64,000 bases of DNA from a virus. This document shows positions 1 to 64,000 of this stretch, piece after piece. The DNA lies in the IMG/VR virus record IMGVR_UViG_3300027573_000779, positions 1 through 64,000 of that record; one strand, written 5' to 3'. Each line of letters starts with the position of its first letter. Position 1 is the first letter of the stretch. Below the pieces are notes generated by a model. It ran no database searches and was not told where the DNA came from. It worked only from the letters and a program-made list of their open reading frames with translations. The position numbers were made by a program, and so were the translations under genes.

Positions 1-178
1 TACCTTCCCCGAATAGAACTACCTTATAGAGCGAGCCAATAAAGCCGATATAAGGGTGAATGGTAGGAGAATTTAAGCGATAACCATTCGAAATAGCACA
101 CTATCAAAAGCTGAATGACAGCCTGGAAAGACAGGCATCTTTTAAACTTTTTAAAAAAAAAAAAAAGACGGTCAAATT

Positions 179-2848
179 TTATCTACTATTGTATGTAAGC
201 ATCGCTGGTGAAGAGTTTAACGTTTGATACTTGCTCCAAATTGTAATTGTATATTGCGTCTTTCTTGTAATTAAGTCAACATAACTGTATGAAGTACTAT
301 TAGCCGCTAGTGTCGCGTCTACTTCAAGAGTGGTTTTCCCTTTCACTTTAGAAACAATCCTCAAACGATAACCCTCCTCCCCTGTGGAATTGTCTGTCCA
401 ATTTATGAGCAAACCATTTCCAGTTCTTACTACTCTAAGGTTGGTCGGAGGATTTAATATAACCGTTGGCGCGTTAGTAACAGTTATTGTTGCGTCTAAA
501 CTAATCTTTACGCCACAGTTATTAGTAACTATAGCCTTGTAAACTCCCGCGTTAGTGCTATTAGCCGTGAAAGTATAGTCATCATCGCCTTGAGCAACTA
601 ACACATTATCTTTATACCATTCATAGGCTAACGGTGCGGTTCCAGTTGCACGAACGCTTAAAGTATTAGTAGTCCCAATCAACATTGTTGCAGATTGTGG
701 CTGCACCGTAATAACTGGCGCGTCACAAGGCGGAGGCGGAGGCGGAGGTTCTGAACCATCAAACACCGTGACATAAAACCACCCCTTAACATTGAAATAT
801 TTACCTTTAAAAGTTACATTGAATTCATAGGTGCCGGGATTAGTATAAGTAAAACTGCCATAAGGCACTGAAATAGACTTTAATAAACCTGTATCCAATG
901 GGTCGATAAATATCATTACCGGACCATAAGGTTCTACGCTCCCTGAAAAATCATAATTTAAAGTAAAAGGAGCAAACCCGGACTGTTGGTCTATCTTTAT
1001 ATCGATGTTCGGAGCAACCGTTGTAGAGTTTGTTTCGGCACCAAATCTGATATATTTATAGTCAGAATAAAATATCTCTTTTAAAGGAGTCTCAACTATA
1101 TGGTAACCAACAACACTTCTGTTAGTCTGTGTATTAAGATATCCGAGAGTATTGCGAGAACAATTAGTAATACTCTCAAACGTAAAATATGTCACACTTG
1201 CCACTCCTCCCAACACACCAATTATATGACTTACCCATAACTGTTGAGGAGCGCCTTCTGTAAGACAAAGCCCTATACGGGGTAACATTAACAGTGGGTT
1301 GGGGTCGGGAATAACAATAGTCTCCATTGTGAAAACACTGGGAGAAATCTCAGATTTGAAAATATTTATTCCTATTTTCTTTTGTGTAGCTCCTCCCTTG
1401 CCATCTAAAGCTGTAACTGTCACTCGGGCGACGAAATCTATAACATATTTTGGAGCAATAAAAGAAACAGAATTTAAAGTCGTTTGGAAAAAGTTATCAA
1501 TAGATGATATAACAACTCTAACAGGGTCTCCATTAGGGTCAGTTGCCGTAGCACTAATAGAAACGTTTTCTCCTGCCATTACATTTTGAGTAAATTGCAC
1601 GTTCAAAACAGGCGGATTATTCGGTTGCGGATTAAGTATAAACGGATTAATTAATGCCTTTCTAACATTAATTTTACCACCGGTTTGACTCTGTGTAGCT
1701 GGAGGGTCAGTTAAAATATCATAACTATCAGGATGTAAAATAGCATCCCGTAGTTGAGTCGCCGTTAGATTAGGATTAACTGACAAAATTAAAGCTGCAA
1801 GCCCCGCAACGTGAGGAGTAGCCATTGAAGTACCATTTAAAATTCTATATCCGTTAGTGTTTCCCAAGGACACACTATTGGTTGGCACGGTGCTTAAAAT
1901 ACCAACACCGGGGGCAGCAATATCTACATTAGCATAACCATAGTTTGAAAAGGACGCTTTTTTATTATTAATGTCAGTTGCCATAACAGTAATAACACTG
2001 TTATTTGTAGCTTCCGCTGGTGAGTAATTATTAACATCAATATTAGCAGAAGAATTTCCCGCAGCAACAATAGAAGTAACACCAGCGTCTTCTAATCTTT
2101 TAAATGCCTCAGACGTGGCACTATCTATAGCTGAACCACCGCCCCAAGAATTACTGGTCAACCGAAAATTAATTCCGCGAGTTTTCTTAAGTTCAATTAT
2201 CTTATCGTAAAGTAATATCGCGTCGCTTCGACTACCAGAACCACTTGAACCAAGAAATTTAAATCCAGCAATCTTTACCTTCCAATTAACTCCTACTACA
2301 CCAATTCCGTTGTCTCCAACCGCACCTATAGTTCCAGCGCAGTGCGTTCCATGTCCATGGTCATCAATAACTCCCTCAGTTAAAACTCCTAGCCTAGCTG
2401 TCCACCCGTGAGCACCCGTTATTGGGTCGGTCCAAACGTTTGCAACCAAATCAGGATGTTCTGTCCAAAGCCCAGTGTCTACTACAGCCACAATAATATC
2501 TTCTCCTCCTGTGCTAATATCCCAACCTAAAGGAGCTTCAATATTTGGCATCCCCCAAAGTTCGGAATAACGAGGGTCATTAGGGATTGCATCTAAAGTT
2601 ATTTCTTGGTCTGGCTCCAAGAATTCAAACTTGTCAGTTGCTAAAAGTCTTTCAATAACATCGGGATTATTAAACTCAAACCTATGAATATCAACATATT
2701 GTAAATGTTGAGATTTTCCATTATTTCCTTTAACAAGACCTTCTATCTCGTCTTTATCCTTGTTGTTTTTTAATTTACCCAACCAAACTTCGCCATTTAG
2801 ATTGAGCGCTAAAAAGAGAACTAATATACAGTTAAATACTTTTCTCAT
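179..2848 (-). CDS. Secreted subtilisin-like (S8) serine protease with Ig-like and FN3 tail
   Basis: 889 aa. A hydrophobic N-terminus (about residues 5-18) looks like a signal peptide. A peptidase S8 domain spans about 95-400 with the triad visible as Asp124 (VVDTG), His166 (HGHGTH) and Ser341 (GTSMATPH); the oxyanion Asn is at about 264 (AAGN). A short inhibitor-like region may lie at 25-90. After the protease come beta-rich domains, a poly-Pro linker (near 700), an Ig-like domain (about 705-790) and an FN3-like domain to the C-terminus. The modular tail resembles secreted proteins of PVC bacteria, suggesting capture from a host. It would act outside the cytoplasm on an unknown substrate. 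A run of 14 T residues follows the stop on the coding strand, without a clear hairpin. A promoter ends 9 nt before the ATG. Confidence 0.92.
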   Translation of the reverse strand: MRKVFNCILVLFLALNLNGEVWLGKLKNNKDKDEIEGLVKGNNGKSQHLQYVDIHRFEFNNPDVIERLLATDKFEFLEPDQEITLDAIPNDPRYSELWGMPNIEAPLGWDISTGGEDIIVAVVDTGLWTEHPDLVANVWTDPITGAHGWTARLGVLTEGVIDDHGHGTHCAGTIGAVGDNGIGVVGVNWKVKIAGFKFLGSSGSGSRSDAILLYDKIIELKKTRGINFRLTSNSWGGGSAIDSATSEAFKRLEDAGVTSIVAAGNSSANIDVNNYSPAEATNNSVITVMATDINNKKASFSNYGYANVDIAAPGVGILSTVPTNSVSLGNTNGYRILNGTSMATPHVAGLAALILSVNPNLTATQLRDAILHPDSYDILTDPPATQSQTGGKINVRKALINPFILNPQPNNPPVLNVQFTQNVMAGENVSISATATDPNGDPVRVVISSIDNFFQTTLNSVSFIAPKYVIDFVARVTVTALDGKGGATQKKIGINIFKSEISPSVFTMETIVIPDPNPLLMLPRIGLCLTEGAPQQLWVSHIIGVLGGVASVTYFTFESITNCSRNTLGYLNTQTNRSVVGYHIVETPLKEIFYSDYKYIRFGAETNSTTVAPNIDIKIDQQSGFAPFTLNYDFSGSVEPYGPVMIFIDPLDTGLLKSISVPYGSFTYTNPGTYEFNVTFKGKYFNVKGWFYVTVFDGSEPPPPPPPCDAPVITVQPQSATMLIGTTNTLSVRATGTAPLAYEWYKDNVLVAQGDDDYTFTANSTNAGVYKAIVTNNCGVKISLDATITVTNAPTVILNPPTNLRVVRTGNGLLINWTDNSTGEEGYRLRIVSKVKGKTTLEVDATLAANSTSYSYVDLITRKTQYTITIWSKYQTLNSSPAMLTYNSR

Positions 2849-2857
2849 ACAAAGGCA

Positions 2858-2887
2858 ATTACACCTAAGTATGAGAAAGAGTGTAAA
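2858..2887 (-). promoter_or_regulatory. Promoter for the subtilisin-like protease gene
   Basis: On the minus strand TTTACA (2882-2887), an 18-bp spacer, then TGTAAT (2858-2863). The ATG follows only 9 nt after the -10, so the transcript should have almost no leader, as at several other promoters here. It lies between tRNA-Arg and the protease gene. Confidence 0.5.
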
Positions 2888-2904
2888 GTTTATTTACAGA
2901 AAAT

Positions 2905-2981
2905 TGGTACTCCCGTTGGGACTTGCACCCAAATTTGTCTACTTAGAAGGTAGATGCCTCATCTATTTCGGCCACAGGAGC
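2905..2981 (-). tRNA. tRNA-Arg (anticodon UCU)
   Basis: Full cloverleaf: acceptor GCTCCTG/CGGGAGT with two G-U pairs, D stem GCC/GGC, anticodon stem TCTAC/GTAGA with loop CTTCTAA (anticodon TCT), T stem TTGGG/CCCAA, and encoded CCA (TGG on the plus strand at 2905-2907). It reads AGA, a codon favoured by AT-rich genomes. Same direction as flanking genes, so probably co-transcribed. Confidence 0.93.
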
Positions 2982-3003
2982 ATTTTACTGAGGTTGGCAG
3001 TCT

Positions 3004-3951
3004 TTACTCTGATAAAGCACTAATAGTGTGTAAGCCCCTACGATTCGCGAACAAAGACCAATTCATGCCATCGGAAGAGGTTAGTACTTGTAGTGGTGCG
3101 CCCCCTGCGGCCCCATTGCGCCACCATAAAAGATTATTTACCGCACTACTACCCAATGGTTCTCCTCGTAACACAAGCCAATGTGTGCCGACTGGACACG
3201 CAACATTTGGCATAGGGAAAACTGTCTTACTCACAATAGCATTCGATAAACTAAACGTGTCCATATGAGGCATACTTGAGATAGCTACAGCAACAGATTC
3301 ACCAAGCTGAGTAACGGGATTAGTGCCGCCTAACCAAATAGACGCGTAAACCTGTCCCTGTAGACCGCCTACACTTTGAAGCGCCGCTGTGAGTTCACAT
3401 ATAGCGGTGTTGTTAGTCCACACAAAGGGCGTTGCAGCATACTTCCTTGAAGATACATCAAGCCATCGAGTATAACCAAAACCACTATTTGTTGACATGT
3501 TCATTAATACTTCATCACATGTGACTACTGGGGGAGGAGGATTTGTGACGGGTGGAAGGTCATTTGTGTAAATAATAGTGATAGTATCTGTATACTTGGT
3601 GACGCGAAGGTTGGGAGGTTCTTCGGGAAGATTCGGTGGAGGAGGAGGAAGAGGCGTATTATAAACGACTTCGTTACTGAAATCACTCTCCATATTTTCA
3701 TTATTGGCAGCAGTAGCAGTAAAGTAGTAGGTGCGACCAGCAAGAAGGCCGTCAATTGAACCTAAAAGGACATTTCCAACATTAAGTTTGTTGGTATAAA
3801 ACCCGCTAGTGCCACCGGAATATAAATAATACGAAACTACATTCGTGTCAGGGCTAGGGTCCCACGCCAAAGTAACGGTCCCCGCATAGACAGAGAGGTT
3901 AATGAGAACAAGAATTACGATTGTTTTGATGCCGAGTTTGATTTTTTTCAT
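3004..3951 (-). CDS. Secreted FN3-domain protein
   Basis: 315 aa with a signal peptide (about residues 1-23, ending near VYAG). Residues 24-100 form a fibronectin type III domain (TLAWDPSP start, YYLY, TYYFTATA strands). A Pro-rich linker (about 102-140) leads to a beta-rich C-terminal domain (about 150-315) that resembles adhesion or carbohydrate-binding beta-sandwiches of secreted bacterial proteins; I cannot assign the family. The protein shares its FN3 style and Pro-rich linkers with the protease downstream, so the two may work together at the host surface. tRNA-Arg lies just downstream. Confidence 0.8.
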   Translation of the reverse strand: MKKIKLGIKTIVILVLINLSVYAGTVTLAWDPSPDTNVVSYYLYSGGTSGFYTNKLNVGNVLLGSIDGLLAGRTYYFTATAANNENMESDFSNEVVYNTPLPPPPPNLPEEPPNLRVTKYTDTITIIYTNDLPPVTNPPPPVVTCDEVLMNMSTNSGFGYTRWLDVSSRKYAATPFVWTNNTAICELTAALQSVGGLQGQVYASIWLGGTNPVTQLGESVAVAISSMPHMDTFSLSNAIVSKTVFPMPNVACPVGTHWLVLRGEPLGSSAVNNLLWWRNGAAGGAPLQVLTSSDGMNWSLFANRRGLHTISALSE

Positions 3952-4054
3952 TTTTTTAGGTGTGTTAGTGTCTCATTTTGAGGCACAAGTGGAAAAAAAG
4001 ATTTTCATTTCTATCAGTTTACACGAACCTTGGGTTGAATACAAGGAAAAAAGA

Positions 4055-4128
4055 TGGTGGGGCCGCTCGGTAACTCTCCGAGTTCAAAAATTTAAAAGAT
4101 TTTTGCTTCAATTTAAAGCTTCGACCCC
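4055..4128 (-). tRNA. tRNA-Lys (anticodon UUU)
   Basis: Acceptor GGGGTCG/CGGCCCC, D stem GCT/AGC, anticodon stem AAAAT/ATTTT with loop CTTTTAA (anticodon TTT), T stem CTCGG/CCGAG with loop AGAGTTA, discriminator A and encoded CCA. The T loop lacks the usual TTC start. It begins 4 nt after the stop of the upstream 83-aa gene. Confidence 0.92.
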
Positions 4129-4132
4129 ATAA

Positions 4133-4384
4133 CTAAGTTTTTTTTATTAACCAACCAGTGTTAATAGTGTTGCTTTGAAAGCCGTTCTGCCATTTTACTG
4201 TTGCATATTCTCCATAGAGATAATGGTTGTTTTCTAATCGTAAACCTAATATTTCACCTGTTAGGTTTTTTTGGTGGATTTCTTGGTATTGTTCTTTATT
4301 AATCTGACAGCCATCATATAACTTATGCGCACCCTTGGGTTCTAACTGAACCGTATCTCCTACTTGAAGTCCTGATTTATCCAT
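4133..4384 (-). CDS. Hypothetical protein, 83 aa
   Basis: Small beta-rich protein starting MDKSGLQVGDTVQLEPKG; the VGDTV and YATVKWQ stretches look like a small SH3/KOW-like barrel, but I recognise no family. It lies immediately upstream of tRNA-Lys and downstream of a 230-bp non-coding stretch. Function unknown. Confidence 0.65.
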   Translation of the reverse strand: MDKSGLQVGDTVQLEPKGAHKLYDGCQINKEQYQEIHQKNLTGEILGLRLENNHYLYGEYATVKWQNGFQSNTINTGWLIKKT

Positions 4385-4389
4385 GATTT

Positions 4390-4615
4390 TATTTTGTAAG
4401 CGTAAATTTTAAAAAATTTATTAAAATCAATGGTTCCTCTAGGTTAGATACTCTGTTTAAAAATCTACTTGGCTCTAAGGTTAGTTGGAGGTAACGGTAT
4501 ACTGGGTATGCGAACAGTGGCATACGGACTCTTGCCTTGTAAACGTTATACTCAGCTTCCATTCGTCACTCTTTAAATGATGGGGTTCTAGCCCAACATC
4601 TTTAATAGTTTGAAA
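4390..4615 (-). ncRNA. Possible structured RNA or leader upstream of the 83-aa gene
   Basis: About 230 bp without a convincing ORF between the RNA-ligase gene and the 83-aa gene. It contains a perfect GTATGC...GCATAC hairpin nested between further complementary segments (GGTATAC and GTTATAC), and a weaker GATGTTGGG/CCCATCA hairpin. It could be a structured RNA or a transcript leader. No family recognised. Confidence 0.3.
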
Positions 4616-4618
4616 TTC

Positions 4619-5722
4619 TTAATTCTTCAAAACCTGATACAATAATTTCTTTCTATCTTCTGAATCTAAACCCTTACCGTCCAACAGTTTAAACACAAAA
4701 GAAGCGCGATTTGTATTTCCGTATGCTTTAATAACTTCAAGCGCCTGTTCTTTTCGAGTTGGTAAATGCGCCAAACGACTGGTCACAAAAGTATTCATGC
4801 CTTGAATAATCTTTGCAACCTCTTTTGAACCGTCACAAATCCGCGATGCATCCCCTCTACATTGATTCCATAGCTCCCAATCAAATTGAGAAGTAATATT
4901 AGCTTCAAAGGTTCGATATTCAGGTTCACCTTGCGCAAACCACACATCCACAACTTTATCGAAAGAAGACAAAGCTTCCTTCATTCTGTGCAAGCTCAAA
5001 TACCACAAGGACTTACATTTATGGATTGCTTGACCGTCTTTAGAATAAACACAAACGCCCTCTTTGCCTTTCCATGTCTCGACATCAGTCATTAAAGCTT
5101 CAACTGAAGAAAATTGATAAGTAGAAGGTCGCTTAAATTCTAATGCTTTCGCAACTTCATCGAGTCTTTCCTGAGACCATAAAGTATAATCTAAATGTTC
5201 AACAACTCCAACCAAAATCCAATCGGGCTGTTCACCATAATTTAGAATGATTTTACGAGTAGGGGACACCCATTCAAAGAGCCAAGACTTTTTGCCCCAA
5301 TCTTTAATTGAATTATAAATCAAGTCAATTTTGTATAAAAGGGCTTGTTTAAAAACTTCAATCTCGTGCGCATTTTCTAAATCTTCAACATTTGAAGTGC
5401 CCCGAGTCCGAATGATATGTTTGCCTTTATACTTGGAAACAATCAACAGTGAGCCGTCTACTTTCTCAACGATAGTGGTCTTGTTAAGAGATTTTGGCAC
5501 TGGAAAGTGTTCTAGATTCTCGCCCCAATTCACAAATTTAGGAAAACCTGCCGAAACTAATTCTCCATCGTTATTCCAAAGGCTAGACCGCAATATCTTG
5601 TTATCTTGAGTCCACTTACATCCAATATGTTGGGGTTGGATTAACCACAATTGTTCCCCATCCAAAACATGCTGGTGAATCATGAATTGGGCGCGGTCAA
5701 TTAAATCTAAGTCAATTTTCAA
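4619..5722 (-). CDS. RNA ligase, T4 Rnl1-like
   Basis: 367 aa. Nucleotidyltransferase motif I is EKVDGSL (about residues 88-94; Lys is the expected AMP-acceptor). RTRGT, LFEWVSP (motif IIIa-like) and the terminal EGVCVY...HKCKSLWYL (motifs IV/V) complete the ATP-dependent RNA ligase signature, followed by a C-terminal helical domain of the Rnl1 type. In T4 this family reseals tRNAs cut by host anticodon nucleases; several phage tRNAs nearby fit that role. The start is a TTG at 5722, 10 nt after a consensus -10 TATAAT, so translation probably begins near the mRNA 5' end. Confidence 0.87.
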   Translation of the reverse strand: MKIDLDLIDRAQFMIHQHVLDGEQLWLIQPQHIGCKWTQDNKILRSSLWNNDGELVSAGFPKFVNWGENLEHFPVPKSLNKTTIVEKVDGSLLIVSKYKGKHIIRTRGTSNVEDLENAHEIEVFKQALLYKIDLIYNSIKDWGKKSWLFEWVSPTRKIILNYGEQPDWILVGVVEHLDYTLWSQERLDEVAKALEFKRPSTYQFSSVEALMTDVETWKGKEGVCVYSKDGQAIHKCKSLWYLSLHRMKEALSSFDKVVDVWFAQGEPEYRTFEANITSQFDWELWNQCRGDASRICDGSKEVAKIIQGMNTFVTSRLAHLPTRKEQALEVIKAYGNTNRASFVFKLLDGKGLDSEDRKKLLYQVLKN

Positions 5723-5732
5723 TCTGGTTGCT

Positions 5733-5760
5733 ATTATAGCAAGACTTTTTAGAATGTCAA
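5733..5760 (-). promoter_or_regulatory. Strong phage promoter for the RNA-ligase gene (16-bp spacer class)
   Basis: Minus strand: TTGACA (5755-5760), a 16-bp spacer beginning TTCTAAAAAG and ending TTGC (extended -10 TG), then perfect TATAAT (5733-5738). It overlaps the 3' end of the upstream 62-aa gene. It belongs to the six-member class described in the findings. Confidence 0.88.
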
Positions 5761-5937
5761 ACGATTGGTCTCCAAAACACTTTTAAAATAGTTTGTTTTT
5801 ACCCCAAGCACCCATTCTTTGTAGTGTTTTTCTATCTCAGGAATTTCCTTAGGGGGACGTTGGGGCCAGCGAGCTTCAAAAGATGGATTTTGAACAAACA
5901 AAAAGGAAATTAACAATCCGGCACCTAAAAAATTCAT
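5749..5937 (-). CDS. Small membrane-anchored or exported protein, 62 aa
   Basis: A hydrophobic N-terminus (LGAGLLISFLFV) could be a signal peptide or single TM segment, followed by a basic, Pro-rich soluble part. It overlaps the upstream gene by 4 nt (ATGA type), and its 3' end contains the RNA-ligase promoter. No family recognised. Confidence 0.6.
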   Translation of the reverse strand: MNFLGAGLLISFLFVQNPSFEARWPQRPPKEIPEIEKHYKEWVLGVKTNYFKSVLETNRLTF

Positions 5938-6149
5938 AAACAGTCTGATTTAAGATAACCGGCCTCTTCTAGTCTGAGTTTAAGAAAATAAGGCAAACTT
6001 AGACTAAGATACCCATCTTCTTGCATATTATGCCACTCTAAAAGTATTTCATTAATTTTTCTTGTGATTGCGTCCCACGTTTGAGGGTTTTCCATAACTT
6101 TAGTTACACTAAATTCTCCCCTCAATCTCCACGCGGAGCGAGGGGTCAC
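5934..6149 (-). CDS. Hypothetical protein, 71 aa
   Basis: Small helical protein (MTPRSAWRLRGEFSV...). Translationally coupled to the 62-aa gene by a 4-nt overlap. The start could also be Met19 (MENPQTWD). The N-terminal segment and the adjoining region are less AT-rich than the neighbours. No family recognised. Confidence 0.5.
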   Translation of the reverse strand: MTPRSAWRLRGEFSVTKVMENPQTWDAITRKINEILLEWHNMQEDGYLSLSLPYFLKLRLEEAGYLKSDCL

Positions 6150-6271
6150 GCCACCCGTTCAATTAGAATACATTGACTTTTGGACAAGAACAGATGTCGT
6201 AAATTGGAGACAGAGCCTACAGCTAAGTAGGCAAAACATCTCATGAGAACGTCTCTTCTCTGTCAATGATA

Positions 6272-6742
6272 CTAACTACCTACTCTCTCATTCGTCCCAT
6301 CCCAAACAAACTCTCCATCTTCGCCGACAAGTAGATGTTTGCCACACCCACAACAATAAGTCAGTCCATAGAACTTTGGATTTCTACTATAAGTTTCGGC
6401 TATGGCTTGACCCATATAAGTTATCGCCCCACAGCCTTTGCCTATTTTATTTAACTCTTCCTGTGTCCAGAACTTACCTAGGGCGGCAGTATTCGGCGGA
6501 TACTCCTCATACTTAGCATAACCAAACTCATCATATAACTCATGCTCCTTAGCAGTAAGGTCGCGTAAGGGATACTTCGGGCCAGCGATGCCTACGTGTT
6601 TGTAGCTCGTCCTGACTGGTCGCACGAACCCTTTAGCCTTCTCTTCTTCAGAGAGTACTAAATATACCTCGCACGGAGGAACGGATTGTTTATCTTCTCC
6701 ACCGCGACAAATGCGCGGGTCATTAGGGTCTGTAGTTAGCAT
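6272..6742 (-). CDS. Hypothetical phage protein with a C-terminal Cys cluster, 156 aa
   Basis: Soluble protein with several Cys residues, including TYCCGCGKH near the C-terminus followed by FVWDGTNERVGS. That ending looks like a conserved motif I associate with unannotated phage or environmental proteins; no function is known to me. Metal binding is possible (Cys/His cluster). The gene is less AT-rich than its neighbours. A candidate structured RNA (6805-6894) lies directly upstream. Confidence 0.65.
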   Translation of the reverse strand: MLTTDPNDPRICRGGEDKQSVPPCEVYLVLSEEEKAKGFVRPVRTSYKHVGIAGPKYPLRDLTAKEHELYDEFGYAKYEEYPPNTAALGKFWTQEELNKIGKGCGAITYMGQAIAETYSRNPKFYGLTYCCGCGKHLLVGEDGEFVWDGTNERVGS

Positions 6743-6804
6743 AATTTAAAACTTTGTTTTCCTTTATGTATGGATTTTTGTTGCTGTTGGCACCTTTAAA
6801 TTGC

Positions 6805-6894
6805 GGCTACTGCATGGAATTCCACCCACGCCGGATGTTACTCACGGTCCAATTTTCAAGACTGGTGCGACAATGTATCATTCGCCTAGTAGCC
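6805..6894 (-). ncRNA. Candidate small structured RNA closed by a 7-bp helix
   Basis: On the minus strand, GGCTACT (6888-6894) pairs exactly with AGTAGCC (6805-6811), enclosing about 76 nt. Inside are GCGA...TCGC and a TGGAATTCCA palindrome. No ORF covers it. It sits between a Cys-rich J-like gene and the 156-aa gene. Not a tRNA (no T-arm). Family unknown. Confidence 0.4.
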
Positions 6895-6917
6895 AAAAGG
6901 GGTATGAGAAATGGATT

Positions 6918-7607
6918 TTAGACAGACGCTGGAATCAATTGTGACTTTGCTGATTTTTGTCTATAATAAAACTCGCGACGGAATTGCCGTTGTTTTTCCA
7001 TCCACTGCGGGTTGGAGCTTAGTCTATGATACTTAGCATATCTTCTGCATTGTGTTCGGCAAAATCTCTTACGTCTATCAGACGAACTAAATGGCCTCTC
7101 ACACCAATCGCAATGCCGATAATCTGCAACAGCCGTCCGCACAGTCTTTCTTCGCCTTTGAACGTTTGCAACGCGATACAACCGCTTACATTCGTTGCTG
7201 CAAGTTTTCCGCCGATGCCCGCCGCCCGCCGATGAGAACTCAAATATCTCATGACAGATAAGACATTCCCGCATCAAAGTCTTGTGTGGTTTAGCGCGTG
7301 GAAAAGGCTTTACTATTCTCTTTAATGCAGCAGAGTAAAGCGTATTAACCTGCTTCCACTTTTCGGGGTCTCCACCGTTAGCTTCATGATACCGCGTGGC
7401 TAAGACTTTCCATCGCCGCTTAACCAAATCCAGTAAGGTTTGTTCTTCGCCGGTCCAAGCGCCCAAAATATGTCTTACGCCGGGACGATATCGCATCTCA
7501 GCATCGCTAATACCTAAAGCGTGAAGTCTCCAGCGCAGGCCGCGTGCTCGCTGACCACTCCAGTTGCGCTTGGTGGGCGGCGCTTGAGTTATGATTAACT
7601 CAGACAT
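6918..7607 (-). CDS. Degenerate J-domain-like protein with two zinc knuckles, 229 aa
   Basis: Residues about 55-95 (RRWKVLATRYHEANGGDPEKW and onward) resemble the second half of a J domain, with HPD replaced by HEA, so Hsp70 stimulation is unlikely. Two Cys4-type knuckles follow: CLIC...CSNEC (about 117-140) and CDWC...CRTQC (about 167-192), in a basic C-terminus consistent with nucleic-acid binding. Base composition is clearly more GC-rich than most neighbours, suggesting recent acquisition. Its ATG overlaps the stop of the upstream membrane gene by 1 nt. Function unknown. Confidence 0.65.
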   Translation of the reverse strand: MSELIITQAPPTKRNWSGQRARGLRWRLHALGISDAEMRYRPGVRHILGAWTGEEQTLLDLVKRRWKVLATRYHEANGGDPEKWKQVNTLYSAALKRIVKPFPRAKPHKTLMRECLICHEIFEFSSAGGGHRRKTCSNECKRLYRVANVQRRRKTVRTAVADYRHCDWCERPFSSSDRRKRFCRTQCRRYAKYHRLSSNPQWMEKQRQFRREFYYRQKSAKSQLIPASV

Positions 7608-7990
7608 TACTTTCTTTTAAGAGATTCGGCTTCTGCGTGAACTTTTGTATCATTAGAATCAACTAAAAGGGTTGGAGCGTCTTTAAATTTTTTTCGATAG
7701 GCGGCACAGTTTAAAAAACCTTCATATTCTGCTCTAGTACTTCTTTCGTCGTCCCAATAAGGTATTAGTGTCCAATAAGGCTCAAACCCCATATGATACC
7801 AATACATAGGAATAATTTTAAACCAATACCGACGAATACAATACTGGTCGCCTTTTCTAAGGAGTTGAATGTTTGATGTCATTCTTTCACCAATGTAATA
7901 AAACACAGCAATTAAAAACACACTTACAAATACAGTCATTACAACAAAAAACACAAGTAATACGGGTAAAATTTGAATCATTTCGCACAT
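7607..7990 (-). CDS. Membrane protein with one N-terminal TM segment, 127 aa
   Basis: A long hydrophobic segment (about residues 7-33) followed by a Trp/Tyr-rich soluble part (YWFKIIPMYWYHMGFEPYW) and a charged tail. The start may be Met1 or Met4. It overlaps the 67-aa gene upstream by 13 nt. No family recognised. Confidence 0.6.
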   Translation of the reverse strand: MCEMIQILPVLLVFFVVMTVFVSVFLIAVFYYIGERMTSNIQLLRKGDQYCIRRYWFKIIPMYWYHMGFEPYWTLIPYWDDERSTRAEYEGFLNCAAYRKKFKDAPTLLVDSNDTKVHAEAESLKRK

Positions 7991-8181
7991 CCAAGAACGC
8001 TCGTAGCTTTAGGTAAAAACTTGTCTTGGATAAAATTTAAAATTTCAACGCCCTGCTCCCAAGTTATAGCGCAGGGCTTTCTTGGCACGATTCGGTCAAG
8101 TCCAGTAATTAGCTCCCGCAACTCCTTAACTTCCGCCTGAAGTTGTTCTATCTTCTCGTAAAGGTCATTTGTATCTGTCAT
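7978..8181 (-). CDS. Small coiled-coil protein, 67 aa
   Basis: Residues 6-30 (LYEKIEQLQAEVKELRELI) form a heptad-like coiled coil; the rest is a short helical tail. Probably an oligomerising accessory protein. Operon-internal between the zinc-finger gene (5-nt gap) and the membrane-protein gene (overlap). Confidence 0.6.
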   Translation of the reverse strand: MTDTNDLYEKIEQLQAEVKELRELITGLDRIVPRKPCAITWEQGVEILNFIQDKFLPKATSVLGCAK

Positions 8182-8186
8182 GTTGT

Positions 8187-8411
8187 TTATATAGGATTCA
8201 ACTTCTGCCTAACTTTTTCTTTTTTCTTTTCTTCTTTGTCTAGAGAAAGGAATTTAAACTTTGAATACCTATTTGTAATCAAAGAACCTAAAGTATTATA
8301 AAACTCTTTGGCACACTTTCGAGAACAAAGCCCACGGTTGTCTTCCTGCCCCTTTTTTGTCTGAAATCTTAATGGAACCTTTTTGGTGCAACCTAAATTC
8401 ATGCATTTCAT
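8187..8411 (-). CDS. Small zinc-finger protein, 74 aa
   Basis: Cys residues in CMNLGC and CSRKC frame a treble-clef-like zinc knuckle, followed by a very basic tail (KEEKKKEKVRQK). The layout suggests a small nucleic-acid-binding protein. It begins 7 nt downstream of the CCA end of tRNA-Glu. Confidence 0.6.
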   Translation of the reverse strand: MKCMNLGCTKKVPLRFQTKKGQEDNRGLCSRKCAKEFYNTLGSLITNRYSKFKFLSLDKEEKKKEKVRQKLNPI

Positions 8412-8418
8412 TAAAAAT

Positions 8419-8496
8419 TGGCGTTCGTGGTCGAACTCTCATCGACTAGGCGTAGGGTGAAAACCTACCTGCTCGAAATACTTTGCATTCACGAAC
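8419..8496 (-). tRNA. tRNA-Glu (anticodon UUC)
   Basis: Acceptor GTTCGTG/CACGAAC, D stem TGC/GCA, anticodon stem GTAGG/CCTAC with loop TTTTCAC (anticodon TTC), T stem GTCGA/TCGAC with an atypical loop TGAGAGT, discriminator G, encoded CCA. Its first 8 nt overlap the 3' end of the upstream small ORF. Confidence 0.92.
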
Positions 8497-8671
8497 AATA
8501 TGGTTTCGGCTGTCCTAAGACAATGTTGGATTTGGCCGATAGCTCCTGCCATGCCCACAACACCCTAAGCAGTTGAACTTCACGTTCTGTTGGCTTGAGT
8601 TGCTCCAGTGTTGGGGCCGAGATAAACCCTCGTGGTGATTCCTTCTCAGTCACGGCTTCTATGTCTGTCAT
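8489..8671 (-). CDS. Hypothetical protein, 60 aa
   Basis: Start placed at an internal ATG (MTDIEAVTEKE) 4 nt downstream of the preceding stop; a longer reading from 8719 would overlap that gene by more than 40 nt. The stop TGA lies 8 nt inside the tRNA-Glu gene. Helical, no recognised domain. Confidence 0.5.
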   Translation of the reverse strand: MTDIEAVTEKESPRGFISAPTLEQLKPTEREVQLLRVLWAWQELSAKSNIVLGQPKPYCS

Positions 8672-8675
8672 AAAA

Positions 8676-9050
8676 CTAAACAGAAGACCAGTTTTTTCCC
8701 AATTCAAACATCGCCTCAAGCTGTTTGGGCGAAATAAGCTTTCGCTTTACTTCTACATAATGATTTGATTTGCTATCTGGATTTGCATAACCAACTTCTC
8801 TTTCAATACCAATAATTGACGCGGTATAAACTCCGTCTGAAGAAGCTCTTTCAATAGCTTTCTCAAGAACGTCACTGCGTTTCTTTTCTACGTATTTATA
8901 AAGAAAATGACAAACGCCTAAATTACCTACAAGTTCAACTCTCCGTTCAATGAAATATTTGTTGTATGTTTTTGCCGCTTCTACAGGTTTAATAAACAAT
9001 CCAATAAACGGAAGTGACGCTAATAGATTGATAAAATTCCTTCTTTTCAT
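8676..9050 (-). CDS. Exported protein with Tat-like signal, 124 aa
   Basis: The N-terminus MKRRNFINLLASLPFIGLFI has a twin-arginine followed by a hydrophobic core, as in Tat signal peptides, though the pre-Arg residue is not the canonical S/T. The mature part (about 26-124) is a mixed alpha/beta domain I do not recognise. Likely periplasmic and probably acquired from a host. Confidence 0.6.
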   Translation of the reverse strand: MKRRNFINLLASLPFIGLFIKPVEAAKTYNKYFIERRVELVGNLGVCHFLYKYVEKKRSDVLEKAIERASSDGVYTASIIGIEREVGYANPDSKSNHYVEVKRKLISPKQLEAMFELGKNWSSV

Positions 9051-9061
9051 AAAACAATAGA

Positions 9062-9307
9062 TTAATAATATTGCTGTAAGTATTCCTTCACGGCTTTAAG
9101 CAGCTTTTTTGAAGGCTTATCAATCATTTTTACCTCAATATCAACAAAAGGTTTTAAAAGCTCTGGAATCCTATCTAGTTCGAGCACAGTATCAGAATAG
9201 TCAAGATGCGAAACTGGCACTCCATCTTTGACTAAAACTAGAATTTCGCCAAAATCTTCTAATCCTTCATAATCACAAGTGTTATCAATATATTCAATCG
9301 TTACCAT
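9062..9307 (-). CDS. Hypothetical protein, paralogue of the adjacent upstream gene (81 aa)
   Basis: Start set at MVTIEYIDNT because from there it aligns with the upstream neighbour along its whole length (MV.IEYI.NT, GLE.F.EI, KPSKKL...KEYL). The longer reading would overlap the neighbour by about 107 nt; this start leaves 14 nt. A tandem duplication of unknown function. Confidence 0.65.
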   Translation of the reverse strand: MVTIEYIDNTCDYEGLEDFGEILVLVKDGVPVSHLDYSDTVLELDRIPELLKPFVDIEVKMIDKPSKKLLKAVKEYLQQYY

Positions 9308-9563
9308 CGCTATAACCTTCTTTTTTAAGATATTCTTTAATGAGCTTAACCAACTTCTTAGACGGCTTTTCAATCTTGTGAACTTCAACATCGATTCCAA
9401 AGTGCTTTAACACTCTTGGAAGAACATGCATATCAAGCGCATCGTTATTAATAAGATAAAGATGGTCAATGGGTTTGCCACCTTGTATAAAAATGGTAAT
9501 TTCGGGAAATCCCTCTAAACCATCAACATCATAAGTGTTGCCTATGTATTCTATTTTAACCAT
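9294..9563 (-). CDS. Hypothetical protein, paralogue of the adjacent downstream gene (89 aa)
   Basis: Alpha/beta protein MVKIEYIGNTYDVDGLEGF..., sharing the beta-strand start and the KPSKKLVKLIKEYL helix with its downstream duplicate. Tandem duplication with divergence. No known family. Confidence 0.65.
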   Translation of the reverse strand: MVKIEYIGNTYDVDGLEGFPEITIFIQGGKPIDHLYLINNDALDMHVLPRVLKHFGIDVEVHKIEKPSKKLVKLIKEYLKKEGYSDGND

Positions 9564-9569
9564 ATGTTT

Positions 9570-9776
9570 TTAAAATTGGTAACCCTTCTCTAGAAACTCA
9601 AAACAAATTAAACACAAATGTTCTTTAGGTGGGTCGGGCTGGCAATCTTTATGAGCAATACCTATCTTTTTTGATTCACAAATTTTTGAACTAGAAACGC
9701 CACAATAAGTCTTTCCGTTTGGTGTAAGCAAATGCCACTTGTCGTTTCCCACAACCTTGTATATTGACATAAACAT
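9570..9776 (-). CDS. Small Cys-rich (zinc-binding) protein, 68 aa
   Basis: Cys residues in TYCG, KDC and LCLICF suggest a small zinc ribbon. The start may be Met1 or Met3; the first ATG comes 6 nt after the CCA end of the tRNA-like element upstream, so the two are probably on one transcript. Function unknown. Confidence 0.6.
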   Translation of the reverse strand: MFMSIYKVVGNDKWHLLTPNGKTYCGVSSSKICESKKIGIAHKDCQPDPPKEHLCLICFEFLEKGYQF

Positions 9777-9782
9777 AACTGA

Positions 9783-9862
9783 TGGATGTAATCAGATTCG
9801 AACTGATACCACGCCCTTATTAGGCGTTAAAGCTATTTCATCAATCTGCTACTAGGCTTACA
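9783..9862 (-). pseudogene. Degenerate tRNA-like element
   Basis: The 3' half looks like a tRNA: T arm ATCAG-TTCGAAT-CTGAT and a CCA end. A stem-loop ACGCC-TAATAAG-GGCGT stands where the anticodon arm should be, but position 33 is A rather than T. The acceptor can form only about 4 bp before it runs into the T stem, and the D region is about 9 nt too long. I read it as a decayed or repurposed tRNA rather than a functional one; the anticodon cannot be assigned. Confidence 0.4.
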
Positions 9863-9942
9863 GAGGATATCATGGTCTGCTCTCCACAAACTAACTACTT
9901 TAATCTTTACGATTGCTACCGTTACAACATACACCCACAAAC

Positions 9943-12135
9943 TCACAAGTATTTCGACAAAATCATATCTGTCTCAAATGGAGTCGTTTCAGCCGAAAAA
10001 ACCACGTCTGCCTTCTCTGATTTATTTACCAACTTTCCGCGACCTTCTGCGTGCATAGAAAGCAAATCAAACAGATTGGGTTTAACAAGTTTGCACATTG
10101 CCTTACAAACCAAGCTAGTACTCTTTGAATTTGCGACCGCTGCATTTACAAAGTTTGGATTAGATTTCATTGACAAGTCTAACCATACTACTTGCCGCTC
10201 TTTAACATCAATCAGTAATGGTAGAGCTACCGCTGTATCAGCCGTAATGTCAATTTTGTTTTTGACAGTTCGAGCCTCAAAAATTTCACCTGAATTGGGT
10301 TTTTTGCGACCCATCCAACCCGCAAAACATTCTGGCAAATCATGATAAGGTTGTCCAGTATAGCAACGAACACTCATTACAATATAGCGTCCGTTTTGTT
10401 CCATTACATTACTCATTGGAATGTCAATGAATTCCGCTGCTCCATTAGGGGCATTAGTAATATCCCCACTGTGAGCGCCGCCCATATCCTTGAGATTATA
10501 ATACGCAATATCAGTTATGCGTTCAAAGTCTTCGCCAAGAATGGTGGCTGTTAAATCAATATCTGTTCTGCTTTCTCCGTTTTTCCACCAAACAAAGAAG
10601 CGAATGGTGTCGTAATCCCCATCCAAAGGAATCTTGGAACCTCTTACTAGGGTCTTAAGAGCTTTGGACGCACTACGTTGTGAAAACGGAACCTTATAAT
10701 TCTTTAAAGCATCATCAAGATACACGTTACCCAAAGGCTCTAGTTCCGAAAAGCGAGCTACTAAAACATCTCGTGCTTCTTTCACCACTGAATCACAAAA
10801 AGTCTGATTTAAGGGTATAGGAGCAGTATCCAATACTTTAATTTTGGCCAAGTTCCCCTTAGGGAATACAGCATGAAAATCATTTTGATTGCGTTCTTTG
10901 AAATGAGTAAACACCTGAAGCAAAACAGGAGTAGAAACTTTTGAAGCTACGTCTGAAAAACACCCTAATAGTTTCTTGCGCTCTTTGTCACTAGACGCAA
11001 GCCTAAAGATATGGTCCAGCCTTCGGGCAAAATCTCCCGGTCTAGTCCTAAGAAGTTCTACACTCTCTTTTAAATCTCCTTCTAAAAGAGATTTTTCGAC
11101 TTTTGAGTTGAAAGTGACAATTTTGACGTTATCACGTAATTTTGAAAAAGCAGCGAAAGTTACCGGAAACTGTTTCTTATAGTCGCCGGGATGAAGAACT
11201 TCCCCAAGCCTTATCCAACGTTCATCATATTTAACCATTTCTTCGGCTAAACTTGTTTTGCAGGACTCAAGAAGTCCCAACAAAAACTTCCTTTTTCCTC
11301 TTGGAATTTTGATAAACTTGGTCGTATCCGCAAGTGACACGTCTCCTCCGCACAAAGCGGCAGCTAACCTCAATACATCCGTAGGGGTCTTTACATACTT
11401 CTCTAAGATTTTAGCAGAAGTTGTAAAAGAAATCATCCCACTCGCCACAACCGCAAGTTGTTCTTTGTGGGAAATAGTTTCTGGCAGCAAACGAACGATA
11501 TCGTTTTGATAATACGCAATAAAACTTAAAACAATCTCTTTGTCGGACGCTGAGATAGAAGATTTAGCTTGTACTAAAGAAGTAAAAATGGACTCAAAAT
11601 CATTTATGTCGCCAAGTTCAATAGTGTCAAGTTTAACAGGTTCAGCTAACGGCAACCTTTCTTTCTTCTCGTAAGTGGGAAGCCAAGTATCATCTATTAA
11701 ACCTAAATCCTTGAGCCAAAAAGTCCAGTAATGGCGAATCGCATTAGAGTAAAGCTCAAACTCGCTCATATCCATTACTTGTTGGGGGAAATTTGGATAC
11801 ATTGGCCTGAAAGCCCTATGCGCTCCCCGCATTGTCTTCAGAACAGGAACAACTTCTGCATAAAAATCAGACAGTTGAGACTCAGTCAAGCGACTAAGAG
11901 CCTTAAAAAGAGTTGGACTGATGACATAACCTAGACTTTCAAGGTTCTTATCAATGGTCCCAACAAGCAAATCATTGTCCGAGCTTCTGCCTAATGGGGG
12001 AATAACCTTTAAACGCTTCTCTAGATAGATTTGAGTTACGTTCAAAGATTGCGGCACCTTGGTAACAATCGGCACTTGAGTTTTAGTTATTGCCGCCACT
12101 GGCCGTCTGATTGTTCTTCTAGTCGTTGTTCTCAT
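9943..12135 (-). CDS. Large protein with C-terminal TerD-like domain, 730 aa
   Basis: The C-terminal part (about residues 500-690) carries TerD-superfamily signatures: FFVWWKNGESRTDIDLTATI, a YNLK...HSGDITNAP segment and ECFAGWM, as in the TerD-like ends of MXAN_6230/SCO0854-type stress proteins (from memory). The N-terminal ~480 residues are helical and unassigned. TerD domains bind Ca2+ in characterised members and occur in chemical-stress and phage-resistance (ter) loci. A vWA gene and a J-domain/kinase gene, partners typical of ter systems, lie 9-11 kb upstream. The gene has its own promoter and a 190-nt leader containing a repeated element and a short ORF. Confidence 0.75.
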   Translation of the reverse strand: MRTTTRRTIRRPVAAITKTQVPIVTKVPQSLNVTQIYLEKRLKVIPPLGRSSDNDLLVGTIDKNLESLGYVISPTLFKALSRLTESQLSDFYAEVVPVLKTMRGAHRAFRPMYPNFPQQVMDMSEFELYSNAIRHYWTFWLKDLGLIDDTWLPTYEKKERLPLAEPVKLDTIELGDINDFESIFTSLVQAKSSISASDKEIVLSFIAYYQNDIVRLLPETISHKEQLAVVASGMISFTTSAKILEKYVKTPTDVLRLAAALCGGDVSLADTTKFIKIPRGKRKFLLGLLESCKTSLAEEMVKYDERWIRLGEVLHPGDYKKQFPVTFAAFSKLRDNVKIVTFNSKVEKSLLEGDLKESVELLRTRPGDFARRLDHIFRLASSDKERKKLLGCFSDVASKVSTPVLLQVFTHFKERNQNDFHAVFPKGNLAKIKVLDTAPIPLNQTFCDSVVKEARDVLVARFSELEPLGNVYLDDALKNYKVPFSQRSASKALKTLVRGSKIPLDGDYDTIRFFVWWKNGESRTDIDLTATILGEDFERITDIAYYNLKDMGGAHSGDITNAPNGAAEFIDIPMSNVMEQNGRYIVMSVRCYTGQPYHDLPECFAGWMGRKKPNSGEIFEARTVKNKIDITADTAVALPLLIDVKERQVVWLDLSMKSNPNFVNAAVANSKSTSLVCKAMCKLVKPNLFDLLSMHAEGRGKLVNKSEKADVVFSAETTPFETDMILSKYL

Positions 12136-12140
12136 TTTTT

Positions 12141-12308
12141 TTATAAAAGTAAGCGGAAACCGGTAAAGCTGGATTTTAGGATAAATTTAGAAGGAAGCTC
12201 TACCATAGCCGCTCGATTTAACAAACCGGGAACCACAAAAGCTGGTTTCATTCCAATAGATTTTAGAAGGAAGCTCTTATATAGCCGGTTTGAAATTTCA
12301 AAATTCAT
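12141..12308 (-). CDS. Possible leader ORF, 55 aa
   Basis: An uninterrupted ATG frame (MNFEISNRLYKSFLLKSIGM... to ...GFRLLL) fills the leader of the TerD-domain gene and stops 5 nt before its ATG. Its ATG lies 11 nt after a -10 box, the same geometry as other genes here. Against it: the duplicated DNA element inside is read in different frames in the two copies, so selection there is not on protein sequence. Either a small gene, a leader peptide, or chance. Confidence 0.35.
   Translation of the reverse strand: MNFEISNRLYKSFLLKSIGMKPAFVVPGLLNRAAMVELPSKFILKSSFTGFRLLL
12160..12286 (-). repeat. Two-copy direct repeat in the leader of the TerD-domain gene
   Basis: Copy 12262-12286 and copy 12186-12210 agree at 22 of 25 positions (differences only at a 3-nt block). 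Each is followed on the minus strand by a looser shared segment around CCAGCTTT and CCGGTTT; spacing is 76 nt. The repeats sit between promoter and start codon, so they are plausible protein- or RNA-binding regulatory sites (for example autoregulation). This also accounts for the 331-bp gap between genes. Confidence 0.75.
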
Positions 12309-12319
12309 CAACTGTCTGT

Positions 12320-12347
12320 ATCATACCAAATCTTTTCGAAAAGTCAA
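12320..12347 (-). promoter_or_regulatory. Promoter of the TerD-domain gene (16-bp spacer class)
   Basis: TTGACT (12342-12347), 16-bp spacer TTTCGAAAAG...TTGG with extended -10 TG, TATGAT (12320-12325). Drives the leader ORF/repeat region and the 730-aa gene. Confidence 0.85.
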
Positions 12348-12466
12348 CAGGAAAAAATGGTCCGAGAAAGGGCGCTCGCATCCCTACGGTATTTCTACAC
12401 CAGTTCCCAAAACTGGCCCGGTACTGTTTACGGTCTACTCTCGGTTTCAAAAGCACAAAAAATACG

Positions 12467-12775
12467 CTATTTTAAACTCAATAATCTTTTACAACATTCA
12501 TCAATGGGATTAGCAGCTTGGGCTATCTCTGGATGACGTTCAATTAAAATTGCACAACAAAGTTTCCATTCTTCAACATGACTGCCGCCTAACATTTCTA
12601 GTTCTCGAACTATTCCTTCAAACTTAAGACAGTCATTAAGCCAAGCATTACATAAAAGGTCGCAATAATCAATTGAATACCCCGCTTCCTTTACAAGCTC
12701 GAAAATCATATCCAAAGGAAGTCCATGAGTGTCTTTTAGCTGAAAAACACCTTTGAAGAGTAGTTTGTCTTGCAT
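12467..12775 (-). CDS. Hypothetical helical protein, 102 aa
   Basis: Predicted all-helical, with scattered Cys residues (CDLLCNAW, WKLCCAIL, DECCKRLL). No family recognised. It has a separate upstream non-coding stretch with a terminator-like hairpin, so it is probably transcribed independently of tRNA-Gln. Confidence 0.6.
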   Translation of the reverse strand: MQDKLLFKGVFQLKDTHGLPLDMIFELVKEAGYSIDYCDLLCNAWLNDCLKFEGIVRELEMLGGSHVEEWKLCCAILIERHPEIAQAANPIDECCKRLLSLK

Positions 12776-12826
12776 AAAATGGAGTTAAGCGGATAATACC
12801 TTGTAACCCCAAAAAAACCTAATCCT

Positions 12827-12863
12827 AAAAATGAACCGAATCCCGATTCTCCACGGTCATTTT
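12827..12863 (-). terminator. Terminator-like hairpin downstream of tRNA-Gln
   Basis: Minus strand AAAATGACCG pairs with CGGTTCATTTTT around a GA-rich loop, a near-perfect 10-bp stem running into T residues. It would end transcripts from tRNA-Gln and the hairpin-rich segment before the 102-aa gene. Confidence 0.5.
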
Positions 12864-12864
12864 C

Positions 12865-12990
12865 CGCATCCCTTTCAGGGATAACCCTTTTCGGGCTGCT
12901 ACCAAACGGATGTTTTAATTTAATTAATCGTATCTACTGATGGTTTCGCTATTAATCCCATCTGTATTTAAACTACATTTTTAGGACTAA
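12865..12990 (-). ncRNA. Hairpin-rich non-coding segment after tRNA-Gln
   Basis: On the minus strand this contains CCC-GAAA-AGGG and ATCCC-TGAA-AGGGAT (GNRA-like loops) and GATGG...CCATC. No ORF. It lies between tRNA-Gln and the terminator-like hairpin and may be a small structured RNA. Family unknown. Confidence 0.35.
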
Positions 12991-12996
12991 GTAAAT

Positions 12997-13070
12997 TGGC
13001 AGGCACAGTTGGTTACGCTCCAACGCCCCATGGTCCAAAGCCACGTACGCTACTATTACGCCATGTGCCA
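12997..13070 (-). tRNA. tRNA-Gln (anticodon UUG)
   Basis: Starts with U like bacterial tRNA-Gln; acceptor TGGCACA/TGTGCCT (positions 1 and 72 unpaired), D stem GCG/CGT, anticodon stem CGTGG/CCATG with loop CTTTGGA (anticodon TTG), T stem GTTGG/CCAAC, discriminator G, encoded CCA. The weak 1-72 pair and G73 fit glutaminyl-tRNA synthetase identity rules. Confidence 0.9.
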
Positions 13071-13076
13071 ATTGTT

Positions 13077-13592
13077 TTAGAACGACAATCCAATGCCAAA
13101 ACTATACCTTAGACCATCATCACCTTCACTCACCCAATCCCAATTGAGACCAGCATAAATAAAAGCATTGTCAGAGGTATAATACTGAAGATAAGCCTCT
13201 GGCCCAGTGCGCCAAATTTCATCATCGTCACTATACATTATGCCTCCAGACCAGCCAGTATTCAGATAGATAGTGTCATTCCAAATATGCCATGACCAGT
13301 CCGCAAACAGGTCTGTATTGCCAGCAAAGGAAGGCTCCCAAAAAAGCCCCTGAGCCACACCCAACCAAATCTCGGGTCTTGCTTTAAAGGGGTTTACTGA
13401 TAAAGAAAGGTCTAACCCAAACAGGGACTCTCCTTTAATCTCTGTGCCGGAACCGCCCAAAGTAAACTCAACTCCTCCAGCTTGTTTTCCAGAACTTTCA
13501 AGCTCTGTTGCTAAAGCGAAGTTGGTTGTTTGAGCATTAACACTAAGCAAACAGCTTAGTCCAATAATTAACAGTGTTAGTTTGTGTTTCAT
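13077..13592 (-). CDS. Putative outer-membrane beta-barrel protein, 171 aa
   Basis: Signal peptide (residues 1-20, cleavage near NAQT). The mature part alternates aromatic and polar residues in strands typical of small 8-stranded OM barrels and ends in ...FGIGLSF, with the terminal Phe recognised by the BAM machinery. A phage-encoded surface barrel could change receptor properties or block superinfection; that is inference. Six nt after the upstream secreted-protein gene's stop. Confidence 0.65.
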   Translation of the reverse strand: MKHKLTLLIIGLSCLLSVNAQTTNFALATELESSGKQAGGVEFTLGGSGTEIKGESLFGLDLSLSVNPFKARPEIWLGVAQGLFWEPSFAGNTDLFADWSWHIWNDTIYLNTGWSGGIMYSDDDEIWRTGPEAYLQYYTSDNAFIYAGLNWDWVSEGDDGLRYSFGIGLSF

Positions 13593-13597
13593 TAAAA

Positions 13598-14656
13598 TTA
13601 ATCAGAATTCATGGGCGCAATCATCGAAAAAATCACCATCTTACAAAGCACCATAACTTGCTGTTTTGTGAGATTGTTCCCAGTAAGGTCAATTGTGACT
13701 TTAGAAGATGTTGTTGTGTCGCCTTTTAGAACATCTTTATACTTCATTGTGCCAACCAAGGCTGGAAGGGTAGTATCGGTTTCAAAAAAGTCAGATTCAT
13801 CACCTTCAGAAGCTGTAAAAACCGCGTTTTCTGATGGAGGAGGTTCGTTAACTCTGATATCAAACTGATATTCCCCTTCTCCTGTTACTTTTCGGTTGGG
13901 CGTTTCAACCCACCGAATATTCCCGCTCAAACGGTCAATCTTCACTGTGTTATTAACCACATATTGAACAGTAATATTGTTAAAGAACCATGAAAACTTG
14001 TCGTAATCATAGAGAGCTTCGCCATTGACAGTTACAGGCTGATACATTTGGATAGGGCCAGCCGCTATTACATGCTGGCGAAACTCCATTTTATCATATC
14101 TTTTTAAAGCCACTGTCATAATCTTTCCGCCAACTTTGCGCTTGATATTGACAGTTTCCCTTTTTAGAGTTTCCATCCAATTTGCAGGGCGAGCTAAGGG
14201 TTTTCCTACGGTAATACCAGCAAATTTGCTATCAAACCCCACCGCATTACCTCTAGGCAAAATACTCATTTGAACCGCGCCTGAATCATAGCGATAAGTC
14301 CCATCTTGGTCAATCCCAACCTTACCAAATATCCTGCCTACGTTAACTGATTGCGCCGGATTTTTAGGATTAACCACATCACAAGCTACATCAAATTCCA
14401 ATGATTTAGCTTGTTTTATTGTGCCACCTGTCCAGCCACCCATAATTAAAGGGGTGTCTTTTATGCTTCCTTTAAAAACCGCTGAATTGGACACATTAAT
14501 ATTCAAAGTATAAACATCTTTAATCCCTACTGCTTGGGGCGTTATTCGTGAGTTATACTGAATATCCATTTCGCCCTTAATGAAAGTCGGCGTATTGGTT
14601 TGTGCTACCACTTGGAACGCTAAAAATGCCAAGCAAGCACCCAGTTTTAGTTTCAT
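13598..14656 (-). CDS. Secreted beta-rich protein, 352 aa
   Basis: Signal peptide (1-18, VVAQ). The mature protein is beta-rich, with no Cys-rich or catalytic motif I can identify and a Glu/Asp/Thr-rich segment near 290. It starts immediately after a 40-aa membrane-peptide gene (no gap) and is followed closely by the barrel gene. The three look like an envelope-targeted operon under the promoter at 14786-14813. Confidence 0.65.
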   Translation of the reverse strand: MKLKLGACLAFLAFQVVAQTNTPTFIKGEMDIQYNSRITPQAVGIKDVYTLNINVSNSAVFKGSIKDTPLIMGGWTGGTIKQAKSLEFDVACDVVNPKNPAQSVNVGRIFGKVGIDQDGTYRYDSGAVQMSILPRGNAVGFDSKFAGITVGKPLARPANWMETLKRETVNIKRKVGGKIMTVALKRYDKMEFRQHVIAAGPIQMYQPVTVNGEALYDYDKFSWFFNNITVQYVVNNTVKIDRLSGNIRWVETPNRKVTGEGEYQFDIRVNEPPPSENAVFTASEGDESDFFETDTTLPALVGTMKYKDVLKGDTTTSSKVTIDLTGNNLTKQQVMVLCKMVIFSMIAPMNSD

Positions 14657-14779
14657 CTATTGTGTTTCTTCTGTTTGAGTTGTGTTTTCTGTGTTTTGGT
14701 CGTTGTTCCCTGAAGTTACAACATAGAGAAGCAACAACACCCCAAAAATCAACACTGAAGCAATGATTTTAAACTTCAT
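14657..14779 (-). CDS. Small single-TM protein, 40 aa
   Basis: ATG AAG TTT AAA encodes MKFKIIASVLIFGVLLLLYV, a clear N-terminal TM segment, then a Gln/Thr/Asn/Glu-rich tail ending TEETQ. The ATG is 6 nt after the -10 of a class promoter and the TAG directly abuts the next ATG. That geometry is strong support for a real, leaderless first gene of the envelope operon. Confidence 0.8.
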   Translation of the reverse strand: MKFKIIASVLIFGVLLLLYVVTSGNNDQNTENTTQTEETQ

Positions 14780-14785
14780 AAAGCA

Positions 14786-14813
14786 ATTCTATCAAGTTTT
14801 TTTAAAAAGTCAA
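14786..14813 (-). promoter_or_regulatory. Promoter of the envelope operon (16-bp spacer class)
   Basis: TTGACT (14808-14813), spacer TTTTAAAAAAACTTGA (16 bp, extended -10 TG), TAGAAT (14786-14791). Start codon 6 nt downstream. The -35 overlaps the stop region of the upstream coiled-coil gene. Confidence 0.85.
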
Positions 14814-15574
14814 CCAGTGATTTTAGAGCGCGAAGTTGAAAGATTTTGTAAAGCCTCCTGTTCAGAAAGCCCTTTTAATTTTTCATCAAGAACGTTTTTG
14901 CTCCCTTTTTTGTTCTTATCGTCATCCAATAAGGCTATTTCAAGGTCCGCAAACGATTGATTGAGTTTGATTTGAACACTTTCTAGGGCAGTTTCAATAC
15001 AAATCTTATCAAAAGTGTCCCCTTCAATTTCTCCTGCCGCTTCGTTCATAGCCGCCGCCGCACAAGCCATCTTCCATTTCTTTTCTGTGCGTTTGATTGT
15101 CTCCGCAAAGTCCTGAAGAGTTACTTGGGCATCCTGATACACCCCTTGCCGATGTTCAAGCAATTGTCTCATTTTGGCCAACCGTTCTTTATAAACATCA
15201 GCGTCTTCAAGCCCGTCCTTCACGTATTGTTTAACTTGGTCCGCAAAAGTTAAAACCTGTGCCGAAAACTTACTAATATTTTCTTTATATTGGGCGAGCG
15301 CGTCTTGTTTCTTTATATACTGATTTTGTAATGTTTCAACGGGGTTTTTAGCGGACTCAGCTTTTAAGGCTTTTATACGCCAGTTTGCCATCTTCATTGC
15401 AAAGTATGGCAGAAAATTGATAATTCCCCAAGATATCCCGCCAGCAACCAAAAGACCAAATAATCCTTGAATGCTTAAAAAAACAAATGGAGCTACAAAA
15501 ACTCCTAGCACCCCAAGACCAATTACCTTCACTAATAATTCTATCCGTTTTCGTTTTTGTTCTAGGTCAGTCAT
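14810..15574 (-). CDS. Membrane protein with long coiled coil, 254 aa
   Basis: Two adjacent hydrophobic segments (about 12-35 and 37-58) are followed by a long helical/coiled-coil region (about 65-215), with an Asp/Lys-rich tail. The design recalls PspA/ESCRT-III-like or phage-shock membrane organisers, but no diagnostic motif is present. Its ATG overlaps the stop of the MqsA-like gene by 4 nt, so the two are translationally coupled. Confidence 0.65.
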   Translation of the reverse strand: MTDLEQKRKRIELLVKVIGLGVLGVFVAPFVFLSIQGLFGLLVAGGISWGIINFLPYFAMKMANWRIKALKAESAKNPVETLQNQYIKKQDALAQYKENISKFSAQVLTFADQVKQYVKDGLEDADVYKERLAKMRQLLEHRQGVYQDAQVTLQDFAETIKRTEKKWKMACAAAAMNEAAGEIEGDTFDKICIETALESVQIKLNQSFADLEIALLDDDKNKKGSKNVLDEKLKGLSEQEALQNLSTSRSKITG

Positions 15575-15948
15575 ATGTTTTGTAAAGATTTATATTTAAG
15601 TCTAATCAGTTCATCTAACGCTTTGCTTTGAACAATGGTTCCAGTTTCCCATCTTTTAACGCTTGCTACGCCAACATGTAAAAAACGCGCAAATTCTATT
15701 TGGGATAAATCTAATGAATTTCGAATTGCCAAAATCTCTTTTCCTGTTAAGAGATTTTGTTTTAGTCTATAAGCATCTACCGTATTCTTTCTTAATTCGT
15801 CTGCTTGTTCAAAGGTCACAGTTTTATATCCACACATAGTACATTCTTCGGCAGACGTAACAACTTCAAACTTTTCCCCATGAAACTCTTGTAAAATTGG
15901 GGCCTTCACTGTTTTAAACTCAGTATTGTTACAATCTAAACATATCAT
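15571..15948 (-). CDS. MqsA/YgiT-type zinc-finger HTH regulator, 125 aa
   Basis: The N-terminal CxxC pairs (CLDC and CTMC, about residues 3-40) form a YgiT-type zinc finger; residues 67-115 form an HTH-XRE domain (LSQIEFARFLHVGVASVKRWETG). MqsA-family proteins are antitoxins or autoregulators. No MqsR-like toxin is beside it; instead it is coupled to a membrane coiled-coil gene. It starts 5 nt after the CCA end of a class II tRNA. Confidence 0.82.
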   Translation of the reverse strand: MICLDCNNTEFKTVKAPILQEFHGEKFEVVTSAEECTMCGYKTVTFEQADELRKNTVDAYRLKQNLLTGKEILAIRNSLDLSQIEFARFLHVGVASVKRWETGTIVQSKALDELIRLKYKSLQNI

Positions 15949-15953
15949 AAAAT

Positions 15954-16045
15954 TGGCACGGAGTACAGGTAACGCTCCTGTATAACGGAATGATTACCGT
16001 ATGAGGGTTTGGAATCCTCTGCCTTACTTGTCGAGCCAACTCCGT
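15954..16045 (-). tRNA. Class II tRNA with long variable arm; anticodon reads CCA
   Basis: Acceptor ACGGAGT/ACTCCGT, D arm TGGCTCG...AAGGCA as in serine tRNAs, a ~21-nt variable arm with ACGG/CCGT pairing, T arm ACAGG-AGCGTTA-CCTGT, discriminator G, encoded CCA. The anticodon arm GAGGA/CCCTC has four Watson-Crick pairs plus a closing A-C mismatch, with loop TTCCAAA, giving anticodon CCA (Trp codon UGG). A1-U72 and G73 also occur in tRNA-Trp, but the long variable arm and D arm are Ser-like. The amino-acid assignment is therefore uncertain. Confidence 0.7.
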
Positions 16046-16049
16046 GTTG

Positions 16050-16074
16050 GGGCGCACCATTGCAAGGTGCGCCC
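16050..16074. other. Perfect GC-rich inverted repeat
   Basis: GGGCGCACC (16050-16058) and GGTGCGCCC (16066-16074) form a 9-bp stem with a 7-nt loop just upstream of the class II tRNA. There is no T-run, so it is not a standard terminator; a processing signal or protein site is possible. The remaining stretch to 16251 holds only a weaker GTCTATA...TATAGAC hairpin. Confidence 0.6.
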
Positions 16075-16251
16075 TCAGCGCATCAGTTTTTAACTTAACT
16101 TATGATAAAAAGGTCTATAAAATACCTCTTATAGACAAGAGAACTATCAATTCACTCCCAATAGCAAGGATACCTTTTGAATGCCGAAAAAGGTTCTAAA
16201 CGTGTTGGATTTTTAATTTAAGGATAACGCACCCAACTAACCTAAATTAAC

Positions 16252-16497
16252 CTAAATTTTGGGTCTGCCGTAAACCGAAGGGCCTCCGGTGTCTTTTTGT
16301 TCAATTGCTAAAGACCCCTTGGAAACAAACTCTACTTGTTGTTCGTCAAAGAATTCAGCGCGAGCTAAAGTCCCGTCTTTTGCTAGTTTTTGTGGGGTAA
16401 TTCCAATATGAACACACCCATTAAGGTATTCTGTCCGACTGGAAAACACGCCCTTGAACCCGCTGATTTTATCCTTAACAATGTCACCTAGTTTCAT
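16252..16497 (-). CDS. Small conserved phage/bacterial protein, 81 aa
   Basis: Start placed at MKLGDIVKDKISGFKG, the usual beginning of this small family (GDIVKDKISGF, TEYLNGC, EFFDEQQVE). A longer frame adds 25 residues that repeat the GFKGVF motif and look non-coding. Likely a small beta-barrel protein; function unknown. Confidence 0.7.
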   Translation of the reverse strand: MKLGDIVKDKISGFKGVFSSRTEYLNGCVHIGITPQKLAKDGTLARAEFFDEQQVEFVSKGSLAIEQKDTGGPSVYGRPKI

Positions 16498-16589
16498 TTT
16501 GTTATTTGTTTTGTTTTTTTGTTTTGTCTGAAATTTACCCCAAAACACACCCTTAAAGCCCCGCATTTTCATTTGTTAGTTGTTTTTGC

Positions 16590-16830
16590 TCAAATTCGCC
16601 CCAAAAAAGCATAACAAGCCTTTTTGGGGGAAGACTCCTATTTACCTTACTCAACCCCTACTTCCGGCTCAGGGTCTTTCATCCGCCCTTCCCTGCTAGT
16701 CTTTCTATGTACGGGCAGAACACTAAGTATTTTAGTGAACTGTTGCGATACATCGCCTCACGGCTCGCTCCATCGTCATCCTACTCACACTCGGTAGAAG
16801 TATTTTCGTCGGATACTAGCAACCTCAATA
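16590..16830 (-). ncRNA. Possible structured leader/RNA upstream of the 81-aa gene
   Basis: About 240 bp without an ORF. The minus strand contains GCGAT-GT-ATCGC, CACTAA...TTAGTG and a CCCCCAAAAAGGC...GCTTTTTTGGGG hairpin near the downstream gene. Suggestive of RNA structure; no family recognised. Confidence 0.3.
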
Positions 16831-16835
16831 GGATA

Positions 16836-17033
16836 TCAAACTTGTTTGTTTAAATTTTTAATAATAGCTCGAACAAGTCTAGGTTCCGCACGAACATATT
16901 GACAAGCCAAACATTCACAGGTCCAATCTTTTTTCTTGTGAAAAGCGTCAATAACATGCATTGTGCCAAGTACGTCTAAACCTACGTTACGAACTTTAGA
17001 TAAAGCTAGTTCTTCTTGTTGTTCTGGTGTCAT
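16836..17033 (-). CDS. Hypothetical protein, 65 aa
   Basis: Start set at MTPEQQEELALSK, 6 nt after the CCA end of tRNA-Thr; the longer frame would run into the tRNA. It contains CECLAC, a possible metal-binding pair. Probably co-transcribed with the two upstream tRNAs. Confidence 0.55.
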   Translation of the reverse strand: MTPEQQEELALSKVRNVGLDVLGTMHVIDAFHKKKDWTCECLACQYVRAEPRLVRAIIKNLNKQV

Positions 17034-17039
17034 AAAAAA

Positions 17040-17115
17040 TGGAGCCAAAGATAGGATTTGCACCTACAAATGAGAATTCACAAAATTCTTCCTGTTCTAG
17101 TTGAGGCACTTCGGC
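17040..17115 (-). tRNA. tRNA-Thr (anticodon UGU)
   Basis: Acceptor GCCGAAG/CTTTGGC, D stem CCT/AGG, anticodon stem AGAAT/ATTCT with loop TTTGTGA (anticodon TGT), T stem GTAGG/CCTAT, loop TGCAAAT, discriminator T, encoded CCA. Confidence 0.9.
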
Positions 17116-17123
17116 AATAAAAC

Positions 17124-17199
17124 TGGAACGGTAGACAAGATTCGCACTTGCGTAAAGGTTGGTTGGAAGCCAACTGCCTGACTTCTAGGCTACTACCGC
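17124..17199 (-). tRNA. tRNA-Gly (anticodon UCC)
   Basis: Acceptor GCGGTAG/CTACCGT, D stem GCC/GGC, anticodon stem GTTGG/CCAAC with loop CTTCCAA (anticodon TCC), T stem GCAAG/CTTGT, discriminator T, encoded CCA. Eight nt upstream of tRNA-Thr. Confidence 0.92.
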
Positions 17200-17215
17200 A
17201 TTGAAAATTCAAAAA

Positions 17216-17299
17216 GGGGTCAGGATACCAATCTGCCTTATTTCATTCGACAGTGACCCTCAAGCTTTCTAAAGGGTCTTCCAACCGGAACCCTGACCC
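17216..17299 (-). ncRNA. Small three-way-junction RNA unit A
   Basis: On the minus strand, outer helix GGGTCAGG/CCTGACCC encloses two hairpins: GACCC-TTTAGAAAGCTTGA-GGGTC and CTGT-CGAATGAAATAAG-GCAG. Unit B next to it has the same plan and nearly identical loops but different helix sequences, that is, compensatory change. Family unknown; possibly a ligand-binding or protein-binding RNA, or the 3' end of the large RNA upstream. Confidence 0.7.
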
Positions 17300-17301
17300 G
17301 A

Positions 17302-17375
17302 AAAGGACATTAACTGTCTTATTTCATTCAACAGCACCCCTCAGTTTCCAAAGGGGTTCGTTACGAATGTCCTTT
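17302..17375 (-). ncRNA. Small three-way-junction RNA unit B
   Basis: Outer helix AAAGGACATT/AATGTCCTTT encloses CCCC-TTTGGAAACTGA-GGGG and CTGT-TGAATGAAATAAG-ACAG. It shares with unit A the loop motifs TTTnGAAA..YTGA and GAATGAAATAAG, while the outer helix differs completely. Two nt separate it from unit A. Confidence 0.7.
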
Positions 17376-17394
17376 AAAATTGAAGAGGGGCAAC

Positions 17395-18490
17395 CTAACG
17401 TCATCAGATAACCCCAATCACTAACGTTGCGTTAATGAGAAGTAAATTAAAACAACCTTGGGATTTCACGAGCGTTCCAATGTCTATCCAAGGTTTACTA
17501 AGTCTGAGACTACAACTTAGATTACTAGTCTTTCCGAAGATTATCAAGGCTTTGCGAGCCTCTTTCCTCCGTTATCCTCATAAACCCTTTAATGGCATCT
17601 ATGAACCTAGCATGGCTGCATTTTTACAGGTTGCATTTCCTGCTACCCATCACTCTACTCGATGTTCACTTTCTGTCTAGCTTGCGGCCAGTTAAGGATT
17701 ATTAGTCCAACATGCAGCGAAACAATCAACTAAATCACCCCTTGCGAGGGCAATCCAGTCTCCATTACCTTGCGGCAGGAGAATTAAGCCACTTTCGAGT
17801 GACAGAGGAAACGTCTTTGCTTTTTATATCATAGAACGATATGTTGGGATTACACCAACGCATCTAACAGCGACGTGCGTTTCCTGTCGTTTCATATCCT
17901 TTTGGGATACAAAATGCGACACGCCGCTTGCCTTTCATCTTGCAGACTACTCAACCAGATTACTCGACTTTGGATAACTTTTTAAGGGTTATCCATTACC
18001 GTTTAACCTTGCTATTAAGCCCTTGCTTGCATGGCTTGAACTTAATAACTCCTCTTTGTCCTTAGCTGTCGCTGTTTGGCATGATAATATATTAGATTGC
18101 GAGTCTAATACCCCTACTCACCGATTGGCTCTGTAGGTTTAACTATCCAGCTTCCAGTTACCTCACGTTATCGTAAGGTCTCAGGACTGAGTTTGCCTGA
18201 ATATCCCTTTGGAAAGGGCGCGAGGTTAGTTAGCACCTTCGCCTTTCGCCGTCTTGCGACGGGTTATTTAACGTGGTCAGGCCCACAAAATCTACAAATT
18301 AAAATACCTAAGTTCAGGTCGCTCAATATACGGTATGACCGATTGAAACAGTTAGCTATGCTGCTCCAAGTTGCCGGAATGACCCGATTTTATGCCCTCA
18401 ACGCTTAGGTAAATGGTCCCTCTGGCCGTGGTTGCAACGGCACTGTCAAGCTTTTAAGGCTCGCGTCTCCTGCTCTTGGACTACAGAGGG
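17395..18490 (-). ncRNA. Large (~1.1 kb) structured non-coding RNA
   Basis: No plausible ORF on either strand, but dense hairpins whose loops make sense only on the minus strand: CCGTC-GCAA-GACGG (18249-18262), TGCC-GCAA-GGTA (17766-17777), ATTAGA-CTCGCAA-TCTAAT (18091-18109), CCT.ACG-ATAA-CGT.AGG (18161-18178), CACT-CGAA-AGTG (17790-17801), TATCC-CAAAA-GGATA (17895-17909), a 7-bp GGATAAC helix (17972-17994), CCCTTT-CC-AAAGGG (18205-18218), CCCT-CGCA-AGGG (17739-17750). Flanked by tRNA genes in a phage. Size, GNRA richness and context match the 'giant ornate' RNA classes such as GOLLD and ROOL, which are known in phages near tRNAs; I cannot confirm membership. Ends are approximate. Confidence 0.75.
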
Positions 18491-18495
18491 TAAAA

Positions 18496-18570
18496 TGGTG
18501 CGGAAAGGGAGAAGTCGCACTCCCACCTTAAACTTGGCAAGTTCACGTTCTACTACTAAACTACTTCCGC
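18496..18570 (-). tRNA. tRNA-Gly (anticodon GCC)
   Basis: Acceptor GCGGAAG/TTTCCGC, D stem GTT/AAC, anticodon stem TGAAC/GTTTA with loop TTGCCAA (anticodon GCC), T stem GGGAG/CTCCC with an 8-nt loop (one nt more than usual), discriminator A, encoded CCA. Its 5' end overlaps the last 10 nt of the HNH gene; it sits directly upstream of the large RNA. Confidence 0.87.
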
Positions 18571-19100
18571 ATTTTTAAGGCTTGTCTCGCATTTTTAATC
18601 TCTTCTTCAAAATTTTTAATCTCTTCTTCTAAATCCTCAAACTCTTGATGTGCTAAGATATGACATTTCCTGCAAAGAGTCTTTAAATCTTTAACGGTTG
18701 TATCGTAAAGGTTCCTATAAACCAAATGGTGGGGTTCAACCCTAGAAGGAGACCCGCATTTTTCACAAACCGGATTGAGCTTTAACTTCTCTCTTCTCAA
18801 AGCGAACCAATGTTCCGATTTCAGATACTCGGTTCTATAGTATTCCCTTTTATCATTAACGGGATGTTCCCCACGGATTGGGGTATCGTGATAAACGCCC
18901 AGTGAGCGAGGAATCTTAAACTTAGATTTCAGCCTTCTGTTTATCTTCTTGTTGAAGATTCTCATCCCTTCCCAATCAAACCCTCTCTTCTTTTTTCGTT
19001 TTATAACGCCTTTAGGTAACATAAAGTAATGGGATTTTTTCCCTACCTCCGTTGGTAGCACCAATGTCTCCATTGATACCGGCGTCTCCGAACTTCCCAC
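18561..19100 (-). CDS. HNH endonuclease-like protein, 179 aa
   Basis: The C-terminal half (about 105-160) has an HNH core with zinc Cys pairs: CEKCG, then EPHHLVYRN, then LCRKCHILAHQ. The N-terminus is basic and may bind nucleic acid; the tail is a Glu/Lys-rich helix. The first start is a GTG at 19100; Met10 is an alternative. HNH genes are often mobile in phages; this one lies next to tRNA-Gly and the large RNA, so it may be a homing-type nuclease linked to that RNA locus. The stop TAG lies inside the tRNA gene. Confidence 0.82.
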   Translation of the reverse strand: MGSSETPVSMETLVLPTEVGKKSHYFMLPKGVIKRKKKRGFDWEGMRIFNKKINRRLKSKFKIPRSLGVYHDTPIRGEHPVNDKREYYRTEYLKSEHWFALRREKLKLNPVCEKCGSPSRVEPHHLVYRNLYDTTVKDLKTLCRKCHILAHQEFEDLEEEIKNFEEEIKNARQALKMRK

Positions 19101-19170
19101 GGCCCGCCTCTACGGTAAGCTTGATTTTCGGCTCAAACTTCTTCCAAAGCCATCCATTCTTACTTTTCCT

Positions 19171-19198
19171 ATGCTATCAAAACTTTTTCAAATGTCAA
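19171..19198 (-). promoter_or_regulatory. Promoter upstream of the HNH gene, tRNA-Gly and large RNA (16-bp spacer class)
   Basis: TTGACA (19193-19198), spacer TTTGAAAAAGTTTTGA (16 bp, extended -10 TG), TAGCAT (19171-19176). It lies directly downstream of a terminator hairpin, so it probably starts the transcription unit running leftwards through the HNH gene and RNA region. Confidence 0.82.
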
Positions 19199-19215
19199 CA
19201 CCCTAAAAATTAAAA

Positions 19216-19239
19216 ACCCACTCTTTTGAGGGAGTGGGT
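19216..19239. terminator. Bidirectional intrinsic terminator
   Basis: ACCCACTC/GAGTGGGT stem with an 8-nt loop, flanked by T-runs in both directions (CTTTTT on plus; TTTTTAATTTTT on minus). It closes the minus-strand unit ending with the 156-aa gene. Confidence 0.85.
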
Positions 19240-19413
19240 CTTTTTCTCACGCAATCTGTCTATCTACCCCACCCCCACATACGACTTTCAGTTCTCGGAT
19301 AGACAAAATTATGGAGTAACCCACCTGTTTGGGCCTGCTTGCTTCTCCACATCTTATGAAACACACTCATTCTTCTATATCTTACACAAAATTTATAAAA
19401 TTTCTACAAAAAA

Positions 19414-19884
19414 TTACAATTCTTTGCCATCCAACCCCACAAGAGTTGAAACCCTCTTCCAACCATACGTTTTCATCTGTTCTTCATTCATGGTGTCAAG
19501 GCTGGCTTCGGGACTAATCACAAAAATGGAAATATTCTTCTCTCGTATGGTTTTTAGATATTTTTTGACAATAATTTCAAGAGAATAAGCTGATTGTTGA
19601 GCGTATTGAGGGTCGATTCTAAGAACGACCAAGCTGTTAGGTTCAATCTCATCTATCTTGATTATCTTATCTAACTTTAGACCAATTTCAACGTCTGTCT
19701 CTTGTTTAAGCCAACGAATAAATTTATCTTGAACATCCTGTGAGACCCCTTGCCCCTTCATTAATTCTTCGACAGAAGCATATCTTCTCCCGGTAGGTTT
19801 AATTTCTTCTGGATTTTTTAAAGGATGATTATCGTTCAGAGGATTTTCACATCCTACATCGTCATCTTCTGTTGTTCGGCCCAT
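19414..19884 (-). CDS. Hypothetical protein, 156 aa
   Basis: Start set at ATG (MGRTTEDDD), 16 nt after the PurA-like stop; a TTG start would overlap that gene. The C-terminal part is alpha/beta (SLVVLRIDPQYAQQ, KNISIFVISPEASL), with VLRID and FVISP strands that could belong to a small nucleotide-binding fold. Function unknown. Last gene before the terminator. Confidence 0.6.
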   Translation of the reverse strand: MGRTTEDDDVGCENPLNDNHPLKNPEEIKPTGRRYASVEELMKGQGVSQDVQDKFIRWLKQETDVEIGLKLDKIIKIDEIEPNSLVVLRIDPQYAQQSAYSLEIIVKKYLKTIREKNISIFVISPEASLDTMNEEQMKTYGWKRVSTLVGLDGKEL

Positions 19885-19900
19885 ATAAATTCTTTCTTTA

Positions 19901-21241
19901 TTATGCTGCAACCATCTCTTTTTTCAAGTTTAAAAAAGACATCTTATCGTTTGCCATTTCCCCATAAGATTTAATACCTATAGGGACATTTAACATATCA
20001 GTAAGAATATTAGGAATTGCTTCCCCTTCTACTTTTTCCGATTCACAATTAACTTTACCGAGAGTTTTACCTAGTTCTTCCTGATTAACTAAAAATGACA
20101 TATGGGGTTTTTTAAGTTCCCAAAGTTTTCCATTTAAATTATAGCCAGTGTTAATATACCATGGATTGATTTCATTAATTCTATCACAATGAGAAACCGC
20201 CAAATAATCTACCCCACCGTTAACTTCTAGGGCATATTTTAAAAGGGGAATATCTAACATGCCCGTTCTAAATCTTCCTTGCCATGGACCAGTTGTATTA
20301 GCTGTGTCTTGTAAATTCCAAGGCATTTCAGTTGGAAAAGGTCCTGCGCCGTGTCTGGTGGCATAAATTCTAGTTACACCAATCTCAACAATGTTAGATT
20401 CTAATAACCCCAAGCCAGCTTCATTTAAAACCTTATATACGTTTTCTGTGGTTGTATTACTCCAAGTTGTGTGGGGGTGAAAACCCCATTTTTCATCTAG
20501 TAATATGCCTTGAGCGCCCTCAAAAACAGGATTATTGGAACCTTTTAGCAATTCTGAAACCTGTTGAGCGTCTATGATGTTAATTTTTTTGCTTAATTCC
20601 TGATATTCTTTAGCTATACGGTCAGTAAAACGCAAATCTCTGAAAAACTTAGCATGAGAACCTATAAAATTATAGAAATCAACCCCTTCCCTGTCTAGGC
20701 GCGAAATCATCGCCCTAAAGGTAAGCCAAAGCTTTTCATGGGTAATATCATAATTCTTAAGGTCTTTAACCCGTAAAACATTATCTCTCTTTAAACTGTC
20801 TAAAACTGTTTCTCCAATCCCCACTCCACACGAGCCATGACGATTATTGTTTCTACTCTCTTCTAACATCCTGTTAGCCGCAACATGAAATGGGGTAGTA
20901 ACCAAAGCTCGTTCATCTACATAAATTGATTCAAAGTTTCCCCCTTTGCGCCAAGTATTTGCACTTAAAACCTCTTCTTCTTTTATTAAGGATAAGGGGT
21001 TAAATAAAACGTGCTTAGTGAGTAATGTTTTAACGTTCCGATTGACTAAAGTTCCACTGCCAAACTGAGCAAAAACGTGAGAGTCGCCACTTGAAGTAAC
21101 AACTCTGTGGGCACATTGAGCGCCGCCATTATATCTGATAACTAAATCAGAATTGTTTTGACGGACAAGAAAGTCAACAACACTTCCTTTTGTTTCGTCG
21201 CCGTGTTGCAGACCCACAACTATGAAAACATTTTTGTCCAT
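19901..21241 (-). CDS. Adenylosuccinate synthetase-like protein, 446 aa
   Basis: The start is taken at MDKNVFIVVG because the in-frame extension upstream crosses an intrinsic terminator. Signatures of the PurA GTPase fold: GLQHGDETKGSVVD (P-loop region, Asp about residue 15), RYNGGAQCAHRVV (His of the GH[TN]xV motif), GHTTWSNTT-like and TRHGAGPFPTEM near 300. PurA joins IMP and aspartate to adenylosuccinate. The phage PurZ variant that makes diaminopurine precursors has lost the catalytic Asp, which is retained here. So it is a divergent PurA-like enzyme of uncertain substrate. No purine-pathway partner is seen nearby. Confidence 0.8.
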   Translation of the reverse strand: MDKNVFIVVGLQHGDETKGSVVDFLVRQNNSDLVIRYNGGAQCAHRVVTSSGDSHVFAQFGSGTLVNRNVKTLLTKHVLFNPLSLIKEEEVLSANTWRKGGNFESIYVDERALVTTPFHVAANRMLEESRNNNRHGSCGVGIGETVLDSLKRDNVLRVKDLKNYDITHEKLWLTFRAMISRLDREGVDFYNFIGSHAKFFRDLRFTDRIAKEYQELSKKINIIDAQQVSELLKGSNNPVFEGAQGILLDEKWGFHPHTTWSNTTTENVYKVLNEAGLGLLESNIVEIGVTRIYATRHGAGPFPTEMPWNLQDTANTTGPWQGRFRTGMLDIPLLKYALEVNGGVDYLAVSHCDRINEINPWYINTGYNLNGKLWELKKPHMSFLVNQEELGKTLGKVNCESEKVEGEAIPNILTDMLNVPIGIKSYGEMANDKMSFLNLKKEMVAA

Positions 21242-21248
21242 AAATTTG

Positions 21249-21290
21249 AAAAAAAGGGAGAGGAAAGGCAACCATAACCATTCCTCTCCC
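21249..21290 (-). terminator. Intrinsic terminator after the vWA gene
   Basis: Minus strand GGGAGAGGAA/TTCCTCTCCC, a perfect 10-bp stem (21256-21290 including a 15-nt loop), followed by seven T. Ends the kinase/vWA operon and shows that the PurA-like gene cannot start upstream of 21248. Confidence 0.9.
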
Positions 21291-21310
21291 GGTGTGCGAA
21301 CCCGAACCAA

Positions 21311-22318
21311 CTAGACTAACTCTACGGAAGAAGCTTTTTTGGATTTCTCCAGTTTACCTTTTACTGTAGCAGTTTTAACAACTGCCGACGAAGGTTTATA
21401 GGCCGAAAGAGCCATACTCGCTCTGTTAATTGCGTCTTTGTCAGCACCAACATCAGCAAGGTCTTTCTTAATGTCATTGATATCATAACCTTCCTCCAAA
21501 CCAATTGTAGAAACAATCAGTTCCACAATATCTTCTGGATTTTTAAGGCGCAAAAGTCTTTGACCAAACATTTTTTTCAAAGGGTCAATAACATTTGAAT
21601 CATTGGTATGTGACGTTTCTGCTGGTATAATCCAGAAAACCTCAAATTTATCACAAAGAGCCTCAAACACTTCGTTTGTTTCAAGATTCTCTTGAAGAGT
21701 GTCACCAATCAGCGTCTTAACTTGCTTCTTATCAACCTGTTCTCTTGGCAATTCGTCGCCAGCAAAGAACAAATATCCCTTCTTGCCGCGCTTATTCACA
21801 CTGTCCAAATCAGTATGATTAGCCATAAAATACATGGCTAGCTCTGCGGATTCATAAATATGCGCACCGCCGCCCCCTTCAAGGTGAATGTGAGCTAGTA
21901 TGTCTGTGTTTTCGCTTCCTGCTTCAAATTGGCCAATTTGGAGAGGAATACTATCGCAAGTTGCGTCTCCATAAGCGCCAAAAAGAATATGAGGGTCAGC
22001 AACATACCCTTTTTTGGTAAGACTGGCCATGAGGTTGTTTAATTTTCCCACAAATTGACGGGGAACACTTGACATTGAGCCGGTTACATCAAAAATAACA
22101 GCAATTGGGAGACTGTTTGGATGAGCGTCACTGTCAAATGACTCACGAATGTTTTTCCCTACCTTGTTAACTTTTGAGGGGTTAAGAAGGTCATGAACCT
22201 TCGAATCAACCGCACCAGAAGCAATATCTGCCGAATATTTAAAATAGTCAGCGCCAGTCCTGCGACAGGTGTCTAAACGGTCAGTATGATAACTATAATC
22301 GTAACTTGAGCTTCCCAT
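21311..22318 (-). CDS. vWA-domain protein with MIDAS motif, 335 aa
   Basis: Residues 70-280 form a von Willebrand factor A domain: FDVTGSMSS gives MIDAS residues Asp77, Thr79 and Ser81, with GGGGAHIYESAELA as a second metal-site segment and FFAGDELP later. The short N-terminus (Tyr/Ser-rich) is unassigned and the Lys-rich tail is disordered. vWA proteins of this kind act with kinases and TerD-type proteins in ter-like stress systems. The gene directly follows the J-domain/kinase gene and has its own promoter (22353-22380) as well as read-through; a terminator follows. Confidence 0.85.
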   Translation of the reverse strand: MGSSSYDYSYHTDRLDTCRRTGADYFKYSADIASGAVDSKVHDLLNPSKVNKVGKNIRESFDSDAHPNSLPIAVIFDVTGSMSSVPRQFVGKLNNLMASLTKKGYVADPHILFGAYGDATCDSIPLQIGQFEAGSENTDILAHIHLEGGGGAHIYESAELAMYFMANHTDLDSVNKRGKKGYLFFAGDELPREQVDKKQVKTLIGDTLQENLETNEVFEALCDKFEVFWIIPAETSHTNDSNVIDPLKKMFGQRLLRLKNPEDIVELIVSTIGLEEGYDINDIKKDLADVGADKDAINRASMALSAYKPSSAVVKTATVKGKLEKSKKASSVELV

Positions 22319-22352
22319 AAATGTTTTGGTTTGTGAATTATCGTCAATCCCA

Positions 22353-22380
22353 ATCCTACCAAGACTTTTTTAAATGTCAA
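22353..22380 (-). promoter_or_regulatory. Internal promoter for the vWA gene (16-bp spacer class)
   Basis: TTGACA (22375-22380, overlapping the stop of the kinase gene), spacer TTTAAAAAAGTCTTGG (16 bp, extended -10 TG), TAGGAT (22353-22358). The leader to the ATG is about 30 nt, unlike the leaderless cases. Confidence 0.78.
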
Positions 22381-23417
22381 CTCCGGTTCCAAACAAACTT
22401 TCTGAATTTTTTCGGTCCAAAAAGAGCAATCAAAATAGCCTGAAAATCACGATAAAATTCTGTAATGTTTTGTATACGATGAAGATGACTTAGTTGTGCC
22501 GCCTTCATCAAATCCTTAATCGCAGTTGGTAACTTATTGTTGGTCAAATAGTTAAGAATTTTGGACGCCATGTAAATGTCAAACCCAAAATTCAATTCTT
22601 TTTTGTCTTTATATTCAGGGGGATAAAAATCTTTATATTTAGGAACAATTGCTTTTAATTTTGTGCCCTTTTTTCCAGAATAACACCAATCGATAAGCAA
22701 ACCTTCGTGAGTTTCGGGAATTACAAGAACATGAGAAGGAATGATTGCGCCGTGAACATAACCGGAATCATGAGCAGCAATAAGAGCGGATAAAAGTCTA
22801 TTAAACATCCAAGCAGCGTCCCTAACATCAATACCGTCTGGATAGACCCTTTTAATTTCTTCTAAGGAAACGAACTTTGGATTGTAAGGAAAAACATTAG
22901 CCCTTTTAGTGCCGCCATCTTTAATATCTATCCCAAAGAAAGGTTTTAGTATTAACTTAACAATACTGTGCGCTGCAACAGGAGATTTGTAAATTCCATT
23001 TAAAGTATCTAGTTCGGTTTTAAGGAAGACGTTGTGTTTTGGGTCCCGAGACACCTTAACCATAACTTCCTCAGAATTAAAATGGCCCCTATACAAATCG
23101 CAGATGTCCCCATCAGCAAAAATCCCACCAATATCAATATTACCCTTACTAGAAATAATAGTAACGCCGCGACCATCAGTTTCGCGTTTTCCATAAGAAC
23201 CACTCTTAAATTTACACTCAGCTTCCTCTAAAAACTTATTTAATAATATCAGAGCCTCGTGAGCTAAATTCTTATCTGAACATAAATCAGGGTGAGTTTT
23301 TTTTACCCAGTCTCGATAAATTCCTTTTAAATCGCCACTGGTAATATCCCCAAAAATGTCTTCGGCGCAAGTAGCGCTTTGAAGCTGTTTTAAATGCTTT
23401 TTAACGGAAGCAGACAT
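22377..23417 (-). CDS. J-domain fused to protein-kinase-like domain, 346 aa
   Basis: Residues 15-75 are a J domain with intact HPD (42-44). Residues about 95-300 follow a protein-kinase plan: glycine-rich region near 98, VMVKVS with Lys121, AAHDSGYVHGAIIPSHVLV (catalytic-loop position, HGA instead of HRD) and LIDWCYS (DFG position, DW). The loop lacks the catalytic Asp of HRD, so it may be a pseudokinase or a divergent kinase. The J domain would recruit host Hsp70. It overlaps the upstream 70-aa gene by 17 nt and precedes the vWA gene, forming a kinase-vWA unit like TerY-type modules. Confidence 0.82.
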   Translation of the reverse strand: MSASVKKHLKQLQSATCAEDIFGDITSGDLKGIYRDWVKKTHPDLCSDKNLAHEALILLNKFLEEAECKFKSGSYGKRETDGRGVTIISSKGNIDIGGIFADGDICDLYRGHFNSEEVMVKVSRDPKHNVFLKTELDTLNGIYKSPVAAHSIVKLILKPFFGIDIKDGGTKRANVFPYNPKFVSLEEIKRVYPDGIDVRDAAWMFNRLLSALIAAHDSGYVHGAIIPSHVLVIPETHEGLLIDWCYSGKKGTKLKAIVPKYKDFYPPEYKDKKELNFGFDIYMASKILNYLTNNKLPTAIKDLMKAAQLSHLHRIQNITEFYRDFQAILIALFGPKKFRKFVWNRS

Positions 23418-23613
23418 TAATTTTTTCCATAATAACAGGACATATCAAATTGATATCCTGAGTCGAAAAAAAACTTGGAAATAAGTCTCTAATTTCTTTG
23501 CGTATGTTAGTATCAACGGTATCATCTAAATTGAAATAAATTTCATCTAAAACCTTTTCGTCTAAAATAGAACTAATCCGTTCCCAAACATAATAATAAG
23601 GACTATGTTTCAT
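23401..23613 (-). CDS. Small paralogous protein, 70 aa
   Basis: Aligns with the gene immediately upstream (MKxSPxxYVW, I.SILDEKVLD, LFPxxFS). Acidic helical protein, family unknown. Overlaps both neighbours, so it is translationally coupled to the J-domain/kinase gene and may be its partner or substrate. Confidence 0.65.
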   Translation of the reverse strand: MKHSPYYYVWERISSILDEKVLDEIYFNLDDTVDTNIRKEIRDLFPSFFSTQDINLICPVIMEKINVCFR

Positions 23614-23827
23614 TTTCTAAAATATGAATTTCTTCCCTAAGATAAGAATCCATTGAATCGGCATCATCACTCGAAAAATAATCTGGAAACAAGTTGCTAA
23701 TTTTTTTATGAATATCATCATTAACAATATCGATATCGTCCGAGTCAAAAAACTGTCTATCTAAAACCTTTTCGTCTAAAATAGAAGCAATCTGTCCCCA
23801 AACATAAAAAATAGGACTACGTTTCAT
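23603..23827 (-). CDS. Small paralogous protein, 74 aa
   Basis: Paralogue of the downstream 70-aa protein (shared MK.SP..YVW and SILDEKVLD). It ends HILENET, nearly the same as the end of the upstream 69-aa protein (EILENET), which may reflect duplicated 3' DNA containing the next start. Function unknown. Confidence 0.65.
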   Translation of the reverse strand: MKRSPIFYVWGQIASILDEKVLDRQFFDSDDIDIVNDDIHKKISNLFPDYFSSDDADSMDSYLREEIHILENET

Positions 23828-24026
23828 TTTCTAAAATTTCTATCATACAAACACAAACGTCTAATTGGTTCGACCGGTAATCTGTTCCAAAAAACTTTTC
23901 TAAAAACAATAATTTGGTTTCCTCACAAACCGTCTTTCTTACTTTATTTAGAATATGTTCTCTGTTTTGTCCAATTATAACACTACAACAAGAACGAAGC
24001 TGATTGGAAACCTGCTCGCTGTCCAT
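23817..24026 (-). CDS. Small Cys-containing protein, 69 aa; first gene of the kinase/vWA operon
   Basis: Helical, with Cys pairs (SCCSV, CVCM); ends EILENET like the next protein. The ATG is 6 nt after the -10 of a class promoter, so it should be translated from a leaderless mRNA. No family recognised. Confidence 0.62.
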   Translation of the reverse strand: MDSEQVSNQLRSCCSVIIGQNREHILNKVRKTVCEETKLLFLEKFFGTDYRSNQLDVCVCMIEILENET

Positions 24027-24032
24027 TTAAGC

Positions 24033-24060
24033 ATGATAAACGGTCTTTTTAAAATGTCAA
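24033..24060 (-). promoter_or_regulatory. Promoter of the kinase/vWA operon (16-bp spacer class)
   Basis: TTGACA (24055-24060), spacer TTTTAAAAAGACCGTT (16 bp; lacks the extended -10 TG), TATCAT (24033-24038), ATG 6 nt later. Confidence 0.82.
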
Positions 24061-24107
24061 TACTCCAAAGCCGTAGGGCTTAAACTTTTTTTTAAAAGCA
24101 CCGAGGG

Positions 24108-24296
24108 CTACGAAAGTGACCTAATATCATAAATATCAACATCTTGCAACAAACCGTCGCCTCTTTTTATAAGAAAAGTTTCGACATCCTTCACCTTCAC
24201 AATTTCTCCTGTCCAATTGCCATCTTTAGACACAACCAGAACGGTCTTGTTTAACATTTTTTCGTTTGCCAACAATTTATCAGCTAAGTTTTGCAT
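24108..24296 (-). CDS. Hypothetical protein, 62 aa
   Basis: Beta-rich C-terminus (TVLVVSKDGNWTGEIVKVKDV) like a small SH3-type barrel. Starts 1 nt after the upstream stop. Function unknown; last gene of the tight cluster that begins far upstream. Confidence 0.55.
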   Translation of the reverse strand: MQNLADKLLANEKMLNKTVLVVSKDGNWTGEIVKVKDVETFLIKRGDGLLQDVDIYDIRSLS

Positions 24297-24297
24297 T

Positions 24298-24507
24298 TTA
24301 CAACAGGTCTTTTAGGTCGTTTTTGTTCAGAAACAAGTAATCAATAGTAAATACACTTCCGCTTTTGATTTGAGCGACACAAAGACAAGGATAAGCCGGG
24401 GGTCTGATTTCTTTTTGCTTGGTGTGGGGGGCCAACTCAAAGAAAGCCTCCATCAAACGAAGCAGGACGTTCCAATCCTTTTTATCTTTAAGAATTTTAT
24501 AAATCAT
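24298..24507 (-). CDS. Hypothetical protein, 69 aa
   Basis: Basic helical start and a CLCVAQ beta segment; no family recognised. Two-nt gap to the methylase-like gene upstream and 1 nt to the next gene, so operonic. Confidence 0.55.
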   Translation of the reverse strand: MIYKILKDKKDWNVLLRLMEAFFELAPHTKQKEIRPPAYPCLCVAQIKSGSVFTIDYLFLNKNDLKDLL

Positions 24508-24509
24508 TT

Positions 24510-25100
24510 TTAAATCTTTTCAAAAACCGAATAAGCTCTAATTCGATTTGAAAAACCGCAAATAATCCCAATACATGCAATAAAAATTGAATTTTTTGGT
24601 GGTTTTGGAACCAAGTAATGAATTATGCCTGCCCTTTCTCCTGAATTCATCACATTAAAACAGTTTTTAAGTATCAGACTCGGTGATGGGTAAACATCTC
24701 TTCCTACAATATAATTTTTGGCGTCCTCTGGTGAATAGGGCGGGTCACAAAGATATGCTTTGGGTTTCCATGTTAAAACTTGGTCGTAAGGACTAACGTG
24801 ACCGCATGGGTCTGTATACTTCAAGGGCAAAGGAAACGCTTTTCTAACATCATGTAAAATATCAGGATTGACTTCGGGGTCTAAATCCATTGTTTTATCA
24901 TTTACTCCAAACCCATTTCTATAAGGATAGTCTTTTGCTGCCCCACCACAGACATGAAGAACGGGGTCCTTAATGGTAACGCCCAATAAACGTCTAGCTC
25001 TCTCAGGAAAACCACCTAAGTAAGCGCCGTAATATTTCCTTCCGTTTTTAAGCTTGGCACGAGCTAAAATCCAAACATCTGTAATAGGTCTATAACTCAT
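24510..25100 (-). CDS. Class I methyltransferase-like protein (DPPY motif), 196 aa
   Basis: VLHVCGGAA (motif I-like, about 47-55), TMDLDPEVNPDI (acidic SAM-contact loop, about 70-82) and AYLCDPPYSPED (motif IV DPPY, about 113-125) match N6-adenine/N4-cytosine DNA methylases with a circularly simple Dam/MT-A70-like order. Small for a complete enzyme with a target-recognition domain. Could protect phage DNA or modify RNA. ATGA-type 4-nt overlap with the upstream gene. Confidence 0.68.
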   Translation of the reverse strand: MSYRPITDVWILARAKLKNGRKYYGAYLGGFPERARRLLGVTIKDPVLHVCGGAAKDYPYRNGFGVNDKTMDLDPEVNPDILHDVRKAFPLPLKYTDPCGHVSPYDQVLTWKPKAYLCDPPYSPEDAKNYIVGRDVYPSPSLILKNCFNVMNSGERAGIIHYLVPKPPKNSIFIACIGIICGFSNRIRAYSVFEKI

Positions 25101-25357
25101 TTAAAGACCTTTACATTGAGCATATGAATTCTATTACTACAACCTAATGTGGGACAAATAACAAAAAATAATAAACTTGTTGACTTTTCATCATATGTTA
25201 ATTCTTCTTCTTGGGCTTCTACTTCACAACCACAGACAGCACATGTCCCGCTATACGTTGTTGGACTTATTGTCTTTCCTTCTTTGAGTATTTTCATTTT
25301 CTGTCCTTTAAATACCCACAAAACCAAACTACCTAAAAATAAAAACATAGTAACCAC
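25097..25357 (-). CDS. Small zinc-ribbon protein with N-terminal hydrophobic segment, 86 aa
   Basis: CAVCGC and CPTLGC form a zinc ribbon (about residues 39-75). From the GTG at 25357 it has a TM-like N-terminus (FLFLGSLVLWVF); translation from Met21 (MKILKEGK) would make it soluble. Start uncertain. Confidence 0.58.
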   Translation of the reverse strand: MVTMFLFLGSLVLWVFKGQKMKILKEGKTISPTTYSGTCAVCGCEVEAQEEELTYDEKSTSLLFFVICPTLGCSNRIHMLNVKVFK

Positions 25358-25360
25358 AGT

Positions 25361-25480
25361 TTACCAAAACCAAAACACGACAATATATCGTTCGGTGTAT
25401 GCTCTGCAACTTTTTAGATTCCAAACACCAAAAAGATTAAAAATTAAAATAGCAATCATTAACTTAGTATACAAATTCAT
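25361..25480 (-). CDS. Very small single-TM protein, 39 aa
   Basis: ATG AAT TTG TAT encodes MNLYTKLMIAILIFNLFGVW followed by a short charged and aromatic tail (ends VVFWFW). It fills exactly the space between two genes, with 4-nt and 3-nt gaps, in a tightly packed operon. That spacing is the main support. Confidence 0.55.
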   Translation of the reverse strand: MNLYTKLMIAILIFNLFGVWNLKSCRAYTERYIVVFWFW

Positions 25481-25484
25481 ATGT

Positions 25485-25697
25485 TTATTTCTTTTTAAAT
25501 TTAAAAATTATTTTGTCACCATATTTTTCTTCCAGCGCCCCAATCAAAACACAGGGGCCACAAATCGCTCCCTCAAAAATCAACTGTAATATATCTCCTA
25601 TTGTTATATCTTGCTTTCTAAAATAGAAAATCAATCCAAAACCAATCCAGCCACTTAAAAGATAACTGGCTATTAAAACAATTAACAATATTGTCAT
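25485..25697 (-). CDS. Small two-TM protein, paralogue family member 1 (70 aa)
   Basis: Two hydrophobic segments (about 3-27 and 42-58) with the shared signature DITIGDIL...GP...DKIIFKxKKK. Related to the three genes at 27879-28560. Basic C-terminal KKK tail. Function unknown. 4-nt overlap with the upstream gene. Confidence 0.68.
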   Translation of the reverse strand: MTILLIVLIASYLLSGWIGFGLIFYFRKQDITIGDILQLIFEGAICGPCVLIGALEEKYGDKIIFKFKKK

Positions 25698-25948
25698 TTT
25701 TCCACCATTTCCTTAATTTGCTCTACTAGCATAGCAACATCTTCATGTTGCCAATTATAATCTAGTTTTCTGTCCGTTCGCTTAATTAACCCTAAAATAG
25801 ACTTAACTGCGGCATTCCATCCCTTTAAAGCCATTATTTCATCCCTGTTAGTTTTCTCGTTCCAATGAGAATCACCTATAAAAACTTTGTCCCAAAATTT
25901 ATCAAACTGAGTTTCTTTGTCCCAAAATTTATCAAACTGAGTTTTCAT
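25694..25948 (-). CDS. Hypothetical protein with internal 10-residue duplication, 84 aa
   Basis: The N-terminus reads TQFDKFWDK twice because of a perfect 30-bp tandem duplication (25885-25944). The rest is helical, with no recognised family. ATGA overlaps on both sides. Confidence 0.6.
   Translation of the reverse strand: MKTQFDKFWDKETQFDKFWDKVFIGDSHWNEKTNRDEIMALKGWNAAVKSILGLIKRTDRKLDYNWQHEDVAMLVEQIKEMVEK
25885..25944. repeat. Perfect 30-bp tandem duplication inside a coding region
   Basis: 25885-25914 and 25915-25944 are identical; the unit is a multiple of three, so the frame is kept. Looks like a very recent slippage or recombination event, or a length-variable N-terminus. Confidence 0.95.
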
Positions 25949-26325
25949 GGTATTAAATCTGGAGTTTCAAAAACATTACCAACTACAGTTACATCTCTAA
26001 CAAAAGACATTCCAGAAAAATTCCAACCACAATGTCTATCTATATCACCGTCATATTCTCCAAACATAACTTCAAAAGTTCTTTTATGACTATTTGAATA
26101 AAATTCTACTAAATCCCCCTCGTAAATATCAACTCCATTTTTATCTTTTAAGCCTGTAAATTGTTGAAAAATAAGGTGTTCTGGAATATCAACGACTTCT
26201 GGCAACTCGCGTCTCTTATAATTAACCACCTTGCCTTCCAAATTAAGGAACATCGCGGCATGTTTATAAATAAATTCCTTTTGCCCTTTGTCCCAAATTC
26301 TAAATTTAAACACTCTAGTTTTCAT
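25945..26325 (-). CDS. YopX family phage protein, 126 aa
   Basis: Classic YopX layout: KFRIWDK at the start, QFTGLKDKNGVDIYEGDLVEF in the middle, and VVGNVFETPDLI at the end. YopX proteins are common in phages and prophages; function unknown. Confidence 0.85.
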   Translation of the reverse strand: MKTRVFKFRIWDKGQKEFIYKHAAMFLNLEGKVVNYKRRELPEVVDIPEHLIFQQFTGLKDKNGVDIYEGDLVEFYSNSHKRTFEVMFGEYDGDIDRHCGWNFSGMSFVRDVTVVGNVFETPDLIP

Positions 26326-26626
26326 GATTGCCCTCTAACCATTCAACAATGACATCTCCGTGACAACTCAATGGCTTACAGTAACAGCCAAGCCTCTTTC
26401 CTCGTAAGCTTTTAACCATAGCCGCAAAACTTGGATTCTTAACTTGGTCCAAAAACCAACCTTTATATTTTTCAATAGCCTCTTCTCTCGTCGCAACTTT
26501 ATATACAGCTAGGCTATTGTCTAAATGAGAATATGGATTCCCAAATGGAGACCCGCGCCCAATAAATTCGTCATATGCTTCCACCCTTTTGTTGACAACA
26601 AGAGTTTTATTAAGTCTTGTTTCCAT
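26315..26626 (-). CDS. DUF4326 protein, 103 aa
   Basis: IGRGSPFGNPYSH, TREEAIEKYKGWF and LRGKRLGCYCKPLSCHGDVI match DUF4326. The CYCKP..CHGD cluster suggests metal binding or a thiol chemistry site. Function unknown. Overlaps both neighbours by 11-17 nt. Confidence 0.85.
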   Translation of the reverse strand: METRLNKTLVVNKRVEAYDEFIGRGSPFGNPYSHLDNSLAVYKVATREEAIEKYKGWFLDQVKNPSFAAMVKSLRGKRLGCYCKPLSCHGDVIVEWLEGNHEN

Positions 26627-26987
26627 ATTTTTCCTCTATCATCTTCCAGTAGTGGTTTACTGGTAACTTTTCTAAGTCATCGTCCCAAGTTCCATCCTTA
26701 ATCATTTGTTCTTTAATGGGTTTTTGGGGCTGTTCGTTTCGGCGCAAACAAACCCACTTAATAACCCCATCACCCTTTTTTTGCTCCCATAAAGCATAAA
26801 GCTTGGGAATCTCTTCAAAGGGCAAGTCTTCTGCGTCAGCACATCCCGCAAACATGTCATTACAACCGACTAGTATATCTGTTTGTATTCTGTTCCTATG
26901 AACTGGGTGAGTATTTATAAGAAACACCCATCCTGCTTCAATAAGTTCGCTCAAAGCCTCTGATTCAGTTGTAAGATATTTATCCAT
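26610..26987 (-). CDS. Hypothetical phage protein, 125 aa
   Basis: Contains DILVGCNDMFAGCADAEDLP and a WVCLRRNEQP segment, a recurring combination I associate with uncharacterised phage proteins. Soluble, Cys-containing. Function unknown. Confidence 0.65.
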   Translation of the reverse strand: MDKYLTTESEALSELIEAGWVFLINTHPVHRNRIQTDILVGCNDMFAGCADAEDLPFEEIPKLYALWEQKKGDGVIKWVCLRRNEQPQKPIKEQMIKDGTWDDDLEKLPVNHYWKMIEEKYGNKT

Positions 26988-26997
26988 TTAATCTCTT

Positions 26998-27207
26998 TCA
27001 TTTGTTAAAAAGATTTACAAGCAACCAAGTAATCCACGAACAGGCAGTAACAAAAAGGGCTATTACAAAAGAAATTGCCGTCCCAAGGCCAGACATAATA
27101 CCTGAATCATTCCGCTCGGTAAAAGCTGTAAAAGCAACGCCTGAAAACGCAATAATTGTTATAATGGCTGGAATACACCAACTAGTTAAAGTGAAAGTAA
27201 TATTCAT
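26998..27207 (-). CDS. Small two-TM protein, 69 aa
   Basis: Two TM segments (about 10-29 and 42-65) with a short charged loop ERNDSG. It does not share the DIT..GP..KKK signature of the paralogue family. Function unknown. Confidence 0.58.
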   Translation of the reverse strand: MNITFTLTSWCIPAIITIIAFSGVAFTAFTERNDSGIMSGLGTAISFVIALFVTACSWITWLLVNLFNK

Positions 27208-27228
27208 TTAATCGCTATTCTTTGTTTT

Positions 27229-27882
27229 TTATAATTGATGAAGAAGTCCTCCGGGTCTTTGTTGCCCCTTTATAGTCTTCATGATTTGTTTATCTATCAT
27301 ATCACCAAGAAGAAGCTCTTTTGCTTTTCTTTTTAAATATTTTCTTCTTTGTTTTGTCGCTTCATACAATACTATACCCGTAGAAGTGCCTAAATTCAAG
27401 CTTTCAATTATCCCACACATGGGAATATTAATGCAACACTCACTGTTATCTATTGCGGCCTGACTAACACCCTGACTTTCGTTGCCGAACCAAATTGCCA
27501 GTTTCTTATGAGTGTAATCCCCTTCCTCTAAAATAACATTCTTTTTACCCTTAAGGTGTGGAGAGGTCACCATTGATACAAACCCTTTACTATTAAGATA
27601 TTTTATACATGAATCGGTGTCGGGATAACACTTAACAAAAGCCCATTTAATAGCAGAAACAGAAATTTTGTTTAAAGAGCCTGTTTCTCTCATTGTCTGC
27701 CAATATGCAGGTAAAAGTCTATACCCATCAACGACATATAGTTTTTGAACTCCTAGAGCGTCAATGTTACGGACCACTGAGCCGATGTTTTCAATCGTCT
27801 TGGGATTTTCCAAAACGGCAATTAAGTTCTTACAGCGTAATTGCTTTGCTCTATCAGCTTTCAGACGAAGATTGGTCTTCAT
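27229..27882 (-). CDS. SpoU/TrmH-type RNA 2'-O-methyltransferase, 217 aa
   Basis: The three SPOUT motifs are present: NPKTIENIGSVVRNIDALG (motif 1), LAIWFGNESQGVS (motif 2) and INIPMCGIIESLNLGTSTGIVLYE (motif 3, read in parts), forming the trefoil-knot SAM site. Closest in layout to TrmH, which methylates G18 of tRNA, consistent with the tRNA-handling genes here. C-terminal basic helix (KQRRKYLKRKAKE). Confidence 0.87.
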   Translation of the reverse strand: MKTNLRLKADRAKQLRCKNLIAVLENPKTIENIGSVVRNIDALGVQKLYVVDGYRLLPAYWQTMRETGSLNKISVSAIKWAFVKCYPDTDSCIKYLNSKGFVSMVTSPHLKGKKNVILEEGDYTHKKLAIWFGNESQGVSQAAIDNSECCINIPMCGIIESLNLGTSTGIVLYEATKQRRKYLKRKAKELLLGDMIDKQIMKTIKGQQRPGGLLHQL

Positions 27883-28097
27883 TTCTTTTTTCCTTTTAAA
27901 ATCACCTTGCTACCGTATCTTTCGAACAAAAACTGCACAAAAGGAATTAAGAGTATCGGCCCCAAAAATCCAGCGAAAAACCCTCCAAATAATTCCTCAA
28001 GTAGAAGGTCTTCTCCATCTAAGTAATGAAGATAAGTGAAGAAAACAATAAGCGCCCAACCACATAAAACCCACCCAATAATAATGTAAAATATCAT
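27879..28097 (-). CDS. Small two-TM protein, paralogue family member 2 (72 aa)
   Basis: Two TM segments, GWxxxGWxLIVF start, GPILLIPF, and a C-terminal YGSKVILKGKKK tail as in the other members. Overlaps the TrmH-type gene by 4 nt and ends 1 nt after the next member's start region, so these are in a tandem array. Confidence 0.68.
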   Translation of the reverse strand: MIFYIIIGWVLCGWALIVFFTYLHYLDGEDLLLEELFGGFFAGFLGPILLIPFVQFLFERYGSKVILKGKKK

Positions 28098-28316
28098 TTA
28101 TTTTTTTCTCCGAAAAATTACTTTGTCATCCAGTCTTATTGACAAACTCATAAATAGAATAATAACCGCAAACGGCCCCATAAAAGAAAACCCACAGGCA
28201 ATCAAAATATCGCCAAGAGTTATTTCGTCGTTTTCCAAGTATTCGGATGCGACTATCAAAGCACAACCTATGCTGCACCAAACAAACACAACAAATATAA
28301 TACCAAGAGTTGCCAT
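28098..28316 (-). CDS. Small two-TM protein, paralogue family member 3 (72 aa)
   Basis: Shares SIGCALIV, DEITLGDIL, GPFAVII and DDKVIFRRKK with the family. Directly abuts member 2. Function unknown. Confidence 0.68.
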   Translation of the reverse strand: MATLGIIFVVFVWCSIGCALIVASEYLENDEITLGDILIACGFSFMGPFAVIILFMSLSIRLDDKVIFRRKK

Positions 28317-28338
28317 AAATTAACTGTAAGACGGGAGT

Positions 28339-28560
28339 TTAGTCGTTGTTTTGCTTTTTTCCTTTAATTATAACTATGTCATCCTCTTCAATTAAGAAGA
28401 ACGCAAGCCAAACCACTAAAACAATAGGACCTAAAACACCGAACAATAAACTATTAATTATTTTTTGTAATGTTATATCAAAACCCTGTATATAATCTTT
28501 ATAAATAAATAAAACTAAAGGAATCCAACCTACTAAGAACCATCCTATAACGTATATCAT
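28339..28560 (-). CDS. Small two-TM protein, paralogue family member 4 (73 aa)
   Basis: GWFLVGWIPLVLF, FDITLQKII, GPIVLVVW and DDIVIIKGKK give the family pattern. First of the three-gene tandem array in the direction of transcription. Confidence 0.68.
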   Translation of the reverse strand: MIYVIGWFLVGWIPLVLFIYKDYIQGFDITLQKIINSLLFGVLGPIVLVVWLAFFLIEEDDIVIIKGKKQNND

Positions 28561-28775
28561 ATTTCACCTTTCCAACAAATCTTATTTGCGCGTTCAGCAG
28601 CTTTCTTTTTTGAAATATCTTCTTGTATTTTTTTCATACACTTTTTCGCATCTTCTTCCCTTCTCAACGTGCAAAACCCATAGGTCCACGTGTCAAAATC
28701 GTGCCACATTCCAAACTCACGAAACTGAGGAAGATAAACTTCCCGATAAACGTCGTAAAAGATTCTTACTTTCAT
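28557..28775 (-). CDS. Hypothetical protein, 72 aa
   Basis: N-terminal MKVRIFYDVYREVYLP and a Lys-rich helix. 4-nt overlaps with ThyA upstream and with the two-TM gene downstream. Function unknown. Confidence 0.6.
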   Translation of the reverse strand: MKVRIFYDVYREVYLPQFREFGMWHDFDTWTYGFCTLRREEDAKKCMKKIQEDISKKKAAERANKICWKGEI

Positions 28776-29869
28776 ACCGCGACCTCTCCTTTTATAGCTG
28801 GATGTGGGTCGTAGCCCTCTAACCTAATATCCTCATACTTGAAATCAAAAAGGTCTCGCTTATCGGGGTTGAGCCATAAGCGGGGTAAAGGTTTAGGCTC
28901 GCGGCTTAGTTGCTCATTTACCTGCTCTTTATGATTCTCATAAATATGCAAATCTCCATAGGTATGAATGAAAGTTCCCGGCTGCATATTAACACAATGG
29001 GCGACCATTGCTAATAGGAGACTATAAGATGTGATGTTGAATGGCACGCCTAGGAAAGTATCACAGCTTCTTTGATAGAGTAGAAGATTAAGACGGCGAC
29101 TTGGAACACCCATTCTATTTAAAGCCTCTTCTTGCTCTTGAATAGTATGGTAACCTACTTGGCCCCACGAGCCTTCTTTTTGTTTGTAAGTGGGGTTTTT
29201 AAAAGATAGCTCAAATCTTTCGTCGTGTGTTAGTTCCTCAGTATGAAACTGAAACAAGCAATGGCACGGCGGCAGCGCACATTTCTCGACCCAATAAGGA
29301 TGCCATGCACTTACTATCATGCGGCGGTCATCGGGGTTAGTCTTGAGTTTGTCGAGGACTTTCTGGAGTTGGTCTACCTCTCCCTTCAGTCCTTGTTCAA
29401 CACAATTCTCATAAAAATATGGAAATGCTCGCCACATCCCACCATAAGTTCCTTCGCCTAATTCTCCATGCTCGGCAGCAAATTTTTCGTCATTCTTTAT
29501 TCTCTCTAAGAACTTATCCATAGATAAAGCTCTTCCGTGTTCGTCGCCATCCCATTTAAAAATACCAGTAAGAGTTGGAAACTTTTCAGCATACCTCTTA
29601 TAGGGCCAAGAATTCCAAATATGAACGTCATTATCCACCAAATACTTAATGTTGGTATCTCCCCGTATGAACCATAACAGTTCGTGAACAACGCCTTTAA
29701 ACCACACCTTCTTAGTTGTTAATATAGGAAACTCCTCAAAACTAACAGGAAACTTCGCCTGCTCCCCAAACACTCCTACAGTATTTATCCCCGTCCGGTT
29801 CTTCTTAACCGTTCCCTTTTCCAGAATAGTATTTAAAAGTCTAAAATATTCCTTGTCAGTATTATTCAT
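28772..29869 (-). CDS. thyA: Thymidylate synthase (ThyA)
   Basis: 365 aa, longer than the ~264-aa bacterial enzyme because of inserts in the middle. Visible motifs: RTGINTVGVFG near the N-terminus, WHELLWFIRGDTN-type region (VHELLWFIRGDTN), catalytic Cys in CALPPCHCLFQFH, RSCDTFLGVPFNITSYSLL and FIHTYGDLHIYENH. Converts dUMP to dTMP with methylene-THF; dCMP deaminase and dUTPase encoded upstream would supply dUMP. Overlaps the Thg1-like gene by 8 nt. Confidence 0.95.
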   Translation of the reverse strand: MNNTDKEYFRLLNTILEKGTVKKNRTGINTVGVFGEQAKFPVSFEEFPILTTKKVWFKGVVHELLWFIRGDTNIKYLVDNDVHIWNSWPYKRYAEKFPTLTGIFKWDGDEHGRALSMDKFLERIKNDEKFAAEHGELGEGTYGGMWRAFPYFYENCVEQGLKGEVDQLQKVLDKLKTNPDDRRMIVSAWHPYWVEKCALPPCHCLFQFHTEELTHDERFELSFKNPTYKQKEGSWGQVGYHTIQEQEEALNRMGVPSRRLNLLLYQRSCDTFLGVPFNITSYSLLLAMVAHCVNMQPGTFIHTYGDLHIYENHKEQVNEQLSREPKPLPRLWLNPDKRDLFDFKYEDIRLEGYDPHPAIKGEVAV

Positions 29870-30608
29870 ATTCTGGAATCATCGTAAGTAATTGTTCGTT
29901 TTTTTTAAAATCCCAAGCGCCTTTGGCGACTAATTGTCCTCTTTCATCTTCCGCGCCCGAAAATTCCCTATAAACAATTCGGCCATTTTTTTGACCGTCA
30001 CTTAAATCTCTTGCCCAATTAATACCTATTTCATGTAACATTTCGTGCATATCTGATTGACTTTTCTTATGTAATTGATTAGGTAAAAAATAATATTGTG
30101 CCAACATTGAAATTGAATTTCTAACACAGTCCTGCTGCCGCCACCTAAAATAGTTCATCACTTCAATCCGGTCAGGAATGGTAAAGACGCGACAATCAAA
30201 ATATGCTTGAGTTTGGTCATACCACTGATTTTTTTCATTAAACTGTCTATAAATTCTTCGTTTGTTAAACTCTGCGGTCATTATACTAGCCGCCACAGAA
30301 GTTATCTTTTGTATATTTCCATCAAACCAAGCACAAGAATCGATATTTTCAAAATCAGTCACCAAAATACTTATTTCGTCTGACTGATTATAAGCAAAAA
30401 CCACACCCTGAATATTAGGAAATAAAGCTAATGTAGCCTCATCCAAATCATTCATTAGCCCGTTATCAAAAGGTTTCAGTAACCCTCTGGTATAGGTATG
30501 AAAAGCTTTCCCATCTAAACGAAGGATAGTATAAGTGCGCCGAGGAAGACTGTAACGAGTTCTGTCTTCGTACTGCTCCTTCATCCTTTGACCGAACAAA
30601 TCATTCAT
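29862..30608 (-). CDS. Thg1-like tRNA guanylyltransferase family protein, 248 aa
   Basis: RLDGKAFHTYTRG (about 30-42) and FAYNQSDEISIL (about 71-82) supply the palm-domain metal-binding Asp residues; WFDGNIQKITSVAAS follows as in Thg1. Thg1-like proteins add nucleotides in the 3'-5' direction, repairing tRNA 5' ends. With RNA ligase, TrmH-type enzyme and many tRNAs, this supports a phage tRNA-maintenance set. Phage Thg1-like genes are known near thyA. Confidence 0.87.
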   Translation of the reverse strand: MNDLFGQRMKEQYEDRTRYSLPRRTYTILRLDGKAFHTYTRGLLKPFDNGLMNDLDEATLALFPNIQGVVFAYNQSDEISILVTDFENIDSCAWFDGNIQKITSVAASIMTAEFNKRRIYRQFNEKNQWYDQTQAYFDCRVFTIPDRIEVMNYFRWRQQDCVRNSISMLAQYYFLPNQLHKKSQSDMHEMLHEIGINWARDLSDGQKNGRIVYREFSGAEDERGQLVAKGAWDFKKNEQLLTMIPEYE

Positions 30609-30832
30609 TTCTTTTCGAAAATATCCCTAATATTTTTAGCCGCTAATTCAAACATCGAAGCAAGCTTAAGCCAGTCTTTAGAATTCATGTTATTGGCTCC
30701 ATATGTGTCTAAATAAAGACACCAACAAGTACAACAAAGAGTTGTTGGTTTGCGCTTTGCCTTATAATTCTTATGATAATCACATTGGGTTGGGTCAAGG
30801 GTGTCATACGTTGAATTTTTCACTTGGTTCAT
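30605..30832 (-). CDS. Small Cys-rich protein, 75 aa
   Basis: CDYHKNYKAKRKPTT followed by LCCTCWCLYL suggests a zinc site; the rest is helical (SMFELAAKNIRDIF). Recurrent in phages in my recollection but unassigned. 4-nt overlap with the Thg1-like gene. Confidence 0.6.
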   Translation of the reverse strand: MNQVKNSTYDTLDPTQCDYHKNYKAKRKPTTLCCTCWCLYLDTYGANNMNSKDWLKLASMFELAAKNIRDIFEKK

Positions 30833-31187
30833 TCCTCAGACGGTAAAGTTCTTTAACGGTTTTGTCTATATCTCTAAGAAGTTTTTGGACTTCATTAACT
30901 TGATTGTTTGGCAACTGTTTATTTTCAACCAAAATTCGCAACTCATTATATTGAGCATCCAATATATCTAGCTCCTTTTCATAAGCCTCATCAAAAGTTT
31001 CAACTACAATAATATTATCAATTTCGTCCCAGTTTGCTCTATTAAGAGGGGCGTCAGCAGCGACCCACTTCACCCATTTACCCGAAGGAGAAATTTCAAG
31101 TACTTTAACTTCACTTGGGGAAATTTGAGCTTCATTAAATTTAACCAAACAACGTTTACCAAGTGAATCTTTAACTTTTTGAGACAT
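30804..31187 (-). CDS. Hypothetical protein with C-terminal coiled coil, 127 aa
   Basis: Start set at ATG (MSQKVKDSLGK) 2 nt after the upstream stop rather than the in-frame TTG. Beta-rich N-terminal half (RCLVKFNEAQISPSEVKVLE) and a coiled-coil C-terminal half. Function unknown. Confidence 0.6.
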   Translation of the reverse strand: MSQKVKDSLGKRCLVKFNEAQISPSEVKVLEISPSGKWVKWVAADAPLNRANWDEIDNIIVVETFDEAYEKELDILDAQYNELRILVENKQLPNNQVNEVQKLLRDIDKTVKELYRLRNEPSEKFNV

Positions 31188-31189
31188 AA

Positions 31190-31381
31190 TTACCAAATTC
31201 CGTCTGTATATTCTTGTTTTAGGGCGTGTAAATTATCTTTTATGTATTTCCAAAGGTCCGGGCTAGACTTTTTAAAGTCTTCCTGTGTCCAAAGATAATG
31301 GAAATATGATGCTGGAACATCCTGTAAAAGCTTGCCTCTATGTTTGCCAAAAGGCATTGATGACAAATCATTCAGTTCCAT
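31190..31381 (-). CDS. DUF3820 family protein, 63 aa
   Basis: MPFGKHRGKLLQDVPASYFHYLW is the DUF3820 signature. This domain often accompanies or is fused to exonucleases; function unknown. A promoter with 6-nt leader precedes the ATG. Confidence 0.82.
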   Translation of the reverse strand: MELNDLSSMPFGKHRGKLLQDVPASYFHYLWTQEDFKKSSPDLWKYIKDNLHALKQEYTDGIW

Positions 31382-31387
31382 AAACGT

Positions 31388-31417
31388 ATGGTATTAAGCA
31401 TTTGGGTTAAAATGCAA
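31388..31417 (-). promoter_or_regulatory. Promoter for the DUF3820-ThyA stretch
   Basis: TTGCAT (31412-31417), 18-bp spacer, TACCAT (31388-31393); ATG 6 nt later. The -10 is the same hexamer as at 34747. It overlaps the 3' end of the PcfJ-like gene. Confidence 0.5.
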
Positions 31418-32849
31418 GCGCTAAATCATTATCCCGTAGAGGTTCTTCAATAAAGACCATTGATTCTCTTATTTTATCAAGGCGAGACTTAATAATTTTA
31501 AACTCCTCTAAAACGCCCAAAACTTTCCCTTTATCAACTTCGTCTGACCGCTGATTGCGAGCGGCAAAAAACTGATAGACTTCACTGTTATTAATCTCTA
31601 TGTTATATGTTAACTGCCCGTCTTTTAAAACCCCAAGTAATCTCGAATGTCCGCCAGTAACTCTACTTCCATAACCCCCAATACAATTATGCATAATGGC
31701 CCCCCATTCCTTAAGCTCAAAACTGGTTTTGGGGACTACAATCTGTAAGTTATCTATTTTATATCCATCAATCTTCTCATATTTTTTATCTTTAATGATT
31801 CCAAGCTCGAAATCCTCTTCTTTTGTATACCCTCTGCCCCATTGTTGATTTAAGTGAGTGTGTAGCTCGTCATGAATTTGTGAAAAGCTTCTTGGACGCT
31901 CAGGTAACGTAAAGCCTTGTAAACGCTCTGGACTAACAAAATAATAAACAGTATCAACAAGCATCGCATAAAAAACATCGCACTCTAAAAGACTCTTTAA
32001 TAAAAGTTTCCTGCGGTCTACATTGTAATGTCTTAAAACGCGCCTAAAAGCCATAATAGACTTGGAAATTTGGCTGTTAAAATGAATTTTTTTATGAACG
32101 TGAGTTTTTAAACATCCAAGAATAAAATCAAATGAAACCAATCCTCTTGTAGCCGCGCCAAACTGAAGTTTTTCAACAAGGGCTTGATTAACTGTTTCAC
32201 TTTCAAAAAGAGGATAAATCTCTTTTGATATCTGTTTGCCCGAATTACCAAAAATATCCTCTAAAACATCTTTAAAAGTTTCATTGCGCCCAAGATATTT
32301 AGTAATACTTCCATTTAAATTTGGACACCATTGTAAATCTAAACCCCGAAAACACGGATAAGATGCCTTAAGACAATTGATATAAGGATTTTTATTAAAT
32401 TTAAATTTGATGCCGTTTCTTTTTAAAAAATTTTTTAAAATTTTATTGAAGCGCCACTCAAAAACATTTTTTCCTATATCTGATTTCTTTGATTTCTCTC
32501 CATCATGAACTGTAAATAAAGTGCTAGCCCAAAAATAAAAAGACTGTGGCGAATGAGAATGATTACGAAATCTATCACTTGCTGCAAAATATATCCTCAG
32601 TTTCCCATTCTTTACTTTAAAAATATAACGCTCTAAGTTCTTTACTTTAAAGGGTTGTTTGTCTTGTGAAGCTTGAAACTTAAAAACATTTAAATTGGTG
32701 CCAAAATCATAAAGAAAGATATATTTGGGCATCCTCCTAAATCGTTTTGTTTGTTTATCAAAATAACTCCGCTTAAGTAAAGTATAACGAACTCCCTTTT
32801 CTTTTTGAACAACATACTTAGGGTTGTCAAGTTTGATAGGCTCAATCAT
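31407..32849 (-). CDS. PcfJ-like protein, 480 aa
   Basis: The C-terminal part (about 375-455) carries the PcfJ signature: LKEWGAIMHNCIGGYGSRV, then YNIEINN, then VYQFFAARNQRSD. The N-terminal 350 residues are basic and unassigned. PcfJ-like proteins occur in phages and conjugative plasmids; function not established. Begins 6 nt after the GGQ-protein gene. Confidence 0.8.
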   Translation of the reverse strand: MIEPIKLDNPKYVVQKEKGVRYTLLKRSYFDKQTKRFRRMPKYIFLYDFGTNLNVFKFQASQDKQPFKVKNLERYIFKVKNGKLRIYFAASDRFRNHSHSPQSFYFWASTLFTVHDGEKSKKSDIGKNVFEWRFNKILKNFLKRNGIKFKFNKNPYINCLKASYPCFRGLDLQWCPNLNGSITKYLGRNETFKDVLEDIFGNSGKQISKEIYPLFESETVNQALVEKLQFGAATRGLVSFDFILGCLKTHVHKKIHFNSQISKSIMAFRRVLRHYNVDRRKLLLKSLLECDVFYAMLVDTVYYFVSPERLQGFTLPERPRSFSQIHDELHTHLNQQWGRGYTKEEDFELGIIKDKKYEKIDGYKIDNLQIVVPKTSFELKEWGAIMHNCIGGYGSRVTGGHSRLLGVLKDGQLTYNIEINNSEVYQFFAARNQRSDEVDKGKVLGVLEEFKIIKSRLDKIRESMVFIEEPLRDNDLALAF

Positions 32850-32855
32850 ATTAAA

Positions 32856-33260
32856 TTATTTATGATTCTCTATTCTTGCTTCTTCAGTGTCAAAATATTC
32901 ACACCCTACTTCTATCCACTTACCGTCTTTTTTAACTTCAAACTTTAGATTTTCGGGCACTAATGATTTTTCTATGGTTTCTTCTAAGGTTTCCTGTTGG
33001 CTAAGTTCATAAAGCTTCCTAGCAAGCCAAAACTTCATCTTGGGGGTTTCTACCAGTCTTTTAAACGCTTTTCTTAAATTCTGCGCCCGACTTCTTTCTT
33101 CGGTTCCTTGCGCTCGCGCCCCTGATTCTAGATGGTAAATACGACAACAGTTGTCGTGTTTATTCCTATATTGTCCGCCGCTACCGGGACCGCCTGAGAA
33201 CCAACTGATTTCCAAATCCTTCTTACTCAGAAGAGTTATTTTCTGTTGTTCCTGTTCCAT
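32856..33260 (-). CDS. GGQ-domain release-factor-like protein, 134 aa
   Basis: WFSGGPGSGGQYRNKHDNC (about 19-37) is the RF-1 catalytic domain with the GGQ motif that hydrolyses peptidyl-tRNA. No codon-recognition domain is present, as in ArfB/ICT1 and PrfH-type proteins. A role in rescuing stalled ribosomes, for example on mRNA or tRNA damaged by host nucleases, is likely. Overlaps the upstream gene by 38 nt. Confidence 0.87.
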   Translation of the reverse strand: MEQEQQKITLLSKKDLEISWFSGGPGSGGQYRNKHDNCCRIYHLESGARAQGTEERSRAQNLRKAFKRLVETPKMKFWLARKLYELSQQETLEETIEKSLVPENLKFEVKKDGKWIEVGCEYFDTEEARIENHK

Positions 33261-33540
33261 CTAATTTACATATTCCAAAATTATTTTTTGTTCTTTGTTT
33301 TACCCAAGCATCAATATAGGCAATCATAATTTCCATTTTGCGCAAATCTTGTTGGTCCTTTACCACACAATGTTCACCTATAAAACCATAATTTTTTTGG
33401 TCTATTGTCAGAGATAAAAGTGGAACATTATATTTAATACAAACCTTTGTTAATTCAGATTGTATTTCTTTAATTTCGGCGTCGGCGTCAGTTAGAGAAT
33501 CGGTGTCTATAATGCGACCATCAATACATTCAATTTTCAT
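33223..33540 (-). CDS. Hypothetical protein, paralogue of the upstream gene (105 aa)
   Basis: Start set at MKIECIDGRIID because from there it aligns with the neighbouring 99-aa protein (xDGxxxxTDxLxDxxAEI, KYNVPxxSxxx). Tandem duplication; Glu/Lys-rich. Function unknown. Confidence 0.62.
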   Translation of the reverse strand: MKIECIDGRIIDTDSLTDADAEIKEIQSELTKVCIKYNVPLLSLTIDQKNYGFIGEHCVVKDQQDLRKMEIMIAYIDAWVKQRTKNNFGICKLDGTGTTENNSSE

Positions 33541-33547
33541 AAGTTTT

Positions 33548-33847
33548 TTATTTGATTTCAGTAATTGCATACTTCCCTCCAGACGCATTTATAACAAAAT
33601 CATTAAGCCAAGAGAAAAGAACACCAACTCTTTTTAACTTTCTTTCTTCGAACGCTTTATCATCAACATCAAAATGCTGTGAAATAAAAGGTTTCCTTTC
33701 TCCGTCTGCAAAACTAACTGAATACCAAGGAACGTTATATTTCCTACAAAGATTACCAACCTCTGTTTGTTTTTCTATTATTTCGGCTTCAATATCAGAA
33801 AGTTTATCTGTGTTTAGCGTTGAACCATCACGTAACTTAATATCCAT
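33548..33847 (-). CDS. Hypothetical protein, paralogue of the downstream gene (99 aa)
   Basis: MDIKLRDGSTLNTDKLSD..., CRKYNVPWYSVSF, then a helical C-terminus with FSWLNDFV. Duplicated with the next gene. Function unknown. Confidence 0.62.
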   Translation of the reverse strand: MDIKLRDGSTLNTDKLSDIEAEIIEKQTEVGNLCRKYNVPWYSVSFADGERKPFISQHFDVDDKAFEERKLKRVGVLFSWLNDFVINASGGKYAITEIK

Positions 33848-33849
33848 AA

Positions 33850-34221
33850 TTATTTCTCTCCAATCATGTAGGTATAGTCTGGAAAGGCCACTGAAACGCG
33901 CAACTGACCTAATTTCTCTTTTAAAAGGTATGCTAGTTCAAAAGCCAGCCTTCTTATTTCTTCCTTTTCCCTAGGGAACCTAGGATAGTTAATAATTTCA
34001 ACAATAGCCCCAACCTCGCGCCCACCAACATAAACAAACTCCGTTTCTGTTATATTTACACAAAGTCCTTTTTGGTTGCAAAAATTTTCACAAGCCCAAT
34101 TTATCTCCAGTTCAGAATGGACCTTAGGCCCATAAGCCTCTTTGCGACCAACATAAATTTTAGAATAAAAGCTTTCAGCGCCGGTTAGTTGACCAAAATC
34201 TGAGTTAACTTCGAAGGTCAT
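33850..34221 (-). CDS. Hypothetical protein, 123 aa
   Basis: Start set at MTFEVNSDFGQ, giving a 4-nt overlap with the dCMP deaminase gene; the longer frame would overlap by 40 nt. Alpha/beta, with SELEINWACENFCNQKG and EFVYVGGREVGAIVE. Function unknown. Confidence 0.6.
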   Translation of the reverse strand: MTFEVNSDFGQLTGAESFYSKIYVGRKEAYGPKVHSELEINWACENFCNQKGLCVNITETEFVYVGGREVGAIVEIINYPRFPREKEEIRRLAFELAYLLKEKLGQLRVSVAFPDYTYMIGEK

Positions 34222-34739
34222 ACATTCACAACTTCCCCGTTTAAATGACCAACGCAATTAAGAGAAACTTTGATTCCAAGTAACTGAACCTCTGCTTCAC
34301 AAAACATTGTTTTAGTAACTTTAAAAGACTTTTCCCACTTGGGGTCATCCCACGGCCAGTTCAAATGAAAAACAACCTTGGAAACTCCTGCTTGAATGAT
34401 GGTTTTGGCACAGTCATGACACGGAATTCCTTGAGAATAAAGTGTTGTTCCTATAGTGGAGATGCCATTTCGGGCACAGTTTAAAACTGCATTGTGTTCA
34501 CCATGAACGATGTATTGATACTTGGTTTCCCTATTATCATATCTTTCAAATACATCAAAGACCCCCCTTGGAAACCCATTATAGCCTAAGGAGACAGGAG
34601 TGTTGTTTTTAACGATTACGGCACCAATTTTGGTTCTAGGGTCCTTTGATTTCTCTGCTACTTTATAAACCAACCCCATATAAAGTGCGTCCCATGACAG
34701 GGGGGAAACCACAGTTTGTTGATAGGTTTCTAATTCCAC
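34218..34739 (-). CDS. dCMP deaminase
   Basis: 173 aa. Zinc cytidine/deoxycytidylate deaminase signature: VHGEHNAVLNCA (His/Glu, about 79-90) and GIPCHDCAKTII (Cys pair, about 108-119), with NGFPRGV upstream as in phage dCMP deaminases. Makes dUMP for ThyA. Start codon GTG, 7 nt after the -10 of its promoter. Confidence 0.92.
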   Translation of the reverse strand: MELETYQQTVVSPLSWDALYMGLVYKVAEKSKDPRTKIGAVIVKNNTPVSLGYNGFPRGVFDVFERYDNRETKYQYIVHGEHNAVLNCARNGISTIGTTLYSQGIPCHDCAKTIIQAGVSKVVFHLNWPWDDPKWEKSFKVTKTMFCEAEVQLLGIKVSLNCVGHLNGEVVNV

Positions 34740-34746
34740 TTTTTAT

Positions 34747-34776
34747 ATGGTAGTAAGGTTTTAGGTGAAATGTCAA
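34747..34776 (-). promoter_or_regulatory. Promoter for the dCMP deaminase operon
   Basis: TTGACA (34771-34776), 18-bp spacer, TACCAT (34747-34752), GTG start 7 nt downstream. First gene of a long chain of overlapping genes. Confidence 0.72.
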
Positions 34777-34844
34777 CCTTTAAGAACTTACTTTGTGATA
34801 CAAAGGACACTTGACGGGGACTGTTTATTTTTTAACGAAATAAA

Positions 34845-35066
34845 TAGAGGCGTTAGCGTAGCGAGAGCCTCTAGAATTGTAATCCTTAGAAACGAAAACT
34901 GGCAAGTTTGAGTTTCTCATCTTTTTCTTTGAAATCTTTAACCAAAGTAGAGTTTTTTATCTTAACATTCTGAGGGTTTTCAAACTTTATATTTTCTTTT
35001 TAAAACCCGAAGAATGTACTGGGTGCCGAACTTTCCTTAGAAGCGTAGCGTTTAGCGAAGCTTCTA
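34845..35066. repeat. Pair of related inverted-repeat hairpins
   Basis: TAGAGGC...GCCTCTA (34845-34873) and TAGAAGC...GCTTCTA (35038-35066) have the same 7-bp plus 15-nt design and share GTTAGCGTAGCGA-like loop words. Between them and 35200 there are also a CCCCC-TTGA-GGGGG hairpin (35099-35120) and a TTCCCCTA...TAGGGGAA inverted repeat (35151-35190). No ORF is supported in 34777-35200. Confidence 0.7.
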
Positions 35067-35199
35067 TTTTGTACTCTTTTTTTAATCTATCTTTTCTTAC
35101 CCCCTTGAGGGGGTTGGGGGTGTTAGTTCTTTCATAATTTATAAAGATAATTCCCCTAGACAAAAATAACTAAATCTTCGTTTAGGGGAAAGTAATCAC

Positions 35200-35465
35200 C
35201 AAAAACTTTTAAATCTTTGGTACAGTAGGAGTCCTGTTAAACTGTTTTACGTTTACCATCCTGTCCTTTCGGACACAGCGGGAATTTCGGTCAGCTTCTA
35301 CGATTTACACGTAGCTCCATTTTTCCATTCTGAAAAGAATGTGCCATACCCTCTGCTTCACTCCTGACAGGCTAATCAGAATATCCTCAATTTCTCGGAG
35401 AAGCTCAGGAAACCTTGCTAAATTTATCTTAGCGGCTTAAAGGGGGTCGGACCCTTTATGTTGTT
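35200..35465 (-). ncRNA. Candidate structured RNA, ~260 nt
   Basis: Minus-strand hairpins include GTCC-GAAA-GGAC, GCTAA-GATAAAT-TTAGC, CATTCT-TTTC-AGAATG, CTACG...CGTAG and AAAGGG-TCCGAC-CCCTTT; CAGGAGT and ACTCCT can close a long-range helix. GNRA loop orientation favours the minus strand. Located right after the dUTPase gene. No known family recognised. Confidence 0.55.
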
Positions 35466-35490
35466 AAAACTTAACTGAAAAACTTTACAC

Positions 35491-36018
35491 CTAAACTATT
35501 CGATGTGTACTCCCAAATCCACCCAACCCTCTATCACTTTCTGTAAGTTGTTGAACTTCAACGAAATCCACATCAAAATATTTTTTGAATACTATTTGAG
35601 CGATTGGGTCTCCGGGTTTTATTTCAAGAGTGTCCTGACTGCCAAATATGTTTTCCTGTGCCCAAAGAGTTTTGAACTCTTCAATTGCCTGAATGCCAAT
35701 TAATAATTTTTTAATCGTTTCAAATCCATTCAAGTTAATTAAGACAACGCCAATGTTATCTCTGTAACCAGAATCAATAACTCCAGCCATCACATCAATC
35801 CCCTTTTTTAAGGCGAGTCCGCTTTTAGGTCTTATCATTGCGACAAAACCTTCAGGGAACTCAAACCTCAATCCAATAGGAATCAATTTCCTTTCAAAGG
35901 GTGCAAGTTTAAAATATTCAGGACTGAATAAATCATAACCTGCATCCCCTTGTTTGGCCTTTTTAGGAATGATGGCTTTAGAATTAGTTTTGATGAATTT
36001 GACTTGAAAATCACTCAT
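35491..36018 (-). CDS. dut: dUTPase (trimeric family)
   Basis: 175 aa. Motifs in order: DAGYDLFSPE (1), PKSGLALKKG (2), GVIDSGYRDNIGV (3), PGDPIAQIVF (4) and GLGGFGSTHR (5). A ~25-residue insert lies between motifs 3 and 4 (near NGFETIKKLL). Removes dUTP and yields dUMP for ThyA. Overlaps the HTH gene by 8 nt. Confidence 0.94.
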   Translation of the reverse strand: MSDFQVKFIKTNSKAIIPKKAKQGDAGYDLFSPEYFKLAPFERKLIPIGLRFEFPEGFVAMIRPKSGLALKKGIDVMAGVIDSGYRDNIGVVLINLNGFETIKKLLIGIQAIEEFKTLWAQENIFGSQDTLEIKPGDPIAQIVFKKYFDVDFVEVQQLTESDRGLGGFGSTHRIV

Positions 36019-36298
36019 TAACGCAAATGGTTTCTACTGAAGGACTTATATCAATTGATTCAGTCTTTTTATAAATTCTGCTCGGACAGCCGCCAGAAGG
36101 TCTCGTTTTTTCAAGCCTTATCAATGTCCCTTCTTCAACAGCCTTATTAACTTTAAGCTGAATTGACACTGCACTTAGACTTTTGTTTTCGGCGTTTAGT
36201 GAGCTTTCAATATCTTTAACTGAGAATTCTGAAGTGGGCCACTCAATATGAGTTTTCTTGCGGCCAGTTTTTTTATTAATTTTTAAACTATTGTTCAT
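36011..36298 (-). CDS. Small winged-helix-like protein, 95 aa
   Basis: Start placed at ATG 36298 (MNNSLKINKK), because the upstream in-frame TTG lies inside the -35 box. The body (EFSVKDIESSL, LSAVSIQLKVNKAVEEGTLIRLEK) resembles a winged helix with an AT-hook-like basic start. First gene of the leftward unit, facing the first gene of the rightward unit; a regulator of the divergent control region is plausible. Confidence 0.62.
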   Translation of the reverse strand: MNNSLKINKKTGRKKTHIEWPTSEFSVKDIESSLNAENKSLSAVSIQLKVNKAVEEGTLIRLEKTRPSGGCPSRIYKKTESIDISPSVETICVNE

Positions 36299-36310
36299 AT
36301 CTTTCAACAG

Positions 36311-36340
36311 AGCATAAGAAACCCTTGAGTTCTTTGTCAA
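36311..36340 (-). promoter_or_regulatory. Leftward promoter of the divergent region
   Basis: TTGACA (36335-36340), 18-bp spacer, TATGCT (36311-36316); ATG of the winged-helix-like gene 12 nt downstream. Confidence 0.72.
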
Positions 36341-36348
36341 TAGGATTT

Positions 36349-36378
36349 TTGCTTAGAATTTTTCGTTACTTGTAAAGA
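36349..36378 (+). promoter_or_regulatory. Rightward promoter of the divergent region
   Basis: TTGCTT (36349-36354), 18-bp spacer, TAAAGA (36373-36378), ATG 10 nt downstream. Weak match, supported mainly by position and geometry. Confidence 0.4.
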
Positions 36379-36388
36379 TGATAGGCCG

Positions 36389-36802
36389 ATGACAACTCTT
36401 GATGCAGCATTGAAACTTTACGAATGGTTCGCTGAAAATGATTCATTTAATTTTAAAATAAATTTTAAAAATTTACCAGTTGTATCAGACGAACCTTTTG
36501 TTACTAAGGCAACTTTTCAAACCGCCTTGGATGAAATGGAGAAAGCGGGGTATTTATCCAAAACCATCTTAAATAATGACGAGTATTGGATACTTAAAAA
36601 ACCTTTAGCCGCCATGGACCAAACCCTTAGTCTTAATGGAACCCTTTGTGGAGCTATCGCAAGCGTGATTAATTCTGCTTGTGAACAGCTTAAAGACACC
36701 AAAAACATTTGCAATCCTTTAAATCTTAAAGAAGGCGATATTGAGTTTTTAATGTTTTTACTAAATTTAAAATATAAAGACCAAGAAAATTCTATTGACT
36801 AA
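36389..36802 (+). CDS. Hypothetical protein, possibly winged-helix, 137 aa
   Basis: First gene of the rightward unit. N-terminal helices LDAALKLYEWFAEND and an FQTALDEMEKAGYLSKT...DEYWILKK segment look like a winged helix; the C-terminus is helical. May regulate transcription. Function unknown. Confidence 0.62.
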   Translation: MTTLDAALKLYEWFAENDSFNFKINFKNLPVVSDEPFVTKATFQTALDEMEKAGYLSKTILNNDEYWILKKPLAAMDQTLSLNGTLCGAIASVINSACEQLKDTKNICNPLNLKEGDIEFLMFLLNLKYKDQENSID

Positions 36803-36824
36803 ACTACAAAGACATTGCTAAGAT
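36795..36824 (+). promoter_or_regulatory. Promoter for the dNMP kinase gene
   Basis: TTGACT (36795-36800), 18-bp spacer ending TTGC (extended -10), TAAGAT (36819-36824), ATG 8 nt later. Same spacer ending as at 61054. Confidence 0.65.
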
Positions 36825-36832
36825 TGTCTTAG

Positions 36833-37417
36833 ATGAGTATAGAAATGATTGGCATTACGGGAGTTGCGAGGGCAGGGAAAGACACGCTTTGTAATTACTT
36901 TTTAAAGACTTACCCTAAGTGCCAAAGATTAGCTCTTGCCGACGAACTTAAAAAAGACTTAGATGCTTTTCTAATTGAAAAAGTAGGTATTAGCGCCTTT
37001 ACCAAGGACACCGAAGAGAAGAAGTTAATTAGGGACCTTCTTGTAGCTTATGGGAAGATTCAAAGGGCGCGGACTCAAGGCAAATATTGGACAGGACTAA
37101 TTCAACCAAAAATTCTAACACTTAAAAAAGAAGGATTTTTACCTATTGTTACTGATGTGCGTTACGCTATTTACGCGGAGGATGAATACCAATGGTTAAA
37201 GAACAATAACGGAATGCTTATCCATGTTAAAAGGGTTCAACCTGACGGGACACCAGTGTTGCCCCCCAATCAAGATGAAAGGATAAATGACCCTATTTTG
37301 GAGAAGCTGGCCGATTATAGGGTTGTTTGGCCAACCGTAATAAGCAATGACGAATCAAATCTGGATGTTTCCAAATACGTGCAAGACCAATTAAAAAATC
37401 TTTTAGCTCAAATTTAA
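36833..37417 (+). CDS. Deoxynucleoside monophosphate kinase-like protein, 194 aa
   Basis: P-loop GVARAGKDTLC (about 9-19), LADELKKDLD, TDVRY and a C-terminal Arg/Trp segment match the phage dNMP kinase/AAA-type family (T4 gene 1-like). Phosphorylates dNMPs toward dNTPs. Fits the dUTPase/ThyA/NrdJ set. Confidence 0.8.
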   Translation: MSIEMIGITGVARAGKDTLCNYFLKTYPKCQRLALADELKKDLDAFLIEKVGISAFTKDTEEKKLIRDLLVAYGKIQRARTQGKYWTGLIQPKILTLKKEGFLPIVTDVRYAIYAEDEYQWLKNNNGMLIHVKRVQPDGTPVLPPNQDERINDPILEKLADYRVVWPTVISNDESNLDVSKYVQDQLKNLLAQI

Positions 37418-37842
37418 TGACGTTTTGGGAAGATACTGACAAGTCAGAAAACATTTTCTATTTTATTCATAAAAATAGAAAGTCAGTGAAACTTAAAAAA
37501 TCCCAATTAACAACTTTAAAAGAATTAAGCAAAAATGCCAACAAAGAATTTGATGAAAATTTACAATGGCACTTTTGTATTATTTTAGCGATGAAGATGA
37601 CTGACCCAAGTTACAGGCACGTTTCATTGACTCTTTTTGAAGTCGAAGGTAAAACCCAACCAATTATTTTACTTGAATCTTTTCCTATCAATCAACCCAT
37701 GGAACTTAAAGCTTTTTTGGCTAGCCCCAAATGTATGTTTGAACAATTTGAAAGTGAGGTTCTGGTCATAGAAGGAGATTACACAATGGACACTTTGACA
37801 AAGGTTATTACAGAATGGCAACTACAAACAAATCAGACCTAG
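37417..37842 (+). CDS. Hypothetical protein, 141 aa
   Basis: Alpha/beta, acidic; no recognised motif. Overlaps the dNMP kinase stop by 1 nt and the sigma-factor gene by 28 nt. Confidence 0.6.
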   Translation: MTFWEDTDKSENIFYFIHKNRKSVKLKKSQLTTLKELSKNANKEFDENLQWHFCIILAMKMTDPSYRHVSLTLFEVEGKTQPIILLESFPINQPMELKAFLASPKCMFEQFESEVLVIEGDYTMDTLTKVITEWQLQTNQT

Positions 37843-38411
37843 AACTTATTAAAGAAGTCAAAGAAAAGGGTTGTGATAAGAGCTTCAATGAGCTTAACTC
37901 AAGATATGGAATGCTATGTTATAAAATATTTCATAGATATGCGCAATCTCTAAGAGCAACCGGATTTACTTTACAAGACTTTGATAAGGAAAAAGATTAT
38001 ATTTTGTTTCAATCTATTATAAAATATGATAGTAATAAATCAAAGTTCATCACTTTTGTTGGAAGAAACGTAATGTGGTCATGTAAGAAAAGAATAACTG
38101 AACATATTAAACTCTCAGTTAAGAAATTCGAACCAATTCACGAGCAGGAGATTATAGATGATTCTTGGTCCACCAGTCAGGACAATTCAGAATTCTTTGA
38201 ATTTGTTAACCATACCCTTAATGGCATTAAAGACAAAAGGGTTAAAGAAATTTATGAGATGCGCTATTTTACAGACAAAAAAAGAAATTTACCTTGGAAA
38301 ATTATCGCTGATAAATTTAGAATAAGCATACAACAAACGATTAATCTACACAATTCTGGCCAAAGACTTTTAAAAGAAAAATTTTATGAAAAACAACAAA
38401 CAGTTGGTTAA
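37815..38411 (+). CDS. Sigma-70-like RNA polymerase sigma factor, 198 aa
   Basis: An ECF/sporulation-type layout: region 2 about 20-95 (FNELNSRYGMLCYKIFHRYA, KFITFVGRNVMWSCKK) and a region 4-like HTH about 140-190 (KDKRVKEIYEMRYF, WKIIADKFRISIQQTINLHN). Would redirect host RNA polymerase to late phage promoters. The divergent promoters of this window may be the host-sigma class and other, unseen ones its targets. Confidence 0.75.
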   Translation: MATTNKSDLELIKEVKEKGCDKSFNELNSRYGMLCYKIFHRYAQSLRATGFTLQDFDKEKDYILFQSIIKYDSNKSKFITFVGRNVMWSCKKRITEHIKLSVKKFEPIHEQEIIDDSWSTSQDNSEFFEFVNHTLNGIKDKRVKEIYEMRYFTDKKRNLPWKIIADKFRISIQQTINLHNSGQRLLKEKFYEKQQTVG

Positions 38412-38670
38412 AATTGGTGCGCTATGGAAACGCACGTCCGCAAATGGTAACGAGTTCTTCACCGGGACAGTTACTGTAGATGGCAAACTTCAAAACATCA
38501 TTGCTTTTACCAACAAGCAAAAGACAAGCCACAATCATCCCGATTGGACTGTTTATGAATCAGAGCCGCCAACATATCAAGGGGATAAATCGAGCAAGCC
38601 GACCAAAGCTAAAACCGAGAAGGTAACCGCTCCTGCGGAAGCTCCTGTAGCAGACGAGGTTCCGCTATAA
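38386..38670 (+). CDS. Small conserved protein, 94 aa
   Basis: KIGALWKRTSANGNEFFTG...HPDWTVYES resembles a widespread small family with an OB/beta design, followed by a Lys/Ala/Pro-rich tail. Possibly nucleic-acid-associated. Overlaps the sigma-factor gene by 26 nt. Confidence 0.65.
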   Translation: MKNNKQLVKIGALWKRTSANGNEFFTGTVTVDGKLQNIIAFTNKQKTSHNHPDWTVYESEPPTYQGDKSSKPTKAKTEKVTAPAEAPVADEVPL

Positions 38671-38672
38671 AA

Positions 38673-39764
38673 ATGTTCACTTTAAACATCCCAATTAACT
38701 CCGTCTCTTTTGGCCAAACCTCAATTGCCATACTTAGGGAATTATATGCTCGCGGCATAGAGCCACATATTTTTCCCATAGGTCCGGTGGATTTAAGTGC
38801 CCAAAAGAATGATGATAGCTTTAATAATAAGGTTAGGACAGGATTAAATTCTGCCTTGTTGAAGCATAATAGAAACATGTTGACAGTCAAACTGTGGCAT
38901 CTTTCTGGAGGAATTGAATCTTTTGGCAACAGTCAGGTTTTGATTACTTTTTACGAGCTAGACAGCCCCACCAAAGAAGAAATCAACGCTTGTAAAAATA
39001 ACACCAAAGTCATCTTCACTTCAAAATATGCTCAACGGACTTTTGAAGACTGCGGTGTAACAAATACAGCTTTCATTCCTTTGGGCTTTGACTCTTATAG
39101 TTTTTATCGAAAAGATAAAGAATATTTCAAAGACAGAACAACCTTTAACTTGGCTGGTAAGTTTGAAAAGCGCAAAAATCACCCTAAAATAATCGCTTCT
39201 TGGGTTAAGAAATTTGGAAACAATCCAAAATATAGTCTTCAGTGCGCAATATATAATCCTTTTATGTCGCCCGAAGAGAACAAAGCTCTTCTTCCGCAAC
39301 TAACTGGAGGACAACGAATTGGAAACATAACCTTTTGCGGAGTTATGGCTACAAATGAAGATTATAACGATTACCTTAATTCTGCTGATATTATGATTGG
39401 AATGTCGGGAGGAGAAGGATTTGGACTGCCAGAGTTTCAATCTGTGGCCTTAGGAAAACATGCCGTTATTATGAATGCTCACGGCTACAAAAGTTGGGCA
39501 ACTGCTGAAAACTCAGTTTTAGTCAATCCGTCAGGGAAAATGCCCGCTTATGATGGTAAATTCTTTGTTCAAAACACCCCTTTTAATCAGGGTAATATTT
39601 ATGATTTTAATGAAGAAGAGTTTATTGCTGGCTGCGAAGCGGCGATTGAAAGAGTGGGTAAAAACAAAGTGAACGAAGAAGGGTTAAAGCTTCAAACGAC
39701 CCATTCAATTAAGACTGTTGTTGATAAGCTTTTAGATGTAATCAATGAATGCGAAAAAAAATGA
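38673..39764 (+). CDS. GT4-type glycosyltransferase, 363 aa
   Basis: GT-B fold: HFTSKYAQRTFEDCG-type region, LAGKFEKRKNHPKII (about 155-170), and GGEGFGLPEFQSVALGKHAVI (donor-binding E-x7-E, about 245-265). Transfers a sugar from a nucleotide sugar. Located outside the main sugar cluster; might decorate DNA, protein or a glycan. Confidence 0.8.
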   Translation: MFTLNIPINSVSFGQTSIAILRELYARGIEPHIFPIGPVDLSAQKNDDSFNNKVRTGLNSALLKHNRNMLTVKLWHLSGGIESFGNSQVLITFYELDSPTKEEINACKNNTKVIFTSKYAQRTFEDCGVTNTAFIPLGFDSYSFYRKDKEYFKDRTTFNLAGKFEKRKNHPKIIASWVKKFGNNPKYSLQCAIYNPFMSPEENKALLPQLTGGQRIGNITFCGVMATNEDYNDYLNSADIMIGMSGGEGFGLPEFQSVALGKHAVIMNAHGYKSWATAENSVLVNPSGKMPAYDGKFFVQNTPFNQGNIYDFNEEEFIAGCEAAIERVGKNKVNEEGLKLQTTHSIKTVVDKLLDVINECEKK

Positions 39765-40134
39765 AAAGGGCTTATGGTATTTAGCGGCTCCTTACTCTCA
39801 TAAAGACGATTATATTCGTTACTTGAGAGTGCTTCAAATTAATAAAGTAGCATCTCATTTGTTTGACGAAGGTTATTGGATATTTAGCCCAATTAGTCAC
39901 ACTCATCCAATTAAAGAAGTCTCAGCGCCGGGACAAATAGCCAGAGATGGAAGTTGGGAATTTTGGAAGGAATATGATGAATATATGCTTTCTTTATGTG
40001 ATGGCATTATTGTTTTAATGCTTGATGGATATGAGAATTCTGTAGGTGTGACTGCGGAACACAAATTCGCACGAGAAAATAACATACCGGTTCTATTCTT
40101 TGACCCTTTAACTTATACGTTCCTCACCATTTAA
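39745..40134 (+). CDS. DUF1937 (nucleoside deoxyribosyltransferase-like) protein, 129 aa
   Basis: YLAAPYSHKDDYIRYLRVLQ, FSPISHTHPI, DGIIVLMLDGYENSVGVTAEHKFA are the DUF1937 pattern, a fold related to nucleoside 2-deoxyribosyltransferases. Possible role in nucleoside salvage. Overlaps the glycosyltransferase gene by 20 nt. Confidence 0.82.
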   Translation: MNAKKNEKGLWYLAAPYSHKDDYIRYLRVLQINKVASHLFDEGYWIFSPISHTHPIKEVSAPGQIARDGSWEFWKEYDEYMLSLCDGIIVLMLDGYENSVGVTAEHKFARENNIPVLFFDPLTYTFLTI

Positions 40135-40141
40135 CTTATAC

Positions 40142-40513
40142 ATGCCCCATTACATCTATCAAAACCCTAAAACCAGAGAAATAAAAGAAGTCGTTCAGAG
40201 GATGAATGAACCCCATATCTATTCTGAAAATGGGGTTAAATTTAACCGTATCTTTACCATCCCTCAAGAAGCTATTGACACAAAAATAGACCCCAATAAC
40301 TCCAAAGACTTTGTTTCTAAAATGGGACGCAAAAGATGCAAGCTCGGAGATATGATGGACGAATCTGCGGCGCTTAGCGAACGCAGAGAAAAAATGATGG
40401 GTAAGGACCCAGTAAAAGAAAAATATTTTGAAAATTACAGTAAAAGAAGAAGAGGAAAACCGCACCCTTCGAAACTTACAAAACCAGAAGATATTTCTGT
40501 TGAAATAGTGTAG
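40142..40513 (+). CDS. FmdB-like phage protein without zinc Cys, 123 aa
   Basis: MPHYIYQNPKTREIKEVVQRMNEPH resembles the start of FmdB-type zinc-ribbon proteins, but the Cys pairs are absent; the C-terminus is basic (KRRRGKPHP). Known from large phages in my recollection; function unknown. Confidence 0.65.
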   Translation: MPHYIYQNPKTREIKEVVQRMNEPHIYSENGVKFNRIFTIPQEAIDTKIDPNNSKDFVSKMGRKRCKLGDMMDESAALSERREKMMGKDPVKEKYFENYSKRRRGKPHPSKLTKPEDISVEIV

Positions 40514-40572
40514 TAAAATATTTGTTAAATTTTCTTAAAGGAGATTTAATTTTGTTGTAATTTCATAATACT

Positions 40573-43500
40573 ATGACAAAAACTTTAACTCAGGACGCTA
40601 CCTCTATTAATTTTGAACAGGAAATTTCAAACTATATTTTTGTTAGTCGTTACAGTAGATTTAATGAAAAGTTAGGGAGAAGAGAAACATGGGATGAGGC
40701 AGTTAGTAGGTTGGAAACCATGCACTTAAAGAAATTTAATTATCTTTCAAAGGAGGATAAGGATGAAATTAAGTGGGCGTTTGATATGGTTAGAGCAAAA
40801 CGGGTCGTTCCTTCGATGCGAAGTTTACAGTTCGGAGGCAAAGCAATTGAAGCTCATCAAGCTAGAATTTTCAACTGTAGTGTTCGGCATGTAGATTCTA
40901 TTCGTTCTTTTGCTGAGATAATGTATCTTTTGCTTTGTGGATGCGGGGTAGGTATTGGAGTAAGCAGGTTTTTTCTTCGTCGCTTGCCTGATTTGGTAGA
41001 TGCTAAAGATAAAACTGGAACAGTTGTCACTTATAGTATTGAGGATAGTATGGAGGGGTGGGCTGATTCAGTTGAAGCTCTTTTGATGTGTTATTTTAAG
41101 AATACTCCCTATACAGGTAGGAAGATTTGTTTTGATTATTCTAAAATTAGAAAAAAAGGAACGCCTCTTAAGACTGGAGGAGGTAAAGCTCCGGGTTACA
41201 AAGGCTTAAAAAACACTCATCTGAAAATTAAAGCTCTTCTTGACCATATTATTGAAAATAAAAAACAACTTCGACTTAAATCTATTGATGCTTATGATAT
41301 TTTAATGCATTGTGCCGACGCCGTTCTTTCAGGGGGAATTAGACGCTCAGCTACTTCGGTTATTTTTGATGAAGACGACGAAGATATGATGAATGCTAAA
41401 ACCTCATTTAAAGTAACTAAAAAAAGTGGGTTTGAAGAAGATGGGACCTCTGTTGTTGGTGGAAAGACCTATCAGTTATACAACGGCAAAGTTACTGTTG
41501 ATGGCCTAACCTATTATGTCACTTTGAAAGAATATGAATACGAACAGCTTAAGAAAAGCGGAACAATTAGCTGGATGCATATTCAACCCCAAAGAGCAAG
41601 GTCTAACAATAGCATTTTACTTCTAAGGGATAAAATAACGTATGAGAAGTTCAATGAGATGGTACAAAGAACCCGTCAATGGGGAGAACCGGGATTTGTA
41701 TTTGCTAATCATCCTTGGACCCTACTGAACCCCTGTTTTGAGATAGGGTTTATTCCTATTACCGACGATGGAGTTTGCGGCACCCAGTTTTGTAACCTCA
41801 CTTCTATCAACGGGAAAAAGATTACCTCTTTTCAAGACTTTAAAGAATGTGGCAAGGCAGCTTCATTAATAGGAACACTCCAAGCGGCTTATACTTACTT
41901 CTCTTATCTTTCACAAGCAGCACAGGAAGTAAGCGAGCAAGAAAGTTTATTGGGCGTAAGCCTAACAGGATGGATGGATTCTCCGTCCGTTCTCTTAAAT
42001 GAGGAAAATCAAAGAAAGGTAAGTTCTCTCGTGGTAGAAACAAACAGGATTTGGGCTAAGAAAATTGGCGTAAATCAGGCAGCAAGAACAACATGCGTAA
42101 AACCCGAGGGTTGCGTTTCAGCCGATACTTTAATTTTATCTAATGAAGGTATTTTATATTTAGATGAGGTTGGGGATATTAATGGTAAAGAATGGCAAAA
42201 TCATCAAATAAATATTAGTTCTGCGTTAGATATTAAAGCATCAGATAAATTTTTTGTTAATGGACGCAAAAACGTATTAAAAATTAAATTTAACAGTGGA
42301 TTTGAATTTACTGGAACCCTCAATCATAAAGTTCAAGTTGTCAATAGTCACGGAATAGAATGGAAACAGCTTGATAATTTACAAAAAGGGGATGCTGTTG
42401 TTTACAGAATTGGTGGATACGATAGTGCTTTTGGGTCTTATCAAAAGCTCAAGAAGCCCTCATTTGTATTACATAAAAACTCTCATAACACACAAGAAAT
42501 AATATGCCCCCCTATCTTAGACGAAGAACTTGCTTGGTTCCTCGGTCTTTATTTAGGAGACGGTTCGAATCACGAGAAAGGGATACGTATTTCAGGCAAC
42601 CGAAAAGATGTGTCAGATTTAGATAAAGCGAATAAGATAGTTAATAAATATTTTGGCATATCTTTTACTACTAGTAATTATCAAAAAGATGAATTAGATA
42701 ATAGAATTCAATATTATTTCAATTCAATACAATTGCTTAAGTTTTTGGAAGAGAATGGCCTTTTGAAACCTAAATCTCAAGACATTGAAATCCCTAAGAT
42801 TGTTCGTCAGTCTCCTAAATCTGTAATTGAATTTTATTTAGATGGGTATGCAGCAGCAGATGGATGTGATGAGAGTCGAACTAGGAGTTACCATACTGTT
42901 TCTGAGAAGATGGCAAAGCAACTACCAATAGTTTTAAGAGCTATAGGAAAAGATTGTAAAGTTCGCAAATATAAGCCTTCCAAAGGGTCGTTCGGCACAA
43001 ATGAAAAATATTGGATACAAGAACGAAAGAGCTTAAATGGTAATATAAACAGGAATAGCCGTTTAGATAAAAAAATATACAATATATTAAAGGCAAGCGG
43101 CTACAGTAGCCATTTATATGATGTGGTTGACAATGTTGTTTATGGGGCGAATGAGCCAACCTATGATATTTCGGTTCCAGACGAACATGCCTATATTGCT
43201 AATAGCTTTGTTTCCCACAACACATCATCTTTAGTCCTAGGCACTGCCTCAGGCATTCACCCACATCATTCTAGAAGATATTTCAGAAGAGTTCAATGTA
43301 ACACAGAAGACAATGTGTATAGACACTTTAAAAAGACCAATCCCAAACTTTGTGAGCCTTCAGTATGGTCCGCCAATAAAACAGACGATGTAATTACTTT
43401 TCCAGTCACGGTTTCTGATGAAGCAATGGTTAAAAGTGACCTTTCTGCTATTGAACATTTGGAAATTATCAAATCTGTTCAAAAAAATTGGGTAATTAAC

Positions 43501-43827
43501 GGAACAACCGAAGCAAACAAGAAGGATTTGACTCATAATGTCTCATGCACCGTTATCGTTAAAGATGACGAGTGGGACAAGGTAATCGATTATCTTTATC
43601 TAAACAGAGAGTATTTTGCTGCCGTTTCTCTTTTGCCAGAAACTGGAGATAAAGACTTTCCTCAAGCTCCAATGGAGGCCGTTATAACTCCAGAAGATGA
43701 AGAACATTGGGAGGAAATTATTAGTAATTTTAAGTCCGTAGATTATACCAAACTTAAAGAAGAAGAAGATAATACTGCCCTTTCCCAAGAAGGCTCTTGT
43801 TATGGTGGAGCCTGTCAAATAATATAG
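40573..43827 (+). CDS. nrdJ: Class II (B12-dependent) ribonucleotide reductase with intein
   Basis: 1084 aa; about 714 aa after removal of an intein (residues 514-883). Extein motifs: FGGKAIEAHQARIFNCSV, NPCFEIGF (glutamate/cysteine active-site loop), CGTQFCNLTSINGK, a TxVKPEG...TSSLVLGTASGIHPHH junction, and the C-terminal redox pair ...GSCYGGACQII. Reads as the monomeric RTPR type that reduces NTPs or NDPs with adenosylcobalamin; host cobalamin would be required. A GGAGAT-like sequence lies about 27 nt upstream, but no clear promoter is visible. Confidence 0.93.
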   Translation: MTKTLTQDATSINFEQEISNYIFVSRYSRFNEKLGRRETWDEAVSRLETMHLKKFNYLSKEDKDEIKWAFDMVRAKRVVPSMRSLQFGGKAIEAHQARIFNCSVRHVDSIRSFAEIMYLLLCGCGVGIGVSRFFLRRLPDLVDAKDKTGTVVTYSIEDSMEGWADSVEALLMCYFKNTPYTGRKICFDYSKIRKKGTPLKTGGGKAPGYKGLKNTHLKIKALLDHIIENKKQLRLKSIDAYDILMHCADAVLSGGIRRSATSVIFDEDDEDMMNAKTSFKVTKKSGFEEDGTSVVGGKTYQLYNGKVTVDGLTYYVTLKEYEYEQLKKSGTISWMHIQPQRARSNNSILLLRDKITYEKFNEMVQRTRQWGEPGFVFANHPWTLLNPCFEIGFIPITDDGVCGTQFCNLTSINGKKITSFQDFKECGKAASLIGTLQAAYTYFSYLSQAAQEVSEQESLLGVSLTGWMDSPSVLLNEENQRKVSSLVVETNRIWAKKIGVNQAARTTCVKPEGCVSADTLILSNEGILYLDEVGDINGKEWQNHQINISSALDIKASDKFFVNGRKNVLKIKFNSGFEFTGTLNHKVQVVNSHGIEWKQLDNLQKGDAVVYRIGGYDSAFGSYQKLKKPSFVLHKNSHNTQEIICPPILDEELAWFLGLYLGDGSNHEKGIRISGNRKDVSDLDKANKIVNKYFGISFTTSNYQKDELDNRIQYYFNSIQLLKFLEENGLLKPKSQDIEIPKIVRQSPKSVIEFYLDGYAAADGCDESRTRSYHTVSEKMAKQLPIVLRAIGKDCKVRKYKPSKGSFGTNEKYWIQERKSLNGNINRNSRLDKKIYNILKASGYSSHLYDVVDNVVYGANEPTYDISVPDEHAYIANSFVSHNTSSLVLGTASGIHPHHSRRYFRRVQCNTEDNVYRHFKKTNPKLCEPSVWSANKTDDVITFPVTVSDEAMVKSDLSAIEHLEIIKSVQKNWVINGTTEANKKDLTHNVSCTVIVKDDEWDKVIDYLYLNREYFAAVSLLPETGDKDFPQAPMEAVITPEDEEHWEEIISNFKSVDYTKLKEEEDNTALSQEGSCYGGACQII
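42112..43221 (+). other. Intein with LAGLIDADG (DOD) homing endonuclease domain
   Basis: Begins with Cys514 (CVSADTLILS) after KPEG and ends VSHN before Thr (+1). N-terminal splicing block with TGTLNHKVQV (block B His), DOD motifs LGLYLGDGS and LDGYAAADG, and C-terminal blocks F/G (VPDEHAYIANSFVSHN). 370 aa, so splicing and endonuclease appear intact. Inserted in the conserved TVKPEG-TxS site of the reductase, next to the nucleotide-binding loop. Confidence 0.93.
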
Positions 43828-43837
43828 GTCTTTTTTA

Positions 43838-43865
43838 GGCTCTTTTGTGTAAATACATAAGAGCC
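43838..43865 (+). other. Hairpin downstream of nrdJ
   Basis: GGCTCTT/AAGAGCC, 7-bp stem with a 14-nt loop, just after a T-run in the nrdJ 3' region. May stabilise the mRNA end; T-run precedes rather than follows the stem. Confidence 0.5.
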
Positions 43866-43894
43866 ATGTTAACTATAGAAAGACTTTAATTTTA

Positions 43895-43937
43895 AAGCTA
43901 TCGTGCAACTTTCGAGGTTGGCGGTAGCTTATTTTTT
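43895..43937 (+). terminator. Intrinsic terminator between nrdJ and the coiled-coil gene
   Basis: AAGCTATCG/CGGTAGCTT, 9-bp stem with one T-G pair, loop 18 nt, followed by ATTTTTT. The next ATG begins right at the end of the T-run, so expression of the next two genes requires read-through or a promoter inside this hairpin region. Confidence 0.8.
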
Positions 43938-44312
43938 ATGGACGAAAAAATACAACTAGAATTTGAAAACAGAATAGGACAATTGGAAAGTCTTCAGAGT
44001 CAGACACTTAGGATTGTCCAAAAGATTGAGAGGCGTCTAATTGGGGATATTGAAGATGATAAGCCGGGGCTGGTAGATGATTTTAGAGCGGTTCGCAAAA
44101 TTGTTGAGACCTTTGATGGTAAAATGATTCGTCTTGAACAACTTAACTTAGAAGAGAGAATTATCAGCGTTGAATCTTCGGTTACTGATTTAACAAGGGC
44201 TTTTCAAGACGTTAATAAATGGAAATGGGCTATTTGGGGCGGAATTATTGTTTTTGTCTTCTTTGTTGATAAAATTTGGGAAATTGTAAAAGAGTGGTTT
44301 AAAACACCTTAA
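43938..44312 (+). CDS. Coiled-coil protein with C-terminal TM anchor, 124 aa
   Basis: Long amphipathic helices (about 3-85) and a C-terminal TM (KWAIWGGIIVFVFFVDKIW, about 95-115) with a basic tail. The layout resembles XhlA-like holin/haemolysin proteins. Followed 3 nt later by a lipoprotein gene; together they could be a membrane or lysis pair, but no endolysin is seen. Confidence 0.62.
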   Translation: MDEKIQLEFENRIGQLESLQSQTLRIVQKIERRLIGDIEDDKPGLVDDFRAVRKIVETFDGKMIRLEQLNLEERIISVESSVTDLTRAFQDVNKWKWAIWGGIIVFVFFVDKIWEIVKEWFKTP

Positions 44313-44315
44313 AAT

Positions 44316-44987
44316 ATGAAAAAAGTTATATTATTGTTTTTAGTTTTTGTAAGTTTGTTTATTGTTTCGTGCAGTTCTTCTATGCGAATTAAGGGAGGTA
44401 AACTGAACTATACTGGCGCAACCGGCACTGTCGCCAATCAAATCCAATCAGAAGACCCAAAAGACAAGACAAGTTTCTCCAGTGAGTCAGAAAAAATCAT
44501 AGAAATGATTATCCCTGCTGGCTCCATTATAGAAGTGCCATCTTTGGTGGGGACTACCAACACACAAAAGATTACTATTATTACCAACATTCCTTTCAAA
44601 GCCACTATTAAAGATAAAGTTAACAGTAGTGCGGGAGGCTCCCAAAAAAACGTACTTGGGGAGACTATCGCGAAGCTGAAAAGCATGAAATGGATAAGTA
44701 TAGTCGGAATGTTTTTGATGCTGTTCGGTGGAGCCTCTATGTTCTGGCCCCCATTGAGAGCGGTTATCGGGAGTTATACGACATCTTTAGTAATAGTGGC
44801 TGGTGGCGTTCTATTATTAATTCTACCAGTAATAGTAGTGGGGAATGAGACTCTTATACTAGCCGTTGTGCTTGGTGCAGTTGGTATTTATTTTCTAGCT
44901 TACCGTTATGGCGGAACCAGCAAAGAAACAAAAATTTGGCGCGACCTCAACAAAAACAATATTGTTGATGAAGGGGAAACAAAGTAG
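44316..44987 (+). CDS. Lipoprotein with three C-terminal TM segments, 223 aa
   Basis: Lipobox LFIVSC (Cys about 19) after a short signal sequence; beta-rich region to about 120; TM segments about 128-150, 155-178 and 180-200; a C-terminal EF-hand-like DLNKNNIVDEGE loop. A lipoprotein that also spans the membrane is unusual. Possible spanin/holin-like role is inference only. Confidence 0.65.
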   Translation: MKKVILLFLVFVSLFIVSCSSSMRIKGGKLNYTGATGTVANQIQSEDPKDKTSFSSESEKIIEMIIPAGSIIEVPSLVGTTNTQKITIITNIPFKATIKDKVNSSAGGSQKNVLGETIAKLKSMKWISIVGMFLMLFGGASMFWPPLRAVIGSYTTSLVIVAGGVLLLILPVIVVGNETLILAVVLGAVGIYFLAYRYGGTSKETKIWRDLNKNNIVDEGETK

Positions 44988-45068
44988 AAAAATTCCCTCT
45001 CTGAGTGTAATATATAGTGAGTGTTAAATCAATTAAAGAAGTAGGTCAATAACAACACCGAAAAAGTC

Positions 45069-45141
45069 CCTCGCCAGATTTAACACATCGATGGTCATAC
45101 TTACGATGATGACCTTTCCCAAATAAACATTAATGGCGAGG
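45069..45141 (+). terminator. Long-loop inverted repeat before the sugar cluster
   Basis: CCTCGCCA (45069-45076) pairs with TGGCGAGG (45134-45141), enclosing a GGTCAT...ATGACC hairpin and followed by CATTTTTATT. May end transcription from the upstream pair or be a small structured RNA. Confidence 0.55.
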
Positions 45142-45149
45142 CATTTTTA

Positions 45150-45178
45150 TTGGAAATTTCAGTGCTTAAAATTATGAT
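45150..45178 (+). promoter_or_regulatory. Promoter of the sugar cluster
   Basis: TTGGAA (45150-45155), 17-bp spacer, TATGAT (45173-45178), ATG 9 nt later. Weak -35, good -10. Confidence 0.5.
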
Positions 45179-45187
45179 ATCCAATAG

Positions 45188-45556
45188 ATGATAGATACTA
45201 GTGCCAAGCCCGAAATAGTTAAAAAAGGTTGGGGCGAAGAAGTAATCATTGTTAATAATGATGAATACTGCGGAAAAATTCTAAAAATAAATGCGGGGCA
45301 CGAATTTTCGTTTCATTTCCATAAACTAAAACTAGAAACTTTTTATGTGCTTAAAGGAATTGCTGCTTTAAAATATCTAGATTTAGCTACCGGAGAAGAG
45401 CTTCAGGCAACTCTACAAAAGGGAGACATTGTTCATATCCCAAGATGCGAACCTCATCAAATTAGTGCCGACTTTGATACCGAAATCATCGAATTTTCAA
45501 CCCATCATGAAGATTCAGACAGCTACAGAATCGCAAAGGGTGACTCCCAAAGGTAG
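45188..45556 (+). CDS. Cupin protein (mannose-6-phosphate isomerase/cupin type), 122 aa
   Basis: Starts with GWGEEVIIVN and has FHFHKLKLETFYVLKG (His/Glu metal motif 1, about 50-65) and PRCEPHQI (motif 2). Single-domain cupin as in ManC C-terminal/type II PMI modules. May act in GDP-mannose supply for the GDP-mannose dehydratase at the cluster end. Confidence 0.78.
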   Translation: MIDTSAKPEIVKKGWGEEVIIVNNDEYCGKILKINAGHEFSFHFHKLKLETFYVLKGIAALKYLDLATGEELQATLQKGDIVHIPRCEPHQISADFDTEIIEFSTHHEDSDSYRIAKGDSQR

Positions 45557-45559
45557 ACT

Positions 45560-46435
45560 ATGATTATTGCAACTTGCGGGGGTATTGGGGACCAAATACT
45601 AGCCTTTCAAGCGGCTAATAGGTTTTGTGCTGAAGGCGGTAATTGTAAGCCTATTATTTACTCATTCTCCAGAAAGGAAGTTTTTGAAGTTTTGTTTACT
45701 TTGTTTGGAAATTATTTCCAGATAAAACATATAGATGATGAAGCTGAACATAAGTTATTAAACGACGAAACTTATAGGAACAAGGTTTTCAAAGACAATG
45801 AATTTGGTTTGGTTTGGCCTGACCTTTTGTGGTCGCACCCATTATCTCTAAAACTTTATGATAGTCACATACAGATAGTTAAACAAATAAGGCTTTTAAC
45901 TAAACATTTAATTCCTGAAAATATTATCTATTTTGGTTTAAATACAACTACTAATGGATATCTTTATAATAATATTGGACAGTTACTTTTAAATACTGCT
46001 AGATTGTTACCAAACCATACAGTTTATTTTCCCAAAATTGATAAATGGAACGCAACGCCCATTAACATAGATTTAGAGTTTGACTTTCCTAAAAACGTCC
46101 ATATTGATACCAATCCAACCTTCCTTAAGAGTCTTGATTATTTAAAGAGAAGCTGTTATGGGGTTTTTGCCGACAATGGCCCTTCTCATATTGCCTATCA
46201 ATTAGGACTGCCCAGACTGGTTTTGGATTCTAGGTTTGGTTTTAATGGGCTTCCATGGGCCGCTCGTTGGAGACAAGACCTTACAGAATCAATTCCTATT
46301 TCTTCCAGTCCTTCAGAAATTGCTAGACTTATTAAAACCAACATTGAAGTCCCCCAAACCTGTCTAATTCCTAGACATACAGTTTTAGTTAATCAAGACG
46401 TAGATTGGAAACAAGTTCTTATAATCAAATACTAG
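45560..46435 (+). CDS. GT9-like (heptosyltransferase-fold) protein, 291 aa
   Basis: GGIGDQILAFQAANRF at the N-terminus and CYGVFADNGPSHIAYQLG (about 210-228), resembling the DTGPSHxA acceptor region of ADP-heptose transferases. Predicted GT-B. Substrate unknown. A second GT9-like gene lies at 52882. Confidence 0.7.
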   Translation: MIIATCGGIGDQILAFQAANRFCAEGGNCKPIIYSFSRKEVFEVLFTLFGNYFQIKHIDDEAEHKLLNDETYRNKVFKDNEFGLVWPDLLWSHPLSLKLYDSHIQIVKQIRLLTKHLIPENIIYFGLNTTTNGYLYNNIGQLLLNTARLLPNHTVYFPKIDKWNATPINIDLEFDFPKNVHIDTNPTFLKSLDYLKRSCYGVFADNGPSHIAYQLGLPRLVLDSRFGFNGLPWAARWRQDLTESIPISSSPSEIARLIKTNIEVPQTCLIPRHTVLVNQDVDWKQVLIIKY

Positions 46436-46436
46436 T

Positions 46437-47351
46437 ATGAAAGTTTTAGTTTTAGGTGGATGCGGTTACGTAGGGTCGGCACTTTGTCCTTATTTAAAAA
46501 CTAACGGAATTGAAGTATTTTCTGTTGATTTAGAATGGTTTGGCAATCCAGCGAACATTCCTAATAGAATTTTGGATATGTCTGATATATTGGATATTTC
46601 TCATATAATGCCTTTAGATTATGATGCAATTGTTTTGCTGGCTGGCCATTCAAGCGTCAAAATGTGTTTAAATAATCTTCTTCCAACTTTTAAAAACAAC
46701 GTTCAGAACTTTGTTGAATTGCTTGGCAAGGTTAAAAAGGGCACAAAATTCATTTATGCCAGTAGTTCCAGCGTCTATGGCAAAGTTAATCGTAGTATAA
46801 TGGACGAAAACTGTATTGAGTATGTTTGTAGTAACTATTATGATTTCTCAAAGTTTGAAATCGATAGTTATATGAAAATGAATCAAGACGTTGAGTATTA
46901 TGGTCTTAGGTTTGGAACCATAAATGGCTTTTCTCATAATTTCAGAAACGACATTATGTTGAATTCAATGTATGCGACCGCAATGTCAGACAAAGAAATC
47001 AGAGTTAATAATTTACAAGTAAGAAGACCAATACTTGGAATGTATGATTTATGCAAAGCTATTCTAACTATTCTTAAAAAAGGTTCGTTTGAAAAGCGCG
47101 GAATTTACAATTTAGCTTCATTTAATGGAAGCGTCGATGCTATTTCTCAAAGAGCCGCTAAAATATTAGAGGTTCCAGTTCGTTATATGACCGATACAGA
47201 TGCCTATGATTTTGCCATTTCAACCGGAAAATTTGAAAACACTTTTAAATTTAATTTTGTAGAAACTGTTGATAGTATTTTGTTTAGTATTACAGAAAAC
47301 AAAGATAATTTAGTAATGTCAAATCGTAACCAGCCTAAGTTTTATGATTAA
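46437..47351 (+). CDS. NAD(P)-dependent sugar epimerase/dehydratase (SDR), 304 aa
   Basis: Rossmann start LVLGGCGYVGSALCPYL, IYASSSSVYG (Ser), YYDFSKFEID (Tyr-x3-Lys), FGTINGFS. Extended SDR acting on a nucleotide sugar. Could supply the reductase/epimerase step missing after the ColD-like enzyme; not provable from sequence. Confidence 0.85.
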   Translation: MKVLVLGGCGYVGSALCPYLKTNGIEVFSVDLEWFGNPANIPNRILDMSDILDISHIMPLDYDAIVLLAGHSSVKMCLNNLLPTFKNNVQNFVELLGKVKKGTKFIYASSSSVYGKVNRSIMDENCIEYVCSNYYDFSKFEIDSYMKMNQDVEYYGLRFGTINGFSHNFRNDIMLNSMYATAMSDKEIRVNNLQVRRPILGMYDLCKAILTILKKGSFEKRGIYNLASFNGSVDAISQRAAKILEVPVRYMTDTDAYDFAISTGKFENTFKFNFVETVDSILFSITENKDNLVMSNRNQPKFYD

Positions 47352-48132
47352 AATTGGAGTTACCGCAATTGGTTATAATTGCAACGAACATTTAGCGGCT
47401 GTTCTAAAACCTTGGATGGAACTAAAAGAAGCCTGTCTTTTTGGTAATTTAATTAAGTCTGTTCATATAGCATTTACTCATGGATGCTTTACTGAAACTG
47501 CGCAACTGGGCTATCCAATAATATCCACAGATGGGACTATAGAATACTTAAAAGCTCTTCATGAACTTGGTGATAGTGGAATTGATTTTTTAGACATTAA
47601 AGAAACTCCGCAGCTTGAATATGAGATGTGGACCAATAATTTACCTTATCTCTTTAGTAAAGACATTGATTTGTTGGTAATGCTTAACGCGGACGAACTA
47701 TGGGAGATTAATGAAATTATTAAAGCTGTAACCTACATTAAAGAAACAGAATTCATTGATTATTTTAAAGTTAATTTTAAAAACTATTGTATCGATTATA
47801 ATCATTATGTTTCAGACTTCATAGTCCCCCGTATTTGGTGGGCTAAAAAGAATGGAGGGATTAAAAGGTTTTATCGAGATGACCTGCTTGAATATAATAA
47901 CGGAAAAAGAGATGTGGAGGTTTCCCATAAGGTTATTTCCCCTAATATTATTTTCCCCAAACATTATTCTTGGGTAGGGTCAAAAGAATACCTTCAGCGC
48001 AAATTAGGATTTCAAAAGCTCCGTTATGGCAACTGTTCTTATGCTTGGGATGAAGTTAATGACAGGCTTATGCTGAATGAAGAGTTTTATAAAACTACCG
48101 GATTACCTAAACCAGAGATTTTAAGCGTATGA
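47344..48132 (+). CDS. Glycosyltransferase-like protein (GT-A type), 262 aa
   Basis: DLLVMLNADELWE (about 117-129) resembles a DxD-type metal site; YRIAFTHG-like and W-rich C-terminus (YAWDEVNDR) as in GT2/GT92-like proteins. Acceptor unknown. 8-nt overlap with the epimerase gene. Confidence 0.6.
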   Translation: MIKIGVTAIGYNCNEHLAAVLKPWMELKEACLFGNLIKSVHIAFTHGCFTETAQLGYPIISTDGTIEYLKALHELGDSGIDFLDIKETPQLEYEMWTNNLPYLFSKDIDLLVMLNADELWEINEIIKAVTYIKETEFIDYFKVNFKNYCIDYNHYVSDFIVPRIWWAKKNGGIKRFYRDDLLEYNNGKRDVEVSHKVISPNIIFPKHYSWVGSKEYLQRKLGFQKLRYGNCSYAWDEVNDRLMLNEEFYKTTGLPKPEILSV

Positions 48133-49373
48133 GTTATACAACAATAACCAAGTGCCGACTTTGTAAATCAACATCTTTAGATAAAATGTTGGATTTTGGC
48201 GAAGTTCCATTGGCAAATGACTATCCAGAAAAGATAGATTCACCGGTTGAAGCCTATCCCCTTACAGTTTCAAAATGTAAAGGGTGTGGACACGTTCAAC
48301 TAAATGAAACAGTGTCGCCGGAAAGGTTGTTTTCTAATTATACTTATGCCAGTTCAGATTCACCAGCCCTAGTTAAGCATTTTACCGAATATGCAAACAC
48401 GGTAACAAGTAAATTTCGTTTGGGTGATTACTCTCAGATACTAGAATTGGGAATGAATGATGGTGTGCTGCTTGACCAATTTCAGAAGTTGGGACTACTA
48501 CAGCTATTTGGCGTTGACCCCGCTAAAAACATTTGCGAGCTAGCGCAAGAAAAATTAGGGTTTCCAACTAAGATTATAAACGATTTCTTTAATGAGGAAA
48601 CGGCTCTTAAGATGCGAAAACAACATGGGATGTTTGATATTATTTGTGCTAACAACGTCTTTGCTCATGTGGCTGATTTAGATAGTTTTACTAGCGGGGT
48701 GAAAATTTTATTGAGCAAAAATGGGACGTTTATATTTGAAAACGCTTATTTATTTGATACAATAAACAATCTTTATTTGGACCAATTTTATTCAGAACAC
48801 CTACAATATTATGGCATTCTTCCTCTTGTTCAATATTTAGATAAGTTTAAGTTAAAAATCTTTGATATCCAACACGTTAACACTCAAGGAGGTTCTTTTA
48901 GGATATTTGCTTCTCACAAGGACGATACACGAACAGAGCCTATAGTTCAACAATGGATAGACGAAGAGTTGCAGTTTGGTCTCTATAATGAGGACACTTA
49001 TAAAGATTTTAAATTTAGTTTAAATGACCTTCAAGAATCCATGAAAAATACTATGGATTGGATGAAGGAGAACAATTATACTGTTTCTTGTTATGGGTGC
49101 CCTGCAAAATTTGCACTTTTAAGTAAGTTTTTTAACTTTAATCGGGACAATATTCGGTATGTCGTTGACGATTCACCTTTAAAATATGGGAGGTTTTCTC
49201 AGGGTGCGAAAATTCCCATTGTTAATAACCAACATTTTAAAGCCAACCCAACTGATTATACTATCATTTCTACTTGGAATATGGCGGCATCGATTATGGA
49301 ACGAAACCCTAGTTACAACGGGACATGGATAGTTCCTTTACCTGAAATTAAATTTTATGGACCAAAATCCTAA
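48129..49373 (+). CDS. Sugar C-methyltransferase (zinc-binding N-domain), 414 aa
   Basis: N-terminal zinc motif CRLCKS...CKGCGH (Methyltransf_13), central SAM domain LELGMNDGVLLDQF (motif I, about 100-115), C-terminal CYGCPAKFALLS...IVDDSPLKYG-type domain (Methyltransf_14). The three-domain layout is that of NovU/TcaB9-type enzymes that methylate carbon 3 of keto-deoxysugars. Points to a branched deoxysugar product. Confidence 0.88.
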   Translation: MSYTTITKCRLCKSTSLDKMLDFGEVPLANDYPEKIDSPVEAYPLTVSKCKGCGHVQLNETVSPERLFSNYTYASSDSPALVKHFTEYANTVTSKFRLGDYSQILELGMNDGVLLDQFQKLGLLQLFGVDPAKNICELAQEKLGFPTKIINDFFNEETALKMRKQHGMFDIICANNVFAHVADLDSFTSGVKILLSKNGTFIFENAYLFDTINNLYLDQFYSEHLQYYGILPLVQYLDKFKLKIFDIQHVNTQGGSFRIFASHKDDTRTEPIVQQWIDEELQFGLYNEDTYKDFKFSLNDLQESMKNTMDWMKENNYTVSCYGCPAKFALLSKFFNFNRDNIRYVVDDSPLKYGRFSQGAKIPIVNNQHFKANPTDYTIISTWNMAASIMERNPSYNGTWIVPLPEIKFYGPKS

Positions 49374-50277
49374 TATAGCATTTTATATTTTAACTTATAA
49401 TAGACCAAACATTTTAAAGGTTTGTTTAGAAACTCTTTTTACCAATACCAATATTAAATATAACGAGGCTTGGCTAATAGACGATGGTTCGCAACCAGAC
49501 TTGAAGCACGGACTTTTAGATTTTAGTATCGCAAACTCAACCGCCTTTCCTATCAATACTCTTATCCATGGAAGAAATTATGGAATTGGTTTTGGGTTTG
49601 AAAGGATATACAACCTAATGCGTCAAAATGATGACTTGGACATTGGTTGCATTATCGAGTCTGATTACGTATGGCGTAAAAATTGGTTAGAAGACGTAGT
49701 GGCAGTTTTCGAAGCTTCACCTTTAACCGTTGCTATAGCAGGGGTATCACATCCAGATATGGTAGATAAAAATAAAACACACGGCACTTTCCCTGAAATA
49801 ATGAAAGAATGTTTTGGTGAAGATTTGACGGCTAGAGAACATCTTTATAAACCTTTTGATTTAAACACATCTGTTGGCTCCGTTAAAGTTCAAGGAGTAA
49901 GTAACTCTTGTGGTTGTCTGATGATTAATTGGAAGAGATTTAAAGAGGTAATAACTACAGTAGATTATCACTATAAATTTAATTATTGGAAAAGAATGGA
50001 CAGAGCTTTTAATAAAGGAATTGCTCATGATACAAGAGCTAATGCTAGCGACGGTCATATGAGTTCTAATATCACTTATTACGGAGAAAAGTATATACTT
50101 ATGCAGGGTGAAGACATTTCTAAACATTTTCCCATGTTGGATATTTGTGACTATAGTATAAGTCAACATATCTGTGGCGGAGGAGTTAATAGTGGACGTA
50201 TGTCAGAAGGAAACACTTTTATTTTGTCTCCAAACTGGAAAGATGAATATATACAAGTAAACCCAAGAAAAATTTAA
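49357..50277 (+). CDS. GT2-type glycosyltransferase, 306 aa
   Basis: FYILTYNRPNILKVCLETL and AWLIDDGSQPD (about 36-47), then EWDIGCIIESDYVW-like DxD region (IIESDY, about 90-95). GT-A inverting family 2 pattern. Overlaps the methyltransferase gene by 17 nt. Confidence 0.8.
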   Translation: MDQNPNIAFYILTYNRPNILKVCLETLFTNTNIKYNEAWLIDDGSQPDLKHGLLDFSIANSTAFPINTLIHGRNYGIGFGFERIYNLMRQNDDLDIGCIIESDYVWRKNWLEDVVAVFEASPLTVAIAGVSHPDMVDKNKTHGTFPEIMKECFGEDLTAREHLYKPFDLNTSVGSVKVQGVSNSCGCLMINWKRFKEVITTVDYHYKFNYWKRMDRAFNKGIAHDTRANASDGHMSSNITYYGEKYILMQGEDISKHFPMLDICDYSISQHICGGGVNSGRMSEGNTFILSPNWKDEYIQVNPRKI

Positions 50278-50279
50278 AA

Positions 50280-50684
50280 ATGAACCCAATTCTTAATTTT
50301 GGTCCCGCATATCAAGACGATAGGGGAGTAATTCAAATGGTGGTTGAAGACACGAAGTTCTCTAGTGTATCGGTAATTATAAGTGTTGCTGGTTCAAGTA
50401 GGGCACGGCATTGGCACAAGCAGGATTCTCATATTTGTTTTGTTGTTAAGGGAGAGATTGAATATTACGAACGACCAGTAAACTTAAACATTAAACCAGA
50501 AAAACATATTATTAAAGCTGGCCAACTGTTTTATACTGGACCTTATGTAGAACATGAAATGGTTTTTACTCAGGATACCGAATTTTGGTGTTTTAGTAGT
50601 TTGAGTAGAAAAAACGCGGATTACGAACAAGATACTACTAGGTTTTCTTATTCGTTAAAAGAATTGTATGACAAATCTGTTTGA
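50280..50684 (+). CDS. Cupin protein (sugar isomerase/epimerase-like), 134 aa
   Basis: DDRGVIQMVV, RARHWHKQDSHICFVVKGEIEYYE (motif 1), FYTGPYVEHEMVF (motif 2). Resembles single-domain cupins of sugar-nucleotide pathways (RmlC/WxcM-type neighbours). Specific reaction unknown. Confidence 0.72.
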   Translation: MNPILNFGPAYQDDRGVIQMVVEDTKFSSVSVIISVAGSSRARHWHKQDSHICFVVKGEIEYYERPVNLNIKPEKHIIKAGQLFYTGPYVEHEMVFTQDTEFWCFSSLSRKNADYEQDTTRFSYSLKELYDKSV

Positions 50685-51723
50685 ACAAGAAAAAGATGAT
50701 TTTAGGTATATAGCTCAAGAGTTAATTGATTCGGGCGACCTGATTAAACTACTTAACAAAACCGTTTTGCTTGTTGGTGGAAGTGGTTTTTTGGGGACTG
50801 CTTTTAAGAAGCTTCTTCTGTATTGTAACGATGTTTTTGACTTAAATTGTAAAATTATCAGTGTCGATAACTATATTAAAGGAACCGTTGTAGCTAGTAA
50901 TGATATTGAGGCTCCAAACCTCATAAATATTACCCACAACATAATCCTTCCAATAAACAAAAAGATATCAAAATACAAGATAGACTATATTTTGAATTGT
51001 AGTGGAAATGCCGCCCCTAAAAACTATTTGACATACCCATGGGAAACTATTGATGTTTCTGTTATAGGAACACGTAATTTGTTAGACTTGGCTGAGATTT
51101 TAAAAATTCCTATTCTAAACTTTAGTAGCTCCGAAGTCCTAGGAACACCACAAGATAAAGATATTCCTACTTCAGAGGATTGTTTACCTTGTTTTAATTC
51201 GACAAACGATAGAGCGCCCTACGATACAAGCAAGTTGATGATTGAAACAATGTCGTTCTTAGCAAAGAAAGAGGGGGTAGATTGTAAAGTGGTGCGCCCG
51301 TTTAACGTGACTGGTTATTTCCATAAAGAGGATTATAGGGTTCTACCTAACTTTTTTGGGAAAGTTTTAAAAGGAGAACCTCTTCAAATTTACAAACCGG
51401 GGACTCAAACTAGAACTTTTTGTTTCTACTCTGACTTTTTAATTGGAGCTTTTAAGGTTCTTTTAAATGATTGTGACCTTATTTATCATATTGGGAATTC
51501 TGACAATGAAATCTCAATGATAGACCTAGCCAACAAAGTCGCGACTCTTTGTAAACATCCCGAATTGGTTGAGTTAGTTGATACTCCCGAAGTTTATAAA
51601 CATGAGCCTAAGCGCAGATGTCCCAGTATAGAGAAGGCGAGGCACGAACTGAGTTACAACCCCAAGGTTAATCTTGACAAAATGCTAAGTAAAATATATC
51701 ATTGGTGTAGAGAAACTTATTAA
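50668..51723 (+). CDS. NAD-dependent sugar-nucleotide dehydratase/epimerase, 351 aa
   Basis: LLVGGSGFLGTAFKKL (Rossmann), NFSSSEVLG (Ser), APYDTSKLMIE (Tyr-x3-Lys), PFNVTGYF, and KPGTQTRTFCFYSDFLIGAF, as in UDP-glucuronate decarboxylase/dTDP-glucose 4,6-dehydratase-type extended SDRs. 17-nt overlap with the cupin gene. Confidence 0.85.
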   Translation: MTNLFEQEKDDFRYIAQELIDSGDLIKLLNKTVLLVGGSGFLGTAFKKLLLYCNDVFDLNCKIISVDNYIKGTVVASNDIEAPNLINITHNIILPINKKISKYKIDYILNCSGNAAPKNYLTYPWETIDVSVIGTRNLLDLAEILKIPILNFSSSEVLGTPQDKDIPTSEDCLPCFNSTNDRAPYDTSKLMIETMSFLAKKEGVDCKVVRPFNVTGYFHKEDYRVLPNFFGKVLKGEPLQIYKPGTQTRTFCFYSDFLIGAFKVLLNDCDLIYHIGNSDNEISMIDLANKVATLCKHPELVELVDTPEVYKHEPKRRCPSIEKARHELSYNPKVNLDKMLSKIYHWCRETY

Positions 51724-52539
51724 ATGAACTTTGGACTCGTTGGCGTAGGGAAATTCGGCAAGAACTACATCAGGACATTACAACAAATTCCTGAAGCCAA
51801 GTTGATTGCTACAGCTTCAAAAACAGGAACCAACTGGGAGGCTCTTCCAGAAGAACTCAGGCAGGTTCCTCATCATTTAACTTATGGAGCGCTATTAGGT
51901 AATGAGGATATTGATACTATCATTATTGCCACTCACCCCGATTCTCATTTTGAAATTGCTCAACAGGCGCTAAGACTAGGTAAAAATGTAATCTGTGAAA
52001 AGCCCTGTATGTTTACTCCAGAGCAATATAGGGAGATAGTGGATATTTTAATACTTAAAAAAGGAAGCGTCCAATTTGTCACCAACTATATTAACTTGTG
52101 GCATAACTGGAACTATAAGGTTCGTACAAATTTTGGCGCAAAGTTTAGTCTTTGGAAGATTGTAAATGCTGGCAATGGCCCACATAGAGAATATTCTTCA
52201 CTTTGGGACTATGGAAGTCACGTGTTTTCAATAATTTTTCATTATTATCCCGAATTTGAACTAAATTACATAACCAAAACTACACTAAATAATTATTACT
52301 TTTCGGGCAAAGCACATTATAGCTACATCCAAGGAATGTTTGGTAGCGGCGCAGAAGAAAGAGAAAACTCTGTTTCAATCAAGGGAACAGACGAAGATTT
52401 TTATTGGAAAGACGACAGAACCGGAAATCCTCTTAAAAATATGATTGAGGGGGTTATGGAGGGTAAAATCTTATCTAATATTAAACTAAGTTTAAAAATC
52501 TCAAGAACTTTAACTGATTGCGAATTTCAAACAATATGA
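51724..52539 (+). CDS. Gfo/Idh/MocA-family sugar oxidoreductase, 271 aa
   Basis: GLVGVGKFGKNYIRTL (NAD-binding), IATHPDSHFEIAQQAL and CEKPCMFTPEQ (EKP motif, about 91-94). Shorter than most members; C-terminal domain is compact. Likely oxidises or reduces a sugar-nucleotide. Confidence 0.82.
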   Translation: MNFGLVGVGKFGKNYIRTLQQIPEAKLIATASKTGTNWEALPEELRQVPHHLTYGALLGNEDIDTIIIATHPDSHFEIAQQALRLGKNVICEKPCMFTPEQYREIVDILILKKGSVQFVTNYINLWHNWNYKVRTNFGAKFSLWKIVNAGNGPHREYSSLWDYGSHVFSIIFHYYPEFELNYITKTTLNNYYFSGKAHYSYIQGMFGSGAEERENSVSIKGTDEDFYWKDDRTGNPLKNMIEGVMEGKILSNIKLSLKISRTLTDCEFQTI

Positions 52540-52889
52540 AACTTAAAGTAACTGTAGACGCGGCTTATGCATTTGATATGCTGGCAATTGCTCAAATTAA
52601 AGCAGAAAAAATTGATAGCATAGACGCTAATTGGCGGTTTCAAGACCTCGAAAACGAAATAAGACACCAAATTAGTGAAGAACTGTTTTATAAAATAATC
52701 TTATCTAAAGAATATACAGAAGTTTATAACGCTAATTTGATTGTTTGGGAAATGGTCCGCGATTCAAGAGATAATAAGGTTACTGCTCAAGAGGTAGATA
52801 ATGCTAACTATGACAGACACATTAAAAAAATGAGCTTGCAACACAAGTTTTTCAATAGTGAATTAACAGAGGAAAAAAAGCGTGACTAA
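52536..52889 (+). CDS. Hypothetical protein, 117 aa
   Basis: Start set at MKLKVTVDAAYAFDMLAIAQ, which gives a 4-nt overlap with the oxidoreductase gene; the longer frame would overlap by 22 nt. Helical and charged. Known only as a companion in sugar clusters of large phages in my recollection; function unknown. Confidence 0.6.
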   Translation: MKLKVTVDAAYAFDMLAIAQIKAEKIDSIDANWRFQDLENEIRHQISEELFYKIILSKEYTEVYNANLIVWEMVRDSRDNKVTAQEVDNANYDRHIKKMSLQHKFFNSELTEEKKRD

Positions 52890-53673
52890 GGTAATTGGCT
52901 TAATAACAAGGGATTTGCCGGGAATTGGGGACAAACTTGTTGTAAGTTCCTTTCCTGAAAACATTTATAAAAACACAGGTAATAAAGTTATTGATGTAGA
53001 TAATTGCCGAGTTTTTGATTATAATCCCTATGTTTTAAGACAAGCCGAATACGAGGTTGGAATGCGCCATGAAGATATTTGTGCGCTTTTTAATTATAAA
53101 AATGTTACCAAACCCTTTATTTCGTTTCCTGAAAGAGCGGTGTTGGGTCTAGGTCTAGAGAAGGTTTATCTTCGTAATCCTAGACTTTATGCTTATGAAG
53201 ATGCAACTCAAGAGAAAAAAATTTGCCTTCATAGTTCGGGTAGTTCAAAAGATAGACATATTCCACAGGAAGCCATAGCTAACATTTTAGACCGTTATCC
53301 ATATCACGAAATAATACAAATTGGTTACAAGAAAGATATTCCTCTAAGTGAAAAATTTCCAAGGATTATTGATAGGACTTCAGAAAAGTCTGTTGATGCC
53401 GCTTTTTGGGAAACAGCTTATGAAATTGCTACTTGTGAAATTTATATAGGTATTGATTCGGGGTGGGTTCACATGGCAAACGCCTACAACAGAGTGAGAA
53501 AGAAGATTTTTTTAAATTATGGTGAAGACCTTCTGGAAAACTTTGTTCCTAACGTAATGAATCCTAATCCAAGTTTGCCAGTATTTTCAAATCCGTGGTT
53601 TGACTTTAATTGGGAATACTATAATACATTTAAAAGGGATATTGGTGTCACTAGAAGTTATATCCATATATGA
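52882..53673 (+). CDS. GT9-like glycosyltransferase, 263 aa
   Basis: GTG start. GLITRDLPGIGDKLVVSSFP at the N-terminus; ICLHSSGSSKDRHIP (phosphate-loop) and EIYIGIDSGWVHMANA (DSGxxHxA) are heptosyltransferase-like. Predicted GT-B. Confidence 0.7.
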   Translation: MTKVIGLITRDLPGIGDKLVVSSFPENIYKNTGNKVIDVDNCRVFDYNPYVLRQAEYEVGMRHEDICALFNYKNVTKPFISFPERAVLGLGLEKVYLRNPRLYAYEDATQEKKICLHSSGSSKDRHIPQEAIANILDRYPYHEIIQIGYKKDIPLSEKFPRIIDRTSEKSVDAAFWETAYEIATCEIYIGIDSGWVHMANAYNRVRKKIFLNYGEDLLENFVPNVMNPNPSLPVFSNPWFDFNWEYYNTFKRDIGVTRSYIHI

Positions 53674-54500
53674 TTGACTTAGTATTTTTTCTTTCAACAA
53701 AGTCGCGTTACGGGCGAACTAATGATTATAAGGTGACTCTAACCAGTTTTTTTAATTTGGTTCAACCAAGCTTTTTTGCTCAAAGGTTCCTAAATCTTAA
53801 AGTTTTTAAAGATGATGACAAACAAGAAGAAGAAATTAAAAGATTTTTTGGCCAGTTTGATTTTAAGATAAACACTATCTATGACTTACGAAAAGGCACG
53901 GATATTGACCGGGACGCTCAAAGAAACGAACTAATCATAGGAACCATCCTTGATGATATTGCCAGTTTTTTTGTTCAATATGAACCTGTTTTAAACGACC
54001 ATGTATTTTTATTAGAGGACGATTCTCCAGTTGTCTTTAATCCAATTCAATCAGTTTGGCAGCAGTTAAGTCATATGATTGACCATTCTTACCGGAGTTT
54101 AGAAGAGAATGTAAATTTACAATCTATTCATTTTGCGCGGAAATCCCTTTTTGGAAAACCCTCTACCACAGAAGAATGGTTGGCTTATCATAAATTTGAA
54201 GTTGATTCCGATGGTTTAATTAAAAATAACTACTTTTATAACTTTCAGCCTAGGCTATGTAGGACCAGCGATTTGACTAAAGCTTGTTCTTTAATTAGGG
54301 GGCAATGGCATCTTTTCAAACATCATCATCCCGAAGAGGGCTTAAAGGTCGCACTTTTAAACTATAATCCCAATGCTACTTGGTGGGCTTTCAATCCAGA
54401 AGACGCTTATTCTGTCCATTTAGGGGAGGAACCGGCGATTCATAAACAGGTATTAGAAAGTGAACCTGAATTAGCAAAACTGTATGACAGTAACCCTTAA
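53670..54500 (+). CDS. Putative GT-A-fold protein, 276 aa
   Basis: HVFLLEDDSPVVFNP (about 112-126) looks like a DxD site; the fold is probably glycosyltransferase-like but the family is not recognised. Overlaps both neighbours. Confidence 0.5.
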   Translation: MIDLVFFLSTKSRYGRTNDYKVTLTSFFNLVQPSFFAQRFLNLKVFKDDDKQEEEIKRFFGQFDFKINTIYDLRKGTDIDRDAQRNELIIGTILDDIASFFVQYEPVLNDHVFLLEDDSPVVFNPIQSVWQQLSHMIDHSYRSLEENVNLQSIHFARKSLFGKPSTTEEWLAYHKFEVDSDGLIKNNYFYNFQPRLCRTSDLTKACSLIRGQWHLFKHHHPEEGLKVALLNYNPNATWWAFNPEDAYSVHLGEEPAIHKQVLESEPELAKLYDSNP

Positions 54501-55209
54501 TAATAAAGAATACATTTTTAACAATAATTTTCAAGAGTATCGTAATCCTCAATGGGAAATAGATGCTCTAAGAGATGTTTTTAAACCTGTTTTTAGAGAC
54601 GGTTTAGTTTTGGATATTGGAGCCGGATGTGGAGATTCAGCACTTGCCCTATGGTCTTTAGCTCAAGATTCCAAGATTGTTTGTTTTGAACCCAATCTTG
54701 AATGTTTTGGTTATCTTAAATCTAATGTAATTGTTAATGGATTAGAGGAACATTTTGATTATCATAATGTAGCCGCTCATAACGATAATTGTTTTGAGGC
54801 GTTCTTTTTTAATGGGCCAAACGGAGGGATTGTAAGAGGTTATAGCGAGGAAGAAAGAGGGCAAATGTTACATAAATTGCCCGTTTGGTGTGTCAACACT
54901 ACAGAATTCTTAGTTAAAAAATATACTCTTCAAACACTATACGAAAAACTGTCTTTTATTAAGATTGATACAGAAGGACAGGATGCTTTCATTTTAAAGA
55001 ACTTAGAACCATTAATTAAGCTTGCTCAACCCACCGTTTTTATGGAGTGGTGGTTTCACGAAAGCCGCAATAAAGATACATTTGAAGCTATACGTGATAT
55101 TGATTATAATGCTTATAATGCAATAACTTATAATTTAGTTACAGAAGAAGATTTTAAAGATAACAAGTGTCAAGATTTGATATTATTACCTAAGAACAAA
55201 AGTTTATGA
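54484..55209 (+). CDS. FkbM-family methyltransferase, 241 aa
   Basis: VLDIGAGCGDSALALWS (motif I, about 37-53), VCFEPNLECFGYLKSNV, and FIKIDTEGQDAFILKN (the FkbM KIDxEG motif). Typically O-methylates a sugar. Confidence 0.87.
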   Translation: MTVTLNNKEYIFNNNFQEYRNPQWEIDALRDVFKPVFRDGLVLDIGAGCGDSALALWSLAQDSKIVCFEPNLECFGYLKSNVIVNGLEEHFDYHNVAAHNDNCFEAFFFNGPNGGIVRGYSEEERGQMLHKLPVWCVNTTEFLVKKYTLQTLYEKLSFIKIDTEGQDAFILKNLEPLIKLAQPTVFMEWWFHESRNKDTFEAIRDIDYNAYNAITYNLVTEEDFKDNKCQDLILLPKNKSL

Positions 55210-56189
55210 ATATAGCTTATTTAGATTTTAATGATGAATTAGTAGAAAGTTACGTAACTAATTCTAAGGCTGGAGCTTACGGGGGGGGGCGCGTTTTTGC
55301 GTCTATCGCTAAAGAAGCTTTAGATAATTTTTTTATTTTTGCCAATCCAGAATGTTTTAAACATTTAGCTCCCGACGAGAAGAAGAAAAATTGTATTGGC
55401 TTAAATTCCGAACAAAGAGCGCGAATTCGGGCTGGCGAGCCTGTTAAAGATATTATTCCTTTTGCTGAAGAATTTGACCTTTTTGTCCATCATCAAGTTT
55501 GTCATCATGTTAATATTGAAGGACTTAAGGCGAAAGAGTGTTGTTGGGCAGTAGGATACGGAGAGCCTATTCATCCTCAGAACGAACACTTATTACTTTA
55601 TAATAACTTTCAAAGTCCCCAAGTTACAAATCCTGAGACAAAAGTTTATAAAATTGTAATTGGTAAAGAAATTCCTGAGTTCCAAGAATACAATAAAGAG
55701 AATTTTATCTTTCAATGCACCCGACATTGTGAACAATTTAATTCTATTAATGTAGCAATTTTAGCGAAACATTTTGGTGTTCCTGTTTATTTCGCGGGTC
55801 CAATAGGTAGAGATTATCCTTTGCTTCATTATGTCGATAATCAAATGGTTCATTATTTGGGAATCATCTCAGAGGAAACTAAGATAGATTATTTAAAAAG
55901 AGCAAAAATGTCTACTTTTATTCATACTTGGCCCACACCATTTAGCCTTTCTGCAATCGAGGCTTTATCTTATGGTACTCCAATTTTAGCTACTAATGTA
56001 GGATTTTGGCCTAGTTTGGTTAACGGATTGAATGGGGACCACATCGTTAACTTTGCTGAGTTGCCGAGATTTTTTAATAAAGATTATAAACAGTGGGATT
56101 GTTTTGAAAGCGCGTTACCTTATAGTAGCAAAATAATGTTAAATAACTTTACAAATGTATTTGAGGAGATTTTGAATGAAAAAGATTAA
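55206..56189 (+). CDS. GT4-like glycosyltransferase with a G9 tract, 327 aa
   Basis: C-terminal donor site TWPTPFSLSAIEALSYGTPILATN (E-x-L-S-Y-G-T-P, about 247-270) as in GT4. Near the N-terminus (codons about 26-28) lies a run of nine G (55281-55289), a slippage-prone tract that could switch the gene on and off. The tract is in frame here. Confidence 0.72.
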   Translation: MNIAYLDFNDELVESYVTNSKAGAYGGGRVFASIAKEALDNFFIFANPECFKHLAPDEKKKNCIGLNSEQRARIRAGEPVKDIIPFAEEFDLFVHHQVCHHVNIEGLKAKECCWAVGYGEPIHPQNEHLLLYNNFQSPQVTNPETKVYKIVIGKEIPEFQEYNKENFIFQCTRHCEQFNSINVAILAKHFGVPVYFAGPIGRDYPLLHYVDNQMVHYLGIISEETKIDYLKRAKMSTFIHTWPTPFSLSAIEALSYGTPILATNVGFWPSLVNGLNGDHIVNFAELPRFFNKDYKQWDCFESALPYSSKIMLNNFTNVFEEILNEKD

Positions 56190-57192
56190 AGTAGTTGGCG
56201 ACCCAAACAATACCCCTTCTTGTAGCAGCGAGATTATCATCTCAAACCTAAACAAAGGATTAAAAAATCTTGAATTATATGATGAAGACGGTGAATTGGT
56301 TGTTTACGACTGTCTGGCTAACGACCACGGACACAAGACTAATTTCATTATTTGCCCCTATGAAACAGCTATCCCTTTTGTGGTTTTATATAATGCAAAA
56401 AACAGGATTTTAATAGGGGTCTCAAATCAAAATCAAGCCTTTTTTAGTCAGGGGGGCTATCCCAAAGAAAAAACCGATGTGTGTCTTTTAGGAGTAGATA
56501 GTGACCTTTGGCGACCGTTTGATAGACCTCAAAACGACAAATTTACTTTTGGAATGATGTGTGACTCCAACACAAGAGCGGCTTACGACGATTTATTGGC
56601 AGCTTTTTCCGGTATTTTTACTGGAGTGAATGACGTTCGTCTTTTTATTAAAGACAGGTGGGCGACTGAGAAGTTTAAACAGCGGGTTAAAGATATCGCT
56701 AAACGGGACAATTTAGATATTGTTTTAGATGATACTCATATAACTGATAAAGAACAAGAAAGAGTTCTCTATAATAATTTAGATTGCCATATCTTTTTGA
56801 ATCGAAGCTCAACTTTCGCCATGACAGTCGCACAAGGAATGGCTATGCAAAAACCCACTATAGTAATGGATTACAGTGGACCAAGAGATTATTGTAACTC
56901 TTTAAATTCATGTTTAGTCAATTATCGTTTAATGCCGATTGAACAACAAACAATTGATTATCTTCAATTTCTAGGATATAGGAATTATCTTTTGACACCC
57001 AACATGACTTCTTTCCGAACAAATCCCCAATGGGCAATTCCAGACATTTATAATATCAAAGAATGCCTTAAAGAAATTTATCAGAATGCAAACTACAGGT
57101 GTGCAATTGCTTACTATGCTAGAGCAACAGCGGAAGCCATGACATGGACAAAATCAGCAGCTACCCTGTATTCAATTGTAAACAAACATTAA
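56176..57192 (+). CDS. GT4-like glycosyltransferase, 338 aa
   Basis: VCLLGVDSDLWRP (about 105-117) and FLNRSSTFAMTVAQGMAMQKPTIVM (donor site, about 210-235). GT-B without a canonical E-x7-E; still best read as GT4-like. Confidence 0.68.
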   Translation: MKKIKVVGDPNNTPSCSSEIIISNLNKGLKNLELYDEDGELVVYDCLANDHGHKTNFIICPYETAIPFVVLYNAKNRILIGVSNQNQAFFSQGGYPKEKTDVCLLGVDSDLWRPFDRPQNDKFTFGMMCDSNTRAAYDDLLAAFSGIFTGVNDVRLFIKDRWATEKFKQRVKDIAKRDNLDIVLDDTHITDKEQERVLYNNLDCHIFLNRSSTFAMTVAQGMAMQKPTIVMDYSGPRDYCNSLNSCLVNYRLMPIEQQTIDYLQFLGYRNYLLTPNMTSFRTNPQWAIPDIYNIKECLKEIYQNANYRCAIAYYARATAEAMTWTKSAATLYSIVNKH

Positions 57193-57193
57193 A

Positions 57194-57694
57194 ATGTCAC
57201 ACAATTTTAATAGATATACAACCTATAGATATTTTGTGGCCGGACTAGTAAAACAGATGGAACCGGATAATGTTTTAGAAATTGGTCTTGGACATAGCAG
57301 CACCGCAAATGAAATTTTAAAAGTTTTAACAGAATTAAACAAAGGTAAATATTATGCTATTGATACAACCCCTCATCTAGAATATTTAGAAAAATTTAGT
57401 GAAAAGTTTTTTGAGATTGCGACGGGACAATCTTCAATTATTATTTCTAAAAACGATTGGCCTAATTTTGACCTTGTTTTAGTTGATGCGACCCATACTG
57501 AAGAGGCAGTTTATGAAGATACCAAAAATTCAATCCCCAAGTTGAACAAAGAAGGATTATTTGTTTATCATGATGCAAACTCTACGCTAGTAATGAACGG
57601 AATTCAACGCGCCGCTAAAGATTATAACCTTGTAACCTTTTATTTCCCTCAATTTTACACCTCTGTTTCTCGCTATGAAAATTCACATGTTTGA
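57194..57694 (+). CDS. Class I SAM methyltransferase (Methyltransf_24-like), 166 aa
   Basis: DNVLEIGLGHSSTANEIL (motif I, about 28-45), YYAIDTTPHLEYL and FDLVLVDATHTEEAVYED. Small sugar or glycan methyltransferase likely. Confidence 0.72.
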   Translation: MSHNFNRYTTYRYFVAGLVKQMEPDNVLEIGLGHSSTANEILKVLTELNKGKYYAIDTTPHLEYLEKFSEKFFEIATGQSSIIISKNDWPNFDLVLVDATHTEEAVYEDTKNSIPKLNKEGLFVYHDANSTLVMNGIQRAAKDYNLVTFYFPQFYTSVSRYENSHV

Positions 57695-58709
57695 TGACGA
57701 TGAGCGCCAGTATACAGACCCAACGTATGCTGTCAACCATGGTCCATTTTCAGAAATATCTATACAGTTAAATAAAGCTTTAAAGAAACTAGACGCTTTT
57801 GCGCCGCCAAACTTAGCTGATTGGGTTGGATATAATACAAGTTTAAATTTAAAATTCCAATATCCAAACAAACAAAGTTTTATTATTACAGTGTGGGAGT
57901 GTAGCGCTATTCCTAATCTTTTAGTCTCAATGGCTAGAGATACAAGAATTTTTGGTCTTTCTCAACAAATAACCGAACTTTGGGATAAATACGGAATTAA
58001 TGCCCCTACTGTTTATCCCGGCTGTGATACAGATTTTTGGAAGCCGGTTTGTGAAAAAAACCCCACTTTTACTTTTCTTCATATCAATAGTTCAAACGTC
58101 CGTTCGGGGTTAGATTTAACAATTCAGGCTTTTCATAAGGTGTTTAAAAATTACCCTTATGTTCAATTAGTTATTAAAGACACCAACGATTCTCCACAGC
58201 TTTGCAATAAGATTCGAAAATACATAGATGAAGGCTCACAAATTTTTTACTATTCAAAAAGAATCAGTTATGAGGAAATTCGAAGGCTATACTCTTCTTC
58301 TCACGTTTGTCTAAATCTCTTAAGAAGCACTTCATTTGGCTTACCCCTTCTTGAATGTTCAGCTTGCGGTTGTCTTTGTGTTACAGGAGATACCAAACCC
58401 ACCAATGAAATTATAAAACCAGAATATGGAGTTTTAGTGCCGCCATCTGACGAAGTGGGGCTTGAAGGAATGGCGTCTTATTTAAGTCAGGAGTGGGGTC
58501 TTAGGAACTGCTATCCTGCGCTTCAATACAATGAAACTCCTAAGTTTTGGGACTTTAGTGTTGAAGAATACGCTAAAACATTGGAAAAAATATACTCCAA
58601 TTGGGATACTACTTACAGCAAAATAGACACCAGAACACCCATAGTTGAAAATTGGACTTGGGAAAAAAGCGCAAAAACTTTAATAAATCTTTTAGAAAAT
58701 GGAATATAG
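57675..58709 (+). CDS. GT4-type glycosyltransferase, 344 aa
   Basis: PTVYPGCDTDFWKPV (about 112-126), FLHINSSNVRSGLDLTIQAF, and SHVCLNLLRSTSFGLPLLECSACGCLCV (donor site). Clear GT4 plan. Confidence 0.82.
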   Translation: MKIHMFDDDERQYTDPTYAVNHGPFSEISIQLNKALKKLDAFAPPNLADWVGYNTSLNLKFQYPNKQSFIITVWECSAIPNLLVSMARDTRIFGLSQQITELWDKYGINAPTVYPGCDTDFWKPVCEKNPTFTFLHINSSNVRSGLDLTIQAFHKVFKNYPYVQLVIKDTNDSPQLCNKIRKYIDEGSQIFYYSKRISYEEIRRLYSSSHVCLNLLRSTSFGLPLLECSACGCLCVTGDTKPTNEIIKPEYGVLVPPSDEVGLEGMASYLSQEWGLRNCYPALQYNETPKFWDFSVEEYAKTLEKIYSNWDTTYSKIDTRTPIVENWTWEKSAKTLINLLENGI

Positions 58710-59916
58710 TTGGCCTTTAAATACACCACAATTCAGCTTACTAGACAAACTTAAAATAGCGAAGTTCGTTTTAACTGATTCTCGTTGGACACAAGGAAAG
58801 AAAGTTCAGGAATTTGAACAAAAAATGGCAGAATATGTAGGTTCACGTTATGCTATTTTTACTTCAAGCGGCTCTACTGCTAACACTTTGTTAGCAATGT
58901 ATTTAAGAGACCATTGTTCGCCAGAAAGAAACATAGTTGTTTTTCCTTCAACTACTTGGATTACTTCAGTTTCGCCTTTTATCCGAGAGGGGTTTACTCC
59001 TCGTTTTATTGATATCAATCTTGTTAATTTTTCAATGAATTTGACAGAACTGGAAGAATATTTAAAAAAGAACTCTTCTAAAGTGGCCTGTATTTTTATT
59101 ACGTCATTAATTGGGTTTGTGCCTAATATCCAAACCATTAAGGCAATGGCCAAACATTATAATGTAACAGTAATGATGGATAATTGTGAAAATACTTTAG
59201 GGTCTTTTGAAAACAAAAATGTTTCTTCCTTTTTTACTTCAACAACCAGTACATATTTTGGGCACCAATTACAAAGTGTTGAGGGCGGGTTTGTATTTAC
59301 TAACTCTCTAGAACAACATGATTACTTTTTAATGGCAAGGAATCACGGAATGGTGCGGAGTCTTCCAGAATGGCGACAAAAATTTTATACTAATGGAGAA
59401 GTAGATTCGCGCTTTGATTTCAAAATTTTAGGCAACAATTTTAGAAACTCGGACCTTAATGCCTATATTGGTTTACTTGATTTTGCTCGATTGGAAGAAT
59501 ACTCGCAAAAACGAAAATATCTTTATGAAACTTTTGTAAGTAATTCAAGTGAAAAGCTTTTAATTATGCCTTTTGATTTGTTTTCGTGCAAACATGTTCC
59601 TTTTTGCCTACCTGTTATTTTAAGTCCTAAAGCTACCAAATATGTCGATTTACTTCCTGAATTGGTTGTGGAACTTAAAAAGGCATGTGAAGAAACTGAA
59701 ATCGAAACAAGGCCAATAATATCAGGAAACCTGCTCCGACAAACGTGTTTTAAACAATTTGGTTTTAAACCTAAAGATTTTCCTATAAGCGAATACGTTC
59801 ACAAAAACGGTTTTTATGTTGGTCTTTATGCAAATTTGGAGCCTGAGAGAGTTAGGAATTTTGCTATTAAAGTAAGAACGTATTTAGAGCAACAATTAGG
59901 TATAGCAGAGAGTTAA
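58699..59916 (+). CDS. DegT/DnrJ-fold dehydratase, ColD/RfbH-like, 405 aa
   Basis: DegT/DnrJ/EryC1 PLP fold: FTSSGSTANTLLAM (about 54-67), FPSTTWITSVSP, MDNCENTLGSF (PLP-binding Asp about 161). At the usual PLP-lysine position the sequence reads TYFGHQLQSVEGG, so His189 replaces the lysine. That substitution marks the 3-dehydratases ColD (published His188) and RfbH/E1, which remove the 3-OH of 4-keto-6-deoxysugars. The next gene is a GDP-mannose 4,6-dehydratase, the enzyme preceding ColD in GDP-colitose synthesis. Confidence 0.82.
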   Translation: MEYSWPLNTPQFSLLDKLKIAKFVLTDSRWTQGKKVQEFEQKMAEYVGSRYAIFTSSGSTANTLLAMYLRDHCSPERNIVVFPSTTWITSVSPFIREGFTPRFIDINLVNFSMNLTELEEYLKKNSSKVACIFITSLIGFVPNIQTIKAMAKHYNVTVMMDNCENTLGSFENKNVSSFFTSTTSTYFGHQLQSVEGGFVFTNSLEQHDYFLMARNHGMVRSLPEWRQKFYTNGEVDSRFDFKILGNNFRNSDLNAYIGLLDFARLEEYSQKRKYLYETFVSNSSEKLLIMPFDLFSCKHVPFCLPVILSPKATKYVDLLPELVVELKKACEETEIETRPIISGNLLRQTCFKQFGFKPKDFPISEYVHKNGFYVGLYANLEPERVRNFAIKVRTYLEQQLGIAES

Positions 59917-59918
59917 TT

Positions 59919-61022
59919 ATGAACAATAAAACAGTTGTAATCACCGGAGTAACAGGACAATTGGGGTCACTGTTTTCTGATTATTTACTTAAAAAAGGAT
60001 TTAAGGTTATTGGTACAATTAGGCGTTTAAGTGTTCCTAATCATGAGAACATTGAACATATTAAAAATAATGAAAATTTTAAGCTTGAATTAATGGATTT
60101 GGGGGACCCAATTTCAATTAATGGAATCGTTCAAAAATATCAACCAGATTATTTTATTAATTGTGCGGCTAATAGCTTTGTTGGCGATAGTTGGAAATGC
60201 CCTGTCCAACATTTTCAATATAATACTTTAGGAGTACTAAATCAATTAGAATCTATTAGATTATTTTCTCCAAAAACAAGATATATTAATTTAGGTTCGA
60301 GCGAAGAATTCGGAGATGTGCAGTATAGTCCTCAAAATGAAAAACATCCCTTGAGGGCACGAAGTCCTTATGGCGCTTCAAAAATTGCAGCTAGACAAAT
60401 AGTAAAGGTTTATAGAGAAAGTTATAATCTTTATGCGGTTCAGTCATGGTGCTTCAACTATGAGTCGTTTGCTCGTGGGAAACAGTTTATTTCGAGAAAA
60501 GTCACTTGTGGAATAGCAAATATTTGGAACAAGCTTCATCAAAACAAACCGTTTGAAGCTATTGAGCTTGGTAATATTTATGCAAAACGTGACTGGAGCC
60601 ATGCTTTTGATGTAGTAGAAGGTATTTGGAGAATGCTAAATCAGGAAGATTATAATGATGACATTGCATATGAGCTTAGTCTTGAAGTTGTTAATAAATG
60701 GAACTGTTTGGTTAAAAATATTAAAGAATATGTTTTTTCATCTAATGAAACACACACAGTCAAAGAACTTGTTGAGTTAGCTTTTAAAACTGCTAATATT
60801 GAAGGAGTTTGGGAAGGAGAGGGGATTAACGAAAAATATGTTTTAAAATCTAATCCTTCTGTCACTTTGGTTAGAATCAATCCAGAGTTCTATCGTCCTG
60901 CTGACGTGGAACTTTTGTTAGGTGATTCTTCGTTAGTTCGAAAAGAGTTAGGATGGGAGCCTCAAAGGACTTTTAAAACGTTAGTACAAGAAATGGTTGC
61001 TCATGATATCGCTTTATCATAA
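59919..61022 (+). CDS. GDP-mannose 4,6-dehydratase-like protein, 367 aa
   Basis: VITGVTGQLGSLFSDYLL (Rossmann), NLGSSEEFGDVQ (catalytic S/E region), SPYGASKIAARQI (Tyr-x3-Lys), GNIYAKRDWSHAFDVVEGIW. The RDW.HA.D.V and SSE.[FY]G patterns are typical of GMD. Produces GDP-4-keto-6-deoxymannose, a substrate for a ColD-type enzyme. Last gene of the cluster. Confidence 0.9.
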   Translation: MNNKTVVITGVTGQLGSLFSDYLLKKGFKVIGTIRRLSVPNHENIEHIKNNENFKLELMDLGDPISINGIVQKYQPDYFINCAANSFVGDSWKCPVQHFQYNTLGVLNQLESIRLFSPKTRYINLGSSEEFGDVQYSPQNEKHPLRARSPYGASKIAARQIVKVYRESYNLYAVQSWCFNYESFARGKQFISRKVTCGIANIWNKLHQNKPFEAIELGNIYAKRDWSHAFDVVEGIWRMLNQEDYNDDIAYELSLEVVNKWNCLVKNIKEYVFSSNETHTVKELVELAFKTANIEGVWEGEGINEKYVLKSNPSVTLVRINPEFYRPADVELLLGDSSLVRKELGWEPQRTFKTLVQEMVAHDIALS

Positions 61023-61029
61023 CAATACT

Positions 61030-61059
61030 TTGACAACAAACTCAAGAAATTGCTAGTCT
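61030..61059 (+). promoter_or_regulatory. Promoter for the replication/recombination block
   Basis: TTGACA (61030-61035), 18-bp spacer ending TTGC (extended -10), TAGTCT (61054-61059), ATG 9 nt later. Placed in the only gap after the long sugar cluster. Confidence 0.7.
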
Positions 61060-61068
61060 ATTTAATGA

Positions 61069-61467
61069 ATGATTAAAAAGAAAGGTTTTGTTCCCAAAGT
61101 TCCTCTATTAGAAGAGGATGGAACTCAAACGGCCATTTTTCATTCGAAACATACTTATTTAGTTAAAAAATTCCTTAAAAAAGACTCGGATGTTAACTGG
61201 GCAAACGAGATTCGAATAGCTAATATTCTTTTTAAATACAATTCTTCGATGGATTTTTGGGAGTTTTTTGAGTTAGATTTTAAACTTAATTCGCTCGCCT
61301 TTTTTTTAACCGAAAAAGGAAAGCTTTTAGTTAAAAAAGGAGAAAACAATTTTAAATTTTCAAACGTCCAGAAAACAGACACCAAGATAGAAAAGAAGAA
61401 AGTGGGAGAAGATAAGAACATAAACCCACAAAAACCAAAAACTTTATTTGATTTTATAAAACGTTAA
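61069..61467 (+). CDS. Hypothetical Lys-rich protein, 132 aa
   Basis: Basic and acidic mixed helices; C-terminal PQKPKTLFDFIKR resembles a short interaction peptide (for example for a sliding clamp or SSB-type partner). It starts the recombination/replication operon, 4 nt before the recombinase. Function unknown. Confidence 0.6.
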   Translation: MIKKKGFVPKVPLLEEDGTQTAIFHSKHTYLVKKFLKKDSDVNWANEIRIANILFKYNSSMDFWEFFELDFKLNSLAFFLTEKGKLLVKKGENNFKFSNVQKTDTKIEKKKVGEDKNINPQKPKTLFDFIKR

Positions 61468-61470
61468 ATT

Positions 61471-62586
61471 ATGGCTCCAAAAAAACAAGAACAAAAACAA
61501 GAAGAACAAATCGATTCAGTAGATAGGGTATTTGCTGAACTTCAAAAAGAAAAAAAAATTTATGGCACTAGGGCAGGAAATGAAATTGTCGCGCAAGAAG
61601 TGATTTCAACTGGGAGTTTTATTTTTGATGAAATTCTTGGGGGCGGTTTTAGGGATTCGGGATGGTCAAGGTTTTATTCTCCTGAAGAATGTGGCAAGAG
61701 CAGTTCTGCGCTTTGTTGGGGTAGAAACTGGCAACAAAAATATCCCGAAGGAGGTTTTGTAATTTATTACAACGCCGAAGGACGTGTTACCAAAGAACTG
61801 ATTGATAGGACCGGAATTGATACAGATTCATCAAAGTTTAGAGTTATAGATACAAATAATTTTGAGGCTATTTTTACAGCCACAGAAAAATTAATTCTAG
61901 AGAATAAAGAAAAACGCAAGTATTTTTTTATCGTTGATTCAACTGATGCGTGTGAACGGGAATTAGATAAAGGTAAAGAATTTGGTGATGCAGATAAAAT
62001 TGCTGGAGGCGCGGCGTTAGTAAGCGCGGCAGGAAAGAGGCTAAGTCTTCTTTTTAATGTTACCGGACATCACCTTTTCCTTTGTTCTCAGGTTAGAGAT
62101 AAGATGGCTAAAGGGCCAATGGCACAAGCGGGAGGAAAAACAGCTAGCGGAGGCAACGCTCCAAAGTTTTATAGTTCGCTTATTTGCGAGATTAAAAGAC
62201 CTTGGTCAGACAGATGGATTTACGAAAATCCTTCAGACAAAGACAGTAAAATTATTGGTAGAATGGTAGAAATCAAACTTGATAAAACGCCAAATGAAAA
62301 AACAGGAGTTACCGTTATGTATCCTGTTAAATATGGGCTGAAGGGTGGCGTTTGGCGTGCCCATGAAGCCATGACTGTTGCTCAAAGCTGTGACATAGTT
62401 AAACAAGCTAAGGCTTGGTATAACATTGAAGAATCATTTTTCGAAGATATGAAAACCAAAGGGATTAAGCTTGATTCTGATAAATTTCAAGGGGAACGGG
62501 CGCTTAGAGATTGTTTTGATACCAATCCAGATTTAGTGGAATATGTTTTAACTCAAGGGAAGATAATCTGGCAGGCCAAAAAATGA
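61471..62586 (+). CDS. UvsX/RecA-like recombinase, 371 aa
   Basis: Core ATPase: ISTGSFIFDEILGGG, Walker A SPEECGKSSSA (about 70-80, first Gly replaced by Ser), FVIYYNAEG, KYFFIVDSTDAC (Walker B), HHLFLCSQVRDKMAKGPMAQAGGKTASG (L1/L2 region, read in parts). Lacks the RecA C-terminal domain layout and looks UvsX-like. Role: strand exchange and recombination-dependent replication. Confidence 0.88.
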   Translation: MAPKKQEQKQEEQIDSVDRVFAELQKEKKIYGTRAGNEIVAQEVISTGSFIFDEILGGGFRDSGWSRFYSPEECGKSSSALCWGRNWQQKYPEGGFVIYYNAEGRVTKELIDRTGIDTDSSKFRVIDTNNFEAIFTATEKLILENKEKRKYFFIVDSTDACERELDKGKEFGDADKIAGGAALVSAAGKRLSLLFNVTGHHLFLCSQVRDKMAKGPMAQAGGKTASGGNAPKFYSSLICEIKRPWSDRWIYENPSDKDSKIIGRMVEIKLDKTPNEKTGVTVMYPVKYGLKGGVWRAHEAMTVAQSCDIVKQAKAWYNIEESFFEDMKTKGIKLDSDKFQGERALRDCFDTNPDLVEYVLTQGKIIWQAKK

Positions 62587-62996
62587 GGCTTTTTAATGTT
62601 AAAGGAAAACTAGTCTATTTAAATGTTAAAAAGTATTTGATAGATTGGGACTCTGCCAGCAGGTCAAAACTGCAAACCAGAGTTAAAAAGTTCCTTAAAC
62701 CGTTTTGGGAAAAACACTTATGTTATGAAGAGTTTCCCGTATATGGCAGTAGATTAAAAGTGGATTTTCTTAATGCTACTAAACGTATAGCCGTAGAGGT
62801 TCAGGGCGTTCAACATGATAACTTTAATGAGTTCTTTCATAAAAACCGGCTTAATTATTTTTTTTCAATTAAGCGCGATGTTAAGAAACTTAACTGGTTG
62901 GAAACGAACAAATTTAAAGTTTTAGAATTTACAGAGGAAGACGTTGAACAATTAACTTATGATTTTGTTTTGCAGAAGTTTGAAATTTATTTATGA
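62583..62996 (+). CDS. PD-(D/E)xK nuclease-like protein (DUF559/VSR-like), 137 aa
   Basis: YGSRLKVDFLNATKRIAVEVQG (D...ExQ, about 56-77) with QHDNFNEFFHKN and WLETNKFKVLEFTEEDV. The pattern is that of VSR/DUF559-type endonucleases with catalytic Asp and Glu. Between recombinase and helicase genes, it could act as a recombination endonuclease. 4-nt overlaps on both sides. Confidence 0.72.
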   Translation: MRLFNVKGKLVYLNVKKYLIDWDSASRSKLQTRVKKFLKPFWEKHLCYEEFPVYGSRLKVDFLNATKRIAVEVQGVQHDNFNEFFHKNRLNYFFSIKRDVKKLNWLETNKFKVLEFTEEDVEQLTYDFVLQKFEIYL

Positions 62997-64000
62997 CAAC
63001 AGACGAAGGAAAAGAAACAACACCCTTATATTCGATAAGGATAGAAAAACATGTATTAGGCGGGTTAATTAAAAACCCAAAATCGTTAGTAGACATTACC
63101 GGCTTTGTTAAAAGCAGTGATTTTTTTGTTAAACCACACCAAGTTATTTTTGGTGTTTTGGAAAATTTAATTCTAACTAACACCCAGTTCGATGAAGTTA
63201 CACTCGCTCAAAGGATTAATGATTTGGGCGTTAAGTTTAAAGATAATATTAACATCTTTGATTACATTCAAACACTCGCATTTACTCAAATTACTCCCAA
63301 TGGCACCCTAAAGGCCGCTAAAGAGTTAATAAAGCTTCGAATCAAAAGAGAGATTTGTGCTACCGCTGATTCAATCAAAAACTATCTTCACGACACTCAA
63401 GAAGAAGATATTGATAAGATAATTGCTGAAGCTGACGCTATTTATAACAGAAACATTACAAGTTACAGTCTTCAGGATGAGCCGGTAGATGTATTTGAAG
63501 GTCTGGCTGACCTAATCGAAGAGAGGGGAAATTCTCCTATAGATGAAATCGGTTATCCTACTTTGTATCCAGAGTTTAACAGGCTTTTTGGAGGAGTGAG
63601 GCCGGGAAATATTTATGCAATAGTTGCAAGGCCGGGACAAGCAAAGTCAACTATGATAAGCGATATGTGTTATGGCATAGCCAAACTAACACGTTTTAAA
63701 ATTCCGGTTTTAATTCTAGATACTGAAATGAACACGACAGATGTTCGTTTTAGATTAGCTTCATCTATCACAGGGGTACCATTTTGGCATTTAGAAACAG
63801 GTAATTGGCGCAAGAACACAGAAATGTTTCAAAAGGTAAGGACAGTTCTAAAAGACCTAGAAGCGTTTAACTTTTTTCACTATCAAGTAGCTAATAAAAA
63901 CATTGATGAAATTGTTTCAATTATTAGACGTTGGTATTATTTAAAGGTTGGAAGAGGCAATAGATGTATTGTTGCTTATGATTACATTAAACTAACAGGG
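62993..64000 (+). CDS. DnaB-type replicative helicase (partial, cut by window end)
   Basis: At least 336 aa visible. N-terminal helical domain (IEKHVLGGLIKNP, HQVIFGVLENL) is typical of DnaB; the ATPase begins near TLYPEFNRLFGGVRPGNIY, with Walker A VARPGQAKSTMI (about 212-223), VLILDTEMNTTDVRFR and CIVAYDYIK (Walker B). The stop lies beyond the window. Loads or unwinds at the phage replication fork. Confidence 0.9.
   Translation, partial: MTTDEGKETTPLYSIRIEKHVLGGLIKNPKSLVDITGFVKSSDFFVKPHQVIFGVLENLILTNTQFDEVTLAQRINDLGVKFKDNINIFDYIQTLAFTQITPNGTLKAAKELIKLRIKREICATADSIKNYLHDTQEEDIDKIIAEADAIYNRNITSYSLQDEPVDVFEGLADLIEERGNSPIDEIGYPTLYPEFNRLFGGVRPGNIYAIVARPGQAKSTMISDMCYGIAKLTRFKIPVLILDTEMNTTDVRFRLASSITGVPFWHLETGNWRKNTEMFQKVRTVLKDLEAFNFFHYQVANKNIDEIVSIIRRWYYLKVGRGNRCIVAYDYIKLTG

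Follow-up and report, generated by a model that had tools for sequence, protein, structure and literature searches.

The hairpin-rich, gene-less stretch between tRNA genes of this virus is, as judged from its sequence, a new and divergent member of the known GOLLD family of RNAs. The window, i.e. the whole stretch of DNA analysed (64,000 nucleotides), forms the beginning of a virus record with a length of 208,933 bases (209 kb; IMG/VR), in which this is the sole GOLLD. It very probably gives rise to a GOLLD RNA of about 0.9–1.0 kb from a leftward tRNA operon of a large phage, and formation of a cage is assumed by homology. The unexpected part is a hairpin which, according to the sequences compared, is common to GOLLD and to CCA-ended tRNA-like RNAs.

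GOLLD had been the leading guess of the first-pass annotation, and the Rfam cmscan proposed there confirmed it. The match to RF02032 on the minus strand covers the complete model (positions 1–416 of 416; Table 1); the gathering score of this model, which represents the GOLLD 3' domain only, is 150 bits. With 194 bits the score is lower than typical, as complete GOLLDs of the main group reach 294–326 bits. No Rfam match to rRNA, group I or II introns, ROOL, HEARO, OLE or RNase P was obtained in 16400–18700 at E values up to 1, and only GOLLD and tRNAs were found there. The RNA resembles ROOL, which is likewise a large, cage-forming phage RNA near tRNAs (PMC12286853), but differs from it by the lack of this match. 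A new class of large RNA, which had been considered as an alternative, is not needed for the RNA itself.

A 40-base pattern from the conserved GOLLD 3' end retrieved 51 viral contigs. The sources of 11 of these were scanned with Rfam; nine showed at least the GOLLD gathering score (top 326 bits), and the other two contain too little of the RNA. Most relatives form one main group with an alignable 5' domain. Outside this group are the window RNA together with the loci L038/L060, L065, L090/L091 and L092 (clade-specific pattern), and L103. These IMG/VR loci are the nearest relatives by sequence; an Rfam match to GOLLD was obtained for each of L038, L065, L090, L091, L092 and L103, and L060 is nearly identical to L038 in the GOLLD region. 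Among named phages, blastn matched nothing but a piece of 59 bases in Streptococcus phage vB_Sags-UPM1, with no gene annotated beneath it and a tRNA-Ser downstream. The GOLLD 3' motif was not found in prokaryote genomes, and a search for close relatives via the neighbouring adenylosuccinate synthetase gave no match in viral contigs. In common with the GOLLD env-38 14-mer nanocage (RF02032; PMC12286853) are the full-length 3' domain with its linker, a probable 5' domain upstream, the presumed pairing of L20 with J13/15 and the phage tRNA setting. The window RNA differs by a very divergent 5' domain, UA in the presumed loop L21a, a linker without tRNA and an extra conserved 3' hairpin, which was not seen behind the main-group GOLLDs fetched.

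Table 1. Positions of the RNA features and of the related cloverleaf RNAs. Positions refer to the window unless a locus is given.
Feature	Position	Strand	Remarks
tRNA-Gly(GCC)	18496–18570	-	upstream neighbour; ARAGORN, Rfam 55.9 bits
tRNA-Leu(UAA), CCA end encoded	18414–18490	-	ARAGORN, Rfam 40.5 bits; missed by the first-pass annotation
5' terminal hairpin domain	18304–18412	-	closed by UACCUAAG (18404–18411) / CUUAGGUA (18305–18312); MFE fold
GOLLD 5' domain, first part	18153–18298	-	covariance model R1, 14.8 bits, E 0.057 in 135 kb
GOLLD 5' domain, second part	17998–18090	-	covariance model R2, 17.5 bits, E 0.19 in 135 kb
GOLLD 3' domain, full RF02032 length	17501–17929	-	cmscan 194.3 bits, E 3e-53
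Linker in the Rfam-modelled part, after its first hairpin	17826–17859	-	two hairpins
J13/15-like strand AAAAAGCAAAG	17815–17825	-	one side of presumed intermolecular kissing contact B7; naming inferred from PMC12286853
L20 hairpin CCCU-CGCAA-GGGG	17738–17750	-	other side of presumed B7
L21a hairpin, UA in loop	17696–17708	-	presumed self-kissing contact B8; inferred mapping
L21b hairpin, CGCAA loop	17677–17691	-	presumed self-kissing contact B9; inferred mapping
3' appended hairpin module	17442–17498	-	core 17454–17495; outside the Rfam model
First three-way-junction element	17299–17375	-	fold z -3.2
Second three-way-junction element	17212–17300	-	fold z -4.2
tRNA-Gly(UCC)	17124–17199	-	downstream neighbour; ARAGORN, Rfam
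tRNA, probably Thr(UGU)	17043–17115	-	Rfam 43.7 bits; anticodon loop read by eye; no ARAGORN call
Cloverleaf RNAs	L091:9576–9699; L093:2664–2776; L097:1125–1248; L102:2815–2928; L105:12130–12243		
Cloverleaf RNAs	L101:4964–5085; L108:4524–4650	-	

A location near tRNA genes in phages has been described for GOLLD before (PMC12286853), and here, too, tRNA genes were detected on both flanks in a virus record (ARAGORN, Rfam). The interval initially proposed for the RNA (17395–18490) is a gene-less, hairpin-rich stretch for the most part, but its upstream end (18414–18490) is tRNA-Leu(UAA), so that one tRNA had been included. Likewise, tRNA-Gly(UCC) was correctly placed on the downstream side, but the direct upstream neighbour is tRNA-Leu and not tRNA-Gly(GCC). 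The large RNA begins at about position 18412 beside this tRNA-Leu. Its first helix lies 2 nt past the CCA end of the tRNA, and this points to a release in the course of tRNA processing. A promoter-like site at 19198–19171 (minus strand) directly follows a terminator-like hairpin, with promoter-like sites being no commoner here than in shuffled sequences. An HNH endonuclease-like ORF (18561–19100, minus strand) overlaps tRNA-Gly(GCC) with its 3' end.

The 5' half was compared with two covariance models of our own (R1 and R2), each of which was built for one piece of the 5' domain on the basis of 22 main-group GOLLDs. The R1 match outranks every place outside the model's own sequences, and neither R1 nor R2 has a further match in the window; taken singly, both are weak (Table 1). 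Chance is an unlikely explanation, because both occur within the 0.5 kb where they are expected, out of 64 kb in the window, and agree with GOLLD in strand and order. A profile search of genomes with R1 gave no match, though cmsearch gives the same place with 14.8 bits. The terminal region upstream of R1 is variable across GOLLD. With moderate confidence, the sequence of the 5' half is interpreted as a diverged GOLLD 5' domain extending to about position 18412. The most serious rival is a new class of large phage RNA which borrowed just the GOLLD 3' domain, while its unrelated 5' domain forms no cage cap. It would agree with the lack of an Rfam model for the 5' half, with its weak similarity to other GOLLD 5' domains and with the observation that blastn matched only the 3' domain region in L038. 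We consider it improbable in view of the joint placement of R1 and R2. Furthermore, the relative L038 contains a 19-nt piece (CUGAGGGUAACACUGUAAG) closely fitting the 5'-domain model, and it is known that the 5' domains diverge among GOLLDs (PMC12286853).

The 3' domain includes the putative contacts between subunits. In the solved GOLLD 14-mer, contact B7 is formed between L20 and the J13/15 of a different chain, and B8 and B9 are self-pairings of L21a and L21b, respectively (PMC12286853). The corresponding elements were tentatively located by counting residues and with the help of the loop features given in PMC12286853. The dinucleotides assigned to J13/15 and L20 were complementary in all of 40 distinct GOLLD 3' domains (GG/CC in 29, GC/GC in nine including the window RNA, CG/CG in two); in 20,000 shuffles, which ignore the relatedness of the sequences, complementarity was observed on average in 23.2 and at most in 33 of 40. 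If this mapping is correct, the kissing pair joining neighbouring subunits is most likely kept in the window RNA. According to the same residue counting, the L21b loop keeps GC, whereas L21a has UA where GC or CG occurs elsewhere. Both are compatible with a symmetric loop contact, because UA and GC are self-complementary. Together with B7, the loop sequences are compatible with three cage contacts. The minus-strand hairpins which had been reported to carry GNRA-like loops do exist, but several of these loops, L20 and L21b included, are five-base CGCAA loops. L20 and L21b are not ordinary GNRA tetraloops, because their GC dinucleotide matches the GOLLD kissing-contact loops.

The linker of the window RNA is free of tRNA, whereas a tRNA is present in the GOLLD linkers of L038, L092, L103 and L090/L091, as has been reported for other GOLLDs (PMC12286853). 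In L038 and L092 it is a tRNA-Thr(UGU). The linker tRNA of L090 (128–203) and L091 (2321–2396) has an odd anticodon loop, for which ARAGORN gave an undetermined type with the two-base anticodon 'gt'. The first linker hairpin in the window (GUUGG-UGUAAUC-CCAAC, 17843–17859, minus strand) has the shape and size of a tRNA T arm and could be a remnant of a linker tRNA.

Conserved structure runs on past the Rfam 3' end at 17501 to about 17442. In the alignment with L038, the positions 17488–17461 just beyond this end are strongly conserved. They contain the motif GAUAGAC-AUU-GGAAC-GCUC-GUGAAAUC (17462–17488, minus strand), in which GAUAGAC and GUGAAAUC form an internal loop and GGAAC the apical loop; the outer helix varies among the phages yet pairs. 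The module occurs 3' of GOLLD in the window, L038/L060, L090/L091/L107 and L103, i.e. in three lineages besides the window; it does not follow GOLLD in the main group, in L092 or in L065. In the GOLLD-attached copies alone, the outer helix is paired in 19/20 cells, a value reached by 849 of 20,000 shuffles. The hairpin was not found in prokaryote genomes, and the GOLLD-attached copy is the only one of the module in the 209-kb record.

The region folds more stably than expected by chance, and it does so mainly on the minus strand. For 17447–18413, the minus strand reached -295.7 kcal/mol in comparison to -261.0 (sd 7.6) for dinucleotide shuffles (z -4.6), and the plus strand a z of -2.4; if both halves were folded separately, z was -5.3 and -4.1. 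This strong minus-strand folding speaks against a decayed, functionless GOLLD remnant, as do the full-length RF02032 match, the retained kissing-loop partners and the 3' hairpin helix, which differs from that of the relatives but still pairs. The low RF02032 score, the altered L21a loop and the absence from the linker of the tRNA found in the nearest relatives would fit such decay, which nevertheless appears very unlikely. A frameshifted or unrecognised protein gene, for which nothing beyond short ORFs speaks, is practically refuted by the strong match to the GOLLD family: the description of the stretch as gene-less and rich in minus-strand hairpins was borne out, and the ORFs inside 17395–18410 have at most 81 amino acids, the longest lying on the strand opposite to the RNA.

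The motif of the 3' hairpin is also present apart from GOLLD. A second copy was detected in L091 (position 9642), and a gapped motif pattern yielded 25 viral loci, most of them with tRNA genes in the fetched stretch. The matches in L110 and L111 look like chance and were discarded. In L091, L093, L094/L104, L097/L098/L112/L113, L101, L102, L105 and L108/L109 the motif lies within a cloverleaf of 113–127 nt, which was obtained by unconstrained folding in all of these loci. The order is a 7-bp acceptor, 2 nt, a D-like arm, an anticodon-like arm, a short spacer, a long third arm bearing the motif, and N-CCA. In L106, the motif is apparently located in the first arm instead of the third.

Some 7-bp stem with NCCA is found around a random place with a chance of 16% (486/3000); the evidence is therefore the repeated identical topology together with the co-changing helices. 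All cells were paired in the acceptor (42/42, six different 5' strands; reached by 26 of 20,000 shuffles), in the anticodon-like arm (28/28; 46 of 20,000) and in the outer helix of the module (32/32, eight different strands; one of 20,000), while variation in the D-like arm is insufficient for a conclusion (3286 of 20,000). The shuffle numbers, including that for the GOLLD-attached copies, overstate the support for the helices, because the use of folds to define the strands is biased towards pairing. The cloverleaf RNAs had no match in Rfam and no blastn match in named phages, and a full-text literature search found no paper on them. They are candidates for a so far undescribed class of RNAs which, to judge from the loci collected, is located mostly in phage tRNA clusters.

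Downstream of the module, two three-way-junction elements occur in tandem. The two copies are related: 97.5% of cells pair between them, with five two-sided changes. Slid controls reached at most 55%, and the observed value was reached by 13 of 500 shuffles. With a model of this element, just the two copies were found in the 209-kb record and nothing convincing in 37 sources; it is absent from the GOLLD relatives searched. Exact matches of the junction core in viral contigs (31) were taken as chance, as none had the flanking stem, and the three loci retrieved with a looser pattern all lack the full fold.

Several protein genes of the window were also annotated. The product of 19901–21310 (minus strand) is a phage-type adenylosuccinate synthetase (PHROG 1211, 2-aminooxy adenylosuccinate synthetase) with about 37% identity to PurA-like proteins of mycobacteriophages, and may be connected with purine modification in the phage DNA. 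A ribonucleotide reductase (40573–43827, plus strand) belongs to the B12-dependent class II according to Pfam; its sequence is interrupted by an intein, which contains a LAGLIDADG-like domain. A C-methyltransferase and a DegT/DnrJ/EryC1 aminotransferase (48129–49373 and 58699–59916, plus strand) lie within a long run of plus-strand genes, which looks like phage-carried nucleotide-sugar synthesis. Further products are a subtilase-family protease of 889 amino acids with an immunoglobulin-like domain (179–2848, minus strand) and an MqsA-like antitoxin or HTH regulator (15571–15948, minus strand; Pfam PF15731).

With regard to the GOLLD RNA, leftward transcription would occur as part of the phage tRNA operon, and its 5' end would be released immediately behind the tRNA-Leu CCA when the flanking tRNAs are processed. 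The RNA is then expected to fold into the divergent 5' domain (about 18412–17998) and the conserved 3' domain (17929–17501) with its short variable linker, followed by the extra hairpin module. If it behaves like the homologous GOLLD of solved structure, many copies would assemble into a hollow RNA cage during infection via kissing loops and A-minor contacts. Other GOLLD RNAs exhibited a cage structure, an increase of expression at lysis and ribosome pull-down (PMC12286853). It might be speculated that the cage most likely holds or presents a cargo tied to translation, for example phage tRNAs or ribosomes.

Natural RNAs that are known to form cages on their own are few, and GOLLD is one of them. 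With the copy in the window, the family gains a divergent lineage, the relatives of which retain a tRNA in the cage-facing linker; the copy also provides natural covariation for the contacts between subunits. It is conceivable, if somewhat doubtful, that the hairpin is a portable module which tags GOLLD cages and cloverleaf RNAs for one shared partner. If this is true, the RNA cage and the tRNA-like molecules would be connected by a common binder, for example the ribosome or a protein of the phage or the host, and the shared module would point to the cargo or the partner of GOLLD. The shared hairpin is a concrete lead, as a factor recognising it may bind the CCA-ended tRNA-like RNAs in other phages, too.

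Follow-up and report, generated by a model that had tools for sequence, protein, structure and literature searches.

Several described systems share parts with the locus reported here. In the TerY-P triad, composed of a vWA protein, a PP2C and a Ser/Thr kinase-zinc ribbon protein, a vWA gene stands beside a gene for a kinase fold. In MoxR-vWA chaperone pairs, a MIDAS vWA protein is believed to hand a client over to a chaperone powered by ATP. Iyer et al. (2022) describe NrtR-regulated ARG systems that contain an NrtR-type regulator and a vWA gene and occur in Actinobacteria and Planctomycetes, among others; in section 3.8 of that article their core is an ADP-ribosylglycohydrolase with phosphatases, and neither a J-pseudokinase nor an adenylosuccinate synthetase (ADSS) is described (PMC9503650).

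The locus studied here is a three-gene operon of a large phage, encoding a J-domain/pseudokinase (K), a MIDAS vWA protein (V) and an ADSS paralogue (P). Compared with TerY-P, the operon is devoid of the zinc ribbon (no Pfam match in K) and of the catalytic Asp, a J domain has been added, the ADSS paralogue is constant, and the recurrent neighbours of the module showed no phosphatase. MoxR-vWA pairs differ in that no recurrent AAA+ gene was seen beside K-V-P (no MoxR ATPase was recognised among the recurrent neighbours or the scanned ORFs of the window), and the motor of K-V would be the host Hsp70, reached via the J domain. P shares the ADSS family, the P-loop, D13 and H41 with PurA and PurZ, whereas its aspartate loop is shortened, the arginines of that loop are gone and it scores below the curated cut-offs of both. 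The parts are known folds, and we could find no known system that joins them. Among the open-licence PMC papers listed by literature searches, none was recognised as joining an ADSS with vWA, a J domain or NrtR, and an earlier mention is possible. Apparently the operon is a module for nucleotide chemistry that has not been described.

The same gene order (kinase, hypothetical, PurA-like) is present in Bixzunavirus (mycobacteriophage cluster C), exemplified by genes 260, 261 and 263 of Ewok, with identities to the present phage of approximately 30% for K, 36% for V and 37% for P. The genes are annotated singly there, V and P are separated by an 88-aa gene, and an intein-like insert of 254 aa is present in some of the V genes. 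The module is common, being found in about 190 sequenced mycobacteriophages, in which V is annotated as a 'hypothetical protein'.

Organisation of the operon

All genes of the operon lie on the minus strand of the window, by which we mean the whole 64,000-nucleotide stretch of DNA that was analysed. K (22377..23417, 346 aa, phrog_3043) consists of a J domain (residues ~1–70) and a protein-kinase fold (~85–345). It is followed by V (21311..22318, 335 aa, phrog_2971), a MIDAS vWA-fold protein with an N-terminal extension, and by P (19901..21241, 446 aa, phrog_1211; PF00709, 4.7e-62). The mechanical ORF of P begins at TTG 21310, and its likely start is ATG 21241. A previous sequence-only reading was right about the operon but one gene short, since it missed P.

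The terminator which that reading placed 3' of V is present as a terminator-like hairpin at 21256..21290 (minus strand, z -2.17) followed by seven T (21249-21255), with the likely ATG of P 14 bases beyond the hairpin; it is absent from the listing of a pattern scan confined to loops of 3–8. The proposed promoter is present as TTGACA-16-TATCAT at 24033..24060 (minus strand, 11/12 consensus match), 5' of the small genes, but such sites do not exceed shuffled expectation as a class (19 found, against 16.4, sd 4.1). A possible, weak internal promoter is located between K and V (22353..22380, minus strand; TTGACA-16-TAGGAT with TG before the -10). No NrtR regulator was found in the window.

Three small genes precede K on the same strand, encoding a 69-aa protein (23817..24026) in an overlapping gene series with K, a 74-aa protein (23603..23827) and a 70-aa protein (23401..23613) that overlaps the start of K. 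Together with K and V they are the five ORFs named in the sequence-only reading, and all five exist within 21311–24060. Two of the small proteins are paralogous, as it had proposed (74- and 70-aa proteins, 46% identity over 69 residues, E 1e-20), and the 69-aa protein has no more than a tail of 8 residues in common with them. Their inclusion in the module did not hold, as none has a relative in loci L001-L172; the three genes are lineage-specific and outside the module. Three further minus-strand ORFs have relatives in locus L002: a 165-aa ORF directly 3' of P (19414..19911; relative in L002/L007, one contig, only, E 2.6e-10), an upstream 62-aa ORF (24108..24296; relative directly after P, E 4.6e-12) and another upstream 69-aa ORF (24298..24507; relative directly before K, E 2.3e-8). 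A DUF4326 gene is found near the module both in this phage and in L002.

A TerD-domain gene had also been pointed out nearby. The domain itself is supported by profile-profile comparison for the C-terminal part of a 730-aa ORF (probability 91.4%, E 9e-7; N-terminal part 1.0%), but the gene lies more than 9 kb from the module and is not linked to it. Pfam TerD had no match in the virus record, including this ORF, and the 24 contigs with relatives of the TerD-like gene include none of the contigs of the V scan. A Ter link was rejected, the TerD-like domain being found by profile-profile comparison only.

The J-domain/pseudokinase and the vWA protein

The motifs reported for K are all present: HPD (residues 42-44), HGA (222-224) and DW (243). 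Its kinase fold, the absence of which had been named as evidence against the sequence-only reading, is supported by profile matches (SRPK, 1.2e-13; StkP; CK2), by an AF2 model with a pLDDT of 92.3 that ends at the kinase C-lobe, and by alignment to PDB structures, among which PknB came out best (Z 24.6, with an rmsd of 2.0 over 223 residues). The top Foldseek hit is the DNAJB1-PRKACA (J-PKAc) chimera (PDB 4wb7), a fusion protein of a human tumour whose kinase is active, which is alike in its J-kinase fusion architecture alone. In these structure searches the most frequent fold of each model filled the results, and the J domain of K and the N-terminal extension of V were barely probed. The kinase catalytic (HRD-type) Asp is found in 0/110 K sequences, and K is therefore a pseudokinase. 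The beta3-Lys and the alphaC-Glu are each kept in 104/110, and the DFG-type Asp in 86/110. Other catalytic activities are possible for pseudokinases.

The HPD is intact in 96 of the 110 K sequences, and missing or misaligned in 14. The profile match to the DnaJ J domain has an E-value of 6.7e-10, and K of the window alone is below the Pfam J-domain cut-off (14.6 of 27.8 bits). From the HPD and the profile, K is predicted to be a J-domain protein. No Hsp70 gene was found in the phage's own record, and because the HPD is conserved while the phage is without Hsp70, K may plausibly act on the Hsp70 of the host.

V has a vWA fold with a complete MIDAS. The D77-x-T79-x-S81 noted previously is present, and among 164 sequences D77 is found in 163, T79 in 162, S81 in 162, and D118 and D188 in 164 each. 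V has no Pfam match and its profile matched no PDB sequence; the fold was confirmed by an AlphaFold model (pLDDT 91.5), which aligns with integrin beta-I/vWA (Z 15.4, rmsd 3.2 over 194 residues). At least 557 relatives of V were found among one-per-species genomes.

The adenylosuccinate synthetase paralogue

For P we take the residue roles (P-loop, D13, H41, aspartate loop) to be those from work on E. coli PurA. The residues for GTP and phosphoryl transfer are kept, with D13, K16, H41 and Q224 present in 154/154 sequences. The aspartate-loop residues T300, T301, R303 and R305, and also V273, are found in 0/154, and the loop is one residue short in 153/154. The same four loop residues were found in 6/6 canonical PurA controls (counts leaving out the canonical PurA locus L178, which gave no usable translation). 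Adenylosuccinate synthesis by P is unlikely, since the aspartate-loop arginines are missing in all sequences. P reaches only 162.4 of 395.55 and 170.4 of 402 bits against curated PurA equivalog cut-offs. A separate housekeeping PurA is present in 8/8 host genomes checked. The database label on P is '2-aminooxy adenylosuccinate synthetase'. A PurZ/2-aminoadenine identity was rejected, as P scores 61.3 of 300 bits against the PurZ model NF038379 (NCBIfam).

Distribution and gene neighbourhood

The coupling of K and V proposed in the sequence-only reading is real, and a gene-neighbourhood search showed it to be conserved far beyond this phage. Contrary to that reading, it is not unusual in phages: K is encoded by 191 phage records and V by 208. 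The same operon is also found on bacterial chromosomes and plasmids. Counting genes within the fetched locus as beside V, P is beside V in 81/88 phage loci (on 83 records, five being present twice), 5/5 plasmid loci and 75/80 genome loci, and K in 44/88, 5/5 and 68/80, respectively. The five genomes behind the P misses all encode P, elsewhere or past the contig edge, and the 12 genome loci without K have no clear K elsewhere in those genomes. In some Planctomycetes V and P are at distant loci; in some phage loci the two are over 500 bases apart, and in phage locus L028 K is 5.6 kb away.

Of the 394 genomes of Actinomycetes, 41 have V and the same 41 have P; 40 of them, and no genome outside this set, also have K. 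In the sole genome with V-P and without K, V carries two in-frame stops. The V-P gap is 254 bases or less in the 40 Actinomycetes genomes with both on one contig. Neighbour counts in high-GC loci use mechanical ORFs, and most negative gaps reflect over-long starts. The pairwise distance matrices from 106 loci agree at 0.92 (V-K), 0.92 (V-P) and 0.94 (K-P), against a permutation maximum of 0.26. V-P is the core of the module, and K its usual 5' partner.

In 32 of the 44 phage loci without K, and in none of the 44 with it, a protein of ~120 aa without recognisable domain takes the place of K, so Hsp70 recruitment is not essential everywhere. A member of this family (from L036) matched nothing in Pfam, in PHROG or in named phages.

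NrtR, an NAD-type regulator, is encoded upstream in 66/80 genome loci, and many bacterial operons start with it. In L096 it is composed of a winged helix (PF21906, 5.8e-14) and a NUDIX domain (PF00293, 2.3e-10). One phage locus, L028, has NrtR directly before V, and a Rhizobium phage has a HIRAN gene in that position; a NadM-like gene is close by. Apart from K, V, P and NrtR, every clearly distinct family on the same strand was listed in 17/80 genome loci at most.

PADLOC models did not match V or P, and K matched weakly to generic kinase-type models only; a known defence system was rejected on these results. Annotations of Kutterviruses include both an ADSS and a VWA protein (PMC10892097); as relatives they were rejected, as tblastn with two V proteins listed no Salmonella or other enterobacterial phage by organism name.

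Possible function of the module

The existence of the K-V-P module is solid, and its mechanism is what we infer. P may be a nucleotide enzyme under co-chaperone control by K and V, acting via the host DnaK; we hold this reading tentatively, as the most probable of those considered. Like ADSS, P would activate a purine nucleotide at its 6-oxygen by means of GTP, and would presumably join it to a partner other than aspartate. K and V would form a dedicated co-chaperone pair controlling P, in which V docks the client through its MIDAS, like the vWA proteins of MoxR-vWA enzyme activases, and K stands in for the AAA+ motor, with its J domain recruiting host DnaK and its pseudokinase serving either as a platform for binding or as a sensor of nucleotides. 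Expression of the bacterial operons would be coupled to ADP-ribose/NAD status by NrtR, and phages may carry the module to run its nucleotide chemistry during infection. The absence of K from 44/88 phage and 12/80 genome loci, which makes it dispensable, weighs against this reading, as do the 14/110 K sequences with a missing or misaligned HPD and the distant V and P loci of some Planctomycetes.

The retention of beta3-Lys, alphaC-Glu and, in most K sequences, the DFG-type Asp could instead point to a signalling switch resembling TerY-P, in which the kinase-like domain transfers AMP or phosphate atypically and, with vWA as adaptor, modifies P or a host target; adjacency of kinase and vWA genes is a TerY-P theme (PMC11090510). 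We regard such a switch as unlikely, as V-P persists without K, phosphatases are not seen among the recurrent neighbours, and the catalytic Asp is missing in 110/110. The Ter/TerY-type interpretation in the sequence-only reading is unsupported for this last reason as well, and the gene constantly found third codes for an ADSS paralogue rather than a phosphatase. The frequent NrtR genes, including that of L028, bring to mind a conflict module that answers ADP-ribose released in infection or stress and makes or removes a nucleotide signal, for phage counter-defence or against superinfection. NrtR-vWA systems have been proposed to counter ADP-ribosylation (PMC9503650), and the DUF4326 genes here and in L002, the HIRAN gene of the Rhizobium phage, the nearby NadM-like gene and the patchy presence (41/394 Actinomycetes genomes) would fit. 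This too is rather improbable: the genes are strongly conserved instead of changing rapidly, no effector family recurs beside the operon in most loci, and V and P match no PADLOC model, with only weak matches of K to generic kinase-type models.

The database labels, the ADSS fold family and the catalytic residues of P would suit ordinary nucleotide metabolism (adenylosuccinate, or 2-aminoadenine of the PurZ type), with K and V as virion-assembly helpers; a role as assembly chaperones has been put forward for J domains of jumbo phages and for MoxR-vWA pairs (PMC7824862). Yet P scores 162–170 bits against 395–402 for PurA and 61 against 300 for PurZ, its aspartate-loop residues are missing in 154/154, and chromosomes and plasmids carry the same operon with no virion to build, which leaves this quite unlikely. 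Least probable of all is the original proposal, in which the operon, small paralogues included, would act through Hsp70 to block a stress or defence pathway of the host. In its favour are the conserved HPD and the series of overlapping small genes ahead of K, but the small genes are not conserved, the V-P core is independent of K and the operon is also retained in the chromosomes of bacteria themselves.

Returning to P as a nucleotide enzyme under K-V control, its widest form would be a new nucleotide-conjugating pathway, with a GTP-using ADSS-fold ligase and a non-aspartate partner, an Hsp70-powered vWA activase and an NrtR/ADP-ribose switch, spread over phages and at least three bacterial phyla; this full version is doubtful. 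If the reading of P under K-V control holds, it would mean a new purine-nucleotide reaction and a new kind of enzyme-activating chaperone, and would give a function to several unannotated gene families.

Gene organisation

The window covers the opening 64 kb of a virus record of 208,933 bases. The five genes named by the sequence-only reading were all found on the minus strand at the positions it had assigned: three small genes (69, 74 and 70 aa), the J-domain/kinase-like gene K (22377-23417) and the MIDAS vWA gene V (21311-22318). From the 69-aa gene through K the ends of consecutive genes overlap, and 58 bases separate K from V. The terminator expected after V was recovered as a terminator-like hairpin (21256-21290, minus strand) followed by seven T (z -2.17), V itself ending at 21311. 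The next gene 3' of the hairpin, P (19901-21241, minus strand), has a probable ATG start at 21241, and no Shine-Dalgarno-like motif was seen by eye between hairpin and ATG. P is adenylosuccinate-synthetase-like (PF00709, 4.7e-62). Since it begins beyond V and the hairpin, the interval 21311-24060 holds the genes claimed for it but is not the whole unit, as it leaves out the third member of the module.

In the sister phage L002 a DUF2828/DUF7788 protein, vWA- or Ro60-like by eye, is encoded 3' of P (L002:12366-13838), and in a Vibrio phage the gene that follows P (L005:12329-13837) has a product comparable in size, annotated as "RNA-binding protein". A DUF4326 gene lies near the module in the window (26315-26626, minus strand) and in L002 (L002:7134-7433); this domain is tied to ADP-ribose chemistry in PMC9503650.

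The window also encodes, on the minus strand, a 730-aa ORF (9943-12135) belonging to the MXAN_6230/SCO0854 RING family (409 bits against a cut-off of 600), with a divergent TerD-like domain at its C-terminus and relatives on 24 viral contigs; a PcfJ-like protein (31407-32849, 5.3e-15); a YopX-like protein (25945-26325, 1.5e-17); and, by eye, a Thg1-like protein of the tRNA-His guanylyltransferase type (29862-30608) and a subtilisin-like protease that is secreted and carries C-terminal domains (179-2848). Four small look-alike membrane-protein ORFs (25485-25697, 27879-28097, 28098-28316 and 28339-28560, all minus strand) are perhaps paralogues. On the plus strand, a 1084-aa ribonucleotide-reductase-like ORF (40573-43827) carries by eye an intein that starts with Cys and has, at its end, His-Asn preceding Thr. 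An extended series of glycosyltransferase-, epimerase-, aminotransferase- and methyltransferase-like ORFs (45560-61022, by eye) perhaps serves glycan or virion decoration.

Folds and conserved residues of K and V

As a single sequence K reached 14.6 bits against the Pfam J domain (cut-off 27.8), and it falls in phrog_3043, "kinase" (1.5e-37). In the PDB, a profile built from 12 relatives hit protein kinases, with SRPK at 1.2e-13, as well as J domains of DnaJ at 6.7e-10. The top Foldseek match of the AF2 model (pLDDT 92.3) was the J-PKAc chimera, in which a kinase carries a J domain as fusion partner. Structure prediction bore out the kinase fold, PknB being the best aligned kinase (Z 24.6, rmsd 2.0 over 223 residues). 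Among 110 distinct K, the beta3 lysine and the alphaC glutamate are present in 104 each and the DFG-type Asp in 86. The J-domain motif HPD is found in 96 but the HRD-type catalytic Asp in none; the conserved element of K is thus its J domain, borne by a pseudokinase scaffold.

V gave no match in Pfam or, by sequence, in the PDB, and belongs to phrog_2971 (7e-62). Its AF2 model (pLDDT 91.5) has the vWA fold previously claimed, with an integrin beta-I/vWA match (Z 15.4, rmsd 3.2 over 194). The MIDAS residues are near-invariant (162-164 of 164 sequences), and Q127, E132, E156 and E189 are each present in 164/164. In mycobacteriophage CharlieB (L006:4001-5782) V is split by a 254-residue insert annotated as HNH endonuclease. 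Its first residue is Cys, its last an Asn preceding Cys, and it lies immediately ahead of the strand bearing the last MIDAS Asp; the insert is intein-like and sits at the metal site. Other Bixzunaviruses match V as two pieces across a comparable span.

P is an altered adenylosuccinate-synthetase paralogue

A separate housekeeping adenylosuccinate synthetase (PurA) was present in 8/8 operon-bearing bacterial genomes checked, as a single match of about 560-610 bits in seven and as fragments on two other contigs in G007. The operon copy scored about 190-210 bits in 7/8 genomes and was in two pieces in G006. P scores far under the curated cut-offs for PurA and for PurZ, its 2-aminoadenine-pathway relative.

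We aligned 154 distinct P with six canonical PurA, using E. coli numbering; the residues of the loop that holds R303 act in aspartate binding. D13, K16, H41 and Q224 are present in all 154, T239 in 153 and D333 in 151. Three P retain N38, and 151 have Gln at that position. T129 is retained in five and R131 in two, and V273, T300, T301, R303, R305 and K331 are each found in 0/154. Furthermore, the R303-bearing loop is shorter by one residue in 153 P and by two in one. On this pattern of kept and lost residues, the GTP-to-purine phosphoryl step looks intact, whereas the aspartate site is gone.

Linkage of V, P and K

The suggested pairing of J-kinase and vWA genes held in the gene-neighbourhood search, K accompanying V in phage, plasmid and genome loci. 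The 88 phage loci come from 83 records; P lies with V in 81 of them and K does so in 44, while in the plasmid loci both do so in 5/5. Among genome loci, not a random sample because they are the best 80 of at least 557 relatives, P accompanies V in 75 and K in 68.

A less biased test used 394 evenly drawn Actinomycetes genomes. V was found in 41, P in the identical 41, and K in 40 of these and in none of the rest, although the genomes are mutually related, so that a chance estimate for this co-occurrence overstates the evidence. The V of the K-less exception, G283, has two in-frame stops. V and P share one contig in 40/41 genomes (gap at most 254 bases). Of the 41 V loci, 30 were inspected; 29 of these have K as a neighbour and 29 have P, the two misses (L211 and L215) both being truncated by contig ends. 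The distance matrices of V, K and P agree at 0.92-0.94 (permutation maximum 0.26), an agreement likewise limited by relatedness.

P is not near V in five of the best 80 of at least 557 genome loci; all five genomes encode it, at contig edges or, in Planctomycetes, apart from V. K is not near V in 12 loci of that set, and no clear K was found elsewhere in these 12 genomes, five having only low-scoring generic kinases. A family of ~120 aa precedes V in 32 of the 44 K-less phage loci, directly in nearly all, and in 0/44 K-plus phage loci. V-P is the core of the module, and the slot before V is taken by K, the ~120-aa protein or neither.

Regulation and spread

An NrtR-family gene occurs in 66 of the best 80 of at least 557 genome loci; it is on the same strand in 59/59 of those that also carry K, in many cases with a four-base overlap between the two genes. 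In one phage (L028) it stands immediately before V. The member scanned combines NUDIX with the NrtR winged helix. According to PMC6800001 and PMC9503650 (section 3.8), NrtR is a repressor released by ADP-ribose. The strict nudix box is found in 23 of 68 NrtR-family sequences, as would fit non-cutting sensors.

Three phage/bacteria label changes are required in a tree that contains 38 V proteins from phages and 23 from bacteria (61 in all). A phage row stands beside each of the Chloroflexota, Planctomycetota and Actinomycetota clades, and the window V clusters with phages L002 and L008. Several exchanges between phages and bacteria are implied by this topology, their direction not being fixed because the root is arbitrary.

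Novelty and proposed mechanism

PHROGs already holds the K, V and P families, each separately. The combination was not found in searches of the open-licence literature, nor is it mentioned in the parts consulted of PMC7824862, PMC7159879, PMC11090510, PMC9503650, PMC6800001 and PMC10892097. Within that scope the joined module is new.

Beyond the observed co-inheritance, folds and kept or lost residues of K-V-P, we propose that P would join a purine nucleotide to a non-aspartate partner. The model follows by analogy the MoxR-vWA activases, a pairing described in PMC7159879 and PMC7824862, with a J domain in place of the AAA+ protein. No Hsp70 gene was found in the virus's own record, so DnaK would be the host's. 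K and V may form a co-chaperone pair acting on P, for which host Hsp70 would be the motor. The optional presence of K speaks against an obligatory Hsp70 step.
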